From positions 1,339,501-1,403,500 of the forward strand of contig NZ_CP088245.1 of assembly GCF_021117275.1 (NCBI RefSeq): a stretch of 64,000 nucleotides of DNA. The letters are read 5' to 3'. Below the pieces are notes generated by a model that saw only the letters and a list, made by a program, of their open reading frames with translations, was not told where the DNA came from and ran no database searches. The position numbers and the translations under genes are program-made. Within the stretch, counting starts at the first letter, position 1; each line of letters opens with the position of its first letter. The stretch comes from Metabacillus sp. B2-18 (GTDB taxonomy: Bacteria > Bacillota > Bacilli > Bacillales > Bacillaceae). This document shows, piece by piece, positions 1-64,000 of this stretch.

Positions 1-1
1 C

Positions 2-556
2 ACATATATTGAAATCATTGACCGGAAATCTAAAAGGTTAAAAGTGTTAATTGACGATTTATTTGAAGCATCGAAAATGGCAAGTGGCAATATTGAACTA
101 TCAAAAACGAAGGTGGATATTGTTCAACTTCTTCAACAATCATTGGCAGAATATAATGAAACAATCCAGGCGTCTACAATCCATTTTAGAATTTCAAATC
201 CAGATTCACCTGTTTATGCTTTTATCGACGGACAAAAGTTATGGAGGGTATTTGATAACTTAATTGGTAACATTCTTAAATATTCGCTTGAGCATACTCG
301 TGCTTATATAGGTATAAAAGAAGCTAATAGTCAAATCACCATTAGCTTTAAAAACATCTCAAAATATGAGCTTAGTGATGATGTGGATGAATTATTTGAA
401 CGTTTTAAGCGAGGAGATACTTCACGTCATACAGATGGATCTGGATTAGGACTTGCTATTGCCAAATCGATTATAGATTTACATGAAGGACATTTAGATA
501 TTGATGTTGATGGTGATTTGTTTAAAGTTACCATTTTATTAGAAAAAATAGAATAA
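2..556 (+). CDS. Sensor histidine kinase, C-terminal part (5' end outside window)
   Basis: The frame is open from base 2, so this is the end of a longer gene. The visible part starts at the end of the HisKA dimerisation helix (IDDLFEASKMASG) and continues into a HATPase_c domain. The N box is seen at FDNLIGNILKYS and the G2 box at GSGLGLAIAKSI. This is the catalytic half of a two-component kinase, which would autophosphorylate and pass phosphate to a response regulator. The phospho-accepting His and the sensor domain lie upstream and cannot be seen, so the signal is unknown. A strong terminator follows at once, making this the last gene of its operon. Confidence 0.9.
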   Translation, partial: TYIEIIDRKSKRLKVLIDDLFEASKMASGNIELSKTKVDIVQLLQQSLAEYNETIQASTIHFRISNPDSPVYAFIDGQKLWRVFDNLIGNILKYSLEHTRAYIGIKEANSQITISFKNISKYELSDDVDELFERFKRGDTSRHTDGSGLGLAIAKSIIDLHEGHLDIDVDGDLFKVTILLEKIE

Positions 557-560
557 CAAA

Positions 561-598
561 TAGTCAGCTCCGGAAAGGGGCTGACTATAATTTTTTTC
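561..598 (+). terminator. Intrinsic terminator after the sensor kinase
   Basis: A 10-bp stem (AGTCAGCTCC with GGGGCTGACT, one G-U pair) with a GGAAA-type loop is followed by a run of seven T. Confidence 0.85.
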
Positions 599-694
599 CT
601 TACAATATTTTAACTGGTCACTTACTTATTCTTTACATTCATATATTAAAATTTAAGTACCCACTTTTTCTAAATGTTGTTTTGGAGGTGTTTT

Positions 695-1480
695 ATGCGG
701 GAAAGTATCATCTTTATCCATGGCTTAACTGGCACAAAGCGTGCATTTAAGAAACAAATAGAGTACTTTAATCAGGATTATCATACTTATACATATGATT
801 TACTTGGTCATGGAGAACATATAGGAAAACATGTTCATTTTACTTTGGATAATTTAGTAAAACAATTAGAAGAATTTTATAATCAAAATGGCATAAAGGA
901 AGCCCATATTTGTTCCTTAAGCTATAGTTGTTATCCAAGTGCTATATTTGCAAACAAATGGAAAAAGCGAGTGAAAAGCTTGTGCTTTATAGGTGGACAT
1001 TATAATGCACCTTCCAGGCTATTAGATGTTCTTCGATTTTATTGGGAAACTCGTAATGAAGATTACGATACATGGCTGAAAAAATATTCTAATGATCTTT
1101 ACCCTAAAGAAAGCATACTAGATCCTTATTCAGCTATTTCTAAAAAAATCTACTATAAGTTCGGGTTAAAGTTAGATGATCAAATTTTAAGAAATGCTAT
1201 AGGGCATCGCCTGAATTATGACTTGAGAAGCCAATTAGCAGGTTTTTCGATCCCGGTGTTATGGGTAATGGGTGAGCATGATAGTTTATATAAATCCACG
1301 TTAACTGAATTGAAAAGTATTATTCCCCACGTGATTTATAAGGAAATAAGGCATGCTGGTCATGCTGCAAATTTGTTCAGACCAAGTTGTTTTAGAGAGG
1401 TATACGAGAACTTTTTAGTTCACCATACAATGGAAAAAACGAACCAACAAAAAATGCTTAACATCATATCATCATGTTAA
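695..1480 (+). CDS. Alpha/beta hydrolase
   Basis: A 261-residue alpha/beta hydrolase of unknown substrate. The N-terminal strand and oxyanion region read FIHGLTGT. The nucleophile elbow is atypical, S-L-S-Y-S around residue 85, in place of G-x-S-x-G, with the middle Ser as candidate nucleophile. An acid is offered by MGEHDS and the catalytic His by HAGHAA near residue 225. The ATG at 695 is chosen because TTTGGAGGTG stands 5 bases upstream; an in-frame ATG at 674 has no such site. It stands alone between two terminator-like structures. It has no signal peptide and is probably cytoplasmic. Confidence 0.8.
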   Translation: MRESIIFIHGLTGTKRAFKKQIEYFNQDYHTYTYDLLGHGEHIGKHVHFTLDNLVKQLEEFYNQNGIKEAHICSLSYSCYPSAIFANKWKKRVKSLCFIGGHYNAPSRLLDVLRFYWETRNEDYDTWLKKYSNDLYPKESILDPYSAISKKIYYKFGLKLDDQILRNAIGHRLNYDLRSQLAGFSIPVLWVMGEHDSLYKSTLTELKSIIPHVIYKEIRHAGHAANLFRPSCFREVYENFLVHHTMEKTNQQKMLNIISSC

Positions 1481-1489
1481 GTGTTTTAT
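1456..1489 (+). terminator. Possible terminator overlapping the hydrolase stop codon
   Basis: CTTAACAT and ATGTTAAG form an 8-bp stem across the last codons and TAA stop, followed by TGTTTTA. The T run is poor. Confidence 0.4.
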
Positions 1490-1708
1490 GAATGAAAAAT
1501 ATATTCTTACCAATCGACAAAAAATGACATATACTAATAGAAGGCGCTTTCTTTCTGCCAATGATATGAAAATAAGATCAAAAACATATGATTAATCTCA
1601 TATAGATATCAATTTCAAACATTTTTAATGAAATTCCATTAAAAAGATGATATGATAGAATTATCTTAATATTTAATAGAATAATAAATTCTAAGGGAAG
1701 GTGACATA

Positions 1709-4471
1709 ATGACAGCAAGAACTGAAATAAATGACAGCAGTCTTCCGTTACGTCGTGATGTGAAATCACTAGGACATATTCTAGGAGAAATTATTGTTCA
1801 TCATGGGGGAACGGAGCTACTTGATAAAGTTGAAAAGTTAAGGATGATGGCGAAATCGCTTCGAAATAACTTTGACGAGCAAACATATAAGGAACTAAAG
1901 GAAGAAATTTTAAACCTGGATGCACCTATGCGAAAACAAGTTATTCGTGCCTTTTCAATTTATTTCCATCTAATTAATGCCGCAGAATCTAATCACCGAA
2001 TTCGTCGCCGTCGTGAATATCAGCTCCAAGATGATCATGTTGTTCAACCAGCATCAATTGAAAGTGCCATTTTATCGTTAAAAGATAATGAAATTGATGA
2101 GAATACCATTCAAAATGTATTGAACACGTTATCATTAGAGTTAATCATAACAGCGCATCCAACAGAAGCAACAAAGCGCTCGGTTATTGAAATTCAAAAG
2201 CGAATTGGTAATATTCTGAAGAGCTTAGATAATAATATGCTTACTAATAAAGAACGTAAACAGCTTGAGGATAGCTTATTAAATGAAGTAACAATTCTCT
2301 GGCAAACAGACGAACTTCGTCATCGTAAACCAACAGTAATGGATGAAGTACGTAACGGCTTATATTATTTTGAACAAACATTTTTTGATGTACTTCCAGA
2401 GATTCATCAAGATCTGGAAGAAGGTCTTTCTGAACAATTCCCAGGACATAACTGGGATGTGCCGAACTTCCTTCGCTTTGGATCATGGATCGGTGGAGAC
2501 CGTGATGGTAACCCAAATGTTACACCTGAAGTGACTTGGGAAACATTAGAAAGTCATCGTGAATTAGTTCTAAAGAAATATAAAGAATCATTAATAGAAG
2601 TAATGAAACGCTTTAGTCACTCAAGTACACGGGTCCAAGTTAGTGAAGAACTTCTTTCAAATGTAGAGAAAGAAGAACAAGCATACTTATCAAATGATAA
2701 AAAATGGCCTGTTGAAACAGAAGTATATCGTCGAAAAATTGCCATTATATTAGCGCGCCTTGAAGAAGTAGGAAAATCAGATATCGGATACAAAGCGTCT
2801 GATGAATTACTAGAGGATTTATATCTTATTCAACGTAGTGTAGATACACATCAGCCTGCAAAACGTGAATTAAAGATGTTGAAAAAATTTATTCGTCAAG
2901 TACAACTGTTCGGTTTCCATTTAGCTACACTTGATATTCGTAACCACAGTGGGGAGCACGAAGCAGCAATTACAGAAATATTACGTAAAGTAAAAGTTAC
3001 AGACGATTATTCAGCTCTTAGTGAAGAAGAAAAAATTAAAACATTAGAGAGTGTATTAAAAGATCCTCGTCCTGTTTTATTATTAAATGAAGATTACTCA
3101 AAAGAAACGCAAGAAATGATTAAAGTTTTCACAATGATCAAAAAGGCACATGATACATTTGGGAAAAAATCAATTCTTGTTTATCTTATCAGTATGACTC
3201 AATCTGCAAGTGATTTGCTTGAAGTATTGGTACTTGCAAAAGAAGCAGGTATTTACCGTCTTCATGCTGATGGTACAGTGGAAAGTCATTTAAATGTTGC
3301 TCCACTTCTGGAAACAGTAGATGACTTAATTGCTGGTCCAAAAATTATGGAAACATTATTTAATATGGATGTTTACCGTAACCACCTAAAAATTCATGGA
3401 GATTCCCAAGAAATCATGCTTGGTTATTCTGATGGAAGTAAAGATGGTGGAACGGTTACAGCAAACTGGAAGCTTTACAAAGCTCAGCTCGAAATTCATG
3501 ATATGGCAAAGAGTTATCAGATTGGCTTGAAATTCTTCCATGGACGTGGTGGATCACTAGGTCGTGGAGGCGGTCCATTAAACCGCAGTATTCTTTCTCA
3601 GCCTGCTGAAACACTAGGAGATGGTGTGAAGATAACTGAACAAGGTGAAGTGCTTTCTTCTCGCTATCTTATTGAGGATATTGCTTACCGAAGCCTAGAA
3701 CAAGCAACATCTACATTACTTGAGGCATCTGTTAATCTTTCAAAGAATTCAGAGCAACAACATTTACGTGAAAAAGTTTGGGAAGATGCAATGGAAGAAA
3801 TTTCAAATGTTTCTCTTAAAAAGTATCAATCACTTGTTTTCCAAGATCCAGATTTCCTAACGTACTTTACAGAAGCAACACCATTAAATGAACTAGCTGA
3901 ATTGAATATTGGTTCACGTCCGATGAAACGTAAAAACCGTAATCGTTTTGAAGACTTACGTGCAATTCCTTGGGTTTTTGCATGGACACAAAGTCGTCAA
4001 TTATTACCAGCGTGGTATGCAGCAGGTACAGGTTTAGAAAGCTTTGCTTCAGAAAGTGAAGATAACTTAAAGCTTCTGCAACGTATGTACAAGGAATGGA
4101 CTTTCTTCCGTTCTACAATTGATAATCTGCAAATGGCTCTAATGAAGGCAGATATCACAACAGCTAAAGAATATACATCTTTAGTTAATGATAAGGAAAT
4201 TGCTGACCGTATTTTCGGTAATATCGTTGAAGAATTTGAAAAAACTAAAACGATTCTTCTTCAAATTACAGGTGATGATGAGCTACTAGATCATACACCA
4301 AATATTAAAGAATCTGTACACCGAAGAAATCCATATGTAGATCCATTGAATTTCCTACAAGTAGAACTCATTAAGGAACTTCGTAAACAAGAAGAACCAA
4401 ATGAAGAGCTCTTAACGGAAGTGTTATTAACAATAAGTGGAATTGCAGCTGGATTACGTAATACTGGTTGA
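1709..4471 (+). CDS. ppc: Phosphoenolpyruvate carboxylase
   Basis: 920 residues, the usual length for bacterial PEP carboxylase, which fixes bicarbonate onto PEP to give oxaloacetate and refill the TCA cycle. Signature stretches are all present: HPTEATKR with the catalytic His (near residue 150), GGDRDGNP, GYSDGSKDGG, the glycine-rich FHGRGGSLGRGGGP loop and the C-terminal ending RNTG, which lines the active site. The start ATG is preceded by AAGGGAAGGTG. It is monocistronic, with an intrinsic terminator directly after it. Many Bacillus rely on pyruvate carboxylase instead, so a ppc gene is characteristic of only part of the family. Confidence 0.98.
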   Translation: MTARTEINDSSLPLRRDVKSLGHILGEIIVHHGGTELLDKVEKLRMMAKSLRNNFDEQTYKELKEEILNLDAPMRKQVIRAFSIYFHLINAAESNHRIRRRREYQLQDDHVVQPASIESAILSLKDNEIDENTIQNVLNTLSLELIITAHPTEATKRSVIEIQKRIGNILKSLDNNMLTNKERKQLEDSLLNEVTILWQTDELRHRKPTVMDEVRNGLYYFEQTFFDVLPEIHQDLEEGLSEQFPGHNWDVPNFLRFGSWIGGDRDGNPNVTPEVTWETLESHRELVLKKYKESLIEVMKRFSHSSTRVQVSEELLSNVEKEEQAYLSNDKKWPVETEVYRRKIAIILARLEEVGKSDIGYKASDELLEDLYLIQRSVDTHQPAKRELKMLKKFIRQVQLFGFHLATLDIRNHSGEHEAAITEILRKVKVTDDYSALSEEEKIKTLESVLKDPRPVLLLNEDYSKETQEMIKVFTMIKKAHDTFGKKSILVYLISMTQSASDLLEVLVLAKEAGIYRLHADGTVESHLNVAPLLETVDDLIAGPKIMETLFNMDVYRNHLKIHGDSQEIMLGYSDGSKDGGTVTANWKLYKAQLEIHDMAKSYQIGLKFFHGRGGSLGRGGGPLNRSILSQPAETLGDGVKITEQGEVLSSRYLIEDIAYRSLEQATSTLLEASVNLSKNSEQQHLREKVWEDAMEEISNVSLKKYQSLVFQDPDFLTYFTEATPLNELAELNIGSRPMKRKNRNRFEDLRAIPWVFAWTQSRQLLPAWYAAGTGLESFASESEDNLKLLQRMYKEWTFFRSTIDNLQMALMKADITTAKEYTSLVNDKEIADRIFGNIVEEFEKTKTILLQITGDDELLDHTPNIKESVHRRNPYVDPLNFLQVELIKELRKQEEPNEELLTEVLLTISGIAAGLRNTG

Positions 4472-4489
4472 TTTATAATGTTAAAAAAA

Positions 4490-4521
4490 GGCTGTCGATC
4501 TTAGATCGGCGGTCTTTTTTT
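4490..4521 (+). terminator. Intrinsic terminator of ppc
   Basis: GGCTGTCGATC pairs with GATCGGCGGTC (several G-U pairs) over a TTA loop, followed by seven T. Confidence 0.8.
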
Positions 4522-4593
4522 GTGGAGAATCCTATTAAACACTTCTTATTCTATATTTACTATAAATCCATTTAAAGTAAAAAAATAGAAAGT

Positions 4594-4610
4594 TGTTATA
4601 AAATCTCACA
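4594..4610 (+). promoter_or_regulatory. TnrA/GlnR box upstream of the pyrimidine operon
   Basis: TGTTATAAAATCTCACA matches the TnrA/GlnR consensus TGTNANAWWWTNTNACA at every fixed position. It lies 246 bp before the preT start, so a transcript starting about 50 bp downstream of it would carry a leader of about 200 nt. No good -10 hexamer is seen at the spacing used by the other boxes in this window (around 4641), so the promoter itself is unresolved. Confidence 0.75.
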
Positions 4611-4657
4611 AAAAACTGATAGTTTCTAGTTACCTAGTAAGAAGATAAGAAAATAAT

Positions 4658-4705
4658 CTTACAAAATGCAAAAGAAACAAATAGAACGTTTTAACATTTT
4701 GTAAG
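4658..4705 (+). repeat. 11-bp inverted repeat in the preT upstream region
   Basis: CTTACAAAATG (4658-4668) and CATTTTGTAAG (4695-4705) are perfect inverted copies 26 nt apart. The spacing is too wide and A/T-rich for a terminator, and no T run follows. It looks like a pair of protein-binding half sites, perhaps for the PucR-type regulator encoded downstream or a weak GlnR/TnrA pair. Apart from the TnrA box and this repeat, nothing else stands out in the 384-bp gap 4472-4855. Confidence 0.5.
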
Positions 4706-4855
4706 GTGTCGAACAAAATATAAGAAAGTACAATCATTATATGATGAATACGAAAAGAGAAAGGAGTGAAGGGTAACTACTATTTATTTCGTTAAATACG
4801 GTATAAGAAAAGCTTCCTTAATAATAGAAAAAGTGGGGAATAAGGGGGACTATAG

Positions 4856-6226
4856 GTGAATCGAGAAAGGAAAGAAATTTCGTTAACTGACCTAAAACAA
4901 AATTTCGAAGAAGTGGAAAAAGGACTTTCAAATCGAGAAGCCTTGGAAGAAGCAAATCGATGTTTATACTGTTATGACGCTCCTTGTATCAAGGCATGTC
5001 CTACAGGAATTGATATTCCTTCCTTTATCAAAAAAATCTCAAGTGGGAATCTAAAAGGCTCTGCCAAGACAATTATGCAATCAAATCCAGTTGGCGCTAG
5101 TTGTGCCCGGGTATGCCCAACAGAGGAACTTTGTGAGGGGGCATGTGTCCTAAATTATTCTACTAAGCCAATCATGATAGGAAATCTACAAAGATTTGCA
5201 ACAGATTGGGCCATTCATAATGAACAGGTTCTTTTTAAAGAAGGGAAGAAAAATGGCAAACGTGTAGCGATTATAGGAAGTGGTCCAGCAGGGCTATCAG
5301 CAGCTAGAGAGCTAGCTCGATTAGGTTATCAAGTCACCATTTTTGAGGCAGAGAAAAAGGCTGGAGGGTTAAACACATATGGCATTGTGTCCTTTCGTCT
5401 ACCTCAAAAAGTTACGTATTGGGAAGTTGATCAGGTGAAAAAGCTGAATGTAGAATTCAAAACAAACACTAGGGTCGGTACTGATGTTTCTGTAGAAACG
5501 CTTCTCAGGACTTACGATTCTATCATTCTAGCGGCAGGTATGGCACAGGTTCCAAAGTTAAATATAGAAGGAGAAGAAGCTATTGGAGTTTACGATGCCA
5601 TTCATTTTGTTAAAGAAACAAAATCAACAGAGATTCCGACGAACCTTATTGGAAAGAAGGTCGCGGTTATTGGAGCTGGTAACACAGCCATTGATGCAGC
5701 AACCTGTTCTGTAAGGTTAGGTGCAGCAAACGTAAAAATTATTTATCGTCGTACCTTTAAGGAAATGACTGCCTATGACTTTGAATTTGAGTTTGCTAAA
5801 CAGGATGGAGTTGAATTTAGTTGGTTAACTGCTCCAAAAAGAATTATTTCAGATGAAACTGGAAAAGTCATTGGCCTTGAGTGTATCAAAATGGAATTAT
5901 CTGAAAAAAGTGAGGATGGTAGAAGGTACCCGGTAGAGATTGAAGGGTCTGAGTATGTGATGGAAGTAGACGCAGTCATACGTGCAATCGGACAATCGAG
6001 GCATAATCAATTGCTGGAAAACCTAGAGGTTGAACATCAGGCTGGAGTAGTTATTCTTGCAAATGGTTCACAGCAAACGTCTAATCCAAAAGTGTTCGCT
6101 TGTGGTGATGTTATTTTTGGGAAAGGTCAAGGTGAGGCCATGGTTGTGTCAGCAGCACAACAAGGAAAATTAGCTGCCTATGAACTTCATCAAAAGCTAG
6201 GTAGTGAAGCTATTGAAACAGCATAG
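4856..6226 (+). CDS. preT: Dihydropyrimidine dehydrogenase, NAD(P)H/FAD subunit (PreT type)
   Basis: 456 residues with the layout of PreT and the glutamate synthase small subunit. An N-terminal region has two cysteine clusters for 4Fe-4S centres (CLYCYDAPCIKACPTG and CARVCPTEELCEGAC). An FAD-binding GSGPAGLSAARELA follows near residue 140, then an NAD(P)-binding GAGNTAIDAA near 275 and a C-terminal FAD contact at ACGDV. With PreA it reduces uracil and thymine to the dihydro forms, the first step of the reductive pathway. The start is GTG behind AAGGGGGAC. It leads an operon with preA (34-bp gap) and dihydropyrimidinase. Confidence 0.93.
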   Translation: MNRERKEISLTDLKQNFEEVEKGLSNREALEEANRCLYCYDAPCIKACPTGIDIPSFIKKISSGNLKGSAKTIMQSNPVGASCARVCPTEELCEGACVLNYSTKPIMIGNLQRFATDWAIHNEQVLFKEGKKNGKRVAIIGSGPAGLSAARELARLGYQVTIFEAEKKAGGLNTYGIVSFRLPQKVTYWEVDQVKKLNVEFKTNTRVGTDVSVETLLRTYDSIILAAGMAQVPKLNIEGEEAIGVYDAIHFVKETKSTEIPTNLIGKKVAVIGAGNTAIDAATCSVRLGAANVKIIYRRTFKEMTAYDFEFEFAKQDGVEFSWLTAPKRIISDETGKVIGLECIKMELSEKSEDGRRYPVEIEGSEYVMEVDAVIRAIGQSRHNQLLENLEVEHQAGVVILANGSQQTSNPKVFACGDVIFGKGQGEAMVVSAAQQGKLAAYELHQKLGSEAIETA

Positions 6227-6260
6227 TAAAGTATGACTTAGGTAATAAGGAGGTATAAGT

Positions 6261-7547
6261 ATGGCTGATTTACATATTAATTTTGCCGGAATTAAATCAC
6301 CCAATCCGTTTTGGTTGGCCTCTGCTCCTCCCACAAATTCCGGATACCAAGTACAACGAGCGTTTGAAGCTGGTTGGGGTGGTGCTGTTTGGAAGACTTT
6401 AGGTGAACCGATCATTAATACTTCTTCACGCTTTGCAGCAGTTAGTTTTAATGGCCAAAGAGTAGCAGGTTTTAATAATATCGAGCTTATTACTGATCGA
6501 CCACTTGAGGTGAACTTAAAAGAAATATACGAAACAAAGAAGAAATTTCCCCATCATGCAATTATTGCTTCAGTAATGGTTGAACCGAAACAGGAGAAAT
6601 GGCATGAAATTATAAAAAGGGTAGAGGATGTCGGTGTAGATGGATTTGAACTAAACTTTGGATGTCCTCACGGTATGGCTGAACGGGGGATGGGTGCTGC
6701 TTCTGGTCAAGTCCCTGAATTAGTTGAAAAGCAAACATCTTGGGTAAAGGAGGTTGCCACATCCCCAGTTATTGTAAAGCTCACTCCTAATATTACAGAT
6801 ATAACTGTAACAGCTGAAGCGGCTGTACAGGGGGGAGCGGACGCCATTAGTATGATTAACACAATAAATAGTTTAGCAGGAGTGGATATTCATTCATGGA
6901 AAACAATCCCACATGTTGGTGGCAAAGGAGCGCACGGTGGCTACTGTGGGCCAGCAGTTAAACCAATTGCACTCAACATGGTAGCAGAATGTGCAAGAAA
7001 TTCTAAAATTAATGTCCCTATTTCAGGGATAGGTGGCATTTCCAACTGGCAGGATGCAGTTGAATTTTTACTAATGGGAGCAACTGGAGTTCAAGTATGT
7101 ACAGCTGCTATGCACCATGGCTTTCGAATTGTTGAAGATATGATTGAGGGTCTATCAAACTATCTAGATGATAAAGGGCTTAATTCTATCATGGAGGTTG
7201 TTGGAAAGTCTGTAACCAATTATTCTGAATGGGGAAATTTGGATTTAAACTATAAAGTAGTTGCTCGAATTAACAATGATACTTGCATTAATTGTAATAA
7301 GTGTCATATTGCGTGTGAAGATACATCACACCAATGTATTGACTTGCTAAGAGATCCGATAGGAAAGACTTCATTAAAGGTAAGAGAAGAAGATTGTGTA
7401 GGTTGTAATTTATGTTCAATTGTATGTCCAGTAGATGGGGCAATCGATATGGTAGAGGTGAAAAGTGAGCTTCCACCAATGAGCTGGAATGAGCGACAAT
7501 CTGTATTAGCAACTATGACTAATAGTAGTGTTAACCTAGTAAAATGA
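6261..7547 (+). CDS. preA: Dihydropyrimidine dehydrogenase, catalytic subunit (PreA type)
   Basis: 428 residues. A dihydroorotate-dehydrogenase-like FMN barrel fills residues 1-320 (ELNFGCPHGM, VKLTPNITD, SGIGGI). A ferredoxin domain follows with two 4Fe-4S motifs, CINCNKCHIAC and CVGCNLCSIVCP, near residues 338-390. The Cys of ELNFGCPHG is in the position seen in pyrimidine-reducing members. It forms the dehydrogenase with PreT and passes electrons through the iron-sulfur centres. The RBS AAGGAGGT lies 7 bases before ATG, and only 6 bp separate its stop from the next reading frame, so translation is tightly coupled. Confidence 0.95.
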   Translation: MADLHINFAGIKSPNPFWLASAPPTNSGYQVQRAFEAGWGGAVWKTLGEPIINTSSRFAAVSFNGQRVAGFNNIELITDRPLEVNLKEIYETKKKFPHHAIIASVMVEPKQEKWHEIIKRVEDVGVDGFELNFGCPHGMAERGMGAASGQVPELVEKQTSWVKEVATSPVIVKLTPNITDITVTAEAAVQGGADAISMINTINSLAGVDIHSWKTIPHVGGKGAHGGYCGPAVKPIALNMVAECARNSKINVPISGIGGISNWQDAVEFLLMGATGVQVCTAAMHHGFRIVEDMIEGLSNYLDDKGLNSIMEVVGKSVTNYSEWGNLDLNYKVVARINNDTCINCNKCHIACEDTSHQCIDLLRDPIGKTSLKVREEDCVGCNLCSIVCPVDGAIDMVEVKSELPPMSWNERQSVLATMTNSSVNLVK

Positions 7548-7562
7548 AACGGGGTGTTTCTC

Positions 7563-8981
7563 TTGAAAAAGTTAATTACAAACGGAACGATTGTAACTGC
7601 AGTAGACACGTACCAGGCAGATATAGTAATAGAAAATGAGAAGATTATCGCAATCGGAAGTAATCTTCATATAGAAGTAGATGAAGTCATTGACGCAAAA
7701 GGGGCATATCTCTTTCCTGGAGGAATAGACCCCCACACACACCTTGACATGCCATTTGGAGGTACAGTGACGAAGGACGACTTTGAGACAGGCACGATTG
7801 CAGCGGCATTTGGTGGAACTACGACTGTTATTGATTTTTGTTTAACAAACAAAGGAGAACCATTAAAAAAGGCAATCAAAACATGGCATGATAAATCAAA
7901 AGATAAAGCAGTTATTGATTATAGCTTTCATCTAATGATTGGAGAAATTAATGAAGAAGTGCTAAGTGAACTTACTAGTGTTATAAACGATGAAGGAATT
8001 ACATCATTCAAAGTATTTATGGCATACAAAGATGTGTTTCAAGCTGATGATGGAACATTATACCGTACATTAGAAGCAGCAAAAGAGCTTGGTGCGCTAG
8101 TTATGGTCCATGCTGAAAATGGTGATGTGATCGATTATTTGACAAAGAAGGCATTGGCGGAAGGGAATACTGAACCAATCTATCATGCACTGACAAGACC
8201 ACCAGAAATAGAAGGTGAAGCAACAGGCAGAGCAGCAAAATTAACAGAGTTAACGAATTCACAACTATATGTGGTCCATGTTTCATGTCAGGATGCCGTA
8301 GAAAAAATCGCCGAAGCAAGAAGTAAAGGGGTAGATGTGTGGGGAGAAACATGTCCACAGTATTTAGTTCTAGATAAAACGTATTTAGAAAAACCAAATT
8401 TTGAAGGGGCAAAATATGTATGGTCACCACCACTTAGGGAGAAACATCATCAAGAAGTTCTTTGGAATGCTTTGAAAAGCGGTGAGCTTCAAACATTAGG
8501 TTCAGATCAATGTTCGTTTGACTTTAATGGGCAAAAATCCTTAGGCAAAAATGATTTTACAAAGATTCCAAATGGAGGTCCAATGATTGAGGATCGAATG
8601 ACTATTCTATTCTCTGAGGGGGTGAAAAAAAATCGAATTACCCTAAATCAATTCGTTGATATCACCTCAACACGAGCTGCAAAGTTATTTGGCTTATTTC
8701 CTCAAAAGGGAACAATAGCAGTAGGTTCAGATGCTGACATTGTTATTTTTGATCCGAATGTAGAGAGAATAATTTCTGCAGAAACCCATCATATGGCTGT
8801 CGATTATAATGCCTTTGAAGGTATGGCAGTAACCGGAGAACCTGTTTCTGTTTTATCTAAAGGAGAATTTGTTGTTCGTGACAAATTTTTTGTAGGTAAA
8901 GCTGGAAAAGGTAAGTTTATAAAGAGAGCTAAGTATGGACAACATTCCGTCCGAGAACTGGAAATAAAGATACCATTGTAA
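7563..8981 (+). CDS. hydA: Dihydropyrimidinase (D-hydantoinase)
   Basis: 472 residues of the cyclic amidohydrolase family. The metal ligands GIDPHTHLDMPFGG are near residue 60 and the carbamylated Lys lies in FKVFMAYKD near 150. Further ligand His residues are in MVHAENGD and VVHVSC, and the metal Asp in LGSDQCSF. It opens dihydrouracil to N-carbamoyl-beta-alanine. A TTG start at 7563 is preferred because GGGGTG lies 6 bases before it; the in-frame GTG at 7554 overlaps that site. It is third in the operon after preA, and a weak stem-loop follows it. Confidence 0.95.
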   Translation: MKKLITNGTIVTAVDTYQADIVIENEKIIAIGSNLHIEVDEVIDAKGAYLFPGGIDPHTHLDMPFGGTVTKDDFETGTIAAAFGGTTTVIDFCLTNKGEPLKKAIKTWHDKSKDKAVIDYSFHLMIGEINEEVLSELTSVINDEGITSFKVFMAYKDVFQADDGTLYRTLEAAKELGALVMVHAENGDVIDYLTKKALAEGNTEPIYHALTRPPEIEGEATGRAAKLTELTNSQLYVVHVSCQDAVEKIAEARSKGVDVWGETCPQYLVLDKTYLEKPNFEGAKYVWSPPLREKHHQEVLWNALKSGELQTLGSDQCSFDFNGQKSLGKNDFTKIPNGGPMIEDRMTILFSEGVKKNRITLNQFVDITSTRAAKLFGLFPQKGTIAVGSDADIVIFDPNVERIISAETHHMAVDYNAFEGMAVTGEPVSVLSKGEFVVRDKFFVGKAGKGKFIKRAKYGQHSVRELEIKIPL

Positions 8982-8996
8982 AAAAACATCAAACAA

Positions 8997-9030
8997 AGAA
9001 GGCAATCGGCCTTTTGCTGATTGCTTTCAA
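8997..9030 (+). terminator. Weak stem-loop after dihydropyrimidinase
   Basis: AAGGCAATC pairs with GATTGCTTT (one G-U pair) over an 11-nt loop. The following sequence is only moderately T-rich (TCAATCTACATTT), so it may allow read-through into the permease gene. Confidence 0.45.
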
Positions 9031-9113
9031 TCTACATTTCACCTCTTGTGCCTTTCCTGAATCTCTATCAACTGTATTTCAAGAAGAAATGATAAATCTA
9101 GGAGGTTATTAAT

Positions 9114-10592
9114 ATGGCAAAAAATTACTTGAAGTCTCCAGATCTATTACCGATATCTCATGATAAAAAGAAAATTGGAGCCGTTGGCTTTTCATTTATA
9201 TGGGTTGGGATGGCTGTTGTATTAGCAGCTTTCGCTATTGGTGGAGCGGGTGTACAAAGCTTATCCTTAGGCTGGGTTGTTATTGCTACTATTATTGCCT
9301 CTTTGGCACTTGGTTTTCTAATGACAATGACAGGTGATATTGGGGTTGAACATGGTTTATCGTTTCCTGTTTATATGAGGGCACCTTTTGGGACAGTGGG
9401 AACACATATACCATCGATTGTTCGTGGTTTTGTCGCATCTTGCTGGTTCGGAGTTAACACATATTTTGGATCAACTGCTATGAACGCGATCTTGGCAACA
9501 ATGGTTGGATTTGATAATTGGTTTGTATGCTTCATTATTTTTGGTGCTCTCCAAGTGGCGAATACAGCGTTAGGGATAAAAGCTGTTGAACGTTTTGCTG
9601 ACTTGGCAGCACCTATCATCATTATTATTTCGGGATGGATGTATTTCACCTTATCAGATCAAGCATTACAACAGGGCCGTGAAGTATGGTCTTGGATTGA
9701 AAGTCCTGTAACAGGAGGGGCTGCAGTTACTGCATTTATCGTTGTTATTATGTCTAATATGGGGTTTTGGGGAACGCTAACAGCTGATATGCCTTCATTA
9801 TCTCGTTTTGTAAAAGCGCCTTTACATGAAAGGAATTGGTTTAAGCGTAATAAAGCGCAAATAGCAGGAAATTTGATTGCATATCCAATCGTTCAAACAT
9901 TTATGGTAATGATCGGTGCCGTTTCTTATGTGGCTGTGTCAAACTATGATCCTGTTGTAGCTTTACAACAATCAGCTAGCGGACTTATTTTAGGTATTCT
10001 TTTATTAATGATTGTGTTTGCTCAATGGTCAACAAATATAACAGCTAACTTAATACCAGCAGCAACAATCTTCTCAAATGTTGGAGGACCGAAAATTCCA
10101 TTTTGGGCAGGTGTTGTCGTTGCAGGAATTGTAGGTGTCATCGTTCAACCTTGGAGTTTGTTTGGAATTATTACACAAATTTTATTAATTATTGGGGGAG
10201 TACTTTCCGCAATTGTTGGAATCTTAATTGCTGATTATTATTTGATTCGTAAGCGTCGGGTAAATGTACCTGATTTATATGAAAGTGATGGACAATACCA
10301 TTACGCAAACGGAATAAACTGGGCAGGTTTAATTTCATGGATTCTTGGAGGAGGAGCTGCCGTCATCTTCGCGAATTACTCGTTTATTGTGGGATTTGTA
10401 GTTGGAGCAATTAGTTATTTGCTTTTAGGGAAGTATTGGTGGTTTGAGAAATATAAACAAGCAGAGTTAACAGATCCTAGCGACGAGAAATATTTAGGAA
10501 TCTCTGTCGGTAGGAATTGGAAAATTGAAGTCGAGCAAGAGGTTGAAACGGATGTTGCTATCTCACCGAATCCAACGGCAGAGAAAGTGTAG
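9114..10592 (+). CDS. NCS1-family permease for nucleobase, hydantoin or allantoin
   Basis: 492 residues with about 12 hydrophobic helices, typical of NCS1 sodium- or proton-coupled transporters (PucI, Mhp1, uracil permeases). The N-terminal pattern SPDLLPISHDKKKIGAVGF and the SFIWVGMAVV segment suit this family, as does the hydrophilic tail after residue 430. Given the neighbours, uracil, thymine or a dihydropyrimidine is the likely substrate, but substrate cannot be read from sequence. The start ATG follows AGGAGGTTATTA. A 19-bp gap leads into the 72-residue gene, so both are probably on one mRNA. Confidence 0.92.
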   Translation: MAKNYLKSPDLLPISHDKKKIGAVGFSFIWVGMAVVLAAFAIGGAGVQSLSLGWVVIATIIASLALGFLMTMTGDIGVEHGLSFPVYMRAPFGTVGTHIPSIVRGFVASCWFGVNTYFGSTAMNAILATMVGFDNWFVCFIIFGALQVANTALGIKAVERFADLAAPIIIIISGWMYFTLSDQALQQGREVWSWIESPVTGGAAVTAFIVVIMSNMGFWGTLTADMPSLSRFVKAPLHERNWFKRNKAQIAGNLIAYPIVQTFMVMIGAVSYVAVSNYDPVVALQQSASGLILGILLLMIVFAQWSTNITANLIPAATIFSNVGGPKIPFWAGVVVAGIVGVIVQPWSLFGIITQILLIIGGVLSAIVGILIADYYLIRKRRVNVPDLYESDGQYHYANGINWAGLISWILGGGAAVIFANYSFIVGFVVGAISYLLLGKYWWFEKYKQAELTDPSDEKYLGISVGRNWKIEVEQEVETDVAISPNPTAEKV

Positions 10593-10611
10593 ACAGGAGG
10601 AATAGAGAATC

Positions 10612-10830
10612 ATGTCTGAATATAAGGAATTTCTACAAGAAAAAGAAAAAATAGATAGCTTATTAGATCAGGGATTTCAGATTGTAGGTGTTATAGAAAA
10701 TGTGAGTGGAGCGTTTGTTACTTTTGAAAAAGGAGATGACGGTGAAAAGGAAGTAAGGCAAATTCAAATTAAAATGGCAGAGGCAAGAAAATATTTTTCA
10801 ACTCTATTATGGATAAAAAAAGCAACATAA
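10612..10830 (+). CDS. Small conserved-looking protein of unknown function (72 aa)
   Basis: A 72-residue soluble protein that I do not recognise. It starts with ATG after a good ACAGGAGGAATAG and follows the permease by 19 bp. It ends just before a strong terminator, so it is the last gene of the pyrimidine transcript. The sequence has a charged helical start (EYKEFLQEKEKIDSLLDQG). A short beta-like stretch with VIENVSGAFVTFEKG follows, then a second helix ending in a basic tail. It lacks Cys and any known catalytic motif. A role tied to pyrimidine uptake or catabolism is inferred only from position. Confidence 0.8.
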   Translation: MSEYKEFLQEKEKIDSLLDQGFQIVGVIENVSGAFVTFEKGDDGEKEVRQIQIKMAEARKYFSTLLWIKKAT

Positions 10831-10838
10831 TCTTTAAT

Positions 10839-10873
10839 AAAACAGGACGATAGATCAAGGTCCTGTTTTTTCT
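10839..10873 (+). terminator. Intrinsic terminator of the pyrimidine operon
   Basis: AAAACAGGAC and GTCCTGTTTT form a perfect 10-bp stem followed by a T-rich run. Confidence 0.9.
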
Positions 10874-10875
10874 AT

Positions 10876-10928
10876 TGTTAGTAAATATTACAACTTCATG
10901 GTTGTTCCATATATTTCTATTTATAATA
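10876..10928 (+). promoter_or_regulatory. Promoter with TnrA/GlnR box for the PucR-type regulator
   Basis: TGTTAGTAAATATTACA (10876-10892) matches the TnrA/GlnR consensus with one mismatch, T for A at position 7. A perfect -10 box TATAAT lies at 10923-10928, 39 bp from the box centre. A TTGTTC or TGGTTG around 10899-10907 may serve as a poor -35. The arrangement fits TnrA activation from about -51. Confidence 0.7.
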
Positions 10929-10960
10929 CTTGTTATTATGATAGAAAAGGTGGTTGGCCA

Positions 10961-12577
10961 ATGAAATCATACATCTCAATTAAAAAAATATTAGAGAGAA
11001 AGCACTTTGAAGAAGCTGAAATTGTTGCTGGTGAAAAAGGATTAGGGCATCAGATAAAATGGGTTCATGTTGTAGAGTCTATTCAAATAAGTAATTTATT
11101 AAAGGGAAGCGAACTTATTTTATCTACTGGTCTTGGTTGGAAGGAAGAGCCTGAACAACTTTTTTCTTTTGTGAGACAATTAATCGATTGTCATGCTGCA
11201 GGTCTATGTATTGAAATGAATACTTATATTAAAGATATTCCACAAAACGTAATAGATTTAGCAAATTCTCATCAATTCCCAATTATATTATTCCATAAAG
11301 AAGTGCTATTTGTAGAAATTACTCACGATATTCATTCCCTCATCATCAATAATCAATATCAACTCCTCTCTGATTTAGAGCAATATTCTCAAATATTAAA
11401 TAAAATGATTATAGAAATAGACCAACATAAAGATGTTTTATTATTCCTTCAGAAATATTTAGATGTACAGGTTTTTGCAGTATTTCATTCTGGGAAAATT
11501 GAAAGCTTTCCTAACATGACAGAAAAACTAAAGCAACAGGTGTTGAACAGAAAAAAGGCTGAGAATAATGAAAGATCAATAACTAAGCCTGTCCAGATCT
11601 TTGGTGATACATATGCAGAGATAACGATTGTTTCTACTGGTCGCCTGCTTAATGATTTCGATTCATTAATCTTAGATCGAACAACAACTGTTCTAGGGCA
11701 ATTTTGGTTAAGAGATTTATATGTGAGTGAAAAAAGAATCGATAGTGAAAAGAATTGGCTGACAGATTGGATAGAAGGGGAGCTAAGGGAAGATGTATTA
11801 GTAGAGCAATTATCGAAGACAGAACAATCTTCTCCGTTTACAGGTGCCGTTGTTTGGGTTTGTAAAATAAAAGAGTTAACAGTAAGAACTGTTAACAAGG
11901 AATTTACCTATTTTAAATTAATGACAAGAACGGTGTTTGAACAATTCGGTTTTCATCTGTATTTCGTTGAAACAAAACAACATTTTGTTGTCATTTCATT
12001 GGATAAACGTAAATCAGATAGCTGGAGGCAAAGGATGATAAAAGCTTTTCAAAGAATTCAGCAACATGACTCATATAATAAAAATACTATACAGGAAATA
12101 CCAGTTGGTGTAGGGCAATATGTAAAGAAAAACATCATGAATATAAACAAAAGCTATCTTTCAGCTAAAAAAACTCTTGAACTTCAAGAATTTGTAGCTG
12201 TTGAAAACAAAAGCATATTTTATCAGGATCTACATTTATATCGGATGTTAACACTTCTTAAAAACCAAGGGGATTTGGAAGAAACTGTTTATGAGTATTT
12301 GGAACCAGTTATTGAATATGATAGAAAGTATAATTGTGAACTATTATCGACATTAAAGGTATATATGGAATGTAATGGATCAAAGCAAGAAACATCAAAA
12401 CGATTATTTATTGTAAGACAAACACTTTATCATCGTATTGAAAAATTAGAGGCAATCTTGGGTGGAAACTTTATGAATTCAAAGAAGAGACTTGAGCTTG
12501 AGTTTATGTTAGTTGCATATGATTACTTAACAACTCATAAAAAAGAAATGCATTTGAAATCTCCGGTAAGATTATAG
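10961..12577 (+). CDS. PucR-family transcriptional regulator
   Basis: 538 residues, close to B. subtilis PucR (about 530). The N-terminal PucR domain (residues 1-125) contains KGSELILSTGLGW. The middle part is variable and the C-terminal helix-turn-helix reads NGSKQETSKRLFIVRQTLYHRIEKLE near residue 485-510. Such proteins sense a catabolic intermediate and activate nearby purine or amino-acid genes. Here the neighbours are pyrimidine genes, so uracil or an intermediate of its breakdown is the likely signal (inference). The ATG at 10961 is used because AAAGGTGG precedes it; the frame is open further upstream without a site. Its promoter carries a TnrA-like box. Confidence 0.92.
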   Translation: MKSYISIKKILERKHFEEAEIVAGEKGLGHQIKWVHVVESIQISNLLKGSELILSTGLGWKEEPEQLFSFVRQLIDCHAAGLCIEMNTYIKDIPQNVIDLANSHQFPIILFHKEVLFVEITHDIHSLIINNQYQLLSDLEQYSQILNKMIIEIDQHKDVLLFLQKYLDVQVFAVFHSGKIESFPNMTEKLKQQVLNRKKAENNERSITKPVQIFGDTYAEITIVSTGRLLNDFDSLILDRTTTVLGQFWLRDLYVSEKRIDSEKNWLTDWIEGELREDVLVEQLSKTEQSSPFTGAVVWVCKIKELTVRTVNKEFTYFKLMTRTVFEQFGFHLYFVETKQHFVVISLDKRKSDSWRQRMIKAFQRIQQHDSYNKNTIQEIPVGVGQYVKKNIMNINKSYLSAKKTLELQEFVAVENKSIFYQDLHLYRMLTLLKNQGDLEETVYEYLEPVIEYDRKYNCELLSTLKVYMECNGSKQETSKRLFIVRQTLYHRIEKLEAILGGNFMNSKKRLELEFMLVAYDYLTTHKKEMHLKSPVRL

Positions 12578-12672
12578 TTTTAACAATTTATTAATATAAA
12601 TAAATTATATCATAGTGTAAATACTAATATTTGTAAAATGAAATTTTCAACTAAAATAAGGAGGGTGTTAAC

Positions 12673-12822
12673 ATGAATCAAAAGCCTTTACATTACGATG
12701 GTAGTATTCCTTTTGCCTATGAAACAACAAATGAAGCAACTTTAACAGAAGCTTATGAAATGACAGATGAAGTAAGAAAAACTATTGGAGCAAATCCTTA
12801 TACTTTTAACGAAACGGAATAA
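12673..12822 (+). CDS. 49-residue protein of unknown function
   Basis: A short reading frame, ATG to TAA, behind a near-ideal AAGGAGGGTG and ended by a perfect terminator, which together make it a convincing gene despite its size. The product is acidic, starts MNQKPLHYDGSIPFAYE and has a Thr/Glu-rich middle. It ends NPYTFNETE, without Cys or a membrane segment. I do not recognise it. It lies between the PucR-type regulator and azoreductase genes inside the pyrimidine-catabolic region and is probably transcribed alone. Confidence 0.72.
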   Translation: MNQKPLHYDGSIPFAYETTNEATLTEAYEMTDEVRKTIGANPYTFNETE

Positions 12823-12827
12823 ACTTG

Positions 12828-12877
12828 AAAGGATTTGTTTTCTAACTGAAGCAAATCCTTTAAAAATGCTTTTTTTC
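12828..12877 (+). terminator. Intrinsic terminator after the 49-residue gene
   Basis: AAAGGATTTG and CAAATCCTTT form a perfect 10-bp stem; a seven-T run follows 8 nt later. Confidence 0.8.
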
Positions 12878-12978
12878 GCCTTATAACGAGACTTTTTAAA
12901 ATTAGGACAATCTTAAATGATTATTTTTTATGTTTTCGTTCAAACTAAAATGACTACATAAAGAAAGGTAGATTAGAT

Positions 12979-13614
12979 ATGGCAAAAGTATTGTATATTA
13001 CTGCTCACCCTCATGATGATAAAGTCTCGTTCAGTATGGCAGCAGGTAAGGCATTTATTGATTCTTATAAAGAATCAAATCCAAATGATGAGATCGTGCA
13101 CATTGATTTATACAAAGAGCATATTCCTCACATTGATGTTGATGTATTTAGTGGTTGGGGAAAACTCCAAACAGGTAAAGGCTTTGAAGAATTATCTGAT
13201 GATGAAAAAGCAAAGGTCAGTCGTCTTAATGAATTATGTGAGCAATTTATAAATGGAGACAAATATGTATTTGTCACTCCGTTTTGGAATTTTTCATTTC
13301 CTCCTGTAATGAAAGCGTATATTGATTCTGTTGCAGTATCAGGAAAAACTTTTAAATATACGGAGCAAGGCCCTGTTGGGTTATTAACAGATAAAAAAGC
13401 TCTTCACATTCAAGCAAGAGGTGGCATTTATTCAGAAGGTCCGGCAGCAGAAGTTGAAATGGGACATCGTTACCTTACCGTTATTATGAATTTCTTTGGC
13501 GTACCTTCATTTGAAGGATTATTTATTGAAGGTCATGCAGCAATGCCAGATAAAGCGGAAGAAATTAAACAGAATGGAATTGCCCGTGCAAAGGATTTAG
13601 CAAAAACATTTTAA
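12979..13614 (+). CDS. azoR: FMN-dependent NADH-azoreductase
   Basis: 211 residues, typical of the AzoR flavodoxin-like quinone and azo reductases. The N-terminal phosphate-binding loop for FMN reads [13 protein letters not shown]. The flavin-contacting [18 protein letters not shown] is near residues 96-113 and a further FMN loop, [11 protein letters not shown], is near 142. The enzyme performs two-electron reduction of quinones and azo compounds with NADH and protects against quinone stress. The start ATG is preceded by AAAGAAAGGTAG. It appears monocistronic, with terminators on both sides. No direct role in pyrimidine breakdown is evident. Confidence 0.93.
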
Positions 13615-13650
13615 TTAAGCTCCTTTAAGTTGAATAGGTCTCAATATTTT

Positions 13651-13682
13651 AAGAGGATACCATTTGCGGTATCTTCTTTTTT
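13651..13682 (+). terminator. Intrinsic terminator of azoR
   Basis: AAGAGGATACC pairs with GGTATCTTCTT (one G-U pair) across an ATTTGC loop and is followed by a T run. Confidence 0.85.
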
Positions 13683-13799
13683 GTATCCACCAAAATGTAG
13701 CATGATCGAGACATGTTGCTTTACAAAATGTCTAATGAACGAGTCTTTTTAATAATTGATAATAGGTTTATAACATGAGTCTAAAGGGAGGAGTATACA

Positions 13800-15263
13800 A
13801 TGACAATTGTAAACGCAACATCACCAATAAAAAATTATGTTAATGGTAAATGGGTTTCTGCTAAAGGGAAATATGTAGCCGAGGTACACAACCCAGCCAA
13901 TAGCGAAAAAATTGCGACGGTGCCTCTTTCGACAAAAGAAGATGTTGATCAAGCAGTGAAGTCTGCGAAAGTAGCGTTTCAAACATGGAGAAATGTTCCT
14001 GTGCCAAAACGTGCCAGGCTTTTATTTAAATATCACCATCTGTTAATGGAAAATCATGAGAAATTAGCAAAATTAATTGTTTTAGAGAACGGAAAAGCAT
14101 TTAATGAAGCATATGGTGAGGTGCAACGTGGAATTGAATGTGTTGAATTCGCAACAGGTGCTCCAAGTCTTATGATGGGAGAATCACTTTCCAACATAGC
14201 AGAAGAAATAGATTCAGAGATGTTTCGGTATCCTCTTGGAGTTGTTGGAGGAATTTCCCCATTTAATTTTCCGATGATGGTCCCGCTTTGGATGTTTCCT
14301 TTAGCGATAGCATGTGGAAACACTTTTGTTTTAAAACCTTCAGAGAGAACACCTTTGTTAGCAAATAGGTTAGTAGAGCTGTTTACAGAAGCTGGTGCTC
14401 CTCCTGGAGTATTAAATATCGTTCATGGTTCTCATGAGGTCGTAAATGGAATGCTACAACATCCAGATATTTCGGCTATATCATTTGTAGGGTCACAGCC
14501 TGTTGCGAAGTATGTTTACGAACAAGCTGCTATGAATGGTAAAAGAGTTCAAGCCTTATCTGGTGCGAAAAATCATCATATTGTTATGAGGGATGCAAAC
14601 ATAGATAAAGCAGTACAACACATTATTGGGTCCGCATTCGGAAGTGCGGGACAGCGTTGTATGGCATGTAGTGCAGTTGTCATCATTGGAGAAGGAAAAG
14701 AGTTTGTATCAAAACTAAAACAAAAGGCTGATGAATTAATTCTTGGTAATGGATTGGATGAGGAAGTTCTTTTAACTCCTATTATTAGAGCATCGCATCG
14801 TGAAAAGGTTCTTTCGTATATTGAATTAAGCATTGAAGAGGGTGCGAAATTAATACGAGATGGAAGGGCGGAAATAGATAACAAAAAAGAAGGCTATTTC
14901 TTAGGTGCTACCATTTTTGATGGAGTGACACCTGATATGACCATCGCAAAAGAAGAAATTTTTGCACCTGTATTAAGTTTACTTCACGCGGAAAACTTAG
15001 ATGAAGCTTTAGAATACTTACGGCAATCGAGGTATGGAAATGGCGCAACGATTTATACAAAGGATGCAAAGGCAATTCGGCAGTTTCGAGAAGAAGCTGA
15101 CGCAGGTATGTTAGGAATCAATGTTGGTGTTCCGGCAACAATGGCTTTCTTTCCTTTTTCTGGTTGGAAAGATTCTTTTTATGGTGACCTACATGTTAAT
15201 GGGAAGGATGGAGTAAATTTTTATACACGAAAAAAGATGATAACATCGCGATTTGATTTTTAA
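13800..15263 (+). CDS. mmsA: CoA-acylating (methyl)malonate-semialdehyde dehydrogenase
   Basis: 487 residues of the aldehyde dehydrogenase superfamily, MmsA/IolA branch. The oxyanion motif [18 protein letters not shown] is near residue 155 and the catalytic Cys lies in [11 protein letters not shown] near 285. Where ordinary ALDHs carry the base Glu, the sequence reads LSGAKNHH, as expected for the CoA-dependent branch. It converts malonate semialdehyde with CoA and NAD to acetyl-CoA and CO2. This is the last step of beta-alanine breakdown and fits the aminotransferase that follows 112 bp downstream. The RBS is AAGGGAGG. TTACAAAATG occurs at 13721 in the upstream region, as in front of preT. 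Confidence 0.93.
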
Positions 15264-15375
15264 AGCTAGTAACTTAAGTGGTTGTTAGCCATTTGGTAAA
15301 GGCTGAGCATATTAAGGGTCGCATAAATGAAGGCCAACAGAAAAGATAGCCTTCAAGATTAGTAGGAGGATGGAT

Positions 15376-16737
15376 ATGAATTCCATTAACATGGCAAAAG
15401 ATGATCTTAAAACAAAAGATGAAAAATATATTTGGCATTCAATGAAGTCATACCAGCCTGATGCAACAATGATTGTAAAAGAAGCAAATGGTGTGTGGAT
15501 TACAGATATCAATGGAAAAAAATATTTAGATGCAATGGCCGGCTTATGGTGTGTAAATATCGGTCATGGGAGAGAGGAATTAGCTGAAGCTGCGTATGAG
15601 CAATTAAAAAAATTAGCATATTTTCCGCTAACGCAAAGTCATACTCCAGCTATTGAGCTTTCTGAAAAGTTAAATTCATTGCTTGGAGGAGATTATGTTA
15701 TCTTCTTTTCAAATAGTGGATCTGAAGCTAATGAAGTAGCCTTCAAAATTGCTCGACAATATCATCAACAAACAGGAGAACATAATCGATTCAAGATCAT
15801 TTCAAGATATCGGGCATATCATGGAAACACTGCGGGGGCATTAGCTGCAACTGGTCAGGCACAACGTAAGTATCGATATGAACCATTGGCACCTGGTTTT
15901 ATTCATGTTCCACCACCTGATTCCTATCGAAAACCAGAGCACCCATCCTGTTCCCCTCGGGAGTTACCGTCCGTTCAAGCCATTGAACAGGTGATGACAT
16001 GGGAATTAAACGAAACGATTGCAGCTGTCATTATGGAACCAATTATTACTGGGGGTGGCATTTTAATTCCTCCTGAACAGTACATGAGAGGTGTAAAAGA
16101 GGTATGTGAAGAAAGTGGTGCCCTCTTAATTGTTGATGAAGTTATTTGTGGTTTTGGTCGTACAGGTGAGGCATTTGGATTTCAGAACTATGGTGTACAG
16201 CCTGATATCATCACGATGGCAAAAGGAATCACCAGTGCTTATCTTCCTTTATCTGCAACGGCTGTTAAAAAAGAGATTTACGAAGCATTTAAAGGGACGG
16301 ATGAATATGATTATCTTCGTCACGTAAATACATTTGGGGGGAACCCAGCCGCTTGCGCATTAGCATTAAAAAATCTCGAAATTATGGAAAGAGAAAAGCT
16401 GTTCTCTCGTTCAAAGGAAATAGGAGCACATTCGTTAAGTGCTTTAAAGACAAAACTGCAACATCATCCACTAGTAGGAGATATCAGAGGAAAAGGATTA
16501 TTAATTGGGATAGAGCTTATTTCTGATAAATGCACCAAAACACCGCTTGAAGTCTCTTATGTGAATCAGGTAATCTCAGGATGTAAAGAAAAAGGACTTA
16601 TCGTCGGTAAAAATGGAGCAACCGTAGCTGGTTATAATAATGTTCTTACTTTGTCTCCACCACTTAGTATAGAATTAGAGGATGTTCAATTTATGATTGA
16701 AACAATTGTTGAGGAAATAAACAAATTGCACGTATAA
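15376..16737 (+). CDS. Class III aminotransferase, probable beta-alanine:pyruvate transaminase
   Basis: 453 residues, omega-amino acid aminotransferase family. The PLP-binding Lys lies in DIITMAKGITSAYLPLSA near residue 282, preceded by the Asp of LIVDEVICGFGRTG. SNSGSEANEVAFKIAR near residue 115 binds the cofactor phosphate. The product of beta-alanine transamination is malonate semialdehyde, the substrate of the dehydrogenase encoded just upstream, which supports the assignment. The second ATG (15376) is chosen because AGGAGG touches the first (15370). A strong terminator ends the unit. The exact amino donor cannot be proven by sequence. Confidence 0.88.
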   Translation: MNSINMAKDDLKTKDEKYIWHSMKSYQPDATMIVKEANGVWITDINGKKYLDAMAGLWCVNIGHGREELAEAAYEQLKKLAYFPLTQSHTPAIELSEKLNSLLGGDYVIFFSNSGSEANEVAFKIARQYHQQTGEHNRFKIISRYRAYHGNTAGALAATGQAQRKYRYEPLAPGFIHVPPPDSYRKPEHPSCSPRELPSVQAIEQVMTWELNETIAAVIMEPIITGGGILIPPEQYMRGVKEVCEESGALLIVDEVICGFGRTGEAFGFQNYGVQPDIITMAKGITSAYLPLSATAVKKEIYEAFKGTDEYDYLRHVNTFGGNPAACALALKNLEIMEREKLFSRSKEIGAHSLSALKTKLQHHPLVGDIRGKGLLIGIELISDKCTKTPLEVSYVNQVISGCKEKGLIVGKNGATVAGYNNVLTLSPPLSIELEDVQFMIETIVEEINKLHV

Positions 16738-16749
16738 AATATGAAGGAG

Positions 16750-16783
16750 GACAGACTCGGTAATAGTGGTCTGTCTTTTTTTC
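16750..16783 (+). terminator. Intrinsic terminator after the aminotransferase
   Basis: GACAGAC and GTCTGTC form a 7-bp stem followed directly by seven T. Confidence 0.8.
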
Positions 16784-16876
16784 GTTAAATGATTGGCAAG
16801 ATTAGGTTATTTCCATTAGTGAAAAGCTAGACCTTGTCAGAAATTTTACACATGCCGTTTAAAGGCGAAGAAACCG

Positions 16877-16928
16877 TGTTAGATTATATAACACGGTCAT
16901 TGCATGCACCTTTTATCCCATTTATACT
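16877..16928 (+). promoter_or_regulatory. Promoter with TnrA/GlnR box for the guanidine-I ABC operon
   Basis: TGTTAGATTATATAACA (16877-16893) matches TGTNANAWWWTNTNACA at all fixed positions and sits within a longer 9-bp inverted repeat (ACCGTGTTA with TAACACGGT). A -10 box TATACT lies at 16923-16928, 38 bp from the box centre. A weak -35, TTGCAT, is at 16900-16905 with a 17-bp spacer. A second possible promoter, TTGATA-17-TACTAA, is at 16929-16957. Confidence 0.75.
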
Positions 16929-16942
16929 TTGATATATCAAAG
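16927..16942 (+). repeat. 16-bp perfect palindrome at the riboswitch promoter
   Basis: CTTTGATATATCAAAG reads the same on both strands. It covers the end of the -10 box of one promoter and the -35 of the other, a position suited to a repressor. The cognate protein is not known. Confidence 0.5.
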
Positions 16943-16965
16943 CAATCATTTTACTAACTTTATAA

Positions 16966-17118
16966 AGGTTCTCTATGATCTGAGAACGAAAAAGCTGCCT
17001 AGGGTTCCGTTGGGTTTACCAAGCTGGTCCGAGAGGGAGCGTATAGAAGCTATCCGTTTCTATATACACGGAAGGACAAAAGCCTGGGAGACGACCTCTC
17101 CTAGGCTTTTTATTTTTC
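16966..17118 (+). promoter_or_regulatory. Guanidine-I riboswitch (ykkC/yxkD) with terminator platform, copy 1
   Basis: Conserved ykkC elements appear in order: CTAGGGTTCCG, GGTCCGAGAG, ATACACGGAAGGA and AAAAGCCTGGGAGA. The last element is also the 5' arm of an intrinsic terminator, since TCTCCTAGGCTTTT follows with a T run to 17118. Ligand binding by the aptamer would use the arm and prevent termination, giving an ON switch. It precedes an ABC importer, and the second copy precedes guanidine-degrading genes, which supports guanidine rather than the ppGpp or PRPP subclasses. The switch and its promoter account for the 485-bp gap 16738-17222. Confidence 0.93.
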
Positions 17119-17222
17119 CTCTTTTTATAATTTGAAAATTCCTAATATTCAACCAAATAAATGGAAGGAGAACTTAAGTAATGTACGACTCTACCAAAAT
17201 TAAAAAAACAGGAGTGAGAAGC

Positions 17223-18227
17223 ATGAAGAAACCATTTAACATACTTTTGTCATTATTGTTTGTCTTTTTATTAGCAGCTTGTGGAAATTCTAGTGAAGAG
17301 GCAAGTGGAGATAGCTCTAAAAGTGAACCAATAAAAATTGGGTTCAGTGCATTACCTAGCTGGTACTTATGGCATCTAGTCGAAGAAAAAGGATTCTTTG
17401 AAAAACATGGTGTTGATGTTGAATTAGTTTATTTTCCGGTTTATGCTGATTCCTTATCTGCCTTAAACACTGGAGAAATTGATGGAAACAGCCAAGCGCT
17501 AATTGACACAATTGCCCCACTTGAAAACGGTATTGAACTTAAATCGATTTTCATAACAGATAACTCAAACGGTGGAGATGGCCTAGTAGCAACAAAGGAT
17601 ATTCAATCTGTTGAAGATTTAAAAGGTAAGAAAGTTGGAACAGAAATTGGTACGATTGAGCATTTCTTTATGTTAACAGCACTTGAACAGGCTGGCTTAA
17701 AGGAATCTGATGTGAATTTTACTAACCTTACTGTTCAAGATGCAGGGACAACATTTATTGCTGGAAATTTAGATGCAGCTGGATTATGGGAGCCATTCCT
17801 TAGTACTGCTGAAACAGAAGGAAATGGACATAAATTAATAACCTCAGCAGAATTCCCGGGTCTTATTGCAGATCTCTTTGTAGCTCGCAAGGAAATCGCA
17901 GAAAACCGTCAAGAAGATCTTGAAAAAATAACGGCTGCTTGGTTTGAAGCAGTGAACTATTATTCAGAAAATGAAGAAGAATCGCTTGAGATTATTGCTG
18001 AAGCTGCCGGTATTACGGTTGATGAACTTGCTATTGGAATGGAAGGGTTTGACTTATTCACACCTGAGCAAAACCTTGCTTCTTTTGAAAAATCAGACAG
18101 CTATAAATCTATTGAATATACGGCCGAGGAAAATGCAAAATTTCTTCAAAAATTAGAGTTTATAAAAGAAATTCCAGATATGACATTATTACTTGACTCT
18201 AGTTTTATTGAAAATAGTCATGAGTAG
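17223..18227 (+). CDS. ABC transporter substrate-binding lipoprotein (SsuA/NrtA type)
   Basis: 334 residues. The N-terminus MKKPFNILLSLLFVFLLAACG is a lipoprotein signal with a LAAC lipobox, so the mature protein is anchored by Cys on the outer face of the membrane. The rest is an SBP of the nitrate, sulfonate and taurine group (FSALPSWYLWHLVEEKGFFEKHGVDVEL). It is the first gene behind the guanidine-I riboswitch, so guanidine or a guanidino compound is the inferred ligand. The ATG at 17223 has AGGAGTGAGAAGC before it. An in-frame ATG at 17181 with GGAGAAC would add 14 residues and cannot be excluded. Confidence 0.9.
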   Translation: MKKPFNILLSLLFVFLLAACGNSSEEASGDSSKSEPIKIGFSALPSWYLWHLVEEKGFFEKHGVDVELVYFPVYADSLSALNTGEIDGNSQALIDTIAPLENGIELKSIFITDNSNGGDGLVATKDIQSVEDLKGKKVGTEIGTIEHFFMLTALEQAGLKESDVNFTNLTVQDAGTTFIAGNLDAAGLWEPFLSTAETEGNGHKLITSAEFPGLIADLFVARKEIAENRQEDLEKITAAWFEAVNYYSENEEESLEIIAEAAGITVDELAIGMEGFDLFTPEQNLASFEKSDSYKSIEYTAEENAKFLQKLEFIKEIPDMTLLLDSSFIENSHE

Positions 18228-18248
18228 AACCGGAAAGAGGTGACAAAT

Positions 18249-19067
18249 ATGGAGACTGCAAAAAAGAAAGGTCACTTGAGAACATTATTTCGAATTCATG
18301 AGGAAATTCCAAAGTCTTGGTATTTAGTCGGAATAGGATCGGCATTTATAGGACTTTTTCTATTCTGGTATCTATTGAGCATTATGGGAGTTGTAAAGGA
18401 AGTGTTTCTACCTTCACCATTTGTCGTGGTTGAATCGCTCTTTACGTCCCTTGCTAATTCTGATTTTTGGAACCAAATAGGCATTAGTGTTTACCGTGTT
18501 TTTATGGGATTTTTATTAGCTTGTCTCATTGGCATTCCACTAGGAATTTTTGCTGGGACGTTTAAAATCGCGGAATCGATTGTTGTACCTATGTCTGAAT
18601 TTATCCGGTATATGCCGGCAGCAGCATTTATTCCACTTATTATGGTATGGGCTGGGATCGGTGAAACTGCTAAGATTCTTGTTATTTTTATAGGATGTTT
18701 CTTTCAGTTGTTGCTAATGGTAGCGGAGGACACTAGCAGAGTGAATAAAGATTTGTTATCTGCATCTTACACATTAGGAGCAAAACGAGGTCAAGTCATT
18801 TCGAGAGTAATCATACCAGCGATTTTACCAAAGTTAATGGTAACCATGCGTCTTATTATGGGATGGGCTTGGACGTATTTAGTTGTAGCAGAGCTTGTAG
18901 CAGCAAACAGTGGCCTTGGTTATACGATTATGAAGGCACAACGTTTTTTAGATACTGAGTTAATTTTTGTTGGAATCATTGTAATTGGTTTATTAGGTTT
19001 AGTTATCGATCGCTGCTTTGCACTTTTAACGAAAAAATTATTCCCTTGGGCAGAAGGAGGTCAATAG
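18249..19067 (+). CDS. ABC transporter permease (SsuC type)
   Basis: 272 residues with about six membrane helices. The cytoplasmic EAA loop reads LLSASYTLGAKRGQVISRVIIPAILPKL near residues 170-198, where the ATPase docks. It resembles SsuC, TauC and NrtB. It lies 21 bp after the binding protein and 1 bp before the ATPase gene, so the three form one importer under the guanidine-I switch. ATG 18249 is used, with GAAAGAGGTG before it; the GTG at 18240 is part of that site. Confidence 0.92.
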   Translation: METAKKKGHLRTLFRIHEEIPKSWYLVGIGSAFIGLFLFWYLLSIMGVVKEVFLPSPFVVVESLFTSLANSDFWNQIGISVYRVFMGFLLACLIGIPLGIFAGTFKIAESIVVPMSEFIRYMPAAAFIPLIMVWAGIGETAKILVIFIGCFFQLLLMVAEDTSRVNKDLLSASYTLGAKRGQVISRVIIPAILPKLMVTMRLIMGWAWTYLVVAELVAANSGLGYTIMKAQRFLDTELIFVGIIVIGLLGLVIDRCFALLTKKLFPWAEGGQ

Positions 19068-19068
19068 A

Positions 19069-19863
19069 ATGTTAAATGCAGTAAAACAAGCAGAGCCACT
19101 TCTACAATCGGAATTAGAGATTAGTATAAAAGGACTATCAAAGGTGTATCAAACAAAAGCAGGAAGCTTCCAAGCACTAGAAGATGTGTCAATGTATGTG
19201 AAAAATGAGGAGTTTGTTTCCATACTAGGTCCTTCTGGTTGTGGTAAATCTACAATTCTACGGATATTAGCAGGATTAGAAGATTCTACGAGTGGAAGTG
19301 TAAAGGTTTCAGATCAAGAAGTAGTAGGACCTAGCGTAAACAGAGGGATGGTGTTTCAATCTTATACACTATTTCCATGGTTAAATGTTCGCGACAATAT
19401 TGAATTTGGCCTAAAACTAAAGGGAATGGGTTCAAAAGAACGAAAGGAAATCTCTGATCGATATTTAGAATTAGTAGGTCTTGAACGGTTTGCTAATTCA
19501 TATGGAAAAGAGCTCTCGGGAGGTATGAAGCAAAGGGTGGCAATTGCTAGATCATTGGCTAATAATCCAGAGGTTTTGTTAATGGATGAGCCGTTTGGTG
19601 CGCTCGACGCACAAACAAAGCAATCAATGCAGCAGTTATTACTTGATATTTGGAAAAAGGAAAAGACTACTATTGTTTTTATTACACATGATATTGATGA
19701 GGCTATTTTTTTATCGCAACGAATTTATGTGATGCAAGCAAGACCAGGGAAAATTATCGAGGAAATTGATGCAGACCTACACCTGTTTAAAGAGGGTGAA
19801 TTAGTGGAAGTGGATCAATTTATGAAGCTGAAGAAGCATATTGTCTCGTTATTAAAGCATTAA
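19069..19863 (+). CDS. ABC transporter ATP-binding protein (SsuB type)
   Basis: 264 residues. Walker A GPSGCGKST is near residue 55, the Q loop at VFQSYTLFPW, the ABC signature LSGGMKQRVAIARSL near 145, Walker B VLLMDEPFGALD and the switch His in FITHDIDEA. It energises import through the preceding permease. The RBS AAGGAGG overlaps the end of the permease gene, indicating translational coupling. A terminator follows within 30 bp, closing the operon. The family matches NrtCD/SsuB importers that are often found under guanidine-I riboswitches. Confidence 0.95.
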   Translation: MLNAVKQAEPLLQSELEISIKGLSKVYQTKAGSFQALEDVSMYVKNEEFVSILGPSGCGKSTILRILAGLEDSTSGSVKVSDQEVVGPSVNRGMVFQSYTLFPWLNVRDNIEFGLKLKGMGSKERKEISDRYLELVGLERFANSYGKELSGGMKQRVAIARSLANNPEVLLMDEPFGALDAQTKQSMQQLLLDIWKKEKTTIVFITHDIDEAIFLSQRIYVMQARPGKIIEEIDADLHLFKEGELVEVDQFMKLKKHIVSLLKH

Positions 19864-19888
19864 ATGGTTACTTTTTACATGGTGTGGT

Positions 19889-19926
19889 AAAGGCAGTGGT
19901 GCTTGAATGGTGCTACTGCCTTTTAG
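19889..19926 (+). terminator. Intrinsic terminator of the ABC operon
   Basis: AAAGGCAGT pairs with ACTGCCTTT in a 9-bp stem, with further pairing of the loop flanks, and is followed by TTAGTTT. Confidence 0.75.
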
Positions 19927-19984
19927 TTTACAAATGCGATTCTTTACCGAAACGAAGTATTAATAGCGTGTAGGAGGAACAGTT

Positions 19985-20037
19985 TGTCACAAAATCTAAC
20001 GCACTATTTGAAATGTAAGATTTTGTGACATTATAAT
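19985..20037 (+). promoter_or_regulatory. Promoter with two TnrA/GlnR boxes for the APC permease
   Basis: Box 1, TGTCACAAAATCTAACG (19985-20001), misses the consensus only at its last base. Box 2, TGTAAGATTTTGTGACA (20014-20030), matches fully. The promoter is TTGAAA (20008-20013), an 18-bp spacer and TATAAT (20032-20037). Box 1 is centred 39 bp before the -10, while box 2 lies between -35 and -10. Box 1 suits activation and box 2 repression, as if TnrA and GlnR, or high and low occupancy, had opposite effects. The two boxes together create a 13-bp inverted repeat. Confidence 0.75.
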
Positions 20038-20137
20038 AGTACACAAGTAAAGACATTATTTATTGCTTTAAAGTATAGTAGTGAAATTGTAGGTTTTTCG
20101 ATCTGAATATTCAGATAAAACGGGAGAGGGTTGAAGA

Positions 20138-21487
20138 ATGACACAAACAACTGAATTCAAAAAATCTCTAAATTTATTTGGTGTTGTTTTCCTTGGACTT
20201 GCCTGGATGACACCAATGATCTTTTTTACAGTGTACGGTGTTGCGTTTGAAGCAGCGGGTGGAATGCTTGCTGCTGCTTATGTTGTAGCATTTATAGCGA
20301 TTTTTTTTACAGCTTATAGCTATAGCAGAATGGTAAAGGCTTATCCGATTTCTGGCTCAGCCTATACCTATACGAAGAAAGCAATCAATCCAAAGATGGG
20401 GTTTCTTGTTGGCTGGGCTCTTTTGCTTGATTATATTGTTTCACCAATTATTGCTTGTTTAACATTTGGCCTATTCTTAAATGCTCAGTTTCCGAGTATA
20501 CCAGTTTATGTATGGATTGTCTTGTTAAATGTCATTTTGGCATTTGTGAATATTATTGGGATTAAATCAGTAGCAAGAGTAAGTGGGTTTTCTGTTATTT
20601 TTCAGATCATCTTTATTATCTTTTTTTGTGCCTTTGTAACAAAGGATATACTTGTTGGCGGAGACGGATCAGGTTTATTTTCTTTTCAACCGTTCTTTTC
20701 CAGTGACTTCTCCGTTTCCACGATTTTCTCAGGAGCAGCACTTATCTGCTTTTGTTTTTTAGGATTTGATGCGGTAACCACAATGGCAGAGGAAACAGTT
20801 AATCCTCGTAAAACAATACCTAAAGCAATTTTTCTAATCGTTATTATTGCTGCAGTGTTATACATTTCTATCTCTTATTTAACACAACTAGCCTATCCTA
20901 ACTTTATGTTTGAAAATGTTGATACAGCTTCTTTTGAGCTTATTCAAATGGTTGGTGGAAATCTATTAAGTGCTCTTTTTACAACCGTATTAATTGTGGC
21001 AACCTTTACTCAAGGAGTTTCATCCGTTACAAGTGTAACGAGGTTTTTATTTGCATTAGGGAGAGAGTCAATCTTGCCGAACAAAGTTTTTGGTTATTTA
21101 CACCCTAAATATAAAACACCCGTGATTAACATTATCTTTGTGACAATCATTTCGTTTTTCTCCATAGCTATTGATTTAGATACAGCTGTAACATTTGTTA
21201 GCTTTGGTGCCCTTACGGCATTTACGTTCGTCAATTTATCTGTTATTTCACATTATTATGTAAAAAGTAAAATGCGGTCTGCTAAACAAACTTTTCTTTA
21301 TCTCATTTTTCCTTTCGTAGGTGCTTGTTTTATTGGATGGTTATTAACTTTGTTAGAAGCACAAACACTCTTAATTGGAATTGCTTGGATTGTAATGGGA
21401 TTTATTTACATTGGAATCCGAACAAGCATGTTTAAAAAGCCGATTTCTACTTTAAAGGAAGGAAAGGTAGCAATTGAAAATAGATAA
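20138..21487 (+). CDS. APC-superfamily amino acid or amine permease
   Basis: 449 residues with about 12 membrane helices. The APC start GVVFLGLAWMTPMIFFTVYG and the loop PISGSAYTYTKKAINPKMGFLVGWALLLDYI near residue 70 are characteristic. The next stretch, ICFCFLGFDAVTTMAEETVNPRKTIPKAI near residue 210, marks the putrescine and amino-acid branch (PuuP-like). The substrate is unknown. It is monocistronic between the two guanidine-I operons but has no riboswitch of its own; its promoter carries two TnrA/GlnR boxes instead. The start ATG follows GGGAGAGGG. Confidence 0.9.
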   Translation: MTQTTEFKKSLNLFGVVFLGLAWMTPMIFFTVYGVAFEAAGGMLAAAYVVAFIAIFFTAYSYSRMVKAYPISGSAYTYTKKAINPKMGFLVGWALLLDYIVSPIIACLTFGLFLNAQFPSIPVYVWIVLLNVILAFVNIIGIKSVARVSGFSVIFQIIFIIFFCAFVTKDILVGGDGSGLFSFQPFFSSDFSVSTIFSGAALICFCFLGFDAVTTMAEETVNPRKTIPKAIFLIVIIAAVLYISISYLTQLAYPNFMFENVDTASFELIQMVGGNLLSALFTTVLIVATFTQGVSSVTSVTRFLFALGRESILPNKVFGYLHPKYKTPVINIIFVTIISFFSIAIDLDTAVTFVSFGALTAFTFVNLSVISHYYVKSKMRSAKQTFLYLIFPFVGACFIGWLLTLLEAQTLLIGIAWIVMGFIYIGIRTSMFKKPISTLKEGKVAIENR

Positions 21488-21500
21488 TTTTTAAAAAGTG

Positions 21501-21553
21501 TGTTAGAAAATCTGACATAGTGTTTGGAAGGTTGTAATAGGGTGGTCTATAAT
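21501..21553 (+). promoter_or_regulatory. Promoter with TnrA/GlnR box for the guanidine-degradation operon
   Basis: TGTTAGAAAATCTGACA (21501-21517) matches the TnrA/GlnR consensus at every fixed position. The promoter TTGGAA-18-TATAAT (-35 at 21524-21529, -10 at 21548-21553) follows, with 39 bp from box centre to -10. That is the classic place for TnrA activation under nitrogen limitation. The transcript would begin near 21560, shortly before the riboswitch. Confidence 0.82.
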
Positions 21554-21577
21554 AAATTTACAGAACAAATTAAATAA

Positions 21578-21757
21578 AGCTTCTCAGATGAGAAGGAAAA
21601 AGCTGTCTAGGGTTCCGTTCTTGTTGCGAATATCCCCTCATTCAATACAAGGAGTCTGGTCCGAGAGAGAGCGTATAGCTGATACCGCATGTTAGCTATA
21701 TACACGGAGGGATAAAAGCCTGGGAGACGAAAATCTCCCAGGCTTTTATCTTTTTTA
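21578..21757 (+). promoter_or_regulatory. Guanidine-I riboswitch (ykkC/yxkD) with terminator platform, copy 2
   Basis: The ykkC core is complete: CTAGGGTTCCG, GGTCCGAGAG, ATACACGGAGGGATAAAAGCC and CTGGGAGA. AAAGCCTGGGAGA pairs perfectly with TCTCCCAGGCTTT to form the terminator, followed by a T-rich run. The stem-loop between the first two conserved blocks is about 30 nt longer than in copy 1. An ON switch controlling guanidine catabolic genes is expected. The promoter and switch occupy the gap between the permease and the first DUF1989 gene. Confidence 0.95.
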
Positions 21758-21795
21758 TTTTCTCTACTCGATATTATTCAAAGGAGGAATTCTTT

Positions 21796-22539
21796 ATGAT
21801 AAATAGCATTTGGAATAAAACAATCCCAGCAGGTGGGAAATGGTCAGGAACAATTGGAAAAGGGAAACTTGTAAAATTTACAGCTTTAGGTAAGGGGGCA
21901 AATCTTTCAACAATCATGTATCATGCAAATCAGTTAACAGAGCGTTATAACATGCCGGATACGTTAAAAGCTCAACATACTTCTCACCTAACAAAAGGTC
22001 ATATGCTAATGAGTGATAACGGGCGGGTGTTAACGAGTATAGTGGAAGATAGTCTAGGCTGGCATGACAGTATTTCAGGATATACGTCACGTAAGGAAAC
22101 AGATGAGAAATACGGGATCACAACCTATCAAGAGCTTAGGAATAATTGGCTAAGAAGCGGTGAAGAAAATTTTGCTGTAGAGCTTGTTAGAAATGGATTA
22201 GGTGTACGTGATTTAGTTCCGGTATTAAACCTATTTTCAAAGGTATTTTGTGATGAAAATGGCGATATGCACTATGTCGAGGACCATTGCAAAGAAGGAG
22301 CAACTGTTACATTAAGAACTGAGATGGATACATTATTCATTTTCTCGAATACACCAAATCCATTAGATCTTCGTAACGAATATCCTTCAGTACCAATTCA
22401 AATAGAAGTATTCGATGCAGAGCCAGTTAAAGATGATGATGTGTGTGTGAACTTCCGTCCGGAAAACAGAAGAGCTTTTGAAAATACATGGGAATACCAC
22501 ACACTACTTAGTGATTCAAAATCAGTTGTACTGAAATAA
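21796..22539 (+). CDS. DUF1989 protein, carboxyguanidine deiminase subunit (urea carboxylase-associated protein 1)
   Basis: 247 residues of the DUF1989 family, the larger of the two urea carboxylase-associated proteins. Together they form the CgdAB enzyme, which deiminates carboxyguanidine to allophanate. At the place where its partner has DTCGRHD and GGAC, this subunit reads DSLGWHDSISGYTS, so the metal-binding cysteines seem lost. It may therefore be the non-catalytic half of a heteromer (inference). It is the first gene behind the second guanidine-I switch, with AAAGGAGG before ATG, and is separated from its partner by 39 bp. Confidence 0.87.
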   Translation: MINSIWNKTIPAGGKWSGTIGKGKLVKFTALGKGANLSTIMYHANQLTERYNMPDTLKAQHTSHLTKGHMLMSDNGRVLTSIVEDSLGWHDSISGYTSRKETDEKYGITTYQELRNNWLRSGEENFAVELVRNGLGVRDLVPVLNLFSKVFCDENGDMHYVEDHCKEGATVTLRTEMDTLFIFSNTPNPLDLRNEYPSVPIQIEVFDAEPVKDDDVCVNFRPENRRAFENTWEYHTLLSDSKSVVLK

Positions 22540-22578
22540 AAGAGATGTCGAAGATGATTTTATAAGGAGGAGAAAACC

Positions 22579-23229
22579 ATGGCGGTTTTAAATTATACAG
22601 AAAGCTCACGAAAAGTAGAAGAAGCAATTTATGATAAAGTGATTCCTTCTGGAGAAGGCTGGATGCATGAGCTAGAGCCTGGTCAGGTTTTAAGAATAGT
22701 AGATTTAGAGGGAAATCAAGCAGCGGATACCCTGTTCTATCATGCTGAAGACCCAGAAGATCATTACAGTGCAGTCGCGACGATGCTAGGTCAAAAAAAT
22801 ATTTATTTATCAACAGGAACAGTTTTACGTTCTGAATCAAATAAAGAGCTTCTTAAAATTGTGGCGGATACTTGTGGGCGTCATGATACATTGGGAGGAG
22901 CTTGTTCAGCACAAAGCAATACAGTGCGATATGCACATGATACATTGCCGATGCATAATTGCCGAGATACGTTTATGCTTCAGCTATCTAAGTTTGATGA
23001 AAGATATACGAAGCGTGATCTAGCACCTAATATTAACTTCTTCATGAATGTACCAGTAACACCTGATGGCGGTCTAACATTCGCAGACGGTGTATCAGCA
23101 CCTGGTCGTTATGTTGAGGTGCAATCAATTGTTAAGACTATTGCTCTAATTAGTAATTGCCCTCAACTAAACAATCCATGTAATGCGTATAACCCTACAC
23201 CAATACGTGTGTTAATTTGGGATAAATAA
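22579..23229 (+). CDS. DUF1989 protein, carboxyguanidine deiminase subunit (urea carboxylase-associated protein 2)
   Basis: 216 residues, the smaller DUF1989 partner. It keeps the expected metal site: [18 protein letters not shown] near residue 98-115 and HNCRDTF near 133, with the start of the fold at [15 protein letters not shown]. It is probably the catalytic, metal-bearing half that removes ammonia from carboxyguanidine, giving allophanate for the hydrolase encoded at the end of the operon. It is preceded by AAGGAGG and followed by the carboxylase gene 55 bp later. Confidence 0.88.
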
Positions 23230-23284
23230 ACGGAATATTTTGAATATAACTATCATCATAGAACTTTAGTAAGGAGAGGTTTTC

Positions 23285-26200
23285 ATGTTTAAAAAAGTAC
23301 TCATCGCCAATCGCGGTGCCATTGCAGTAAGAATTGAACGGACACTAAAAAAGCTAGGCATTCAATCGGTAGCGGTCTATACGAAAGCTGATCAAGACAG
23401 CCTACATGTTGATTATGCTGATGAAGCGGTTCTCATTGGAGAGGGACCGGCAAAAGACAGTTATTTAAATGCTGAACTTATTCTTAAAACAGCTATTGAA
23501 ACAGGAGCAGAAGCGATTCATCCTGGTTATGGCTTTTTAAGTGAAAATGCTGAATTTGCTAGAATGTGTCAAAAAAAGGGAATTGCCTTTATTGGGCCTA
23601 CACCAGAGCAAATGGAGATGTTTGGTCTAAAGCATTCTGCACGCGAAATCGCTGAAAAAGCTGGTGTACCTATGTTATCTGGAACGGATTTAATTGACTC
23701 TCTTGAAACAGCATTAAATCATGCAAATAAAATTGGCTACCCTGTCATTTTAAAAAGTACAGCAGGCGGTGGCGGAATTGGAATGCGTGTTTGTGACAAT
23801 GAGGATGCGCTCAAAGCGGCCTATGATGGTGTTCGTCATTTAGCGGAAACGAATTTTAACAACGCTGGCTTATTTTTGGAGAAATACATTGAGAAAGCAC
23901 GACATGTTGAGGTGCAAATCTTCGGTAATCGTTTTGGGGAGGTAGTGACATTAGGAGAGCGTGATTGCTCGATTCAACGTCGTAACCAAAAGGTTATTGA
24001 AGAAAGCCCAGCTCCTAAGCTTTCAGAAGATGTTCGCCAAAAGATGTTTGCTGCTGCAAAGAGTTTAGCTGAAGAGGTAGGCTATCGCAGTGCAGGTACA
24101 GTTGAGTTTTTATATGACCCCGAAAGCTGTGGTTTTTACTTCTTAGAGGTAAATACACGCTTACAGGTTGAGCATGGAGTAACTGAAGAGGTATTAGGTT
24201 TAGATTTAGTAGAGTGGATGGTAAAGGAAGCAGCAGATAAGTTGAAGAATTTACAGACCCTTGTTTCTGAACCAAAAGGACACAGTATCCAAGCACGAAT
24301 TTATGCAGAAGATTGCTTTCATGATTTCCGTCCAAGTGCGGGGCAGTTAGACCAGGTGATTTTATCAGATCTTGCTCGCAATGAAACATGGATTCGTGAT
24401 GGAATAACTGTTACATCTCTTTATGATCCAATGCTTGTAAAAATTATCGTTCATGGTAAAGACAGACAAGATGCAATAGGCAAATTGATTCAGGCTTTAA
24501 GTGAAACGCGAATGTATGGAATCACAACGAATCTTCAGTATTTACAAGCATTGTTACATGAAGAGGAATGTGTTGCTGGTAATGTGTACACTAGAATGTT
24601 AAATAGCTTTAAAGCAGTTGAAAATGCACTTGAAGTACTAGATGGAGGAGTACAAACAACAATCCAAGATTGGCCTGGACGAAAAGGGTATTGGGATGTT
24701 GGAGTACCACCTTGTGGACCGATGGATCCCTTATCCTTTCGAATCGGAAATAAGCTTTTAGGAAATAACTACGATGCACCTGGCTTGGAGTTTACATTAC
24801 GAGGAGGGTCTTATCAATTCCGAAATGAGATGTGGTTCTGTTTAACGGGTGCTGATATGGAAGCGAAGCTGGATGGTGAAGATGTTTCCTTATATAAACC
24901 GATTTTTGCTGAAAAGGGTCAGGTCTTATCTTTTGGTGAAGCAAAGGTTGGAATGAGAGCTTATATGCTAGTAGCAGGCGGATTCGATATGCCAAAAATA
25001 TTAGGCAGCTCTTCTACATTTACACTCGGAAACTTTGGTGGACATGGTGGTAGAGCACTTAGAACAGGGGACGTTCTATCTGTTCATAACGATGTTATCC
25101 CTCCTGCTACAAAGGCACTTCCAATAGAATATCAACCAAAAGTTAACAACACATGGACAATTGGTGTTATTCCAGGACCGCATTGTACTGAGGAGTTTTT
25201 GCAACCGAATTATTTAACACAACTTACCGAAACAAAATGGGAAATTCATTTTAACAGCTCGCGCACTGGAGTCCGCTTAATTGGTCCAAAACCATTATGG
25301 ACACGAGAAGACGGAGGAGAAGCAGGTCTTCATCCATCGAACATTCATGACAATGCATACGCAATCGGGACACTTGACTTAACTGGTGATATGCCAATTT
25401 TACTTGGTCCGGATGGTCCGAGTCTAGGTGGATTTGTTTGTCCTGTCACTACTGCTTCAGCAGAATTTTGGAAAATTGGTCAGCTGCATCCTGGTGATAC
25501 TGTTCAATTTAAATTAATGACTCTAGAAGAAGCAGCTCGTTTGCGAAAGCTACAGGATGAAAATCTTCATGCAATCGGAGAAGCTAATTTCGCTCAGTTA
25601 AGTGAAGTTAAGCTTGCTGACCCTGAAGTTGAGATGACATCTGCTTACCCTGTTTTAGCTTTTGAAAAGGATCGTCAAATTCCAATTACAATCCGCTGCA
25701 GCGGAGATGAAAACCTCCTTGTAGAATACGGGGATATGGAGCTTGATTTACAATTACGATTCCAAGCACATGTCTTAATGGATGCTATTCAAAAGAGTGA
25801 GGATTTTCCTGTATTGGACCTAACACCAGGAATTCGTTCATTACAAATTCATATTGATGCTTCAAGAATAACGGTGAAAGAAGCTTGTCAAAAAGTATTA
25901 GAAATTGATCGTAACTTACCACCACTAGAATCGATTCAGGTGCCATCAAGAATTGTCCGACTACCGTTATCTTGGAATGATCCATCAGTACAATTAGCTA
26001 CAGAACGCTATCAGCAAAATGTTCGACAGGATGCACCTTGGTGTCCGGATAACCTTGAATTCATTCGAAGAATAAATGGATTAGAAAGTATTGAAGATGT
26101 GAAAAATGTAGTTTTTGATGCTAATTATCTTGTTCTTGGATTAGGTGATGTTTATTTAGGGGCTCCTGTGGCAACGCCAATTGATCCACGACACCGATTA

Positions 26201-26917
26201 GTTACAACGAAGTACAACCCAGCTAGAACGTGGACACCAGAAAACGCTGTTGGAATTGGTGGTGCATATATGTGTGTATATGGAATGGAAGGACCTGGTG
26301 GCTATCAATTTGTTGGTCGTACAATTCAGATGTGGAATAAGCTTCGTTCAACTGAAAGCTTTGAACCAGGTAAACCATGGTTATTACGTTTCTTTGATCA
26401 AATTCAATTTTATCCAGTTGAAGCCGATGAATTGCTACAACTTCGTGAAGATGTACTTCGTGGTCGTTTTGAAGTTGATATTACTGAAACAACATTCGAT
26501 CTCGGGGAATACTTGAAGTTCCAAGATGACATAAAAGAAAGTGCAGAGTTGTTTAAACAACGTCAACAAGCAGCCTTCCATGCAGAACGTGAAAGATGGA
26601 AGGAGCAAGGAATTGCAGAACATGTTTCAGAAGAAAATTCAATGGGTTCGATTGAAGATGATGAAATTCCAGAAGGCTCAATCCCTGTTAATTGTTCTAT
26701 GCCAGGGAGTGTATGGAAAGTGCTTGTTTCTCCAGGTCAGCAGGTAAAAAAAGGTGATGTACTTATTATAGAAGAAAGTATGAAAATGGAATTTCCTCAA
26801 GCGGCTCCTTGTGATGGAGAAATTGCTGAAGTATATGTAAAACCTGGAGATTCAGTTCATGCAGGTCAATTGATTGTCAGTATCTTTGAAGAAAAAAAGG
26901 TAGGTGTTGCACAATGA
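23285..26917 (+). CDS. Biotin-dependent guanidine carboxylase (urea carboxylase family)
   Basis: 1210 residues. The biotin carboxylase part covers about 1-450 (start KVLIANRGAIAVR, ATP loop STAGGGGIGMRV, EVNTRLQVEHGVTEE). A KipA/KipI-like carboxyltransferase region follows from about 460 to 1010 (PPCGPMDPLSFRIGN, GPDGPSLGGF, EGPGGYQFVGRT). The biotinyl domain at the C-terminus has ESMKMEF near 1166. The enzyme carboxylates guanidine or urea with ATP and bicarbonate. The riboswitch and the deiminase genes favour guanidine. The active-site residue said to separate urea from guanidine enzymes cannot be placed with certainty by eye. It overlaps the next gene by 4 bp. Confidence 0.92.
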   Translation: MFKKVLIANRGAIAVRIERTLKKLGIQSVAVYTKADQDSLHVDYADEAVLIGEGPAKDSYLNAELILKTAIETGAEAIHPGYGFLSENAEFARMCQKKGIAFIGPTPEQMEMFGLKHSAREIAEKAGVPMLSGTDLIDSLETALNHANKIGYPVILKSTAGGGGIGMRVCDNEDALKAAYDGVRHLAETNFNNAGLFLEKYIEKARHVEVQIFGNRFGEVVTLGERDCSIQRRNQKVIEESPAPKLSEDVRQKMFAAAKSLAEEVGYRSAGTVEFLYDPESCGFYFLEVNTRLQVEHGVTEEVLGLDLVEWMVKEAADKLKNLQTLVSEPKGHSIQARIYAEDCFHDFRPSAGQLDQVILSDLARNETWIRDGITVTSLYDPMLVKIIVHGKDRQDAIGKLIQALSETRMYGITTNLQYLQALLHEEECVAGNVYTRMLNSFKAVENALEVLDGGVQTTIQDWPGRKGYWDVGVPPCGPMDPLSFRIGNKLLGNNYDAPGLEFTLRGGSYQFRNEMWFCLTGADMEAKLDGEDVSLYKPIFAEKGQVLSFGEAKVGMRAYMLVAGGFDMPKILGSSSTFTLGNFGGHGGRALRTGDVLSVHNDVIPPATKALPIEYQPKVNNTWTIGVIPGPHCTEEFLQPNYLTQLTETKWEIHFNSSRTGVRLIGPKPLWTREDGGEAGLHPSNIHDNAYAIGTLDLTGDMPILLGPDGPSLGGFVCPVTTASAEFWKIGQLHPGDTVQFKLMTLEEAARLRKLQDENLHAIGEANFAQLSEVKLADPEVEMTSAYPVLAFEKDRQIPITIRCSGDENLLVEYGDMELDLQLRFQAHVLMDAIQKSEDFPVLDLTPGIRSLQIHIDASRITVKEACQKVLEIDRNLPPLESIQVPSRIVRLPLSWNDPSVQLATERYQQNVRQDAPWCPDNLEFIRRINGLESIEDVKNVVFDANYLVLGLGDVYLGAPVATPIDPRHRLVTTKYNPARTWTPENAVGIGGAYMCVYGMEGPGGYQFVGRTIQMWNKLRSTESFEPGKPWLLRFFDQIQFYPVEADELLQLREDVLRGRFEVDITETTFDLGEYLKFQDDIKESAELFKQRQQAAFHAERERWKEQGIAEHVSEENSMGSIEDDEIPEGSIPVNCSMPGSVWKVLVSPGQQVKKGDVLIIEESMKMEFPQAAPCDGEIAEVYVKPGDSVHAGQLIVSIFEEKKVGVAQ

Positions 26918-28659
26918 ATAAGATAGAAATTCCTGTGAAATTAACACTTAGCTGGTTACGTAAACAATATGAAACGAGAGCATTGAAGCCGGAAGAAGTT
27001 ATTGAAGAAATCATTCAACGTTCCCGTGATGATGAGGAAATGAACATTTGGATTACAGCACCTCAAATGGAACATATTCAACCTTATCTTAACCGTCTTT
27101 CAGCGCTAGATTTTGAGTCTTCACCGTTATGGGGGATCCCGTTTGCTATAAAAGATAATATTGACCTAGCAAATGTTCCAACAACAGCTGGGTGTGCAGA
27201 ATATAGTTATACACCTACTGAACATGCTTCAGTCGTTGAGAGATTAATAGCTGCAGGTGCCATTCCGGTTGGGAAAACAAATTTAGATCAATTTGCTACA
27301 GGGTTAGTAGGAACGCGAAGCCCTTATGGGGAAACACATAATTCGCTTCGTCCAGAGCTGATAAGCGGTGGCTCCAGCTCTGGATCTGCTATTTCAGTTG
27401 CAAGAGGGCAGGTTGCTTTCTCTCTGGGTACAGATACAGCTGGTTCTGGTCGTGTGCCTGCTGCACTGAATGATTTAGTAGGTTTAAAGCCGAGCCTAGG
27501 AGCATGGCCGACAAAGGGTGTTGTGCCAGCATGTGCCAGTCTTGATTGTGTTACAGTATTTTCACATAGTTTAGAAGAAGCGTATAAAGTTGATGCTGTT
27601 GCTAGAGGTTTAGATCAAGAAGATCCTTGGTCACGTGATCTTGCCATTCCACAAGCTAAGCTTCCTAAGAAAATCTGTTTACCAAAAGATGATTTAACGT
27701 TTTATGGTCCCTTTGCTAAGGAATATAAAAAAGCTTGGGATGGAGCTGTTAAACAAATCAAACAATTAAAAATCCAAATTGAATACATTGACTATCAATT
27801 CTTTGCAGAAGCAGCGGCGATTCTTTATGATGGACCGTTTGTAGCGGAACGATGGGCTGATCTAGGCGGATTTATTACTGAACATCCAGAAGTAACTTTC
27901 CCGGTAACGGAAAAAGTCCTTCGTTCAGGTTCACAACCACAACATGATGCTGCATCTGTATTTCATTCCATGCACAAGTTACAAGAATTTAAATTAAAGA
28001 ATAGCAAACTACTACAGGATGCTGTTCTTGTTACGCCAACTGCAGGTGGAACATGGACTCGTGATCAAGTCCGTGAAGACCCGATTAAAACAAATAGTGA
28101 TATGGGGCTATATACAAATCACTGTAATTTGTTAGATTTGTGTGCGGTTGCCGTGCAAGCCGGAGAAGCAGCCGTAAACCTGCCTTTTGGAATTACATTC
28201 TTTGCATTGTCTCAGAATGAAGGATTGATTGAAGGAGCTGCTGAGACATTTGTTAATAAAATGCCCGCAAAACAAGAAACCACTTTAGTTGCAGTATGTG
28301 GTTTGCATATGAGAGGCTTTCCGTTAGAAAAGCAAATGCTTGAATTCGGTGCGACCTTTGTCCGTGAAGCTGTGACAGCTGAAAAATACCAATTTGTGAA
28401 ACTAGCTACAGAACCTGCAAAACCTGGATTGATTAAGAAACCAACAGGTGGAAAGGCAATTGAACTAGAAATCTGGGAAATGCCGCTTTCCTCATTTGGT
28501 GCCTTTGCTGCGTTAATTCCTGCGCCACTGGGAATAGGGAAAGTTGAGCTACAAGATGGTGTAGAAGTACCGGGGTTTATTTGTGAAGGATACGCATCTG
28601 AAGAGGCAGAAGACATTTCAGATGCTGGAAGTTGGAGAAAAATACTATCAGGAATTTAA
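26914..28659 (+). CDS. atzF: Allophanate hydrolase
   Basis: 581 residues, two domains. The amidase domain (about 1-455) has the catalytic Lys in IPFAIKDNID near residue 78. The signature GGSSSGSAISVARG follows, and the nucleophile region GTDTAGSGRVPAALN. The C-terminal domain (about 470-581) resembles the part of allophanate hydrolase that completes decarboxylation. It splits allophanate to ammonia and CO2, the last step of guanidine or urea degradation. Its ATG overlaps the carboxylase stop (ATGA), a coupled arrangement. A terminator ends the operon. Confidence 0.95.
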   Translation: MNKIEIPVKLTLSWLRKQYETRALKPEEVIEEIIQRSRDDEEMNIWITAPQMEHIQPYLNRLSALDFESSPLWGIPFAIKDNIDLANVPTTAGCAEYSYTPTEHASVVERLIAAGAIPVGKTNLDQFATGLVGTRSPYGETHNSLRPELISGGSSSGSAISVARGQVAFSLGTDTAGSGRVPAALNDLVGLKPSLGAWPTKGVVPACASLDCVTVFSHSLEEAYKVDAVARGLDQEDPWSRDLAIPQAKLPKKICLPKDDLTFYGPFAKEYKKAWDGAVKQIKQLKIQIEYIDYQFFAEAAAILYDGPFVAERWADLGGFITEHPEVTFPVTEKVLRSGSQPQHDAASVFHSMHKLQEFKLKNSKLLQDAVLVTPTAGGTWTRDQVREDPIKTNSDMGLYTNHCNLLDLCAVAVQAGEAAVNLPFGITFFALSQNEGLIEGAAETFVNKMPAKQETTLVAVCGLHMRGFPLEKQMLEFGATFVREAVTAEKYQFVKLATEPAKPGLIKKPTGGKAIELEIWEMPLSSFGAFAALIPAPLGIGKVELQDGVEVPGFICEGYASEEAEDISDAGSWRKILSGI

Positions 28660-28678
28660 CAATTATAATAAAAATGTA

Positions 28679-28712
28679 CCCTTGCTTAAAAGTGTTGAGC
28701 AAGGGTTTTTAT
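28679..28712 (+). terminator. Intrinsic terminator of the guanidine operon
   Basis: CCCTTGCT and AGCAAGGG form a perfect 8-bp stem followed by TTTTTATGATTTTT. Confidence 0.88.
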
Positions 28713-28861
28713 GATTTTTAATTAATGGGTATGTTGCACATTTTAGCCCAGAAAGACATATAAAAATACAGTTACTTTATAAAGTGTTCTTAGTAGAAAT
28801 ATTTCTCTATTGCATCGGTTGAATAGAGTTTTGGTAAGTTGTTAAAAATGGAGGGCTATAA

Positions 28862-29473
28862 ATGAAAAAGGCAAAAGAATTACTGCATTTACCAGTTATT
28901 AGTATTTCCGAAGGTAAACAGCTTGGAATGATTAAAGATTTGATTATTAATCCTGAAGACAAATCAGTGAATTATTTAATCATAGGACAGGATGATTGGC
29001 AGGTAAGCCTTAATGCACTTACTTATGACAACGTCGTAGGGGTTGGAGATTCTGCGGTTATGATTGAAAAGAAAAATTCAATTATTGGGCTAGACGATAT
29101 CCCTTTTTTAAATAAAATGGTCCCATTAATCGGCTCTCAGGTTATAACAAGGGGTGGGGAACACTCAGGTGTTATATCAGATTACTATTTTAATGAAGAA
29201 AATGGACATTTGGAAAGTTTACTTATCCATTCAGCTAACAATAAATTTTTCTTACCAATCGAAAATGTACTATACCTTGGTAAAGAGCGGGTCATAACAA
29301 ATGAAACTTCATCAGAGATGGTTCCTATTTTAGAAACAGAAGAGCAATTCGGAGGTAAGGCAGTGAAAAAAAGCAATAAAAAAGAAGCGTTAAAAGATAT
29401 GTTAAATGAATTAATACTAAACGAACTTCCTAAATTAAGTAATTTAAATAATGATTACGATTCTGATAAATAA
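28862..29473 (+). CDS. PRC-barrel domain protein
   Basis: 203 residues with two PRC-barrel units. The first spans about 1-75 (LLHLPVISISEGKQLGMIKDLIINPEDKSVNYLII) and the second about 88-160 (LIGSQVITRGGEHSGVISDYYFNEENGHLESLLI). A charged Lys-rich helical tail follows. PRC barrels serve in RNA processing, photosynthesis and sporulation proteins (YlmC/YrrD type). Here the function is unknown. It is monocistronic and begins with ATG after GGAGGGC. Confidence 0.85.
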   Translation: MKKAKELLHLPVISISEGKQLGMIKDLIINPEDKSVNYLIIGQDDWQVSLNALTYDNVVGVGDSAVMIEKKNSIIGLDDIPFLNKMVPLIGSQVITRGGEHSGVISDYYFNEENGHLESLLIHSANNKFFLPIENVLYLGKERVITNETSSEMVPILETEEQFGGKAVKKSNKKEALKDMLNELILNELPKLSNLNNDYDSDK

Positions 29474-29545
29474 AAATAAGACTGGGTTATATGTGTTTTC
29501 CCGTTCATGCTACTTTTATTTGTTAATAAAATCTGATAAAAAGAA

Positions 29546-29577
29546 AATCCTTCTCAGTCGGTTAGCTGAGGAGGATT
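29546..29577 (+). terminator. Inverted repeat after the PRC-barrel gene
   Basis: AATCCTTCTCAG pairs with CTGAGGAGGATT (one G-U pair), a 12-bp stem. The following CCTTTGTTG is only weakly T-rich. Confidence 0.55.
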
Positions 29578-29695
29578 CCTTTGTTGATAAAACCCTCAAT
29601 CTTTCATAAGTAATTATTGAAAAAGAAGGACTTTACAAAACAAACTTGAAGTATTTTAAGTGTGAAAAACTTATTTATTCCAAAGAGGTGGCAAA

Positions 29696-30655
29696 GTGAA
29701 GAAAAAAGTTGTGGTATATAGAGAAGTTACTGAAAAAGTTATAAATATTTTAAAGGAAAAGTATGAGGTAAGCTATTTCAAAAATTTACATACAAATAAT
29801 TATGATGAATTTCTGAAAGAGCTTCATTATGCGGATGGATTACTAGGAGCCAGCATGAAAATAAATAAAGAACTTTTACATCATGCACCATATTTAAAAG
29901 TTATTTCTAATATTTCGGTAGGCTATGATAATCTCGACTTAGAAGAGTTAAAGAATAGGGGAATTTTAGCAACCAATACACCGGGAGTTTTAAACGATAC
30001 AACAGCAGATACAATCTTTGGTTTACTTATCGCTACCGCTAGAAGAATGACGGAGCTTGATCATTATGTGAAATCTGGGAAATGGAATGGAAGTAAAAAT
30101 GAAGATTTATTTGGTGTTGATGTTCACCATAAAAAATTAGGGATCATTGGAATGGGGAGTATCGGACAAGCTATTGCAAAACGAGCTCATTTTGGCTTTG
30201 ATATGGAGATATTATATCACAATCGTTCAAAAAACAAAGAAGCCGAAGAGAAGTTTGGTGCGATTTATTGCTCGTTAGATGAGTTGCTTACTCAATCTGA
30301 CTTTGTTTGTCTTATGATCCCACATACCCCTGATACAGAAAAGATGATCGGCGAAAGGGAATTTCAATTAATGAAAAATACGGCGATTTTTATTAACGGA
30401 TCAAGAGGGAAAAACGTTGATGAGCAAGCGTTAATTAAAGCTTTACAACAAAATTGGATATTACGTGCGGGTCTCGATGTATTTGAAAAAGAACCTATAG
30501 ATAAGGATAACCCTCTAGTAACGCTGCCTAATGTAGTGACATTACCCCACATAGGATCCGCTACAAAAGAAACAAGAGAAAAAATGGCGATGTTAGCAGC
30601 GGAAAATCTTGCAAAAGCACTAGAAGGGGAAATGCCTCCTAACCTTATAAGATAG
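29696..30655 (+). CDS. D-2-hydroxyacid dehydrogenase (glyoxylate/hydroxypyruvate reductase type)
   Basis: 319 residues. The NAD(P)-binding motif GMGSIGQAIAKRA is near residue 155. The catalytic residues are the Arg in INGSRGKNVDE (near 235), the Glu that follows about 28 residues later and the His of TLPHIGSAT near 284. The family reduces glyoxylate, hydroxypyruvate or 2-ketogluconate. The start is GTG behind AAAGAGGTGG. It appears to be alone; its metabolic partner is not evident. Confidence 0.9.
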   Translation: MKKKVVVYREVTEKVINILKEKYEVSYFKNLHTNNYDEFLKELHYADGLLGASMKINKELLHHAPYLKVISNISVGYDNLDLEELKNRGILATNTPGVLNDTTADTIFGLLIATARRMTELDHYVKSGKWNGSKNEDLFGVDVHHKKLGIIGMGSIGQAIAKRAHFGFDMEILYHNRSKNKEAEEKFGAIYCSLDELLTQSDFVCLMIPHTPDTEKMIGEREFQLMKNTAIFINGSRGKNVDEQALIKALQQNWILRAGLDVFEKEPIDKDNPLVTLPNVVTLPHIGSATKETREKMAMLAAENLAKALEGEMPPNLIR

Positions 30656-30780
30656 TTAACGAGGGACAGGTCAATGATCTGTTTCTTTTCTAGGTTTACC
30701 TTTTCATTTTTCCTTTAAGGACTATATATTTTTTACAGGGAATCTATGTTTCAAGCATTTCAACTAAAGCTTATTTTTCA

Positions 30781-30808
30781 ATATAAAACGAGATCTAAAA
30801 AGATCTCG
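30781..30808 (-). terminator. Intrinsic terminator for the glycosyltransferase pair
   Basis: Read on the minus strand, CGAGATC and GATCTCG form a 7-bp stem with a TTTTTA loop and then TTTTATAT. It may also stop plus-strand transcripts of the dehydrogenase. Confidence 0.75.
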
Positions 30809-30826
30809 ATTTTACTTGGACCCGAT

Positions 30827-31534
30827 TTATTTTGTATAGTCAGGGTTTTGGTATTTTTGAAGGGTATTTTTTAACATGGTCTTATAGACTTCTTTTAGGT
30901 CTAGAGATTTTTTCTCAGAGTTCTTTTCAGTTTCTAATTTAGTTTTTTGAATGTTACTTTTTATTGGTGGCTCATTATAATTGGGTAAAACCGACTTGAA
31001 ATACCCGTTCTTTTTGCAATCTTCAATAAAAAAGTAGTCTTCAGCTCTTGTTCTTTTTTGAAACTGTACCTTGTTATAAACTTCTTTTCTAAAAATGAGT
31101 GTTGCTCCTGAAACTGTATCATCATAAGAGTTCTCTTTGTTTTGAATAAGCATTAGTGCCTTTTTATTTGTAAAATAAACGTAATATGAACTTTTTCCAA
31201 GAATAAAGATTTCATCATTTTCAAATACTCTCATGGAGTTTGAGAGATAGTTTGGGCCATAGTAGTCATCATCATCAAATTTCGCAATGTAGTCATAATT
31301 CGCTTTTAAAATGCCAAAATTAAGACAGTCTCCTAATGTGGCTCCTTCATGTAATTGAAACACGCGGACATTCGGATATTTCTCGGCTTCTTTCTGCCAC
31401 TTACTTAGAACTAAATCATCTTTATTTAGGATGATAATTAGCTCTTTTTCATTCCATTGCTGTTGTTCATAATTTGTAAAGACATTGTCCATGAACTGAT
31501 CTCTTATCGTACAGGTAATAATAGATACTTTCAT
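30827..31534 (-). CDS. Family 2 glycosyltransferase
   Basis: 235 residues, short GT-A fold. It opens with MKVSIITCTIRDQFMDNVF, and the metal-binding acidic patch AKFDDDDYYGPNYL is near residue 88. RAEDYFFIEDCKKNG near 165 supplies the acceptor side. It adds a sugar from a nucleotide donor to an unknown acceptor. It follows the larger transferase with a 27-bp gap in a minus-strand pair next to the spore-surface genes, so glycosylation of a coat or exosporium protein is a reasonable guess. RBS AAGGGAG. Confidence 0.85.
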   Translation of the reverse strand: MKVSIITCTIRDQFMDNVFTNYEQQQWNEKELIIILNKDDLVLSKWQKEAEKYPNVRVFQLHEGATLGDCLNFGILKANYDYIAKFDDDDYYGPNYLSNSMRVFENDEIFILGKSSYYVYFTNKKALMLIQNKENSYDDTVSGATLIFRKEVYNKVQFQKRTRAEDYFFIEDCKKNGYFKSVLPNYNEPPIKSNIQKTKLETEKNSEKKSLDLKEVYKTMLKNTLQKYQNPDYTK

Positions 31535-31561
31535 CGGTATTACTCCCTTTAAGTTATTGAG

Positions 31562-32803
31562 TTAAGTAAAGATGATCTTTTCAGTTAATTTAGTTAACTT
31601 GTTGTAACGATTTAATTTGTTCAGTTTCATCAATTCACTGAGCAAATCATTTTTCTGTTCTATAGATAAACCTGTTGCACCCAAGATGTTTTTATGCCTG
31701 ACATCTATTTTTAACAGTAAAGAAATCGTTACAAGGATCTTGATAAACATTTTGTTGAACAATAAAAATTCATAAAGGTCATTCTCCAGAAAATCATAAT
31801 ATTCCATAAGTACTTCATTCATCTCATATAGATTTGCTAGTTGACTTAACTCAATTCCTAAAATAAGAACGTCGATATCAGGATGTTTTGTTAGAAAAAG
31901 ATAATAATTCTCGATCGCTTCTTGCCAATTATCCGAGCTGATGGGATGTTCTTGATGATAACTAATCACTTTATCACTTGCTAAGTATTCCGCACCTGCC
32001 TCATATAGACGGTATCCAAGCTCCCAATCTTCGTAGCCGTAGCCCACAAAATCCTCGTCAAATCCACCGACTTTATCTAGCAAAGATTTTCTTAAGGAAA
32101 CATTGCCTGTTAAAAAAGCCATCCACGGAAATGAAAATCCATCTAAGTTAGAGCCGTATTGCTCCAATATGAAGCTAAACCACGAAGATTTTTCAAAGCA
32201 TAAGGTTTTGTAGCTTCCATCATCAAAGTCACTATTTTCTAGCAAAGGAAAAGGCGTTGACAATGAGTGTTGATATTCTAAAGATCGAGATGAAAGCTTT
32301 GGATCGCCTTTAATCATCTCCTTAATTTCTTGCACTTGTTCTGGTTTAAAGCTTGGAAAAATACATGAATACAAGGCGTTATAGGACATGGCACCCGTTA
32401 CAATTAAGTTGTTTTTTTGTTGATGATATTGATAATGATTTTGAATAAAACTTGGTTCTACGTACATTTCGGCATCTAAAAAAATAATGACTTTTCCACA
32501 TGCTTGTTGAATACCTAAATTTCTTACTTTTGCTCGACCGTTGTTTGATTTACAGCGAATATAGTGAAAATGGTAAGGGGGGTGGTAATTCTCTAATAGT
32601 TCGGGTGTTTGATCTGTGGAAGCATCATCTAACAAAAAAACCTCTACTTTCGAAAGATCAAAGTGTTGTTTTTCTAGAGAGTAAAGAGTGATTAAATTCA
32701 ATGGATATTTATTGTAAGACGGAATAATAATACTTACTTCAATCTCTTTAGGAGTCTGAATGTTTCTTGTTATAAATGAATCATTTTTCATGTAATTGAA
32801 CAT
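31562..32803 (-). CDS. Family 2 glycosyltransferase with C-terminal helical extension
   Basis: 413 residues. The N-terminal GT2 domain shows VSIIIPSYNKYPLNLITLYSLE, the DDASTD nucleotide motif, FLDAEMYVEP in the metal-binding position and GGFDEDFVGYGYEDWELGYRL near 245-265 (polypeptide GalNAc-transferase-like). The last 120 residues are helical and basic without known motif. It is divergent to the mnx-type operon and has a possible sigma-K promoter. The start is uncertain: ATG 32803 has AAAGG rather far upstream, and Met 5 is possible. Confidence 0.85.
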   Translation of the reverse strand: MFNYMKNDSFITRNIQTPKEIEVSIIIPSYNKYPLNLITLYSLEKQHFDLSKVEVFLLDDASTDQTPELLENYHPPYHFHYIRCKSNNGRAKVRNLGIQQACGKVIIFLDAEMYVEPSFIQNHYQYHQQKNNLIVTGAMSYNALYSCIFPSFKPEQVQEIKEMIKGDPKLSSRSLEYQHSLSTPFPLLENSDFDDGSYKTLCFEKSSWFSFILEQYGSNLDGFSFPWMAFLTGNVSLRKSLLDKVGGFDEDFVGYGYEDWELGYRLYEAGAEYLASDKVISYHQEHPISSDNWQEAIENYYLFLTKHPDIDVLILGIELSQLANLYEMNEVLMEYYDFLENDLYEFLLFNKMFIKILVTISLLLKIDVRHKNILGATGLSIEQKNDLLSELMKLNKLNRYNKLTKLTEKIIFT

Positions 32804-32851
32804 ACAGCTGAAACAACCTTTCTCGATGTATTAGAATCGAATTTAATAATA

Positions 32852-32878
32852 TAAGATATAAAGATTACTGAGGAATGT
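32852..32878 (-). promoter_or_regulatory. Possible sigma-K promoter for the glycosyltransferases
   Basis: On the minus strand ATAC is followed after 16 nt by TATATCTTA, one base from the sigma-K -10 pattern CATANNNTA. Confidence 0.4.
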
Positions 32879-32956
32879 ATAAGCGAGTATCTATTTTTAC
32901 ATGGAAATGGTTACATGTCATTTAGGAGTTTTAAAAATGAAGCTTGGCTATTAGGA

Positions 32957-32983
32957 ACATGTTCTTATAAGATTCATATTTTA
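32957..32983 (+). promoter_or_regulatory. Sigma-K-type promoter of the mnx operon
   Basis: AC (32957-32958), a 16-nt spacer and CATATTTTA (32975-32983) match the sigma-K pattern AC-N16-CATANNNTA. Mnx operons of marine Bacillus spores are known to be expressed in the mother cell late in sporulation. Confidence 0.7.
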
Positions 32984-33000
32984 ATATAGAGGTGATAAAC

Positions 33001-33417
33001 ATGTCCGAATGGTATGGCGTTTTGATTTATATGAATCTTGTTGTGTCAGTTTTAACGTATATATACTTTTATAAAAGACGAAAGTTAATTGGTTTTCATT
33101 TAGGCATGAACATAGCGATGGTTACTGGTGGTAGCATTGCGATCGGCACGGGAGTTATTCTAATTAATCAATTTCCGCTTCATTTTCTAGAAATTACTAT
33201 TGTTGCAACAATAACAGGATTAATAATAGGTAGCTTATTTGGTGGGCTTTTTGATTATCAAACGTTATTAACAGGCTTTATCAATGGATTGATGATGGGA
33301 ATTATGTCCCCTATGATCGGTGCAGCAGCAAGTGGAACGATATTTATTCTGTTTCTTGAGTTCTGTATTATTGGAGCATTTGGATTACTTATTCTTTCAT
33401 CAAAAAATTCTTCTTAA
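33001..33417 (+). CDS. mnxA: Small membrane protein at the head of the mnx operon (MnxA-like by position)
   Basis: 138 residues, four to five hydrophobic segments and many Gly. A central IIGSLFGGLFDYQTLLTGFINGLMMG recurs in changed form in the next gene, so the two are paralogues. No catalytic motif is seen. It starts at ATG 33001, with AGAGGTG before it, 18 bp after the sigma-K-like -10 box. Identity with MnxA is inferred from its place ahead of the mnxD/E/F/G-like genes, not from recognised similarity. A membrane role in the mother cell or forespore outer membrane is possible. Confidence 0.7.
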   Translation: MSEWYGVLIYMNLVVSVLTYIYFYKRRKLIGFHLGMNIAMVTGGSIAIGTGVILINQFPLHFLEITIVATITGLIIGSLFGGLFDYQTLLTGFINGLMMGIMSPMIGAAASGTIFILFLEFCIIGAFGLLILSSKNSS

Positions 33418-33431
33418 GATAGGTGAAAAAA

Positions 33432-33893
33432 TTGAACGCCATTGTGTTGACAATCTTAATAACAAACTGTCTTATTTCGTTATTTGGTTATCGAATCTTA
33501 TTTCGTTCTCGCTATCTTTTTAGTGATCGTTTCGGGTTTATCGTTTCAATAACAGGAGGTAATATTGTAAGTCTTGTGATCACAAACAACCTTTTTTATT
33601 TATTCTCTAATCATTTTATTGTGATCAGCTTTATGAATCTTATCATCGGTGTAGCTGTAGGGGTGACGATAGGTTCTTTATTAAACTCGCAAACTCTAAT
33701 TGCAGGCATTTACAGTGGTGGCACAGGCGCCGTAATGGGGACGATGATAGGAGCAGTTTCATTAGATCCTTCAATTTGTAGCCTTCCTACACAAATTTAT
33801 AATCAGCAAGAGCTGGTCCTCTTTTTCGGTCTATTTGGTTTATTTCTTCATCTTCTTACAACCCTTCTATTGTTATATGCAATGAAAGTATAA
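33432..33893 (+). CDS. mnxB: Small membrane protein, paralogue of the preceding gene (MnxB-like by position)
   Basis: 153 residues, about four membrane helices. It shares with its upstream neighbour the stretch IGSLLNSQTLIAGIYSGGTGAVMGTMIGA. The start TTG at 33432 has AGGTGA six bases before it; the GTG at 33423 overlaps that site. Only 14 bp separate it from the previous stop. Function unknown. Co-transcription with the manganese oxidase suggests help in assembly, export or copper loading, but this is inference. Confidence 0.68.
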   Translation: MNAIVLTILITNCLISLFGYRILFRSRYLFSDRFGFIVSITGGNIVSLVITNNLFYLFSNHFIVISFMNLIIGVAVGVTIGSLLNSQTLIAGIYSGGTGAVMGTMIGAVSLDPSICSLPTQIYNQQELVLFFGLFGLFLHLLTTLLLLYAMKV

Positions 33894-33971
33894 TCCCAGT
33901 TTAACCAAGATAACTAGCAAGATCTTTATTGACACATAGACTAATAGAAATTTTATCTGGAGGTGAAAGTT

Positions 33972-34715
33972 TTGAAAACAGGTATTCGACATGATCAATA
34001 TGTGAAAAAGCTGTTGGAAGAAAGACAGAAAGAAGAGAGAAAAAAAGATCTTATATATGAAAATGGGGAACGAATTACATCTCCATCAGGCTCAACATCA
34101 ATAGAAGAAATACGGATATTTAATGAGTATATGGAACAAGCAAACTTATTTAACATAACTAAAGCATTTCCAAGTCAAAGAAAACCTCTGATGTTAAAAA
34201 AATTCTTTAAAATGAAGCGATATCAGCAAGTAGAGATTTATTCACAACATGGAGAGGAGGCCGTTCGTACTCTTGGAAAAGTAACAGCGGTAGGAAGAGA
34301 TTTTGTGATGATTACTAACTTGAAGGATCGCATTTGGTTTCCATATCAGTCTATTCTTTCCGCCAATATCCCTTCTGGTATTCCAAACTATTCAAACAGC
34401 CATCAATCGTTTATTTTCGATAATGATCTAAAAAGAAAATTGCTCTATGAATTTGGACAGACTGTTTCAAAACGTGATGCATTAATTCAGCAATTTTATG
34501 AGGAGACTTTGCGTACGAATTTAAATACATGGAAGGGTTTATGGGTGAAAGTTCATATAACAGATGGAACTCGCTCGGGTCAAATCGCAGATATAAGAAA
34601 TAATGTACTAATTATCAAATCCGGGAAGAGCAAATTGGACATTGATTTAGAAAAAATTAACTCAATACAAAGTTTGCGCTTCTTATCATTTTTAACTTTT
34701 TTTTCCAAAATATAG
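33972..34715 (+). CDS. mnxD: MnxD-like protein with two small beta-barrel units
   Basis: 247 residues, no signal peptide. Residues 1-75 are charged and helical. A first barrel-like unit lies near 80-125 (QVEIYSQHGEEAVRTLGKVTAVGRDFVMITNLKDRIWFPYQSI) and a second near 180-235 (WVKVHITDGTRSGQIADIRNNVLIIKSGKSKLDIDLEKI). Both follow the plan V-x-I ... G-x-(V/I) ... (D)xV(M/L)I ... IP/WFPYxxI, like Sm or DUF2642 domains. TTG at 33972 is chosen because TGGAGGTG precedes it. The gene lies 78 bp after the mnxB-like gene and 69 bp before the mnxE-like gene. Confidence 0.65.
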   Translation: MKTGIRHDQYVKKLLEERQKEERKKDLIYENGERITSPSGSTSIEEIRIFNEYMEQANLFNITKAFPSQRKPLMLKKFFKMKRYQQVEIYSQHGEEAVRTLGKVTAVGRDFVMITNLKDRIWFPYQSILSANIPSGIPNYSNSHQSFIFDNDLKRKLLYEFGQTVSKRDALIQQFYEETLRTNLNTWKGLWVKVHITDGTRSGQIADIRNNVLIIKSGKSKLDIDLEKINSIQSLRFLSFLTFFSKI

Positions 34716-34784
34716 GTTGTTATATGAAACAATGTTTCGTGTTTCTAATACTATATAATATTAGGTCGAAAGGAGGAATTAGAT

Positions 34785-35072
34785 TTGAATACTGAAGATG
34801 AAATTTTTAGAGAGCTGAAAAAGTTAATTGGTGAGGATGTCTTAATTATAACAGAAGCATCTCAATTAAATTTGCTAGGTCAAACATTTCGTCCGATTTT
34901 CTGCGGACCTATAGTTGAGGTAGAAATAGGTCATGTCACGATAAGTCCTGCCACGATAAAAATATTAAATGCACCATTTTATCAATTTCCGACTCCATTA
35001 TCGATACCACTTGAAAAAATTGCCCAATTTACTCCGAATTTTGATTGTGATGAGAGATTTCCACTTATTTAA
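34785..35072 (+). CDS. mnxE: MnxE-like accessory subunit of the manganese oxidase
   Basis: 95 residues, in the place and size of MnxE, which with MnxF and MnxG forms the Mnx complex. The sequence is compatible with a small beta barrel: LIGEDVLIITE, CGPIVEVEIGHVTISPATIKI and IPLEKIAQF as strands. It starts with TTG behind an excellent AAAGGAGGAATTAG and is 29 bp from the mnxF-like gene. In the known complex MnxE and MnxF form a heterohexamer that binds copper; no His-rich motif is visible here. Confidence 0.78.
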   Translation: MNTEDEIFRELKKLIGEDVLIITEASQLNLLGQTFRPIFCGPIVEVEIGHVTISPATIKILNAPFYQFPTPLSIPLEKIAQFTPNFDCDERFPLI

Positions 35073-35101
35073 CATGAATTGGAAAGGAAGATGATTAAAA
35101 A

Positions 35102-35389
35102 GTGAACGTAAATTCGAATGGCCCAACGATCAATGTTATTCGTGACCAAGCAATAACGGATCATTTTACTGAGAATATTGGGAAACGAGCATTTATTCTT
35201 ACTCCATCGTATCCCTTTATGTTTGTCGGTGAAATCCTGGATGTAATGGAGGATATGGTTTTAATAGACGTTGAAGCGACTCATTTTGCTCAGTTAGAGA
35301 ATCGAACTTGGTTTATTCACATTCATAATATTGAGGTTTTTTATATTGAACAAGAAGGTGGAGTGGAAATTCCTGAACTATCAGACTAA
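35102..35389 (+). CDS. mnxF: MnxF-like accessory subunit of the manganese oxidase
   Basis: 95 residues, start GTG. Strand-like stretches are KRAFILTPSYPFMFVGEILDVMEDMVLIDVEATHFAQLE and WFIHIHNIEVFYIEQEGG, the latter with an HIH pair that could bind metal. The barrel plan resembles that of the MnxE-like protein. Its ribosome site (GGAAAGGAAG) is 13 nt from the start, rather far. It is 17 bp upstream of mnxG. Assignment rests on order, size and linkage to MnxG. Confidence 0.78.
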   Translation: MNVNSNGPTINVIRDQAITDHFTENIGKRAFILTPSYPFMFVGEILDVMEDMVLIDVEATHFAQLENRTWFIHIHNIEVFYIEQEGGVEIPELSD

Positions 35390-35406
35390 TAGAAAGGAGG
35401 GACACT

Positions 35407-38400
35407 ATGATACGGCGATACCATGTCGTTGCGATACCCATTCGAATTGTTGTTAACAATTTTGGAGACTACAACCCGGATGGAAGAATATACGTGTTAA
35501 AAGAGAACGTAGATGAAGTAAGAGACTGCGTTCGTAAAAATCCGTTTACCCCTGTAGATTTAGTGCAGCCACTAACAATACGTGCAAATGAAGGGGATGT
35601 AGTGGAAATTCTTTTTGAAAATCAACTACCTTTTGCTGCAGGTATGCACTTTCAAGAAGCGGATTATGATGTATTAACATCTGATGGGGCTAATGTAGGC
35701 TTTAACCCAAACACATTAGTTGAGTGTGGAGAATCAATTTTGTATAAAATTTTTGCTACTAAAGAAGGAACCTACTTTTTTACAGACTTAGGTAATGTTG
35801 CAAGTACAGAAGAAGGTTCAAGTATTCAAGGATTATTTGGTGCCCTGCTCGTTGAAAAAAGAGGCTCCTGGTGGACCGATCCTGTCACGGGTGGTCCAAT
35901 AAATAGTGGTGTTTATGCGGATATCCACAACCCATTTCTGCCTTCATTTAGAGAGTATGCATGGTTTTTTAATGACGAAATGGAAGTGAATGACTTAACA
36001 GGAAACAGACCTTTAAATCCAATTACAAATCAGGAATCTGAATCGTTTCATGGAGTTAACTTACGATATGAACCATTGAGAAATAGATTAAGGTTAATTG
36101 AAGAAGGTGTTGTTAGTCCAGAACTTGAAGGAGAAGAAGTCCACCATGATTCTTGGGTATTTGGTGATCCAGCTACTCCGATATTAAGAGGGTATAAAGG
36201 CGATCCGGCTATTATAAGATTGATTCATGGTGCTTCAAAAGAAACGCATGTTTTTCACTATCATGTCCATCAATGGCTTCGTGATCCAAGCAATACATTA
36301 TCAGAAATTGTTGATTCACAAGCGATTAGTCCTCAATCGCACTATGATGTTAGCCCACTTTATGGACTCGGAAGTCTTCACGGAGCATTCGGTGATGCGA
36401 TTATCCACTGTCATTTATATCCACACTTTGAAGCAGGGATGTGGGGAATTAATCGTATTTTCGACACTCTACAAGATGGAAGCCAGTGTTATCCAAACGG
36501 TGTACCAATTGCGCCGCTACAACCTTTACCTGATCGACCTTGTCCACCGCAGCCAACAAAAGAAAATCCTGGGTTCCCGAACTTTATTCCAGGTAAAGTA
36601 GGATGTAAAGCACCTCGGCCTCCACTTGGGATCGTTGGTGGCCGGGAAATGACTGAACTAGAAAAAAATGCAGCGGTTCCTAATGCTAGACCAGGTGCAG
36701 TATTTGTTGATTCATGTTTGTCTAATCCTGTTGTTGTTGAATATAACGTATCTCTTATTGAGTTACCGATTATTTATAATCGACAAGGCTGGCACGATCC
36801 GAAAGGGAGGTTCTATGTACTAGATAAAGATTTAGATGATGTACTCGCAGGTAGAAAAGAGCCTGAGCCCCTTGTTTTACAAATACCTGCTAGTTCGTGT
36901 ATTCGAATGAATTTTACAAATTTGTTACCTCACATTCTTGACGGTGATGCATTCCAACTTGTAACAAGAACTTATGAAGTGGGTTTTCACATTCATTTTG
37001 TAAAATTTGATGTGTTAGTCACTGATGGTGCAAATGTAGGTTGGAATTATGATAGCTCGGTCCTACCTGGTCAGACAATACGTTATGAATGGTATGCTGA
37101 TACCGAATTAAAGGCATTCTTTTACCATGATCATTTGAATGCGACTTCACATGAGCAGCATGGGATTTTTGGTGCAGGTATTATTCAGCCTAGGTTTTCA
37201 AAATTTTTTGATAGTCGTACAGGAGAAGAGACGGATTACGGTACTCAAGTAACCGTTGTGAACCCACTTATCCCTGATTATCGAGATCAATCTCTCTTTG
37301 TACAGGATTTTGCTTATCTTTTTGATAAAGATGGCTGTCCTATCCAACCACCTGAATTCCCAGGATCACTTGAAGATCCAGGTGTATTTGGGGTCAATTA
37401 TAAAAATGAACCATTACAATTTAGATTAGGAAAAGACTGTGATCCAGCCTATTCGTTTAGTTCATACGTTCATGGAGATCCTGTCACACCAATTCTAAGA
37501 ACCTATGAAGGTGATCCAATTCGAATCCGCTTGCTGCAAGGGGCGCACGAAGAATCTCATAGCTTTAATCTACACGGTCTAAAGTGGAAGTCGGAACGGG
37601 CTGATTTAGATTCCATGTTTCAAGCTCAACAGCACATAGGAATATCTGAATCATTCACATTTGAAACAGAAGTCCCACTAGCAGGTGATTATTTATGGGC
37701 CTTTGAAGATGAAGAGGACGTTTGGTTAGGAACTTGGGGCTTAATACGGGCTTATGATCAACTGGTTGATGATTTGATCGTACTACCAGATCGACCATGT
37801 CCACCACCAAGAACAAAGCCATTACCTGAAGTTACAGGTAAGCCACCTGAATTGGCTGATCCTTTATGTTCAATGCCACCTAGGGCATTTTGTGATGCTC
37901 CTGTGAGAAAATACGATGTGGTATGTTTCCAAACACCAATTATTTACAATAAGTTTGGTGATCACGATCCATTTGGTATTATTTTTGCCCTTGAAGAAGA
38001 TGTTGAAGATATTTTATGTGGCAAAAAGAATCCTGAACCACTTGTTTTAAGAGGAAATGTAGGGGACTTAATAGAGGTCACGCTAACAAGTAAATTAAAA
38101 TTTGATCTGTTTCCATTCCCAGACGGTATTCATCCTTATCCACCAGTAAAGGAGCAAGCTTTCTATCCACCTTCACTTAGAATATCTCTTCATACTAGTC
38201 TACTAGACTATGATGTGAAAACATCGAGTGGTGATACGGTAGGATTTAACCCAGATCAAACGGTTGGTCCAGATGAGAAAATCACATATCGATGGTTTGT
38301 GGATGGTGCTCATGGAACATGTGCAATGTGGGATGTAGCTGATTTACGTAATCATCGCTCGTTTGGTACATTTGGTGCATTTATTGCTGAACCAAGGTTC

Positions 38401-38499
38401 ACAACCTATCATGACCCATACACATTGTGTGAGGTGAATACTGAGCCAATGTTGTCCTTAAAAACCCATTTTTACCGGAGACAAGAGAATTCGTATTAA
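35407..38499 (+). CDS. mnxG: Manganese-oxidising multicopper oxidase MnxG, first 1030 residues (frameshifted)
   Basis: A ceruloplasmin-like chain of repeated cupredoxin units that each begin with a pattern such as IIYNRQGWHDPKGRFYVL or IIYNKFGDHDPFGIIFAL. Copper-ligand motifs are HVFHYHVHQW near residue 280 and HCHLYPHFEAGMWG near 334, a full type 1/type 3 motif. FYHDHLNATSHEQHG is near 572 and HSFNLHGLKW near 718. It oxidises Mn(II) to Mn(IV) oxide on the spore surface. The frame ends in a TAA at 38497 just before the last domain, which continues in another frame. Joined, the two parts give about 1214 residues, the size of known MnxG. Confidence 0.9.
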   Translation: MIRRYHVVAIPIRIVVNNFGDYNPDGRIYVLKENVDEVRDCVRKNPFTPVDLVQPLTIRANEGDVVEILFENQLPFAAGMHFQEADYDVLTSDGANVGFNPNTLVECGESILYKIFATKEGTYFFTDLGNVASTEEGSSIQGLFGALLVEKRGSWWTDPVTGGPINSGVYADIHNPFLPSFREYAWFFNDEMEVNDLTGNRPLNPITNQESESFHGVNLRYEPLRNRLRLIEEGVVSPELEGEEVHHDSWVFGDPATPILRGYKGDPAIIRLIHGASKETHVFHYHVHQWLRDPSNTLSEIVDSQAISPQSHYDVSPLYGLGSLHGAFGDAIIHCHLYPHFEAGMWGINRIFDTLQDGSQCYPNGVPIAPLQPLPDRPCPPQPTKENPGFPNFIPGKVGCKAPRPPLGIVGGREMTELEKNAAVPNARPGAVFVDSCLSNPVVVEYNVSLIELPIIYNRQGWHDPKGRFYVLDKDLDDVLAGRKEPEPLVLQIPASSCIRMNFTNLLPHILDGDAFQLVTRTYEVGFHIHFVKFDVLVTDGANVGWNYDSSVLPGQTIRYEWYADTELKAFFYHDHLNATSHEQHGIFGAGIIQPRFSKFFDSRTGEETDYGTQVTVVNPLIPDYRDQSLFVQDFAYLFDKDGCPIQPPEFPGSLEDPGVFGVNYKNEPLQFRLGKDCDPAYSFSSYVHGDPVTPILRTYEGDPIRIRLLQGAHEESHSFNLHGLKWKSERADLDSMFQAQQHIGISESFTFETEVPLAGDYLWAFEDEEDVWLGTWGLIRAYDQLVDDLIVLPDRPCPPPRTKPLPEVTGKPPELADPLCSMPPRAFCDAPVRKYDVVCFQTPIIYNKFGDHDPFGIIFALEEDVEDILCGKKNPEPLVLRGNVGDLIEVTLTSKLKFDLFPFPDGIHPYPPVKEQAFYPPSLRISLHTSLLDYDVKTSSGDTVGFNPDQTVGPDEKITYRWFVDGAHGTCAMWDVADLRNHRSFGTFGAFIAEPRFTTYHDPYTLCEVNTEPMLSLKTHFYRRQENSY

Positions 38500-38501
38500 T
38501 T

Positions 38502-39053
38502 ATGCATGATGGAGTCAGACTCGTTGATAAAAAAGATCAGCTTATTATTGATCCAATAGACGGTATCCTCCCACAACCTGATCCTGATGAAGAAGTAGAC
38601 ACGTATGATTTTGGTTCACGTGGGTTTAACTATCGAACAGAGCGTTTAATCAATCGATATCGGGAACATCCAATTTTAGGTGATTTATTTAGTTCTAAAG
38701 TTTTCGGTGATCCTTCAACACCTGTTTTTGAAGCATATCCAGGAGATCCAATTACAATTCGCTTAACAAATCCTTCAGAACGAAGACGTTCACATACGTT
38801 CCATTTACATGGACATAAGTGGAAATTTGATGCAAAGGATATTGATTCTCGTGTTACTTCCTTTGTTGGCCATATCATTGCTGGAGCAGCTGAAAATCTA
38901 GAAATCATTGGTGGAGCTGGAGGGATCTTTAACTTCCCAGGTGATTATATGTACCGTTCAGGAAATATCAGATGGGACATTGAACAAGGAATGTGGGGAA
39001 TCATTCGTGTTCATGAGGAGCTTCAAAAACATTTGCCAACATTAAAAGAATAG
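38502..39053 (+). CDS. mnxG: MnxG, C-terminal domain in the -1 frame
   Basis: 183 residues from a chance ATG; this is the missing end of MnxG and not a separate gene. The same frame is open upstream and reads FLPETREFVLIMHDGVRL across the join. It has the ligand motif HTFHLHGHKWKFD and the closing MWGIIRVHEEL. No ribosome site precedes the ATG. Adding one T to the run TTTTT at 38469-38473 restores a single frame. Without this part the trinuclear copper site would be incomplete. Confidence 0.85.
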   Translation: MHDGVRLVDKKDQLIIDPIDGILPQPDPDEEVDTYDFGSRGFNYRTERLINRYREHPILGDLFSSKVFGDPSTPVFEAYPGDPITIRLTNPSERRRSHTFHLHGHKWKFDAKDIDSRVTSFVGHIIAGAAENLEIIGGAGGIFNFPGDYMYRSGNIRWDIEQGMWGIIRVHEELQKHLPTLKE

Positions 39054-39058
39054 AAATA

Positions 39059-39081
39059 GGGGAGGAAGGGGATTCCTCCCC
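39059..39081 (+). other. Stem-loop between mnxG and the next gene
   Basis: GGGGAGGAA and TTCCTCCCC form a perfect 9-bp stem with a 5-nt loop but no T run. It probably affects mRNA processing or stability, or lowers expression of the following gene. Confidence 0.6.
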
Positions 39082-39103
39082 AACTTCGAAAGGAGGGAAA
39101 AAT

Positions 39104-39910
39104 GTGATTGAGAAATTTGAAAGCTGTGAATTCGGTTGTCCAGAGGTCGTTCCACCGGATGCACCCGATGACTTTTGTATTCCAGAACAATGCTGCCCTG
39201 ATAAAATAGCCACACCAAAGTTTCCATCGCCAACCACTTGTTTACCAGAGGATGTTCAGCGTGAATTAGAAGAAAGAATTGATGTAGTAAATGAATTATT
39301 ATTAAACCTAGCATTATCTGGTGAGCAGCCTGAAGAAGCTAGAAGAGATGCTTTTGATGGTTTAATGGGTCTGTTTATTAAGGTGAAGTTAACCTGTGAA
39401 GAAGAATTATTAGCAACAAAAAAGAGAATGTCAGTAAAAAAGAAACGATTGCTGAAGAGAAAATTACTTGCAAGAAGACCTAAAGGGTGTGTTAATCTCG
39501 TTGGCTGGGATTTTGTTCAATTGAAGCAAGAGGATACTTTCTTCCTTATTCCTTTTGAAAAGATTTGTCTTATTAAATCAGAGGAGCCTCTTCATGAAAC
39601 TATAGAAGAACCTCAATTAACTAATATTGACCCATGTTTTAGACGCGCTTTAGCCTATAATTTTGGAGAGGTCGTTTCATCATCTCCTGAATTAATTCAA
39701 CTATTTTTCCGAATACGTCTAAATAACTTTCTCCTTCTACTTTTGGATAAAGAGGTTGAGGTGAAATTGGACAATCAACTAGTTAAAGGTAAACTTATAG
39801 ATTTGTCGCGTGAATCTATCACGATATGTAGAGAAGGTAAAGAAGATCGTGAAATTCCTCTAAATGTAGTTTGCTTTATGAAATTTAAAGAGTGTCTTGA
39901 TGTAGATTGA
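39104..39910 (+). CDS. Spore-associated protein with two small barrel domains, last gene of the mnx operon
   Basis: 268 residues, start GTG behind AAAGGAGGG. The N-terminus has several Cys and Pro (CEFGCPEVVPPDAPDDFC, CCPDK). A first barrel unit spans about 95-165 (FIKVKLTCEEEL, a Lys/Arg-rich insert, GCVNLVGWDFVQL, FFLIPFEKICLI). A second unit is near 200-265 (EVEVKLDNQLVKGKLIDLSRESITI, IPLNVVCFMKF). The pattern VGxDFV...PFExI recurs in the proteins at 40340 and 43245. It has no recognised enzyme motif. A structural role in the coat with the oxidase is inferred from the operon. Confidence 0.8.
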   Translation: MIEKFESCEFGCPEVVPPDAPDDFCIPEQCCPDKIATPKFPSPTTCLPEDVQRELEERIDVVNELLLNLALSGEQPEEARRDAFDGLMGLFIKVKLTCEEELLATKKRMSVKKKRLLKRKLLARRPKGCVNLVGWDFVQLKQEDTFFLIPFEKICLIKSEEPLHETIEEPQLTNIDPCFRRALAYNFGEVVSSSPELIQLFFRIRLNNFLLLLLDKEVEVKLDNQLVKGKLIDLSRESITICREGKEDREIPLNVVCFMKFKECLDVD

Positions 39911-39927
39911 TTAAATAGTTTACTGTT

Positions 39928-39962
39928 ACTCCTCTATCATATGGTAGGGGAGTTTCTTTTTG
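39928..39962 (+). terminator. Intrinsic terminator of the mnx operon
   Basis: ACTCCTCTA pairs with TAGGGGAGT (one G-U pair) and is followed by TTCTTTTTG. Confidence 0.8.
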
Positions 39963-39982
39963 AATATGGGATTAGTTAACAC

Positions 39983-40021
39983 AAAAAATGCCGAGAATTC
40001 GCAAAGCGAATCTCAGCATTT
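39983..40021 (-). terminator. Intrinsic terminator for the 61-residue gene
   Basis: On the minus strand AATGCTGAGA and TTCGC pair with GCGAA and TCTCGGCATT around a TTT loop, followed by TTTTGTG. Confidence 0.8.
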
Positions 40022-40053
40022 AATGCCACATCGTTTAATGAAAAGAAGATTAT

Positions 40054-40239
40054 CTAGCAGCAATGGTCATGATGTCTAAAGCGAGAGCAGCAAGAATGTC
40101 TAAAACGTGGGAAACAAGAATGTCTAAAGTGAGAATGGAAAGAATCGCAACGATGTTTAAAAAAGTGGTCAAAGTGGAAGTCATCATGACATAGTGAACG
40201 ACAACAGCAAGATTTCTTCTTTTTGCATGAACAGCTCAT
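40054..40239 (-). CDS. Small Cys/His-rich probable spore coat protein (61 aa)
   Basis: 61 residues, starting MSCSCKKKKSCCCRSL, with 13 Cys, 14 His and many Phe and Arg. The C-terminal half repeats HSCFPRFRHSCCSRFRHHD. This composition is typical of cross-linked or metal-binding coat proteins. The start is the ATG at 40239, placed after AAGGGAGGTG; the longer frame is unlikely. A sigma-K-like -10 lies about 30 bp upstream. No named family is recognised. Confidence 0.8.
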   Translation of the reverse strand: MSCSCKKKKSCCCRSLCHDDFHFDHFFKHRCDSFHSHFRHSCFPRFRHSCCSRFRHHDHCC

Positions 40240-40269
40240 AATTTCACCTCCCTTCAAAATCAGATAGTA

Positions 40270-40278
40270 TATCTTATG
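40270..40278 (-). promoter_or_regulatory. Sigma-K-like -10 box of the 61-residue gene
   Basis: CATAAGATA on the minus strand fits CATANNNTA; no AC dinucleotide is found at the right distance, so the -35 is poor. Confidence 0.4.
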
Positions 40279-40339
40279 CGGGGAATACTAGATTGAAAGG
40301 GATAAAAGGGTAGAAAAAGAGAATTAGGCGGAGTTAGTA

Positions 40340-41224
40340 TTAGCAGCAATCATCCTTTTTTTCCATAATAGAAAGTGACTTAATAGATTCAAATGGTAAT
40401 ATACGAAACTCATCTTTTTTCTCTTTACATCTTTTTTCCTTTTTAATAACTCTTTTCTTCATGAGTCGGTTTCTTTTTACTTTTTTCTTCTTCTTTTCTT
40501 TCTTCATAACATCAATCTCTACAAAATCAGCTCCAACGAAACAGATCCTGCCTTGAAGCATTTCCTCTTCTTCACATTCGAGTTCAATTTTTACATCACA
40601 ATCAATTAATTGGCGAAGTCTAAAGGCCATTCCTCCTTCTAGGCCAGCTAATCGGAAACGGAAGCGATCATCACAAATAAAGTGATTGTTTAAGCAAAAA
40701 TCGTCGTGGCAGTCAAAAGAATCATGATGCTGAAAGTCACATTCTTTTACGACAAAGCGTCTGTCAAAAATAACTGGATGCTTACAAGTTTCAAAATGAT
40801 CATGATGATCACACTTCTTACAATCACAGTCATGGCGGTGATGGTGCTTGTGATCATGTTTCTTACAATCACAGTCGTGGTGGTGATGGTGCTTGTGATC
40901 ATGTTTCTTACAATCACAGTCATGGCGGTGATGATGCTTGTGATCATGTTTCTTACAATCACAGTCATGGCGGTGATGGTGCTTGTGATCATGTTTCTTA
41001 CAATCACAGTCGTGATGGTGATGATGCTTGTGATCATGTTTCTTACAATCACAGTCGTGATGACGGTGCCGAGGTTTCTTACATTTAGGACAGTGGTCGT
41101 CGTGATGATGACGACGGTGTTCACGACATTCATGGCAATCATCATGGAAATCGTTTCCATGCTTTTTACATTTGTGATAGTCATGATGATAATCATACTG
41201 TTTATCATGGTCATGATAGTTCAT
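40340..41224 (-). CDS. His/Asp/Cys repeat protein with C-terminal barrel domain, probable metal-binding coat protein
   Basis: 294 residues. The N-terminal 145 residues are almost entirely His, Asp, Lys and Cys and include five full and one partial copy of the 15-residue unit HDCDCKKHDHKHHHR (or final H). The C-terminal half (about 185-290) is a barrel domain: AFRLRQLIDCDVKIELECEE, GRICFVGADFVEIDV, a long Lys-rich insert, then ILPFESIKSLSI. The repeats could bind many Zn, Cu or Mn ions. It starts with ATG after AAAGGAGGAAAAAGC and lies opposite the mnx operon, close to the oxidase and copper genes. Confidence 0.85.
   Translation of the reverse strand: MNYHDHDKQYDYHHDYHKCKKHGNDFHDDCHECREHRRHHHDDHCPKCKKPRHRHHDCDCKKHDHKHHHHHDCDCKKHDHKHHHRHDCDCKKHDHKHHHRHDCDCKKHDHKHHHHHDCDCKKHDHKHHHRHDCDCKKCDHHDHFETCKHPVIFDRRFVVKECDFQHHDSFDCHDDFCLNNHFICDDRFRFRLAGLEGGMAFRLRQLIDCDVKIELECEEEEMLQGRICFVGADFVEIDVMKKEKKKKKVKRNRLMKKRVIKKEKRCKEKKDEFRILPFESIKSLSIMEKKDDCC
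40815..41055 (-). repeat. 45-bp coding tandem repeat
   Basis: Period 45, beginning at about 40815, 40860, 40905, 40950, 40995 and 41040; the copies differ at only a few bases. It encodes the 15-residue His/Asp/Cys unit and is likely to vary in number between strains. Confidence 0.9.
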
Positions 41225-41445
41225 GCTTTTTCCTCCTTTAATTAATTCAACTTATACTTTCATAGGGAAGATAACGATAAGGACAACTGCATGAGTTATC
41301 CATCTTAATTAACCCTATAATAATCATGGTATGTTTTTCCAATGAAAAGGGATTAAACGTATGTCTAAAGTACTGAAAATCCGCTAATATCATAGACCGG
41401 TATCACACACAAAACATAGAATGTTAAAAAATGGGAGGTAATATA

Positions 41446-41856
41446 ATGAGAAAGCTAACAAATATGATTATGACGTCCTTCTTGTTTTTCTTTGTGAGTG
41501 CTTGTCAGAGCCCTTCTAGTCATCATGAACATATGAAGGGCCAAGAAGAATTTTTAGATGTTTCAGTTAAGCTTAATCCAAAGGAGATAGAAGCAGGTGT
41601 TTCATTTTCTATACAGCTCCATATTACTCAAATGGACAATGATATAAATCATGCAGATGATGTACGAATAGATGTATGGAAGGATGGAGAAGAATCAGAG
41701 AAAGAAACGTATGAAGCGACTTATGACGGAAAGGGGATGTATGTCGTTGACCTTATGCTCGAGGAATCCGGTTCTTATAAGGTCATGTATCATGTTACAG
41801 CAAAAGAGCAGCATGTTATGAATGAAGTCCCTTTAACCGTCCAGGAGGGGAATTAA
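41446..41856 (+). CDS. Lipoprotein with YtkA/FixH-like domain
   Basis: 136 residues. Signal peptide with lipobox FVSAC (Cys near 20), so anchored at the outer face of the membrane. The mature part begins with SSHHEHMKGQ, His-rich and potentially copper-binding. A YtkA-like beta sandwich follows (VKLNPKEIEAGVSFSIQLHIT ... GMYVVDLMLEESGSYKVMYHV). Such proteins accompany Sco and take part in copper delivery. ATG 41446 follows GGGAGGTAAT. Its stop is one base from the Sco gene, and CcdA follows, so the three are one operon. Confidence 0.88.
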   Translation: MRKLTNMIMTSFLFFFVSACQSPSSHHEHMKGQEEFLDVSVKLNPKEIEAGVSFSIQLHITQMDNDINHADDVRIDVWKDGEESEKETYEATYDGKGMYVVDLMLEESGSYKVMYHVTAKEQHVMNEVPLTVQEGN

Positions 41857-41857
41857 T

Positions 41858-42463
41858 TTGAAGAATAGAAAAGTGATAGTAAATGGTCTGGCTGCTATGT
41901 TTATCTTAGTAGGTTTTTTTCTTATTTATTCTGTTTGGCCAAGAGAAGAAAAGCTTCCTGTTCTAGATAAAGTAGAACCATTTATTTTGCAATCAATTGA
42001 TGAACAAAGCTATAACTCGGATAATGGAAAAGTCAAATTATTGACCTTTTTTTACACAAAATGTCCAGATATTTGCCCACTCACTATGGTTGATTTTCAA
42101 ACATTACAATCCGAGCTTCAAAAAAAAGGTCTTTTTGGAGATAAGGTAGAGCTGGTGGCTGTTACTCTTGACCCTGAGAACGACACCATTGAAGTGGTTA
42201 AAGAATATTCTCAGGCTTTTGAGGCCAGTCCTGAGGGATGGAAATTTCTGAGGGGGTCTGAAGAGGAGACACAAGCAATTGCAGACCTTTATCATATGAA
42301 ATACAAGAAACTCGAAGGTGACTTTATTGCACATAACACAACCATGTTTTTAGTTGATGGGAAGCAGCAAATAAGAGGTCTTTATGATATGGCGAATCAA
42401 AACAATGCAGTTAAAGTAGATGATATTCTACTTGCAATGGAAGAGCTAGTTGTGGATGAATAA
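41858..42463 (+). CDS. SCO1/SenC family copper chaperone
   Basis: 201 residues. A membrane anchor occupies residues 8-28 and is followed by a thioredoxin-like domain. The copper and redox pair lies in FFYTKCPDICPLTM (CxxxC near residue 70) and the third ligand His in FIAHNTTMFLVDG near 160. Sco proteins load CuA centres or supply copper to other secreted proteins. Lying 2 kb from mnxG, it could stand in for the Sco-like protein MnxC, which appears absent from the operon itself (inference). Start TTG after CAGGAGGGG; the ATG of ccdA overlaps its stop. Confidence 0.93.
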   Translation: MKNRKVIVNGLAAMFILVGFFLIYSVWPREEKLPVLDKVEPFILQSIDEQSYNSDNGKVKLLTFFYTKCPDICPLTMVDFQTLQSELQKKGLFGDKVELVAVTLDPENDTIEVVKEYSQAFEASPEGWKFLRGSEEETQAIADLYHMKYKKLEGDFIAHNTTMFLVDGKQQIRGLYDMANQNNAVKVDDILLAMEELVVDE

Positions 42464-43173
42464 TGGTGATTGATGTAAATGTTTTCTTAGCCTTTGGAGC
42501 TGGATGTTTGTCCTTTCTCTCACCCTGCTGTCTACCTTTATATCCTGTATTTTTGTCATATATGACAGGATTATCTGCACGGGAAATAACCGAGGGTGCA
42601 GATGGGAAAAAACGTATTGTTATATTTCACACGCTATCTTTCTTATTGGGCTTTTCCATTATTTTTATTGTGTTAGGAATTTCAACCTCTTGGCTAAGTA
42701 ACATATTTATTCAGTACCAGGATTTAATTAGACAAATAGGGGCAGTTTTCATCCTGTTTTTTGGCTTTGTAACGATCGGACTCTTGAAGCCAAGGGTTCT
42801 ATTAAGAGAAAAAAGAATTAAGCTAAAATGGAGTCCTTCAAGTTATGTGGGGTCAGTATTAATTGGGGTTGGATTTGCAGCTGGATGGACGCCGTGTGTG
42901 GGGCCGATTCTTGCCTCGGTTATTGCTCTTGGACTTTATACAGGGGAAGGATTTCTTTACGTGATGTCCTATATGCTTGGATTTGCCATCCCTTTTTTTG
43001 TGATGGCCTTTTTTCTAGAAAAAACAAATTCCTTAAGAAAATATAGTCAAAAGCTTATGAAAATGTCAGGGCTTATGATGATCATTATGGGGCTCCTCTT
43101 ATTTTTTGATCTTCTTACAAAGCTTACTAGCTTCCTGACTGAATATATTTATAGAGGTTTTACAGGTTTTTAA
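42463..43173 (+). CDS. ccdA: CcdA-type thiol-disulfide transmembrane reductase
   Basis: 236 residues with six membrane helices. The two redox cysteine motifs are LSFLSPCCLPLYP near residue 24 and GWTPCVGPILAS near 148. CcdA carries electrons from cytoplasmic thioredoxin to extracytoplasmic thiol proteins such as Sco or ResA. Here it would keep the Sco CxxxC reduced for copper binding. The first base of its ATG is the last base of the Sco stop (TAATG). A terminator follows. Confidence 0.93.
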   Translation: MVIDVNVFLAFGAGCLSFLSPCCLPLYPVFLSYMTGLSAREITEGADGKKRIVIFHTLSFLLGFSIIFIVLGISTSWLSNIFIQYQDLIRQIGAVFILFFGFVTIGLLKPRVLLREKRIKLKWSPSSYVGSVLIGVGFAAGWTPCVGPILASVIALGLYTGEGFLYVMSYMLGFAIPFFVMAFFLEKTNSLRKYSQKLMKMSGLMMIIMGLLLFFDLLTKLTSFLTEYIYRGFTGF

Positions 43174-43174
43174 A

Positions 43175-43232
43175 AGGCAATAGACTCAGTAGCTGGCATC
43201 TTAATGTGTGTGAGCCACTGAGTCCTTTTAAA
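43175..43232 (+). terminator. Bidirectional terminator between ccdA and the minus-strand coat gene
   Basis: GACTCAGT (43183-43190) and ACTGAGTC (43217-43224), with partial pairing of the inner AGCTGGC and GAGCC, flanked by AAAA and TTTT. Confidence 0.75.
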
Positions 43233-43244
43233 TACTATAAATTC

Positions 43245-43640
43245 TTATAGATCAATACATTTAATTGATTCCATAGGGATGATTCTTTTTTTGGACTCAT
43301 TTCTTTCTTTTGGTAATTTATAATGTTCCCATTCTTTATGAGGTTTTTCATGCTCATGCTTTAGACACACTTCAATAAAGTCACTTCCAACAAAATCAAG
43401 TTTCGCTCTTATTTTTTCGATATTTTCTCCGGAAAATATTTCGATTGTTATATCGCAATCAATTAGCTTGCGTAATCGAAAAGAAAATTCATTGCTTAGA
43501 GTTCTTTTACATGAGAATTCACGATCACAACAGTCATTCCTATCATGAAATAATTCGTCATGACATGAACAGTGGCTAGATGACAAATGACGATTAAACT
43601 TCTTAAACTCCATAAATTCTATAAATTCATCATAGTACAT
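43245..43640 (-). CDS. Probable spore coat protein with C-terminal barrel domain
   Basis: 131 residues. The N-terminal 50 are Cys/His/Asp-rich (SSSHCSCHDELFHDRNDCCDREFSCK). The rest is the barrel domain also seen in the 294-residue protein: FSFRLRKLIDCDITIEIFSGE, AKLDFVGSDFIEVCL, IIPMESIKCIDL. The two are clear paralogues over this part. ATG at 43640 follows AAGGAGGCAATTCG. A CATATTTTA resembling a sigma-K -10 stands upstream without a convincing -35. Confidence 0.82.
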   Translation of the reverse strand: MYYDEFIEFMEFKKFNRHLSSSHCSCHDELFHDRNDCCDREFSCKRTLSNEFSFRLRKLIDCDITIEIFSGENIEKIRAKLDFVGSDFIEVCLKHEHEKPHKEWEHYKLPKERNESKKRIIPMESIKCIDL

Positions 43641-43832
43641 TTAACGAATTGCCTCCTTATATTCATTTTTATGTTCATACTTAAAATATGTAAGAAAATA
43701 ACATAATGATTAGTGCACTTGTCTCATCTATTAAAAATAGGTGTGGGAACGAAACATAAGTTAGTGTTCATTATGCATACCTCTAGAAGTGAAAATTAGG
43801 CAACTTACTCCATAGAAACTAGTTATTCGTCC

Positions 43833-43862
43833 ATACAGAAAGGGCACTAGTTTAATATCCTA
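43833..43862 (+). promoter_or_regulatory. Probable sigma-K promoter
   Basis: ATACA, 17 nt, then AATATCCTA with downstream TATTATCTC, the same downstream string as the promoter at 44241-44270. The -10 deviates at the first base. Confidence 0.5.
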
Positions 43863-43905
43863 TATTATCTCGTGGTAGAGAAATAATTGGCAAAGAGGGA
43901 GAAAA

Positions 43906-44148
43906 ATGGAAGAAAAAAATAAAAAATGTATACATGATGTATTAATGACAATTCCTCCAAATTATCCTGTTAATACGATCTATCTAAATGGTTTTCCAGT
44001 AAAGGTTTGGGCATTTTCTAATATGGATTGTGAAAAGTGTGTAGCTTATTTTGTGAATGAAGAAGGTCAGGTTGTTATTTTCGATATAGCGAAAATAGAT
44101 GGTATTTCCTTTGGGGAACTAGAAGATGATGACTTTGATGATTGTTAG
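43906..44148 (+). CDS. Small protein of an undescribed spore-associated family (80 aa)
   Basis: 80 residues. The domain reads KCIHDVLMTIPPNYPVNTIYLNGFPVKVW, then CEKCVAYFVNEEGQVVIFDIAKIDGISFGE, then an acidic end with a final Cys. The same plan occurs at 44319, 44904 and at the end of the 509-residue protein. Conserved points are a Cys at the start, PPxYP, (Y/F)LNGxxV, two nearby Cys before AYF, GQVV, and K(I/V)(D/E)G(I/L)SFGE. I do not recognise a named family. Good RBS (AGAGGGAG) and a sigma-K-like promoter suggest a late sporulation product. Confidence 0.82.
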   Translation: MEEKNKKCIHDVLMTIPPNYPVNTIYLNGFPVKVWAFSNMDCEKCVAYFVNEEGQVVIFDIAKIDGISFGELEDDDFDDC

Positions 44149-44153
44149 TTTAT

Positions 44154-44196
44154 ATAGGCTCACATAACCTTACCTGCCATTTACTAGCCTATTTTT
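44154..44196 (+). terminator. Possible terminator after the 80-residue gene
   Basis: ATAGGCT and AGCCTAT form a 7-bp stem with a long loop, followed by TTTTT. Confidence 0.55.
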
Positions 44197-44240
44197 CAGT
44201 TTTTATAAGCCTTTTTTTCTATTAGTTTTGACACTTGTCT

Positions 44241-44270
44241 ATACAGAAATCTATTTCCATTCATAGTTTA
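44241..44270 (+). promoter_or_regulatory. Sigma-K promoter of the frameshifted family member
   Basis: ATACA, 17 nt from its AC, then CATAGTTTA, a full match to CATANNNTA. Confidence 0.65.
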
Positions 44271-44318
44271 TATTATCTCTCAAGCTTTGAGAAATTTAAC
44301 TTGAAAGGAAGGATTAGT

Positions 44319-44638
44319 ATGAGTGGAAAAAAAGGTAGTAAAGGCAAAAGTCAGCAGCCTAGTCCTTGGGATCAATTATTACAGCACAGCCCGAGGATCA
44401 TAAGCCTAAAAGCTGTATCGAGGATATTCTTAAAAAACTTCCTCCTAGTTATCCAGTTGGAGCGATCTTTTTAAATGGTTTACAAGTACCTGTTACCGCT
44501 ATTACAAATGTATGTGATTGCTGTGCTTACTTTATCGGTGAAAACGGTCAAGTCGTTGTTGTAGATGCAGGCAAAGTTGAGGGTTTATCATTTGGAGAAG
44601 CTGAAACTGAAGAAGAGGAAAAAGCTAGTAAATGCTAG
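44319..44638 (+). pseudogene. Frameshifted member of the small spore-associated family
   Basis: A good start (ATG after GAAAGGAAGG) opens a frame reading MSGKKGSKGKSQQPSPWDQL. The family domain (SCIEDILKKLPPSYPVGAIFLNGLQV ... CDCCAYFIGENGQVVVVDAGKVEGLSFGE) lies in the -1 frame from about 44390. Restoring one base near the CCCG at 44390-44394 would give a continuous protein of about 106 residues that reads QHSPEDHKPKSC over the join. A TTG at 44366 in the second frame has no ribosome site. Either a sequencing error or a recent mutation; the rest of the domain is well preserved, so decay is not advanced. Confidence 0.75.
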
Positions 44639-44643
44639 TAATT

Positions 44644-44675
44644 AAAGGTGCGCTAATAAATACGCACCTTTTTTG
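44644..44675 (+). terminator. Intrinsic terminator after the frameshifted gene
   Basis: AAAGGTGCG and CGCACCTTT form a 9-bp stem followed by six T. Confidence 0.88.
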
Positions 44676-44713
44676 TACTGTCAGAAGTATAAGTTTTGTG
44701 GATGATAGTTTAA

Positions 44714-44763
44714 GAAAAGCTAAGGCATTCGCCATTAGGGATTGGCGATTAGCCAAGCTTTTC
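44714..44763 (+). other. 50-nt imperfect hairpin
   Basis: GAAAAGCT with AGCTTTTC closes the base, then GGC with GCC and CGCCA with TGGCG pair inside, with small internal loops. It lies after a complete terminator and before the next promoter, so it is not needed to end transcription. Nothing else is seen in the gap 44676-44826. Confidence 0.5.
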
Positions 44764-44826
44764 TAATGTTTATTAGTCTATTATGCTATTGTGGATGCCC
44801 TTTTTATTTATCTATTATATTAGTCT

Positions 44827-44855
44827 ATACAATAATGAATCTTCCTCATATAGTA
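44827..44855 (+). promoter_or_regulatory. Sigma-K promoter
   Basis: ATACA, 16 nt from its AC, then CATATAGTA, a full match to CATANNNTA. Confidence 0.7.
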
Positions 44856-44903
44856 TATTAACTCTGAAAATCAGAGAATTAAATTTGAAAGGGGAAATTT
44901 GTA

Positions 44904-45140
44904 ATGTCAGATTACAAAAAAACTTGTATTGAGGATATTCTTAAAAAACTACCTCCAGGGTATCCAATGGGAGGACTTTTCTTAAACGGTTTATTAGTAC
45001 CTGTTACAAACATTTCAAATGTGTGTGACTGTTGTGCTTATTTTGTCGGTGAAGACGGTCAAGTTGTTGTTGTTGACACTAATAAAGTTGACGGACTATC
45101 ATTTGGAGAAGTAGAAGCTGAAGAAGAAGAAGAAGAATAA
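44904..45140 (+). CDS. Small protein of the undescribed spore-associated family (78 aa)
   Basis: 78 residues, intact. It reads KKTCIEDILKKLPPGYPMGGLFLNGLLVPVTNIS, CDCCAYFVGEDGQVVVVDTNKVDGLSFGEVE and ends in a run of Glu. It is very close to the domain of the frameshifted gene at 44319, so the two arose by a recent tandem duplication. The Cys in CIEDIL and the CDCC group may form cross-links or bind metal. Sigma-K promoter upstream and AAAGGGGAAA before ATG. Function unknown; a coat or exosporium component is inferred. Confidence 0.88.
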   Translation: MSDYKKTCIEDILKKLPPGYPMGGLFLNGLLVPVTNISNVCDCCAYFVGEDGQVVVVDTNKVDGLSFGEVEAEEEEEE

Positions 45141-45147
45141 CAATTGT

Positions 45148-45180
45148 GGGAGCGATATAGTAAGTATCGCTCCCTTTTTA
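45148..45180 (+). terminator. Bidirectional terminator
   Basis: GGGAGCGATA and TATCGCTCCC form a perfect 10-bp stem followed by TTTTTA; it also lies at the end of the minus-strand 509-residue gene. Confidence 0.9.
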
Positions 45181-45183
45181 CTG

Positions 45184-46713
45184 TCAATTATAATCATTCG
45201 GTTTTGTTTCTAATGTTTCTTTCCCCCAGTTCACTCCATCTATCTTATTACAATCGAATGTTTTAACCTGCAGCTCATCTGTAAAATGAGCAATACTACC
45301 TTCAGAACTTATATTTAAGAATCGAGTCACATCCACATTCTTTCCGTTAATTAAAATAGAATCAATTGGGAAATTCGAGGGTAACCCTTTAAATAATTCC
45401 ACAAATGGACCTTTGTAGTTAGTATTAGAAAGTTCACGTTTTAGATCAATGTTTACTTTCACTTGATCATTCAATTTTTGTATCAATTCGCCATATTTTT
45501 TATCATCTTCATTAGTTGAAGTAGGGAGTTCGTACTGTGTTTGCTGGTCTGTAGAGGAGTTAAACATAGCAAAATTCATAGCAACTGTTTTTGCGATGTG
45601 ACGTTTTAGAGCTTTTATTCTCTTCTTCATGTTATTGTGAAGCTCATTGTACATATCTTCATACTTTTTCACTTGATAAAGTAGTTCTTCTTTTTGAAAA
45701 AAGAGTTCTTCATATAAGTCTTTATGAACATGATCATGATTTAGTAAATGTTCATCTAACTTTGAAATAGTGGTTTCATGTTCATTTAGTTGCTGATACA
45801 GGTGATTATGTTGCTCATCTACATCCATCAGTTTAACGTGAAGAAGTTGGTATAGGGCTTCTTGTTGAGACAAGCGGTCTGAGAAGTTAATCATTTTTTG
45901 TTCATGATCATGTATAGAAGAAGTAACATCTTCGTTTATTTTAATTTGAGCAAGAAACTGGTCGTTAAGCTTGTTATATTGTTGTTCCACATCATTGTTC
46001 ATTTCATCTTGACTAGCCAACTTCTGATTCAGTTCATCATGAACTTTTTTATGTTCGTCTAATTGATTAGAGAGCTCATGATAGTGAGTATCTATTTGTT
46101 TTTGCTGAGTTGAAAGTAAACGATTAAGGTTTTCCTGTTCTTGAAGAAGGCTTTCGTTATCCTTGCCTTGTCGTAAGACTTGATCCTTAAGAAGATCTGT
46201 TTCATGATTAAATTCAGATAATTGCTTAGAGTATGTTGATTGTAATTCATCTATTTTTGAGACATCTTCTTTTATTTTTCCCAGTTCCAGCTTTTGATTG
46301 GTTAGTTGGTTCGTATGATTTGTTTGAGTAGAAGAAAGACTGGAAACATTATGAGAAATAGATTGTATATCTTGACTATGAGTTTTTTGTTTATCAACTA
46401 ATTCTGCATGAAGGGTAGCTTGTTCCTTCACATGTTGGGTGATCCAGTCTGTGAAGTTCGTCTGCTTTGCGACATGCTGACAAAAATCACTCATTAACCT
46501 TTTGTTTTTCAATGATAGGTCGTTAAACTCACAAAATAATTCCTCTTGTGCTTTTTCTAATGCACCGTTTTTTTCTTTTTGTTTCTCAATATGCTTAAGT
46601 ACTTTATTTGAATAATATAAACGTTGATTTACATTCATTTGATCTAACTGAGGTTTTACAAAAACTTGGGGAAAAACATTTTTTTTGATATAAGCGCTAG
46701 TAGACAATCTCAT
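45184..46713 (-). CDS. Long coiled-coil protein ending in the small spore-family domain (509 aa)
   Basis: Residues about 40-390 are an almost unbroken coiled coil rich in Gln, His, Asn, Leu and Glu (HNVSSLSSTQTNHTNQL, QQKQIDTHYHELSNQLDEH). There is a short basic stretch KKRIKALKRHIAK near 375. The last 70 residues, FVELFKGLPSNFPIDSILINGKNVDV to CNKIDGVNWGKE, are the domain of the 78-106-residue proteins next door, without their Cys cluster. There is no signal peptide or membrane segment. A fibre or spacer on the spore, joined through the shared domain, is a plausible inference. RBS GGGAGGG, sigma-K promoter. Confidence 0.88.
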   Translation of the reverse strand: MRLSTSAYIKKNVFPQVFVKPQLDQMNVNQRLYYSNKVLKHIEKQKEKNGALEKAQEELFCEFNDLSLKNKRLMSDFCQHVAKQTNFTDWITQHVKEQATLHAELVDKQKTHSQDIQSISHNVSSLSSTQTNHTNQLTNQKLELGKIKEDVSKIDELQSTYSKQLSEFNHETDLLKDQVLRQGKDNESLLQEQENLNRLLSTQQKQIDTHYHELSNQLDEHKKVHDELNQKLASQDEMNNDVEQQYNKLNDQFLAQIKINEDVTSSIHDHEQKMINFSDRLSQQEALYQLLHVKLMDVDEQHNHLYQQLNEHETTISKLDEHLLNHDHVHKDLYEELFFQKEELLYQVKKYEDMYNELHNNMKKRIKALKRHIAKTVAMNFAMFNSSTDQQTQYELPTSTNEDDKKYGELIQKLNDQVKVNIDLKRELSNTNYKGPFVELFKGLPSNFPIDSILINGKNVDVTRFLNISSEGSIAHFTDELQVKTFDCNKIDGVNWGKETLETKPNDYN

Positions 46714-46738
46714 CCCTCCCTATATCTACTTTTGACAA

Positions 46739-46766
46739 TAATATATGGGTGTTTTGCTCATAAGGT
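46739..46766 (-). promoter_or_regulatory. Sigma-K promoter of the coiled-coil gene
   Basis: On the minus strand GCAC, then 17 nt, then CATATATTA, a full match to CATANNNTA, 26 bp upstream of the start. Confidence 0.65.
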
Positions 46767-47109
46767 GCATATTATACAGAATTTAAGCTTGAAAATTTGG
46801 CTTTAGAGACTGAGAGGGGTTACAACTCTAAATGAAAAAATTCGTTTGAGTGATATTACTATATATGTAATGACATTAACTTATCTGCAATATTGAAGGT
46901 AATTCAATTGCTCCATGATATTTTGGAACTCCGTTAACGAAACAATCGGTCGGACGAAGAGTGTGTTAAAGACACTTTAGCTGTTACACGGTTGAAAAGA
47001 ATTTGACAACTCCCTGAATTAAAAGGTTCTAATTTAATATTCTTCTTAAAAAGTGCCTATTAGATCTTAAAAAACTCATATTAACTTTACTTGTTTAGGA
47101 AAACAAACT
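46767..47109. other. Intergenic stretch without recognisable content
   Basis: Between the coiled-coil promoter and the promoter at 47110. No credible reading frame, repeat, RNA or terminator was found on either strand. Confidence 0.5.
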
Positions 47110-47139
47110 ATACATATAACAATTTAAGTTCATAGTATA
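47110..47139 (+). promoter_or_regulatory. Sigma-K promoter
   Basis: ATACA, 17 nt from its AC, then CATAGTATA, a full match to CATANNNTA. Confidence 0.7.
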
Positions 47140-47170
47140 AAAGGAGAATATATGATATGGAGAGGTTAAT

Positions 47171-47509
47171 ATGAGCGAAGATTACAGTAATATGGAACAG
47201 GAGATCTTAGGAAAAGTAGAAAAAATGATTGAGAATTCTGTTGAAAAACATATAAAAGAACTTTCAAATACAATTTCTACTCAACTAACAAATGAAAACG
47301 GGAATGCCAGTATCAAACAGAGTGGTAACGGTATCGTTTATGTGGATAATACGGGAATTGCTTATGCTTTCATCCTTTTTTATCACCACTTTATGAAGTC
47401 GAATCATCATGAAGAAGATATAAGCACATTATTCGAAAAACTAGAAAAACTAATTGATGGCAATAGATCAGCGTTTCAAGAATATATGGCAAATCTTAAA
47501 AAAAATTAG
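47171..47509 (+). CDS. Probable spore protein of unknown function (112 aa)
   Basis: 112 residues. Residues 1-40 form a helix, then ENGNASIKQSGNGIVYVDNTGIAYAFILFYHHF, then a charged helix. The NGNASI string recurs as NGNSSI and NGNATI in the two proteins downstream. The middle segment distantly recalls the pattern in CotX/CotV coat proteins, but not enough to name it. Start ATG is 11 bases after AAAGGAG if a wider spacing is allowed, with GGAGAGG closer. A sigma-K promoter sits 32 bp upstream. Confidence 0.75.
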   Translation: MSEDYSNMEQEILGKVEKMIENSVEKHIKELSNTISTQLTNENGNASIKQSGNGIVYVDNTGIAYAFILFYHHFMKSNHHEEDISTLFEKLEKLIDGNRSAFQEYMANLKKN

Positions 47510-47694
47510 GTATTTAATAGAATTATGGTGAAACTAAACTTCGAATTTATGATGCGCGAATTTCCCACTTTATAGTTGTTTCGATCAGCTGTATAAAATT
47601 GGGGAAATCGTGTATTTTTTTTGAGAAATGTTAAATCAAATATTTTTTGTGTTAAAAAAAGGAAAATGTGTATTTTACTTGATTTATATTAACC

Positions 47695-47723
47695 ATACAA
47701 AATCCTATTATTTTCATACTTTA
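47695..47723 (+). promoter_or_regulatory. Sigma-K promoter
   Basis: ATACA, 16 nt from its AC, then CATACTTTA, a full match to CATANNNTA. Confidence 0.7.
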
Positions 47724-47755
47724 TATTAAGTAAAGAGAAAAGGGGGGAAAGATGT

Positions 47756-47962
47756 ATGGGTTATAGTAATGATCAATTAGCTATCCTTTTTGCTGAATTA
47801 AAAGCAGAGCTTAAAGCCGTTCAGAAATTGAAAGCGGAACTAGAAGCTAAGTTATCAGCAAGAGCAGAAGCTGACGTAGAAACAGAGGCTGAGCAAGAAT
47901 CTGATAACAGAGTTAAAGTTGACATTAAAGTAAGAAACGGTAACTCTTCAATTGAAGATTAG
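47756..47962 (+). CDS. Small helical protein, tandem copy 1 (68 aa)
   Basis: 68 residues, MGYSNDQLAILFAELKAEL at the start, a long Ala/Glu/Lys-rich helix with heptad-like Leu spacing, then ESDNRVKVDIKVRNGNSSIED. It is highly similar to the next gene over its full length. RBS GGGGGGAAAG and a sigma-K promoter suggest a late mother-cell product. No family name is known to me. The Arg-Asn-Gly-Asn end links it to the 112-residue neighbour. Confidence 0.85.
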   Translation: MGYSNDQLAILFAELKAELKAVQKLKAELEAKLSARAEADVETEAEQESDNRVKVDIKVRNGNSSIED

Positions 47963-48019
47963 TAGTAAATTAACCTATTAAGTTAGTCTATTATATTATA
48001 CGAAAGTGAGGAATATTAA

Positions 48020-48226
48020 ATGGGATATAGTAATGATCAAATTGCTGCACTTTTTGCTGAGTTGGAGGCTGAGCTAAAAGCAATTCAAAAGGTTAGAGTT
48101 GAGCTAGAAGCTGAATTAGAAGCAAAAGCAGAAGCTAAAGTGGAAACAGAAGCTGAGCAAGAGTCTGATAACAGAATTAAAGTTGATATCGACGTAAGAA
48201 ATGGTAACGCTACTATTGAAGATTAA
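48020..48226 (+). CDS. Small helical protein, tandem copy 2 (68 aa)
   Basis: 68 residues, same length and architecture as copy 1. Most differences are conservative in the helix (AELEAELKAIQKVRVELEAE), and the tail ESDNRIKVDIDVRNGNATIED is nearly the same. It is 57 bp downstream; TATATTATA with an AC 17 nt before it may give a weak sigma-K promoter of its own. A strong terminator follows. Confidence 0.85.
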   Translation: MGYSNDQIAALFAELEAELKAIQKVRVELEAELEAKAEAKVETEAEQESDNRIKVDIDVRNGNATIED

Positions 48227-48247
48227 TAGTTAATAGTTGAACTATGG

Positions 48248-48280
48248 GAGAACAAACCATTTGAGGTTTGTTCTCTCTGT
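48248..48280 (+). terminator. Intrinsic terminator after the 68-residue pair
   Basis: GAGAACAAACC and GGTTTGTTCTC form a perfect 11-bp stem; the tail TCTGTATTTCTTT is moderately T-rich. Confidence 0.8.
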
Positions 48281-48341
48281 ATTTCTTTCGTTATATCTTT
48301 CATTTATTTTCAAAAGTTGTTGTACATATAATATAGCACGT

Positions 48342-48518
48342 TTAACTATTTTTTAGTTGAGTACGAATTTTTGATAGTTCTTCCTCAAGTTCAAGTAACT
48401 TACTCTCAAGCTTTTCGGTTGAGTGTCCTGTTGCTTCTAATTTCTCAATATCTCCCTGCACTCGTATATATTCCATTTTCAGTTCATCGATTATTTGTTG
48501 AATGTCTTGTGAACTCAT
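48342..48518 (-). CDS. SE1832-family small protein (58 aa)
   Basis: 58 residues forming two helices with coiled-coil character (IIDELKMEYIRVQGDIEKLEATGHSTEKLESKLLELEEELSKIR). The string LKMEYIRVQGDIEKLE is typical of the SE1832 family in Firmicutes, whose function is unknown. The second ATG (48518) is chosen because AAAGGATGGG runs into the first (48530). Monocistronic. Confidence 0.75.
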   Translation of the reverse strand: MSSQDIQQIIDELKMEYIRVQGDIEKLEATGHSTEKLESKLLELEEELSKIRTQLKNS

Positions 48519-48691
48519 GAAAAATCCCATCCTTTCTATTACAGTATAGCTAAATTCTATAAATGATACAAAAAGATACTTCTATCCTATTTATTAATTG
48601 GTAAAGGGCTTCTTTAAAGGTAAAAATCCTACAGATGTAATCGGATACAGATAAGTGGTATAATAAAATTAGTATTATATGTGAAAGTGGG

Positions 48692-49393
48692 ATGTTGCTG
48701 ATGAGTGGTTTAATGGGTGGACTAAATCGTGTGTTTGAATGGATTATGCGTTTGTCCGTTATTAATATACTTTGGATTTTGTTTAATCTACCAATTTGTT
48801 ATTTACTTTTCTCTATACTTTTTGCTACAGATCAATCGTCTATGTTCTTGTTTTTATTAACTATTGCAGTGTTGGCACCTTTTATCTTTTTCCCTGCAAC
48901 AACGGCAATGTTTGGTGTAGTTCGTAAATGGGTGATGGGTGATCTTGATGTACCATTACTAAAATCGTATTGGAAATATTATAAAGACAACTATCTGAGA
49001 AGCTTAACAGGAGGAATAATCTTAACCTTTATCTGGGTAGTATGGGGAGCGGATTTTTTCTTTTTTGCTAAGATGAATATTATTATAAGTTCGTTTTTTT
49101 TAGTAGGCTTTTTATTTTTGTTTTTAATGACAGTGTTTTTCTTCTCAAACACTGTGCATTCCGAGTTAAAGCTATTTACAAGTATTAAGAATTCATTCTT
49201 TCTCACCATGGTTTATCCATTAATTAATTTAATGGTTTTAGTATCTAGCGCAATTATTCTTTATATGAGCATTGGAGTTTTTACATTCCTTATCCCATTT
49301 TTCATGGGAACACTTATCGCGTATGTATCATTTGCTGCTTATTTTCATAAGCTTGAGAAAATACATGATAAGACTTCAGAAGCTCAAAAATAA
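48692..49393 (+). CDS. YesL family membrane protein (DUF624)
   Basis: 233 residues with about five to six membrane helices. The DUF624 marks are the start GGLNRVFEWIMRLSVINILWILFNLPI and FPATTAMFGVVRKWVMGDLDVPLLKSYWKYYKDNYLRS near residues 68-105. Members usually stand next to carbohydrate ABC transporters, as does the homologue at 62836, but this one stands alone. The start may be ATG 48692 or ATG 48701; AAAGTGGG favours the second by spacing. A long hairpin terminator follows. Confidence 0.88.
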   Translation: MLLMSGLMGGLNRVFEWIMRLSVINILWILFNLPICYLLFSILFATDQSSMFLFLLTIAVLAPFIFFPATTAMFGVVRKWVMGDLDVPLLKSYWKYYKDNYLRSLTGGIILTFIWVVWGADFFFFAKMNIIISSFFLVGFLFLFLMTVFFFSNTVHSELKLFTSIKNSFFLTMVYPLINLMVLVSSAIILYMSIGVFTFLIPFFMGTLIAYVSFAAYFHKLEKIHDKTSEAQK

Positions 49394-49394
49394 A

Positions 49395-49437
49395 CCAAAA
49401 GAAAGAGATCGTCACATGGACGATCTCTTTCTTTTGG
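49395..49437 (+). terminator. Strong hairpin terminator after the YesL gene
   Basis: A perfect 19-bp stem (49395-49413 with 49419-49437) around an ACATG loop, with the T-rich side CTCTTTCTTTTGG. Confidence 0.85.
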
Positions 49438-49469
49438 TAGTCGTAGCGATTCAACGATGCATCCACCTA

Positions 49470-49649
49470 TCAGGAAGCGTTTTCATAAATAACGCCTTTG
49501 AATTGAATTTTAAATTTTGCATAATTCTCTTGTTTTAATTGGTTTTTAACTTCTTTTAATTTTGCAACTGCCTCCGTCATACCTGATGCAGGAATTTTAT
49601 ATTCTCTTTTATCTTCTCCTAGGTCAATTAAAAAAACAAACTGTTTCAT
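49470..49649 (-). CDS. 59-residue protein of unknown function
   Basis: A minus-strand frame of 59 codons from ATG (49649) to TGA (49470), with AAAGGAG 9 bases before the start. The product begins MKQFVFLIDLGEDKREYKI. It has an amphipathic helix (TEAVAKLKEVKNQLKQENYAKF) and ends with beta-like KIQFKGVIYENAS, a compact alpha/beta pattern. I do not recognise it. A perfect catabolite-responsive element lies 46 bp upstream of the start, so carbon source probably controls it. Confidence 0.78.
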   Translation of the reverse strand: MKQFVFLIDLGEDKREYKIPASGMTEAVAKLKEVKNQLKQENYAKFKIQFKGVIYENAS

Positions 49650-49694
49650 TTCTGTATTCTCCTTTGATGTTAATACTATTTATTTACAAGTATG

Positions 49695-49740
49695 TGAAAT
49701 CGGTTTCAATTATATGTTTAATTTGTTGTATACGCTTTCG
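49695..49740 (-). promoter_or_regulatory. cre sites (CcpA) upstream of the 59-residue gene
   Basis: TGAAATCGGTTTCA (49695-49708) matches TGWAANCGNTNWCA exactly. TGTATACGCTTTCG (49727-49740) is a second, weaker match (12 of 14), 32 bp away, three helical turns. On the minus strand a TATAAT lies between them, so the perfect cre covers the transcription start region, as in CcpA roadblock repression. Confidence 0.7.
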
Positions 49741-49858
49741 TTTTAAACGGTTTGAAAGGAAATGTCAACCTAATGAACCCTTTCTTTTGATCTACAAAAA
49801 AATTCTTCTTAATTTGTTCACATTTAAACCAAGAAGAATGAAATAAGTATTGTGTTCA

Positions 49859-50044
49859 TTATTTTATGTATATAGCGAAGGCGATAATAATAGCGATACC
49901 TAGAAGAATATAAATCCATGATAAACGAGAAATATTCGATTTTGTATTCTCATCATAATCTTTATCACCTTTGCCTCCAATTAAAATCGTTCCTATTAAA
50001 GAGATAGCCCCAATAATAATCACTAGAAAGATGGCTATTTTCAC
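49859..50044 (-). CDS. Small two-helix membrane protein (61 aa)
   Basis: 61 residues: helix one at about 3-24 (IAIFLVIIIGAISLIGTILI), a polar loop GGKGDKDYDENTKSNISRLS, helix two at 42-60 (WIYILLGIAIIIAFAIYI). The start is the GTG at 50044 behind GAGGAGGAC. Function unknown. It lies between the cre-controlled small gene and the divergent proline operon and looks monocistronic. Confidence 0.75.
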   Translation of the reverse strand: MKIAIFLVIIIGAISLIGTILIGGKGDKDYDENTKSNISRLSWIYILLGIAIIIAFAIYIK

Positions 50045-50277
50045 TTTTTGTCCTCCTCGCCTCAATACGCTACTTTTTCTATCATACTATAAATTTTATT
50101 AAGACATGCTCTTTTTAACTTTTATATTGGCAAAGCCCTATTTTTATAAATATTAACTAAGGTCATCTAGTCATACCTTTCTTTGACATAAAGAAATGAG
50201 TGAATTTCACTTAGCTTGTTTAACTTATCTAAAACTGTGGAAGTGTATAAATATAGCGGGTAGTTTATATACAGCTT

Positions 50278-50291
50278 TGTAAACGGTTTAT
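50278..50291 (+). promoter_or_regulatory. cre-like site upstream of putB
   Basis: TGTAAACGGTTTAT matches 12 of 14 positions of the cre consensus, 135 bp before the start codon. CcpA control of proline use would be in line with other Bacillus. Nothing else clear is seen in the gap 50045-50425. Confidence 0.45.
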
Positions 50292-50425
50292 TATTGGTTG
50301 TATGTTTTACACAACGAGGTAATGAAATCTTTGTATTTGTGCTACATTGTGAAAATCCGCTGTTAAATCGTAAAATATTTGTAAAGAAACAAACTCTTAC
50401 TTGCTTCTTAATGGAGGTGTTTATA

Positions 50426-51343
50426 GTGTCAGTTATTACAAGAGATCTATTTTTATATTTATCAAACAACAAAACGTTAAATCGTGCCGCTCAAAATTGG
50501 GGTACTAATATTGCCTCTGGAAAGATTGTTGGTGGAATGGATTTTCCAAGCTCCATTAAATTTATTAAAGAATTAAATAATGAAGGATTATCGGTTACAG
50601 TTGATCACTTAGGTGAGTTTGTTAGAAGTGAAACGGTAGCAAGAGAGCGTACAGAAGAATGTATTCAAACAATTGAAACCATTGTTGCTCAGCAGTTAGA
50701 TTCTCATGTTTCATTAAAACTCACTTCACTAGGATTAGATATTTCTAAAGATCTAGTTTATGAGAATATGATGAAAATCATGGAATCCGCTGAAAAGAAT
50801 AAAGTGATGGTAACAATTGATATGGAAGATGAACAACGTTGTCAAGATACACTATCAATCTTCAAAGATCTAAAAAAGGATTATCACTATATAAGTACTG
50901 TTATACAAGCATACTTGTACCGAACAGAGAAAGACTTAGATGATCTAAACAGTTATCAACCCTTTTTACGTCTTGTAAAGGGTGCATATAAAGAATCTCC
51001 AAAAGTAGCATTTCCTGAAAAAAAGGATGTTGATAATAATTACAAAAAAATCATCAAAAAACATCTATTAAATAGAAATTATGCAGGAATTGCTACTCAT
51101 GATGATGCAATTATTGAGTACACAAAGAGGTTAGTAGATGAATACAACATTCCTAAACATACTTTTGAGTTTCAAATGCTTTATGGAATGCGTTCTACAA
51201 CACAAAGAGAGCTAGTTAAAGAAGGCTATAAAATGCGTGTGTATGTACCATATGGACGTGACTGGTATGGATATTTTATGAGACGACTTGCTGAGCGTCC
51301 AGCCAATATTGCCTTTGCCCTTAAAGGAATGACCAAAAAATAA
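50426..51343 (+). CDS. putB: Proline dehydrogenase
   Basis: 305 residues, near the length of B. subtilis PutB. The FAD-binding TIM barrel is recognised by VSLKLTSLGLD, VTIDMEDEQRC, LRLVKGAYKESPKV and the substrate-binding end YGRDWYGYFMRRLAERPANI. It oxidises proline to 1-pyrroline-5-carboxylate and passes electrons to the respiratory chain. GTG at 50426 is chosen because ATGGAGGTG is 7 bases upstream. It is followed after 28 bp by the P5C dehydrogenase gene. Confidence 0.95.
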   Translation: MSVITRDLFLYLSNNKTLNRAAQNWGTNIASGKIVGGMDFPSSIKFIKELNNEGLSVTVDHLGEFVRSETVARERTEECIQTIETIVAQQLDSHVSLKLTSLGLDISKDLVYENMMKIMESAEKNKVMVTIDMEDEQRCQDTLSIFKDLKKDYHYISTVIQAYLYRTEKDLDDLNSYQPFLRLVKGAYKESPKVAFPEKKDVDNNYKKIIKKHLLNRNYAGIATHDDAIIEYTKRLVDEYNIPKHTFEFQMLYGMRSTTQRELVKEGYKMRVYVPYGRDWYGYFMRRLAERPANIAFALKGMTKK

Positions 51344-51371
51344 ACTTTAAAAATAAAGGAGACGATGAACG

Positions 51372-52919
51372 ATGACAACACCATACAAACACGAGCCATT
51401 TACTGATTTTTCAATTGAGGAAAACCGAGTAGCTTTTGAAAAAGCCTTGGAAAATGTGCAAGAAATTATGGGAAAAGAGTACCCTCTTGTTATCAATGGA
51501 GAAAGAATAACAACTGAAGCAAAAATTGTCTCATACAACCCGGCAAACAAAGAAGAAGTTGTTGGTAAAGTATCGAAGGCTACACAAGAGCATGCAGAAA
51601 TGGCAATCCAGGCTGCAGATGAAGCGTTTAAAGAGTGGAGATACTGGAACCCGGAAGAAAGAGCTAATATTTTATTCCGTGCAGCTGCCATTATTCGTCG
51701 TAAAAAGCATGACTTTTCAGCATTGTTGGTCAAAGAAGCTGGGAAGCCTTGGAATGAAGCGGATGCCGATACAGCTGAAGCGATTGACTTCTTAGAATAT
51801 TATGGTCGACAAATGATTGAACTAGCAAAAGGAAAGCCAGTTAACAGCCGTGAAGGTGAAAGTAATAAATATATTTATACCCCAACAGGCGTAACTGTTG
51901 TTATTCCACCTTGGAACTTCTTATTTGCGATTATGGCTGGTACAACAGTTGCACCGATTGTAACTGGAAATACAGTTGTATTAAAACCTGCAAGTGCAAC
52001 ACCTGTTATTGCCGCACAATTTGTTGAGGTACTTGAAGAAGCTGGATTACCAAAAGGAGTTGTGAACTTTGTTCCTGGTAGTGGAGCTGAAGTAGGTGAC
52101 TATCTAGTTGATCACCCAAAAACTAGCATCATTACATTTACTGGCTCACGAGAAGTAGGAACACGTATTTTTGAGCGCGCTGCAAAAGTTCAACCAGGTC
52201 AAATGCACTTAAAACGAGTGATTGCTGAAATGGGTGGTAAGGACACAGTTGTGGTAGATAATGATTGTGATATTGAATTAGCTGCTCAATCCATTTTCGC
52301 TTCGGCATTTGGTTTTGCAGGACAAAAATGTTCAGCAGGTTCTCGTGCAGTTGTTCATGAGGATGTATATGATGAAGTCCTGCAACGTGTTATCGAAATT
52401 ACAGAAAGCAAAGTAACTGGAAGCCCAGAAAGTGCAGATACTTATATGGGGCCAGTTATTGATCAAGGATCATTTGATAAAATTATGGACTATATCTCTA
52501 TTGGTAAAGAAGAAGGGCGTTTAGTAAGTGGTGGAAATGGTGATGATTCAAAAGGATATTTTATTGAACCAACCATTTTTGCTGATCTTGATCCTAATGC
52601 AAGAATTATGCAAGAAGAAATTTTCGGACCGGTTGTAGCATTTGCTAAAGCAAGAAACTTCGATGAAGCTCTTGAAATTGCTAATAATACAGAATACGGC
52701 TTAACAGGTGCTGTCATTACTAGAAACAGAAAACATATTGAACGTGCAAAACATGAATTCCATGTAGGAAATCTTTACTTTAATCGTAATTGTACAGGAG
52801 CTATTGTTGGTTATCACCCATTTGGAGGTTTCAAAATGTCTGGCACTGACTCAAAAGCTGGTGGACCTGATTACTTGGCTCTTCATATGCAGGCAAAAAC
52901 GATTAGTGAGATGTTATAA
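51372..52919 (+). CDS. putC: 1-Pyrroline-5-carboxylate dehydrogenase
   Basis: 515 residues, the length of RocA and PutC. Aldehyde dehydrogenase motifs are [14 protein letters not shown] near residue 175, the base Glu in [12 protein letters not shown] near 288 and the catalytic Cys in [13 protein letters not shown] region near 320. It oxidises the product of PutB, as glutamate semialdehyde, to glutamate with NAD. ATG follows AAAGGAGACG. Together with putB and the putR gene further on it makes the proline-use locus; no putP transporter is in the window at this place. Confidence 0.95.
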
Positions 52920-52927
52920 TAAAGAGG

Positions 52928-52965
52928 GAGAAAGCAGTGAAGATTCTGCTTTCTCTTTTCTATTT
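52928..52965 (+). terminator. Intrinsic terminator of putBC
   Basis: GAGAAAGCAG and CTGCTTTCTC form a perfect 10-bp stem followed by TTTTCTATTTT. Confidence 0.85.
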
Positions 52966-52979
52966 TACCGATAGATGGT

Positions 52980-53714
52980 TCACCTTTTAACAAAGATTGA
53001 ATACATTCTTGGATTCTCAAATCCTAATTTTTGAGCCAGGTTTATCGAGCCTACATTATGTATATCACAATCCCAACGTGGTACTTTATCGTACTCTAGG
53101 CAATGCTTAATAAAAGCAGCTGAAACATGTGAGGCTAAGCCCATTCCACTAAAATTTGAAGAAGTGGCCACATCAATTTCCGCGTAGTTCTCAGACGCAA
53201 ATATTGATATACTCTCGCTTACAATTTTATCTTTATATGAAATGAAATATCCAAATCCATGCTGAAGAAAACGCTCCGTTGAACCCCAGTATTCTTTAAC
53301 ATAAGCTTCATTAAATTCATTGCTCTTGTTTATGGTACTTTCTTTAAATCTTCTTAACTCAAACCCATCTTTTAGTTCCTTTAACTCCAGTGAAGAATAT
53401 CTGTGTTTGTTAAAAAAATAAGAATACCGCTTATATTGCTTAAATTCATTGATTGTTTTATTTGTTAATAACTCATCCCATTCTAAAGAAGTAGAAAACA
53501 AGGTAAATCGTTCATTTTTTTGTTTTTTAATTTCATAAATAGGAAGAATTGTATCGTTAAGAAAATCAATACTTGACTCTCCTGACACAACGAATATGCC
53601 TGAACTCGTACAAATTAATGTAGAATCGTTTTGTTCTATGATCTCGCCAGTGATTAACTTGTTTATAACTGAATGAGCAAAAACAGGAATAACTTCACTT
53701 TTAAATGACATCAT
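52980..53714 (-). CDS. GNAT-family acetyltransferase
   Basis: 244 residues. The C-terminal half carries the GNAT fold: ATSSNFSGMGLASHVSAAFIKHCLEYDKVPRWDCDIHNVGSINLAQKLGFENP, with the acetyl-CoA loop GMGLAS and the typical NxxSxxLAxKLGF end. The arrangement resembles the GNAT_acetyltran group that includes ZmaR-like enzymes. The N-terminal 110 residues are less conserved. The acceptor is unknown. Minus strand, converging on putC and divergent from the flotillin gene. Confidence 0.82.
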   Translation of the reverse strand: MMSFKSEVIPVFAHSVINKLITGEIIEQNDSTLICTSSGIFVVSGESSIDFLNDTILPIYEIKKQKNERFTLFSTSLEWDELLTNKTINEFKQYKRYSYFFNKHRYSSLELKELKDGFELRRFKESTINKSNEFNEAYVKEYWGSTERFLQHGFGYFISYKDKIVSESISIFASENYAEIDVATSSNFSGMGLASHVSAAFIKHCLEYDKVPRWDCDIHNVGSINLAQKLGFENPRMYSIFVKR

Positions 53715-53752
53715 ACACCTCTTGTAATAAAGTTAGAGAATTTTTAATTTCG

Positions 53753-53780
53753 TGAAACTTTCGTCTACTTCGTTCGTATT
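53753..53780 (+). promoter_or_regulatory. Sigma-W promoter of floT
   Basis: TGAAAC (53753-53758), exactly 16 nt, then CGTATT (53775-53780), the sigma-W pattern. The leader of about 105 nt contains a 12-bp perfect palindrome, TCCCACGTGGGA, at 53840-53851. Confidence 0.8.
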
Positions 53781-53893
53781 ACTTAATGAACATAACTAGT
53801 TACGTTTCATTATACAGATTGTAAATAAGAATGGTCATTTCCCACGTGGGATCAGAGAAATTTACACTATCAAAATATACGGAGGGAAAACAT

Positions 53894-55378
53894 ATGTCAG
53901 GTTTCTTTGGTGTTATCGTTATTTTTATTCCATTGTTAATTGTAGCAGCCATAGCTGGAGTAGGTTATTTCTTTTGGGTGAAAATTCGTTATCGAACTGC
54001 CAGGTCAAATCAAGCACTTATTATTACTGGTCCTAAACTAGGTGATCCTGAGAAAGAAACGAATATATTCGCTGATCAAGAAGGACGTTCTATGAAAATT
54101 ATCAGAGGTGGCGGTTACAGGCTTAGACGATTCCAAACAGCTACACCTGTTAACCTTACTTCGTTTCAGTTAAAGCTATCAACACCAAGAGTATACACAA
54201 ATGGTGGGGTACCGATTGTAGCAGATGCTGTTGCCATGGTGAAAGTGGCAGATACGTTAAATGGTATTGCCAACTATGCTGAACAGTTTCTAGGAAAAGA
54301 ACAAGAAGAAATTGAAGCAGAAATTATTGAGGTACTTGGAAGTAATTTACGTGCTATTCTTTCAAAAATGACGGTTGAGGATATTAACAGTGATCGTGAA
54401 AAATTTAATCATGATGTTTCTGAGGTTGCTCAAAAACAATTAGATTTAATGGGCTTTAAAATTACTTCACTAGGGTTAACGGATTTACGTGATGCTGATG
54501 AGGAAAACGGATATTTAGAAAATCTAGGAAGACCTCGTATTGCTGAGGTTCGTAAATTAGCAGAAATCGCCGAGGCTAATAGTGAGCGTGAAACACGAAT
54601 TCATAGAGCACAAACAGATCAAGAGGCAAAAGAGGAAGAATACAAGCGCCAGATCGCAATTGCTGAATCGAAGAAGGAAAAAGATATTAAAGATGCTGCC
54701 TTCAAAGAGGAAACTGAGCGTGCAAGAGCTAAATCAGAGCAATCTTATGAATTGGAAAGAGCAAAGCTTGCTAAAGAGGTGAAGGAAGAAGAACTAACGC
54801 TTAAATTTTTAGAACGAGAACGTGCCGTTAAGCTTGAAGAAGAAGAAAGTAAAGTTCGTAAAACAAAAGCTGATGCCGAATACTATGAAACAACACGTAA
54901 AGCAGAAGCAGAGGCACGAAAATCTGAAATTGATGGAGAAGCAAAAGCAAGAATTCGCCGTGAAGAAGGATCTGCTGAAGCGGATGTTATTCGTGAGCGT
55001 GGTAAAGCAGAAGCAGAGGCTCGTAAGCTGTTAGCTGAAGCAATGGAAAAACACGGTGATGTTATTATCACTGAAAAACTAATAGAAATGTTACCAGTAT
55101 TTGCAGAGAAAATTGCACAGCCTTTAACGAATATTGATTCTGTTAAAATTATTGATTCAGGTAACGGTCAAGGTGTTTCTTCATTTGGTAAAAGCATTAC
55201 AAAAACAATGGTAGATATCCAGGAACCATTAAAAGAAATGACAGGGATTGATATGGGAGAATTGTTAAAATCATATGCAACTCGAACAAATCGTACAGAT
55301 AATCATATTACCTTTCAAGAAGCAAAACGGGATAACGGCAGTGACATGGTTACAGTAGTAGAAGAAGATGAGAAATAA
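53894..55378 (+). CDS. floT: Flotillin
   Basis: 494 residues. A hydrophobic N-terminal hairpin (FFGVIVIFIPLLIVAAIAGVGYFFWV) anchors it in the membrane. The SPFH/PHB domain spans about 35-200 (GGGYRLRRFQTATPVNLTSFQL). A long Ala/Glu/Lys coiled coil from about 215 to 400 contains flotillin repeats, followed by the C-terminal tail. It scaffolds functional membrane microdomains and responds to envelope stress. ATG 53894 has ACGGAGGG upstream; the longer frame from 53831 lacks one. The NfeD-type partner gene (yuaF in B. subtilis) is not next to it. Confidence 0.95.
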   Translation: MSGFFGVIVIFIPLLIVAAIAGVGYFFWVKIRYRTARSNQALIITGPKLGDPEKETNIFADQEGRSMKIIRGGGYRLRRFQTATPVNLTSFQLKLSTPRVYTNGGVPIVADAVAMVKVADTLNGIANYAEQFLGKEQEEIEAEIIEVLGSNLRAILSKMTVEDINSDREKFNHDVSEVAQKQLDLMGFKITSLGLTDLRDADEENGYLENLGRPRIAEVRKLAEIAEANSERETRIHRAQTDQEAKEEEYKRQIAIAESKKEKDIKDAAFKEETERARAKSEQSYELERAKLAKEVKEEELTLKFLERERAVKLEEEESKVRKTKADAEYYETTRKAEAEARKSEIDGEAKARIRREEGSAEADVIRERGKAEAEARKLLAEAMEKHGDVIITEKLIEMLPVFAEKIAQPLTNIDSVKIIDSGNGQGVSSFGKSITKTMVDIQEPLKEMTGIDMGELLKSYATRTNRTDNHITFQEAKRDNGSDMVTVVEEDEK

Positions 55379-55380
55379 GG

Positions 55381-55411
55381 AAAAAGCGGACTCTTGGATG
55401 TCCGCTTTTTT
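55381..55411 (+). terminator. Intrinsic terminator of floT
   Basis: AAAAAGCGGAC and GTCCGCTTTTT form a perfect 11-bp stem ending in a T run. Confidence 0.9.
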
Positions 55412-55510
55412 ATTTATAAAAACCTTGCTACATTTCCTACAAAGAATCTATACAAGTCTTTAATGACACAGTATCATAATGGTAAAGAAACAATGAGTAG
55501 GAGTTTTCAT

Positions 55511-56749
55511 ATGGATGAGCTATTAGAGCGTGTGTTATCTTTATCTGATTTACACGAAATTGTGGACGGTATAAGCAATGGTTTAAAAAAGCCTGTTATT
55601 CTTGAGAGTGATCATTTTTTCTTACTTGCTTATAATTCCTATTATGTGGATCATTTTGATTCGGCAAATCAGCAAACGATTTTTGCAAAAAAATGTCCAT
55701 TAAATATTTTTGAAAGATTCGTCGAGACAGGAATTATTGACAGATTAAAAACAAATGAACATCCTTTTAGAATTCACGAGATGAAAGAGATAGGTTTAAA
55801 TCAACGCGTTGTTGTAAGTGCAAAATACAAAGGAACGATTATGGGATACATTTGGATACAAGAAATAGAGGACCCATTAACTGATGAACAGTTAACCTTT
55901 TTATACGATGCTTCCTTACATGTTGGTAAAATGATTTATAAGAAAAATAAGTTAAAACAACAAAAAGCTGAGAAAATCGAACATTTTTTCCGTCAGGTTA
56001 TTAATGGTGACTTTGTTAGTGAGAAGGAGCTTAGATGGGAGGCCACACAGTTAGATATCGTTTTGCCGTCCATTTTTAGTGTTATGGTTGTGAATGCCAT
56101 TCATGCGGATGAAGAGCTTGTAGAAGAATTAAAAGAAACCATTCGGTCATATTTGAACTTAAAGGATAATACAAGCCATGTGTTAGTTGATCGGACGAAT
56201 ATAGTTATTATCGTTGGTTGCTATTCCCTTAAATACTCACCAGTAGAAGCTGCCTTAAATATTATCGAAAACCTGTTATCAAACTTTGATGAGAAGCGAT
56301 ATTCTGACATTTTTATTGGAATCGGTAATGAATATCAACCTATTACATTGCTTCAAACGAGTTACAAAGAAGCGCTGGAAGTTGTTTCAATTGCTGAAAA
56401 ACTTGGAACACAGGAGAATGTTCCATATGAACATGATAAAATTGGTATTTTTCGCTATCTTGATGTGATAAACGAAAAAAATAAGAGTATTAGCTATTCA
56501 AATAAAAATCTGAAGATTCTTCAACAAAAAGATAAAGAAAGTCAAACAGAGCTAGTCAAAACTCTTGAGTACTATCTAGTGAATAACTGCAAATTGAAGC
56601 CAACTGCAGAACAAATGTTTATTCATCCAAATACGTTAAACTACCGAATGAAACAAATTGCTGAGTTAACAACGATTGATTTTTCAGATTTCAATCAAAA
56701 GTGTCAGCTATATCTTGATTTGATGTTAAATAAAAAGATACAAGTATGA
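55511..56749 (+). CDS. putR: PucR-type regulator of proline catabolism
   Basis: 412 residues, the size of B. subtilis PutR (411). The N-terminal half is a GAF-like sensor (HFFLLAYNSYYVDHF ... GYIWIQE). A GGDEF-related middle follows, and the C-terminal PucR helix-turn-helix reads NCKLKPTAEQMFIHPNTLNYRMKQIAEL near 365-392. It probably activates putBC in response to proline. ATG 55511 follows TAGGAG by 7 nt; upstream in-frame codons overlap the floT terminator. The gene is separated from putBC by floT and the acetyltransferase gene. Confidence 0.85.
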   Translation: MDELLERVLSLSDLHEIVDGISNGLKKPVILESDHFFLLAYNSYYVDHFDSANQQTIFAKKCPLNIFERFVETGIIDRLKTNEHPFRIHEMKEIGLNQRVVVSAKYKGTIMGYIWIQEIEDPLTDEQLTFLYDASLHVGKMIYKKNKLKQQKAEKIEHFFRQVINGDFVSEKELRWEATQLDIVLPSIFSVMVVNAIHADEELVEELKETIRSYLNLKDNTSHVLVDRTNIVIIVGCYSLKYSPVEAALNIIENLLSNFDEKRYSDIFIGIGNEYQPITLLQTSYKEALEVVSIAEKLGTQENVPYEHDKIGIFRYLDVINEKNKSISYSNKNLKILQQKDKESQTELVKTLEYYLVNNCKLKPTAEQMFIHPNTLNYRMKQIAELTTIDFSDFNQKCQLYLDLMLNKKIQV

Positions 56750-56782
56750 AACTGTTCCTAAATTTTGGGGCAGTTTTTTTGT
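56748..56782 (+). terminator. Intrinsic terminator of putR
   Basis: AAACTG and CAGTTT with an inner CC/GG pair, followed by a T run. Confidence 0.7.
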
Positions 56783-56988
56783 TGATTTGTAAACAATATT
56801 GCTTTTGACTAATATGTTGAAACGAACTCCTTGTTTTAAAAAAGATATCAGCGGTTTTGCCAAAAATGCATTTAATTGATTCACCTCTTGTCGGAATTTA
56901 GTCTGACAGAAAAGATACCAAATAAACTGACATGACTATCTGAATAATGTGAAAATAATGATACTACATATGAAAAAGGAGTGATCTA

Positions 56989-58221
56989 ATGCAAAGACAA
57001 AAGGTATTAATTAACGGAGAAAGACTTAAAAATGAACTAGAAACTTTCGCTAATTTCGGTCGTACAGAAAATAATGGGGTCACTAGATTATCATTATCAT
57101 CGGAGGATATTTTGGTTAGAGATTATTTTTGTAAATGTTGTGAAGATCTTGGAATGAAGATAAAGGTAGACGATATGGGATCGATTTATGCAACACTAGA
57201 AGGTAAAAAAAAGAGGCCCCCGATTGTCATTGGATCACATTTGGATACAGTTAAAAATGGTGGTAAATTTGATGGTGTTTTAGGTGTTGTAGCGGGATTA
57301 GAGATTGTGAGAACACTTGTGGAAAATAAGATAAAGCCTGAAACATCTATAACCATTGTTAATTTTACTAATGAGGAAGGAGCAAGGTTTGAACCGTCAA
57401 TGATGGCTTCAGGTGTCCTATCAGGAAAATTTAATAAATCGGATATGATTAAAAGTACAGATCAAAATGGAGAGACCTTTTCCGAGGCACTGCAAAAAAG
57501 TGGATATAATGGGGCGATAGAAAATCGATTAACAGAAGCATCTTGTTTTTTAGAGTTACATATTGAACAAGGACCGATATTAGAAAGTGAAAATCTTACT
57601 ATAGGAATCGTTGATTGTGTGTTAGGGATGGTATGTTATGAAATTGAAGTAACTGGAGAATCTGACCACGCTGGGACAACCCCGATGAGTATGAGAAAGG
57701 ATGCACTTTTTGAAGCAAATCATCTTATCTCAACAATACGCCAAAAGGTAGGAACCTTAGATGATGAACTAGTTTATACATTAGGAAGGTTGAGTGTGTT
57801 ACCGAATGTACACACAGTCATTCCAAATAAAGTGGTTTTTTCTTTTGAAGCAAGACATAAAGATTTCATGATCATCCAAAAAGTTGAAGAAATTATCCGT
57901 TCACTCCCCAATTCAGCTTTAGAAGGTTGTGAAGTAAAGATAAGAAAATTATGGGATCGTAATACAGTTTGGTTTAATCCAGACCTATGCGAACTGTTGG
58001 AGCAATCAACAGACACATTAGGGTACTCCTACAAAAGAATGGTAAGTGGTGCTGGACATGATGCACAATTTTTAGCAAGCTATGTTCCTTCCGCAATGGT
58101 ATTTGTCCCAAGCGTAAATGGAAAGAGTCATTGTGAGGTGGAGGAGTCAAGCTGGGAAGATTGTGAAAAGGGAGTAAATGTCTTATTAGAGACAGCACTC
58201 ACGATGATGTCTGAGGGGTAA
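56989..58221 (+). CDS. M20-family amidohydrolase (N-carbamoyl-amino acid, allantoate or beta-ureidopropionate hydrolase)
   Basis: 410 residues, two-metal M20 peptidase fold of the carbamoylase and allantoate amidohydrolase group. Metal ligands are the His and Asp of GSHLDTVKNGGKFDGVLG (near 82-93), the Glu pair of FTNEEGARF (near 126), the His of LELHIEQGP and the His in GKSHCEVEESSW near the end. GESDHAGTTPM marks the lid domain. It splits an N-carbamoyl bond, releasing CO2 and ammonia. The pyrimidine pathway in this window lacks its N-carbamoyl-beta-alanine hydrolase, a role this enzyme could fill. RBS AAAAAGGAGTG. Confidence 0.9.
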   Translation: MQRQKVLINGERLKNELETFANFGRTENNGVTRLSLSSEDILVRDYFCKCCEDLGMKIKVDDMGSIYATLEGKKKRPPIVIGSHLDTVKNGGKFDGVLGVVAGLEIVRTLVENKIKPETSITIVNFTNEEGARFEPSMMASGVLSGKFNKSDMIKSTDQNGETFSEALQKSGYNGAIENRLTEASCFLELHIEQGPILESENLTIGIVDCVLGMVCYEIEVTGESDHAGTTPMSMRKDALFEANHLISTIRQKVGTLDDELVYTLGRLSVLPNVHTVIPNKVVFSFEARHKDFMIIQKVEEIIRSLPNSALEGCEVKIRKLWDRNTVWFNPDLCELLEQSTDTLGYSYKRMVSGAGHDAQFLASYVPSAMVFVPSVNGKSHCEVEESSWEDCEKGVNVLLETALTMMSEG

Positions 58222-58237
58222 GTGAAAAAATTAAGAA

Positions 58238-58272
58238 CTAAACCGTTCAACCTTATGAACGGTTTAGTTTTG
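58238..58272 (+). terminator. Intrinsic terminator after the M20 gene
   Basis: CTAAACCGTTCA and TGAACGGTTTAG form a perfect 12-bp stem followed by TTTTGTTTGG. Confidence 0.9.
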
Positions 58273-58277
58273 TTTGG

Positions 58278-58697
58278 TTACTCTGGATAAGTTCTTCTCA
58301 AAAAGTTGATTGATTGAGAAATTAACTCCTCTAAAAATTTTGTATCAATATCTGCCAGTTTATTAATATAAACACATGCTTTTCCACAAGTATGCTTACC
58401 GAATTTTTCCAGTAACTTCTCTCGTTCGGTATCACCTGTTGCAAAATACAAGCTTATTTTGGCTTTTCGAGGAGAAAAGCCAACAAGGGGTGCATCACCT
58501 TCATGACCGGTGGGGTATTTATAATGATACTTTCCAAACCCAATAATGCTTGGTCCCCACATTTTTGCCTGATAGCCTGATACATCCGTAAAAATATCTA
58601 ATAATTTGTAGGCGTCTTCGCGTTTTTTGGGACTTTCAACGCTTTCAATATATTCAATGACACTTTTATCATTTTCTTTTGTTTTTTGTTCGTACAA
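58278..58697 (-). CDS. DUF1801 protein
   Basis: 139 residues. The DUF1801 fold is recognised from KMWGPSIIGFGKYHYKYPTGHEG, APLVGFSPRKAKISLYF and KFGKHTCGKACVYINKLADID. Proteins of this group (YdhG-like) are small, soluble and of unknown function. The start is TTG after TTAGGAGGA. It follows the HAD phosphatase gene by 34 bp on the minus strand and is probably co-transcribed with it. Confidence 0.88.
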   Translation of the reverse strand: MYEQKTKENDKSVIEYIESVESPKKREDAYKLLDIFTDVSGYQAKMWGPSIIGFGKYHYKYPTGHEGDAPLVGFSPRKAKISLYFATGDTEREKLLEKFGKHTCGKACVYINKLADIDTKFLEELISQSINFLRRTYPE

Positions 58698-58731
58698 AGC
58701 AGTTCCTCCTAAAACAAATTAGAAATACAGC

Positions 58732-59523
58732 TTAGTCAACAAGGCCAAGTGATTTTAAACCGTTGTATATACCTGAGTTTGTTACCTTCGTTGTTTTATA
58801 TTTTGCATATTGAAAAAGATCAGGATGTCCATTCCCCATAGCAAATCCTTCACCAACAACCTCTAGCATTTCCTTGTCGTTCATTCCATCACCGAAAGCA
58901 ATGGCAGCTTCTCTTGGAAGAGAGAGTAGCTCTAGGATATGCTGAACTGCAATTCCTTTATTTACGTTGTCACGAATAACATCATAGCAATGACGTAACC
59001 CATCAACATTAACCTGTGATAAATGAATCGAAGGATCTTCTTTTTCATATAATGCTGGTTCATTTTCACTTAAATTAATAAGAGTGATTCCTAAAATTTT
59101 ATCAATTACATCAAGTGAATAGGAATTATTTTTATGTAGGTGAAAAGCTGAAATAAATTCTTTAACGATTGGACTTTCTAAGTCTGAGAAAATATTCTCC
59201 TCATGAGTGTACAAAACAAGCTCATGTCCATTGTTTTTGGCAATTTCAACATATTTCTCAACAGTTGAACTTGACATTGGAGCTCGAAAAATATCCTCAC
59301 CCTTATGAATGGCATACGCTCCGTTGTAGCCAATAAATGATTCAATATTTAATTCCTTTGCAATATGTGATATTTCATGTAAAGGGCGACCTGTCGCAAG
59401 GAATACTTCAATTCCTTTTTTCTTTACTTCAGCTATAGCTTTTTTTGAAGAATCCTCTATTGTGTCATCAGGTCTTAGCAGTGTACCATCAATGTCGAGA
59501 AACAAAATTTTATAATTAGTCAT
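58732..59523 (-). CDS. HAD-superfamily Cof-type phosphatase
   Basis: 263 residues. Motif I FLDIDGTLLRPDD with the nucleophile Asp lies at residues 7-19, motif II ATGRP near 42, the Lys of motif III at about residue 190 (NKGIAV) and motif IV FGDGMNDKEML near 212. The C2 cap between 85 and 185 is typical for Cof/YwpJ-like sugar-phosphate or flavin phosphatases. Substrate unknown. ATG at 59523 after GATGGAG. Confidence 0.92.
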   Translation of the reverse strand: MTNYKILFLDIDGTLLRPDDTIEDSSKKAIAEVKKKGIEVFLATGRPLHEISHIAKELNIESFIGYNGAYAIHKGEDIFRAPMSSSTVEKYVEIAKNNGHELVLYTHEENIFSDLESPIVKEFISAFHLHKNNSYSLDVIDKILGITLINLSENEPALYEKEDPSIHLSQVNVDGLRHCYDVIRDNVNKGIAVQHILELLSLPREAAIAFGDGMNDKEMLEVVGEGFAMGNGHPDLFQYAKYKTTKVTNSGIYNGLKSLGLVD

Positions 59524-59786
59524 TTTTCATCTCCATCTCAGTTTTTTTAAAATGTACTTCTTTTAATGAGTTTAAGTGAGTATTTAATCCAGTTTCTTCA
59601 AGTAATTATTTTATCATAGAAAAAACGGGTGGATAAAAATTTAACTATTATTTTATGTAGTTTTTACCTTTTAAAAAAATATTTTAAAAAAAGAGTATAT
59701 ATATGTTTATTTTTTTTTCAGTGGGTAATAATAATAACCGAAATTGTCATCAAACATGTTTTGATTGATTTAGGAGGAAATTTTTA

Positions 59787-59987
59787 ATGGCACAAGGAAA
59801 AGTAAAATGGTTTAACTCAGAAAAAGGTTTTGGATTTATTGAAGTTGAAGGTGGAGATGACGTATTTGTTCACTTCTCTTCAATTCAAGGAGAAGGTTAT
59901 AAGAGCTTAGATGAAGGACAAGAAGTTACTTTTGACATTGAGCAAGGTAACAGAGGTCCTCAAGCTGCTAACGTTCAAAAAATATAA
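59787..59987 (+). CDS. Cold-shock protein
   Basis: 66 residues, an almost textbook CspA/Csp[19 protein letters not shown] holds RNP1 (KGFGFIE) and DDVFVHFS holds RNP2, the two RNA-binding strands. It binds single-stranded RNA and keeps mRNA unfolded at low temperature. The leader upstream is long, A/T-rich and holds ATCAAACATGTTTTGAT, as expected for cold-shock genes. RBS AGGAGG. ACCCA and TGGGT downstream (about 59996-60018) may form a weak terminator. Confidence 0.97.
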
Positions 59988-60052
59988 AACCAACTTACCC
60001 AGCAAATTATTTGGGTTTTTCCTGGTTAACAAATAGAAGTGGAGGGAAAATA

Positions 60053-60943
60053 ATGTTTAAAAGAATAAATAAATTGCCAATTGAACTTCCTATACCTGAA
60101 CACGGTGATATGAATGCTGCTGCTGCAGTACAAGAGCTCTTGGGTGGCAAGTTTGGGGAGATGTCTACCTTAAATAACTATATGTTTCAGTCTTTTAACT
60201 TCAGAAATAAAAAAAAGCTAAAACCATTCTATGAGTTAGTAGCTAGCATTACAGCAGAAGAAATTGGTCATGTAGAACTTGTTTCTAATACAATTAATTT
60301 GTTATCGGTAGGTAATACGTTTCCGGGGGATCCGGATATCACTCCACTCCAAAATGGGAAGGATGCTAGAAACACCCACCACTTTATCTCTACTGCTCAA
60401 ACGGCTATACCAGGTGATTCGATGGGAAGACCTTGGACTGGTGATAATGTATTTAATAGTGGTAATCTGGTTTTAGATTTAACACATAACTTTTTTCTAG
60501 AAATTGGTGCACGTACACATAAAATGAGAGTTTATGAGATGACTGATAACCCAGTTGCTCGAGAAATGATTGGGTATTTACTTGTTCGTGGAGGAACACA
60601 TGTCCTCGCCTATGCGAAAGCAATCGAAATTGTGACAGGGGTAGACTTAACGAAAATGCTTCCAGTTCCAAATCTTGATAACTCAAAATTTGATTATGCT
60701 AGGCCATTCATAGAAAAAGGCTTAAGCAATGTGCTTTACACATGGAGCGAAACAGAATACAGGGATATTGGAATGATTTGGAAAGGAACTAATCCGGAAA
60801 ATGGGCATCCACTGGAAGTGAAAATTGGTGCTCCTGAGGGGGGACCCATACCAGACTTAGAGGAATTACCTGAAGAATTTGCTCCTGGTATTACTAGGGA
60901 CGATTATGAATTAATCAAAAAACGTCTAATGGAAAAGTTATAA
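60053..60943 (+). CDS. Manganese catalase
   Basis: 296 residues of the ferritin-like, di-manganese catalase family. Metal ligands come from the Glu in LGGKFGEMSTLNNYMFQ (near 36), the Glu/His pair in TAEEIGHVELVS (near 72-76) and later Glu and His in NFFLEIGARTHKMRVYEM and RGGTHVLAYAKAIE (near 150-190). It breaks down hydrogen peroxide without heme. The C-terminus is Pro/Gly-rich (EGGPIPDLEELPEEF). The start ATG follows GTGGAGGG; the in-frame codon at 60011 lacks a site. It may be spore-related, like YdbD/CotJC, but no sigma-K promoter was seen. Confidence 0.93.
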   Translation: MFKRINKLPIELPIPEHGDMNAAAAVQELLGGKFGEMSTLNNYMFQSFNFRNKKKLKPFYELVASITAEEIGHVELVSNTINLLSVGNTFPGDPDITPLQNGKDARNTHHFISTAQTAIPGDSMGRPWTGDNVFNSGNLVLDLTHNFFLEIGARTHKMRVYEMTDNPVAREMIGYLLVRGGTHVLAYAKAIEIVTGVDLTKMLPVPNLDNSKFDYARPFIEKGLSNVLYTWSETEYRDIGMIWKGTNPENGHPLEVKIGAPEGGPIPDLEELPEEFAPGITRDDYELIKKRLMEKL

Positions 60944-60982
60944 TGAATTTTGCAGGAAATATTAATGAAATTTGGATTTCTT

Positions 60983-61016
60983 TAGCGAACGGCAGCAGCC
61001 ACTGTTCGCTATTTTC
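60983..61016 (+). terminator. Intrinsic terminator of the Mn catalase gene
   Basis: TAGCGAAC and GTTCGCTA form a perfect 8-bp stem followed by TTTTC. The remainder of the gap 61017-61276 shows nothing recognisable. Confidence 0.8.
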
Positions 61017-61276
61017 ATTCATACTTCAACAATCCAATTTGACACTTTGATAGAATCAGTTTGAAGTCGTCTTATGACAGTTTTTCCTTGTTTTCAATTC
61101 ATTTAGGGCAACCATAGCCAATTTTATACCACTAGGTGTTACTAATTGTTCATGGTCGAAGTACGCATTATAGAATTTTAGGATTCATAATTATATAATT
61201 ACATAGTAAATGGGTGGTGAATCTTGGTGCTAACTCTAAACTGACTTTCACCAACAATCTAATTCTATAACACCCA

Positions 61277-61308
61277 AAAGGGCTGAAACGAAAGTGTTCC
61301 AACCCTTT
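61277..61308 (-). terminator. Probable terminator of the sugar ABC operon
   Basis: On the minus strand AAAGGGTTGGAAC pairs with GTTTCAGCCCTTT (G-U and two mismatched positions) just after the stop codon; the T run is short. Confidence 0.5.
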
Positions 61309-61317
61309 AAAAAATAC

Positions 61318-62652
61318 CTACTGCATATTTGCTTCAACTGTTTCCTGTGCTTTCTTTAAAGCATCTTCAGGAGATTCAGATTTCTGTCTTAGTACATTAT
61401 TTAATGTATTGGTATTTAACTCGGTTAGAACATCTGGATATTGTTCTGTTACGTTAATACCATTAATTTCGTCTTTGATCTCAAGTAATGTATCAAAAAT
61501 ATCCGTACCGAAATATTGATAGAATTTGTTATCCTCTTGAACCGCCGGATCTTCCCACACATCCCAACGAGGTGGATCAAAGCCCAGAACTGTCCATAGT
61601 TTAATATTTGCTTCCTTAGAAAGTTTTGCAAATGCCAGGAATTCCTTTGCAAGCTCAGCATGCTCAGTTTGATTTGTAACAACGGTACCAGTTCCACCAA
61701 TACCTACCGAGCGATCTCCACCTTCTTCCCAAGCAGGCATTGGTCGTATCACCATTTTACCTTTTAGGTCAGGCATATAATCTGTGAAACGTCCCATATA
61801 CCACATTGGCATAGAGATAGATGCCGCTTTTCCTTCATTCATAAATGCATAAAACTCTTCAGCATGTGGCTCGCCACCAGGTGTTAACTCTGCAATTTTA
61901 TGTGTATTAAGCATATCATTCAACAAAGAAAGTGTTTTGATGTTTTCAGGGCTATCTATTGTTAAATTACCCTCATCATCAAATAAGTCAGAACCTTGTT
62001 GACTGATCATTTGCTGGAAAGTAGTTGCATCACCCGTATGAACTGTTGTCATAACAGCATCAGTGTTTTCAACGACCTTTTTACCCGCTTCTACATAGTC
62101 ATCCCAAGTTTTGATTGAATCTATATCAACACCAGCTTGGTCCATAATTTCTTTGTTATAATACATGACAGTCGCACCAACATGTGTAGGCATACCGTAG
62201 TAATTACCATCCTTAGCATATATGTCAAATCTTGATTGGATGAAGTTATCCATTTCTGGTTCAACATATTCATTCATAGGTAAAAGCTGTGGTTCACCTT
62301 GTAAAAAGTTCGGAAAACGACCAACTTCAATATCAGAAATATCAGGTGCACCTTTACCAGACTGTAGCGCTAATAATAAGTTGTTATGCATTTGATCGTA
62401 AGGGAATGTTTCAGCAACAAGTTTAATCGGTTTATCTGGGTGAAGTTCATTCCAACGAGGAACCGCGTCTTTAAAGAAATCCATGTGCAGTTCAACAAAT
62501 GTCCAATACTTTAATTCGGTTGCATCTTCAACATCTCCACCTATAACTTCCTTTTCAGTTGCCTCACCAGATGCCGAGTCTCCTCCACCATTACATGCCG
62601 CTAATACAAAACACATAAGTAATCCTAAAAGTACCGATAACGACCTTTTCAA
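61318..62652 (-). CDS. Extracellular sugar-binding lipoprotein of an ABC transporter
   Basis: 444 residues. Signal MKRSLSVLLGLLMCFVLAAC ends in a lipobox, so the protein is lipid-anchored outside the cell. The rest is family 1 solute-binding (MalE-like): YWTFVELHMDFFKDAVPRWNELHPD, DISDIEVGRFPNFLQ and GGTGTVVTNQTEHAELAKEFLAF. It delivers an oligosaccharide to the permease encoded upstream on the same strand. The start is TTG behind AAGGGGGAAG. A cre-like site lies about 100 bp upstream. The specific sugar cannot be told. Confidence 0.92.
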   Translation of the reverse strand: MKRSLSVLLGLLMCFVLAACNGGGDSASGEATEKEVIGGDVEDATELKYWTFVELHMDFFKDAVPRWNELHPDKPIKLVAETFPYDQMHNNLLLALQSGKGAPDISDIEVGRFPNFLQGEPQLLPMNEYVEPEMDNFIQSRFDIYAKDGNYYGMPTHVGATVMYYNKEIMDQAGVDIDSIKTWDDYVEAGKKVVENTDAVMTTVHTGDATTFQQMISQQGSDLFDDEGNLTIDSPENIKTLSLLNDMLNTHKIAELTPGGEPHAEEFYAFMNEGKAASISMPMWYMGRFTDYMPDLKGKMVIRPMPAWEEGGDRSVGIGGTGTVVTNQTEHAELAKEFLAFAKLSKEANIKLWTVLGFDPPRWDVWEDPAVQEDNKFYQYFGTDIFDTLLEIKDEINGINVTEQYPDVLTELNTNTLNNVLRQKSESPEDALKKAQETVEANMQ

Positions 62653-62749
62653 TTTTCTTCCCCCTTGTTTATCATTTTTAAAAGCCTAGAGTTTTTTCAT
62701 AACAGAATTAATTCGATAGATTCACCTCCCTTAAGTTTGCTAACTACAG

Positions 62750-62763
62750 GATAAGCGCTTACA
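62750..62763 (-). promoter_or_regulatory. cre-like or LacI-family operator
   Basis: On the minus strand TGTAAGCGCTTATC, with the central palindrome ATAAGCGCTTA, matches the cre consensus at 12 of 14 positions. It lies between the YesL gene and the binding-protein gene, suggesting a separate sugar- or CcpA-controlled promoter for the latter. Confidence 0.55.
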
Positions 62764-62835
62764 AATTAACAATTATGCATACTCATAGCTGAAAGTATTT
62801 TCACTTAGGTAGAAAATAATAGAAACCTCCGCACT

Positions 62836-63468
62836 TTATAGCGACTTCACCTTTACTCCCTGATCCATTTTAGTAAAGACTCGCAACGTAACCCACATCA
62901 CCCCTATCCCTAAGGCACTAATCGTGAAAAATGGAATGATTCCCGGATAACTTAAAGATAGATACAATACAAAAAAAATCTTCAAACCACACATGAGGGT
63001 ATAATGAAGTTTTGATAAACCTACAATAATGGCATTCTTAAGATGCTGTCTCCAGGTAGCTTTATAATGAACAAGCATTGGAAAAGCCCAAATTAATAGA
63101 ATCATATAGAAGAAAACCATTAAATAAAAGGCAAAAGGAGTTACAATAGAGAACACACTTACCGAATTCTTCATTAATTGAAAATTAAAATACAGAATAA
63201 CTCCAGTTATTGTTAAAATCCATCCCAATATATTGGCTGTAGCAAATTCTTGACGATATGTTTTCTTAAATGTTTGGAAAATCTTGATATCATGTTCACC
63301 CAGAATCCACTTTCGAGCTACACTTAACATAGCGGCAGTAGATGGAAAGATACCTGCTACAATTAGTCCAAGAACTGAATAGAAAATCCACATTACATTC
63401 AGCACAACAAGGCGGAAAATCCATTGAAGTATAAAATCTAATTTTGATACAATTTCTTTCCCATTCAT
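62836..63468 (-). CDS. YesL family membrane protein (DUF624)
   Basis: 210 residues with about five membrane helices. Hallmarks are FILQWIFRLVVLNVMWIFYSVLGLI at the start and FPSTAAMLSVARKWILGEHDIKIFQTFKKTYRQEF near 42-77. It belongs to the same family as the protein at 48692. YesL proteins accompany carbohydrate ABC transporters of the pectin and glycan type, as here: it lies 34 bp after the permease gene and before the binding protein. Function in transport is not established. RBS AGAGGTGGAG. Confidence 0.9.
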   Translation of the reverse strand: MNGKEIVSKLDFILQWIFRLVVLNVMWIFYSVLGLIVAGIFPSTAAMLSVARKWILGEHDIKIFQTFKKTYRQEFATANILGWILTITGVILYFNFQLMKNSVSVFSIVTPFAFYLMVFFYMILLIWAFPMLVHYKATWRQHLKNAIIVGLSKLHYTLMCGLKIFFVLYLSLSYPGIIPFFTISALGIGVMWVTLRVFTKMDQGVKVKSL

Positions 63469-63502
63469 ATCAATACTCCACCTCTTTAGATCCGAAATAG
63501 GT

Positions 63503-64000
63503 TTATCCCTTCACTCCACCAACTGTAAGTCCTGCAACAAAGTACCGTTGGAAAAAGACAAAGAGAATAATGATTGGAATAATGGTCATAACAGAACCTG
63601 CAATGAGCACATCATAATTATTTCCATAAGGTGTTAGTAACGTTGCTAAGCCGATTGGTAATGTAAACATATCGTTCGATCTTAAAACAATTAATGGCCA
63701 TAAGAAATTGTTCCAGCTTCCTAATCCCTGAAGAATTGCCATTGCTGCCATTGATGGCCCCATAAGCGGTAGCATAATCCTAAAGAAAATTCCATACTCT
63801 GTAGCTCCATCAATCCTTGCCGCATCCATTAATTCTTTTGGAAGACCAATGGCATATTGTCTGAAGAAGAATACTGCTATCGGTGCAACTACAGCAGGTA
63901 GAATAACAGCTGTGTACGTATTAATTAAATTCATACTAATCATTAATTGGAAGAGTGGAAGCATAAGAATTTCAAATGGAACCATTAAAATAAATAGCAC
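63503..64000 (-). CDS. Carbohydrate ABC transporter permease, C-terminal part (5' end outside window)
   Basis: 165 residues up to the window edge. The EAA loop LPKELMDAARIDGATEYGIFFRIMLPLMGPSMAAM near residues 54-88 and the ending FQRYFVAGLTVGGVKG are standard for MalG/AraQ-type permeases. Four membrane helices are visible; the N-terminal two are missing. With the YesL protein and the binding lipoprotein it forms a sugar import operon. The ATPase and the other permease are not in the window. Confidence 0.92.
   Translation of the reverse strand: MLFILMVPFEILMLPLFQLMISMNLINTYTAVILPAVVAPIAVFFFRQYAIGLPKELMDAARIDGATEYGIFFRIMLPLMGPSMAAMAILQGLGSWNNFLWPLIVLRSNDMFTLPIGLATLLTPYGNNYDVLIAGSVMTIIPIIILFVFFQRYFVAGLTVGGVKG

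Follow-up and report, generated by a model that had tools for sequence, protein, structure and literature searches.

Predicted nitrogen-regulator boxes upstream of guanidine import and breakdown operons in Metabacillus sp. B2-18 and other Bacillales

How far guanidine is a stressor or a nutrient for bacteria is treated as an open matter in a recent review (PMC12186494; this and the other papers cited are drawn on in part). The question is raised anew by a 64,000-nucleotide stretch of the Metabacillus sp. B2-18 genome (here the window), in which an ABC-importer operon and a carboxylase/allophanate hydrolase operon, each led by a guanidine-I riboswitch, flank an APC-superfamily permease gene (Table 1), and palindromic boxes resembling TnrA/GlnR sites precede all three. 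Are these genes under nitrogen control in addition to guanidine control?

Boxes and promoters at the guanidine locus

Both riboswitches exceed the curated RF00442 cut-off and possess a terminator-type expression platform, whereas an RF00442 search of the APC permease leader did not reveal any riboswitch. The genes of the guanidine carboxylase pathway are found together, i.e., carboxylase, UAAP1/2 and allophanate hydrolase. The carboxylase matches the solved urea amidolyase structures 3va7/5i8i, while structure matches of the substrate-binding protein and the APC permease are remote. This layout of aptamer, overlapping terminator and genes for importer, carboxylase and allophanate hydrolase is that of known guanidine-I (ykkC) assimilation operons, to which the predicted nitrogen-regulator input is the added part.

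Table 1. Features of the window, with positions counted from its first letter.
Feature	Position	Strand	Basis
Further full box upstream of preT-like gene	4594..4610	+	no good -10 at fixed distance
PucR-gene box	10876..10892	+	exact TGTNA-N7-TNACA; 38 bp before TATAAT at 10922
PucR-type regulator, from RBS-preceded ATG	10961..12577	+	AdeR, PmfR, CdaR models, all below cut-off
Putative TnrA/GlnR box of ABC-importer operon, activator position, TGTTAGATTATATAACA	16877..16893	+	centre 38 bp before TATACT
Predicted -10 TATACT of ABC-importer operon	16923..16928	+	best -10 at distance 38
Guanidine-I riboswitch aptamer 1	16988..17092	+	Rfam RF00442, 84.7 bits (cut-off 63)
Terminator hairpin and U run, overlapping aptamer 1 3' end	17078..17117	+	fold -21.5 kcal/mol, z -4.84
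First importer-operon gene, SsuA-family ABC substrate-binding protein	17223..18227	+	TIGR01728, 198.5 bits (cut-off 163.5)
ABC permease	18240..19067	+	best matches SaoP/TauC/SsuC, all below cut-off
ABC ATP-binding protein	19069..19863	+	best matches SaoA and taurine ATP-binding subunit, below cut-off
Box 1 of APC permease, activator position	19985..20001	+	one mismatch; centre 39 bp before TATAAT at 20032
Box 2 of APC permease, over promoter core	20014..20030	+	full match; 29 bp from box 1
Predicted -10 TATAAT of APC permease	20032..20037	+	sequence
APC-superfamily permease, candidate guanidine importer	20138..21487	+	family matches below cut-off
Putative TnrA/GlnR box of breakdown operon, activator position, TGTTAGAAAATCTGACA	21501..21517	+	centre 39 bp before TATAAT at 21548
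Predicted -10 TATAAT of breakdown operon	21548..21553	+	sequence
Guanidine-I riboswitch aptamer 2	21596..21728	+	Rfam RF00442, 85.2 bits (cut-off 63)
Terminator hairpin overlapping aptamer 2 3' end	21707..21760	+	fold -33.4 kcal/mol, z -6.86
Urea-amidolyase-associated proteins UAAP1 and UAAP2	21796..22539; 22579..23229	+	TIGR03425, TIGR03424, over cut-off
Urea/guanidine carboxylase	23285..26917	+	TIGR02712, 1762.8 bits, over cut-off
Allophanate hydrolase	26914..28659	+	TIGR02713, over cut-off

A pattern scan of the window recovered all boxes listed in the first-pass annotation, that is, full matches to TGTNANAWWWTNTNACA at 16877, 20014 and 21501 and one-mismatch sites at 19985 and 10876, and added a full match at 4594 as well as a one-mismatch site at 62154. 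The latter lies inside a gene and within a perfect repeat, hence looks like a chance match and was dismissed as a regulatory box. Seven matches with at most one mismatch compare with 1.57 expected, a number not reached in any of 100 shuffles. In the whole genome, 19 full matches stand against 5 for the reversed pattern, four of the 19 lying within 17 kb of the window. At up to one mismatch, however, the genome-wide count of 151 compares with 116 for the reversed control. One-mismatch matches by themselves thus mean little, and sites 19985 and 10876 rest on conservation. CodY boxes were discarded as candidates, as the scan gave 7 matches at up to three mismatches versus 18 expected and none in the permease leader.

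TnrA activates from a position of about -50. When measured from the box centre to the first base of the predicted -10, boxes 16877, 19985, 21501 and 10876 are all found near this position, at 38–39 bp. The previously proposed distances of 38, 39 and 39 bp were reproduced for the first three, while the 39 bp given for 10876 had to be corrected to 38. Box 20014 is only 10 bp away from its -10 and covers the promoter core. Box 4594 lacks a good -10 at the expected spacing and was left out of the activator sites. The idea that this spacing is not due to chance is borne out across genomes: among 70 sequence clusters from the riboswitch survey described below, 40 show a -10-like hexamer 37–39 bp from the box, whereas any other non-overlapping 3-bp bin outside the box holds at most 6. 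The 15 other full matches in the B2-18 genome behave differently, as just five of them, not including the three ammonium-transporter sites, show a -10-like hexamer at 37–40 bp in either orientation; this counts against the reading preferred below.

At the APC permease, the 29-bp spacing of the box pair is kept in all four genomes of the genus that have a close permease orthologue without a riboswitch in its leader; one of the four, G054, has its permease reading frame broken into two parts. Since just one of the two boxes sits at activator distance while the other covers the promoter core, simple activation does not fully account for the control of this gene. A related arrangement is the dual control of nif by GlnR in Paenibacillus polymyxa, where one promoter has two boxes, the upstream one for activation and the downstream one for repression (PMC6191146). 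The nif sites are, however, 118 bp apart with the second located after the start site, in contrast to the permease boxes with their 29-bp spacing and the second one over the promoter core. Among 56 loci with the permease, a box is present within 450 nt in 53, although in divergent loci it may serve the other gene, and a riboswitch in just 32.

Distribution of boxes and regulators among relatives

For the survey, 208 distinct guanidine-I-type riboswitches from related genomes were inspected for an exact TGTNA-N7-TNACA box within 220 nt upstream of the aptamer. Such a box precedes 109 of 118 Bacillales import/degradation operons, composed of 33/39 from named Bacillales outside Paenibacillaceae, 61/62 from Paenibacillaceae and 15/17 from the own-family set (including the two of the window). 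In contrast, it was found at none of 47 SMR exporter riboswitches, none of 6 outgroup import/degradation operons and only 2 of the 37 remaining riboswitches, while the reversed pattern gave a single hit in 208. Within the own family, the contrast is 15/17 versus 1/81 (Fisher p 1e-14), or 10/12 versus 1/23 when counted by sequence cluster (p 4e-6). In the same loci, an exact box occurs in 25 of 6008 random windows. Hence, the sequence comparison confirms the observation made in the window and generalises it, a box preceding guanidine import and breakdown genes in many relatives. The exceptions are six of the named cases outside Paenibacillaceae (two each in L020 and L053, one each in L059 and L065), L043 in Paenibacillaceae and L123 and L135 in the own family; the L053 genome still encodes a TnrA-like protein.

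Besides, 11 of 45 own-family SMR cases show a B. subtilis-type ykkC box with one mismatch and none the exact consensus. In Bacillus-type genomes, the candidate ykkC box TGAAAGAAAATCTTACA likewise deviates from the consensus and, by eye, overlaps the apparent end of the preceding gene. Given the lack of exact matches and the overlap of the common box with the end of an apparent coding sequence, these boxes were not accepted as support.

Strain B2-18 encodes TnrA (G000:C1:1529475; E 3.9e-27 to the solved TnrA structure 4r24), a second TnrA-like protein (65%, at 2950835) and a third, GlnR-like one with 38% identity to TnrA (at 2074541). Outside Paenibacillaceae and outgroups, all 14 genomes searched possess a TnrA-like protein with at least 62% identity over at least 101 of 112 residues. 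No full-length TnrA match was obtained in the 12 Paenibacillaceae genomes searched, which yielded just GlnR-like or short TnrA-like proteins. Since GlnR and TnrA have a common binding motif (PMC3412718), the box flanks were inspected; A..T flanks occur at 23/41 activator-position, 5/21 near-aptamer and 7/29 other boxes, which did not separate GlnR from TnrA sites.

The adjacent PucR-type gene

The first-pass annotation had joined both guanidine operons, the APC permease and the PucR-type regulator into one nitrogen-limitation regulon. For the operons and the permease, nitrogen-limitation control is supported by sequence, spacing, conservation and TnrA presence, but the PucR gene fits elsewhere. 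Its box is exact, with a -10 at 38–39 bp, in all five orthologues of at least 63% identity (including the one of the window), and a sixth orthologue (40% identity) has an exact box elsewhere in its upstream region. However, its neighbours, comprising preA, dihydropyrimidinase, aminotransferase and semialdehyde dehydrogenase genes (over cut-off) and preT-like and NCS1 genes (below cut-off), look like reductive pyrimidine breakdown. Moreover, the G057 genome, in which the search found no guanidine-I riboswitch, keeps its pucR and preT orthologues at a distance of about 5 kb. The PucR-type regulator was therefore rejected as a guanidine-regulon member and probably belongs to this pyrimidine module, so that probably two adjacent nitrogen-scavenging modules are placed under one regulator.

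Probable control by nitrogen and guanidine in series

Very probably, the boxes are sites for TnrA, whose recognition sequence is shared by GlnR, and TnrA, or GlnR in Paenibacillaceae, gates initiation at the predicted promoters while guanidine gates read-through, forming an AND gate; binding, direction of effect and AND logic are what we infer here. DNA binding by TnrA is inhibited by FBI-GS (PMC9948412). When nitrogen is short, TnrA would be freed from feedback-inhibited glutamine synthetase, bind some 50 bp ahead of the transcription start, and activate the APC permease together with the ABC-importer and carboxylase/allophanate hydrolase operons. Transcripts of the riboswitch operons would nevertheless stop at the aptamer-overlapping terminator unless guanidine is bound, so that box and riboswitch together would require both a lack of nitrogen and the presence of guanidine. 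The same logic would result in Paenibacillaceae, roughly half of whose boxed cases carry a box directly ahead of the aptamer, a position from which GlnR would repress while nitrogen is in excess. Guanidine import and breakdown genes are thus probably on only if nitrogen is scarce and guanidine is present.

That GlnR alone acts at the boxes, repressing under nitrogen excess with the -50 position being incidental, appears unlikely. A GlnR-like protein is indeed encoded, the motif is shared, box 20014 covers a promoter core, and in 33 of the 61 boxed Paenibacillaceae cases a box lies close to the promoter core or within 50 nt of the aptamer; in this family, a -10 at 37–40 bp is present in 14 of 61. 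Outside Paenibacillaceae, however, 41 of 48 boxed cases show this distance and TnrA is present in the genomes searched, and the tnrA promoter of B2-18 has it as well (38 bp). Still less probable is a use of urea rather than guanidine, with the nitrogen control being that of urea amidolyase: the carboxylase does match the urea-carboxylase model, but each operon is preceded by a guanidine-I riboswitch that exceeds the curated RF00442 cut-off, and in operons published for guanidine assimilation such riboswitches are likewise combined with an importer and carboxylase genes (PMC12186494). The least credible explanation, of chance AT-rich palindromes or sites of a different regulator, for example the PucR-type protein, could draw on the commonness of near-matches, yet exact boxes precede 94 of 101 named Bacillales import cases, whereas the regions ahead of other ORFs in the same loci contain one in 8 of 448. 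Full matches in this genome are likewise found ahead of tnrA and of genes that look like ammonium transporters on visual inspection, and the G057 orthologue beside pyrimidine genes argues against PucR as the reader.

With regard to known systems, the TnrA regulon of Bacillus subtilis (PMC4475385) involves the same 17-bp box and regulator and includes pucR, but in the part considered no guanidine import/breakdown operon is named, unlike here. The B. subtilis ykkC promoter region was bound by TnrA in vivo in ChIP experiments with no expression effect in the conditions tested (PMC4475385), which counts against the TnrA reading. Factor and riboswitch in series are likewise described for branched-chain amino acid operons with T-box and guanidine-type riboswitches under TnrA, CodY and CcpA (PMC12452182), these being biosynthetic genes as opposed to guanidine assimilation. 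In the main text of the 2025 guanidine review (PMC12186494), GlnR, NtcA and 'nitrogen limitation' do not occur, and in the portions of the literature covered no link between TnrA/GlnR and guanidine assimilation was found.

Tentatively, and with slightly less than even confidence, Bacillales may have split one guanidine riboswitch into two uses via a second input, with food behind a nitrogen-regulator box and an exported poison without it, and the permease may often be uncoupled from the riboswitch and under nitrogen control alone. On running short of nitrogen, a cell would in that case produce the importer as a scout while still free of guanidine, and the first molecules to enter would open the riboswitch-locked operons. 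The binding of TnrA without effect at B. subtilis ykkC (PMC4475385) could be related, masked by the riboswitch when guanidine is lacking. Transcription factor and riboswitch in series represent a candidate AND gate. The presence of the box on import and breakdown operons, with no exact one at the exporter riboswitches examined, speaks for guanidine being handled as a nitrogen source by these organisms, and the box offers a simple genome signature separating nutrient use of guanidine from its export.

Guanidine genes and TnrA/GlnR boxes in the window

The window belongs to a 5.47-Mb genome, probably of the genus Metabacillus, since M. halosaccharovorans and M. niabensis are, at 86% identity, among its nearest carboxylase loci in the best 80 named loci. 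A strong terminator hairpin overlaps each of the two guanidine-I riboswitches.

Guanidine-related features of the window
Feature	Window position	Support	Context
Guanidine-I riboswitch 1	16988-17092	Rfam, over cut-off	leads ABC importer
ABC importer	17223-19863		behind riboswitch 1
APC permease	20138-21487		between ABC importer and breakdown operon; without riboswitch
Guanidine-I riboswitch 2	21596-21728	Rfam, over cut-off	leads UAAP1, UAAP2, urea/guanidine carboxylase, allophanate hydrolase
UAAP1, UAAP2, urea/guanidine carboxylase, allophanate hydrolase	21796-28659		behind riboswitch 2

Full matches to TGTNANAWWWTNTNACA occur at 4594, 16877, 20014 and 21501 and one-mismatch matches at 10876, 19985 and 62154, bearing out the boxes of the first-pass annotation (full at 16877, 20014 and 21501, one mismatch at 19985 and 10876). 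Genome-wide, 19 full matches compare with 5 for the reversed control, while the 151 sites with at most one mismatch are so near to the control value of 116 that weak sites require additional support. Further full matches are found upstream of tnrA and of three putative ammonium transporter genes (read by eye), one of which follows a glnK-like gene. Others are close to genes of purine-type transport or breakdown (symporter and amidohydrolase by Pfam). The tnrA product matches a solved TnrA (E 3.9e-27), and the genome also encodes a GlnR-like protein (38%) and a second TnrA-like protein (G000:C1:2950835-2951128, 65% identity to the first) with a full box at 2951622, about 0.5 kb off.

In a stretch that covers window positions 59997-64000 and runs on beyond the window to G000:C1:1418389, a 4,723-bp unit occurs in four head-to-tail copies with zero mismatches, either a recent amplification or an assembly artefact. 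Its ORFs, judged by eye, encode a manganese-catalase-like protein, an ABC sugar-binding protein and ABC permeases.

Box occurrence upstream of guanidine-I riboswitches

The comparison set combined 110 riboswitches, detected with a covariance model built in this analysis, from the 80 best named loci of a carboxylase scan, a set selected by similarity, with matches obtained under stricter filters from 80 genomes of the window's family (18 without a match), namely 30 loci, 72 further stretches, 11 of which score under the Rfam threshold, and the two riboswitches of the window. From this total of 214, 208 distinct riboswitches remained once 6 exact duplicates were dropped. The duplicates belong to import operons from three genomes of the family that also occur, and are counted, as named loci L017-L019. 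To assign classes, the DNA behind each riboswitch was compared by tblastn with the window proteins and one SMR exporter.

When scoring the exact TGTNA-N7-TNACA box at most 220 nt upstream of the aptamer, and with lineages of named loci taken from record titles, the import class is preceded by a box in 61 of 62 cases in Paenibacillaceae, 33 of 39 in the other named Bacillales (several families) and 15 of 17 in the own family, the latter versus 1 of 81 for the rest (p 1e-14; by cluster 10/12 versus 1/23, p 4e-6). No exact box was detected in the import class of outgroups (0/6) or before SMR exporter riboswitches (0/47), other classes gave 2/37 (loci L188 and L055), and the reversed pattern 1/208. 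The baseline in 68 Bacillales loci amounts to 25/6008 random windows and 8/448 regions upstream of other ORFs; a looser first scan (one mismatch allowed, 200 nt) gave 95/142 versus 2/142 reversed. Nine Bacillales import cases lack an exact box (two each at L020 and L053, one each at L059, L065, L043, L123 and L135). Several of them show near-boxes, but neither L053 case does; the L053 genome encodes a TnrA-like protein. The box observation is real and far wider than the window.

At L188 (family genome G071), a guanidine-I-type match below cut-off (48.9 bits) carries a full TnrA box and is followed by an NCS1-type permease gene. At L055:4880-6916, an ORF that by eye looks like a reverse transcriptase gene parts the boxed riboswitch from the permease gene, possibly a retroelement insertion in the leader. 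In Paenibacillus loci L022, L024, L025, L029, L030, L032, L033, L035, L036, L037 and L038, one box lies between two divergent riboswitches of permease and breakdown operon and may serve both.

Promoter spacing and regulator distribution

TnrA activator sites are usually located at -50. Counted from the centre of the box to where the predicted -10 begins, spacing is 38 bp for 16877, 39 bp for 19985 and 21501, and 38 bp for 10876, thus reproducing the fixed distances noted at first (38, 39, 39 and 39 bp) except at the last site; box 20014 lies 10 bp from its -10. Matching values are found, among others, at tnrA (38 bp) and at the genes for the symporter (39 bp) and the amidohydrolase (38 bp). 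Taken in one orientation, 5 of the 15 other full matches of the genome have a -10-like hexamer 37-40 bp away, with none at the three ammonium-transporter sites.

Across the comparison set, 40 of 70 clusters have a -10-like hexamer 37-39 bp from the box centre, versus at most 6 in other non-overlapping 3-bp bins outside the box; bins inside reach 17 because the box letters themselves resemble a -10. At 37-40 bp, the hexamer is present in 14/15 cases of the own family, 27/33 of other named Bacillales outside Paenibacillaceae and 14/61 of Paenibacillaceae. In 33/61 Paenibacillaceae cases a box is centred no more than 50 nt from the aptamer, sometimes on top of the likely -10 (by eye). A TnrA-like protein (at least 62% identity over at least 101 of 112 residues) is encoded in 14/14 searched genomes outside Paenibacillaceae and outgroups, and a match of that identity and length in 0/12 Paenibacillaceae genomes, four of which have a shorter TnrA-like match and the other eight only a GlnR-like one (the search covered 29 of 30 genomes, all but that of L065). 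From this correlation we therefore infer that promoter architecture tends to follow the regulator.

Another twin-box promoter with 29-bp spacing, at L007:2047-2092, leads toward a 49-residue ORF without Pfam match; distances of 38 and 9 bp separate its boxes from a minus-strand -10.

A link between TnrA/GlnR and guanidine assimilation was not found in the literature searched, which included few subscription sources, and an earlier report may exist. The one related finding is that TnrA occupied B. subtilis ykkC in a ChIP-on-chip study, which observed no effect there and proposed unknown conditions (PMC4475385). Nitrogen control is the predicted mechanism, deduced from strong comparative evidence.

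Predicted permease control and a putative neighbouring pyrimidine module

In four same-genus genomes with close orthologues (G000, the window's own, G054 with a split frame, G058 and G068), the permease gene has a pair of boxes with 29-bp spacing, and its leader lacks a riboswitch. Seven other orthologues (at least 69% identity) have a leader riboswitch preceded by a box that deviates at no more than one base. Among 56 permease loci (window and two relatives counted), an exact box within 450 nt is present in 53, although in divergent loci it may belong to the opposite gene, versus a riboswitch, detected by short motifs, in 32. Exceptions to the box are L020 (near-box), L055 (inserted ORF) and L061 (ending at a contig edge). 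Therefore, nitrogen control of the permease looks more constant than guanidine control.

Adjacent to the guanidine genes lie preA, dihydropyrimidinase, aminotransferase and semialdehyde dehydrogenase genes, whose scores exceed the model cut-offs, a preT-like gene and an NCS1 permease, which stay below theirs, and the PucR-type regulator, which shows only resemblance to AdeR, PmfR and CdaR models. As a group, these genes look like reductive pyrimidine breakdown. Upstream of the preT-like gene, an inverted repeat CTTACAAAATG...CATTTTGTAAG (window 4650-4710), recognisable in 5/7 aligned relatives, is a candidate operator of the PucR-type regulator.

In 5/5 orthologues at least 63% identical, the PucR-gene box fits the consensus exactly and has a -10 at a distance of 38-39 bp. 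One regulator over the guanidine genes, the permease and the PucR-type gene, as proposed in the first-pass annotation, is predicted here as well. Its single regulon, however, fits less well with the pyrimidine-type neighbours and with family genome G057, in which the orthologues of pucR and preT are about 5 kb apart and the search for guanidine-I riboswitches gave none. More probably, the region holds two nitrogen-scavenging modules next to each other, both controlled by the same regulator.
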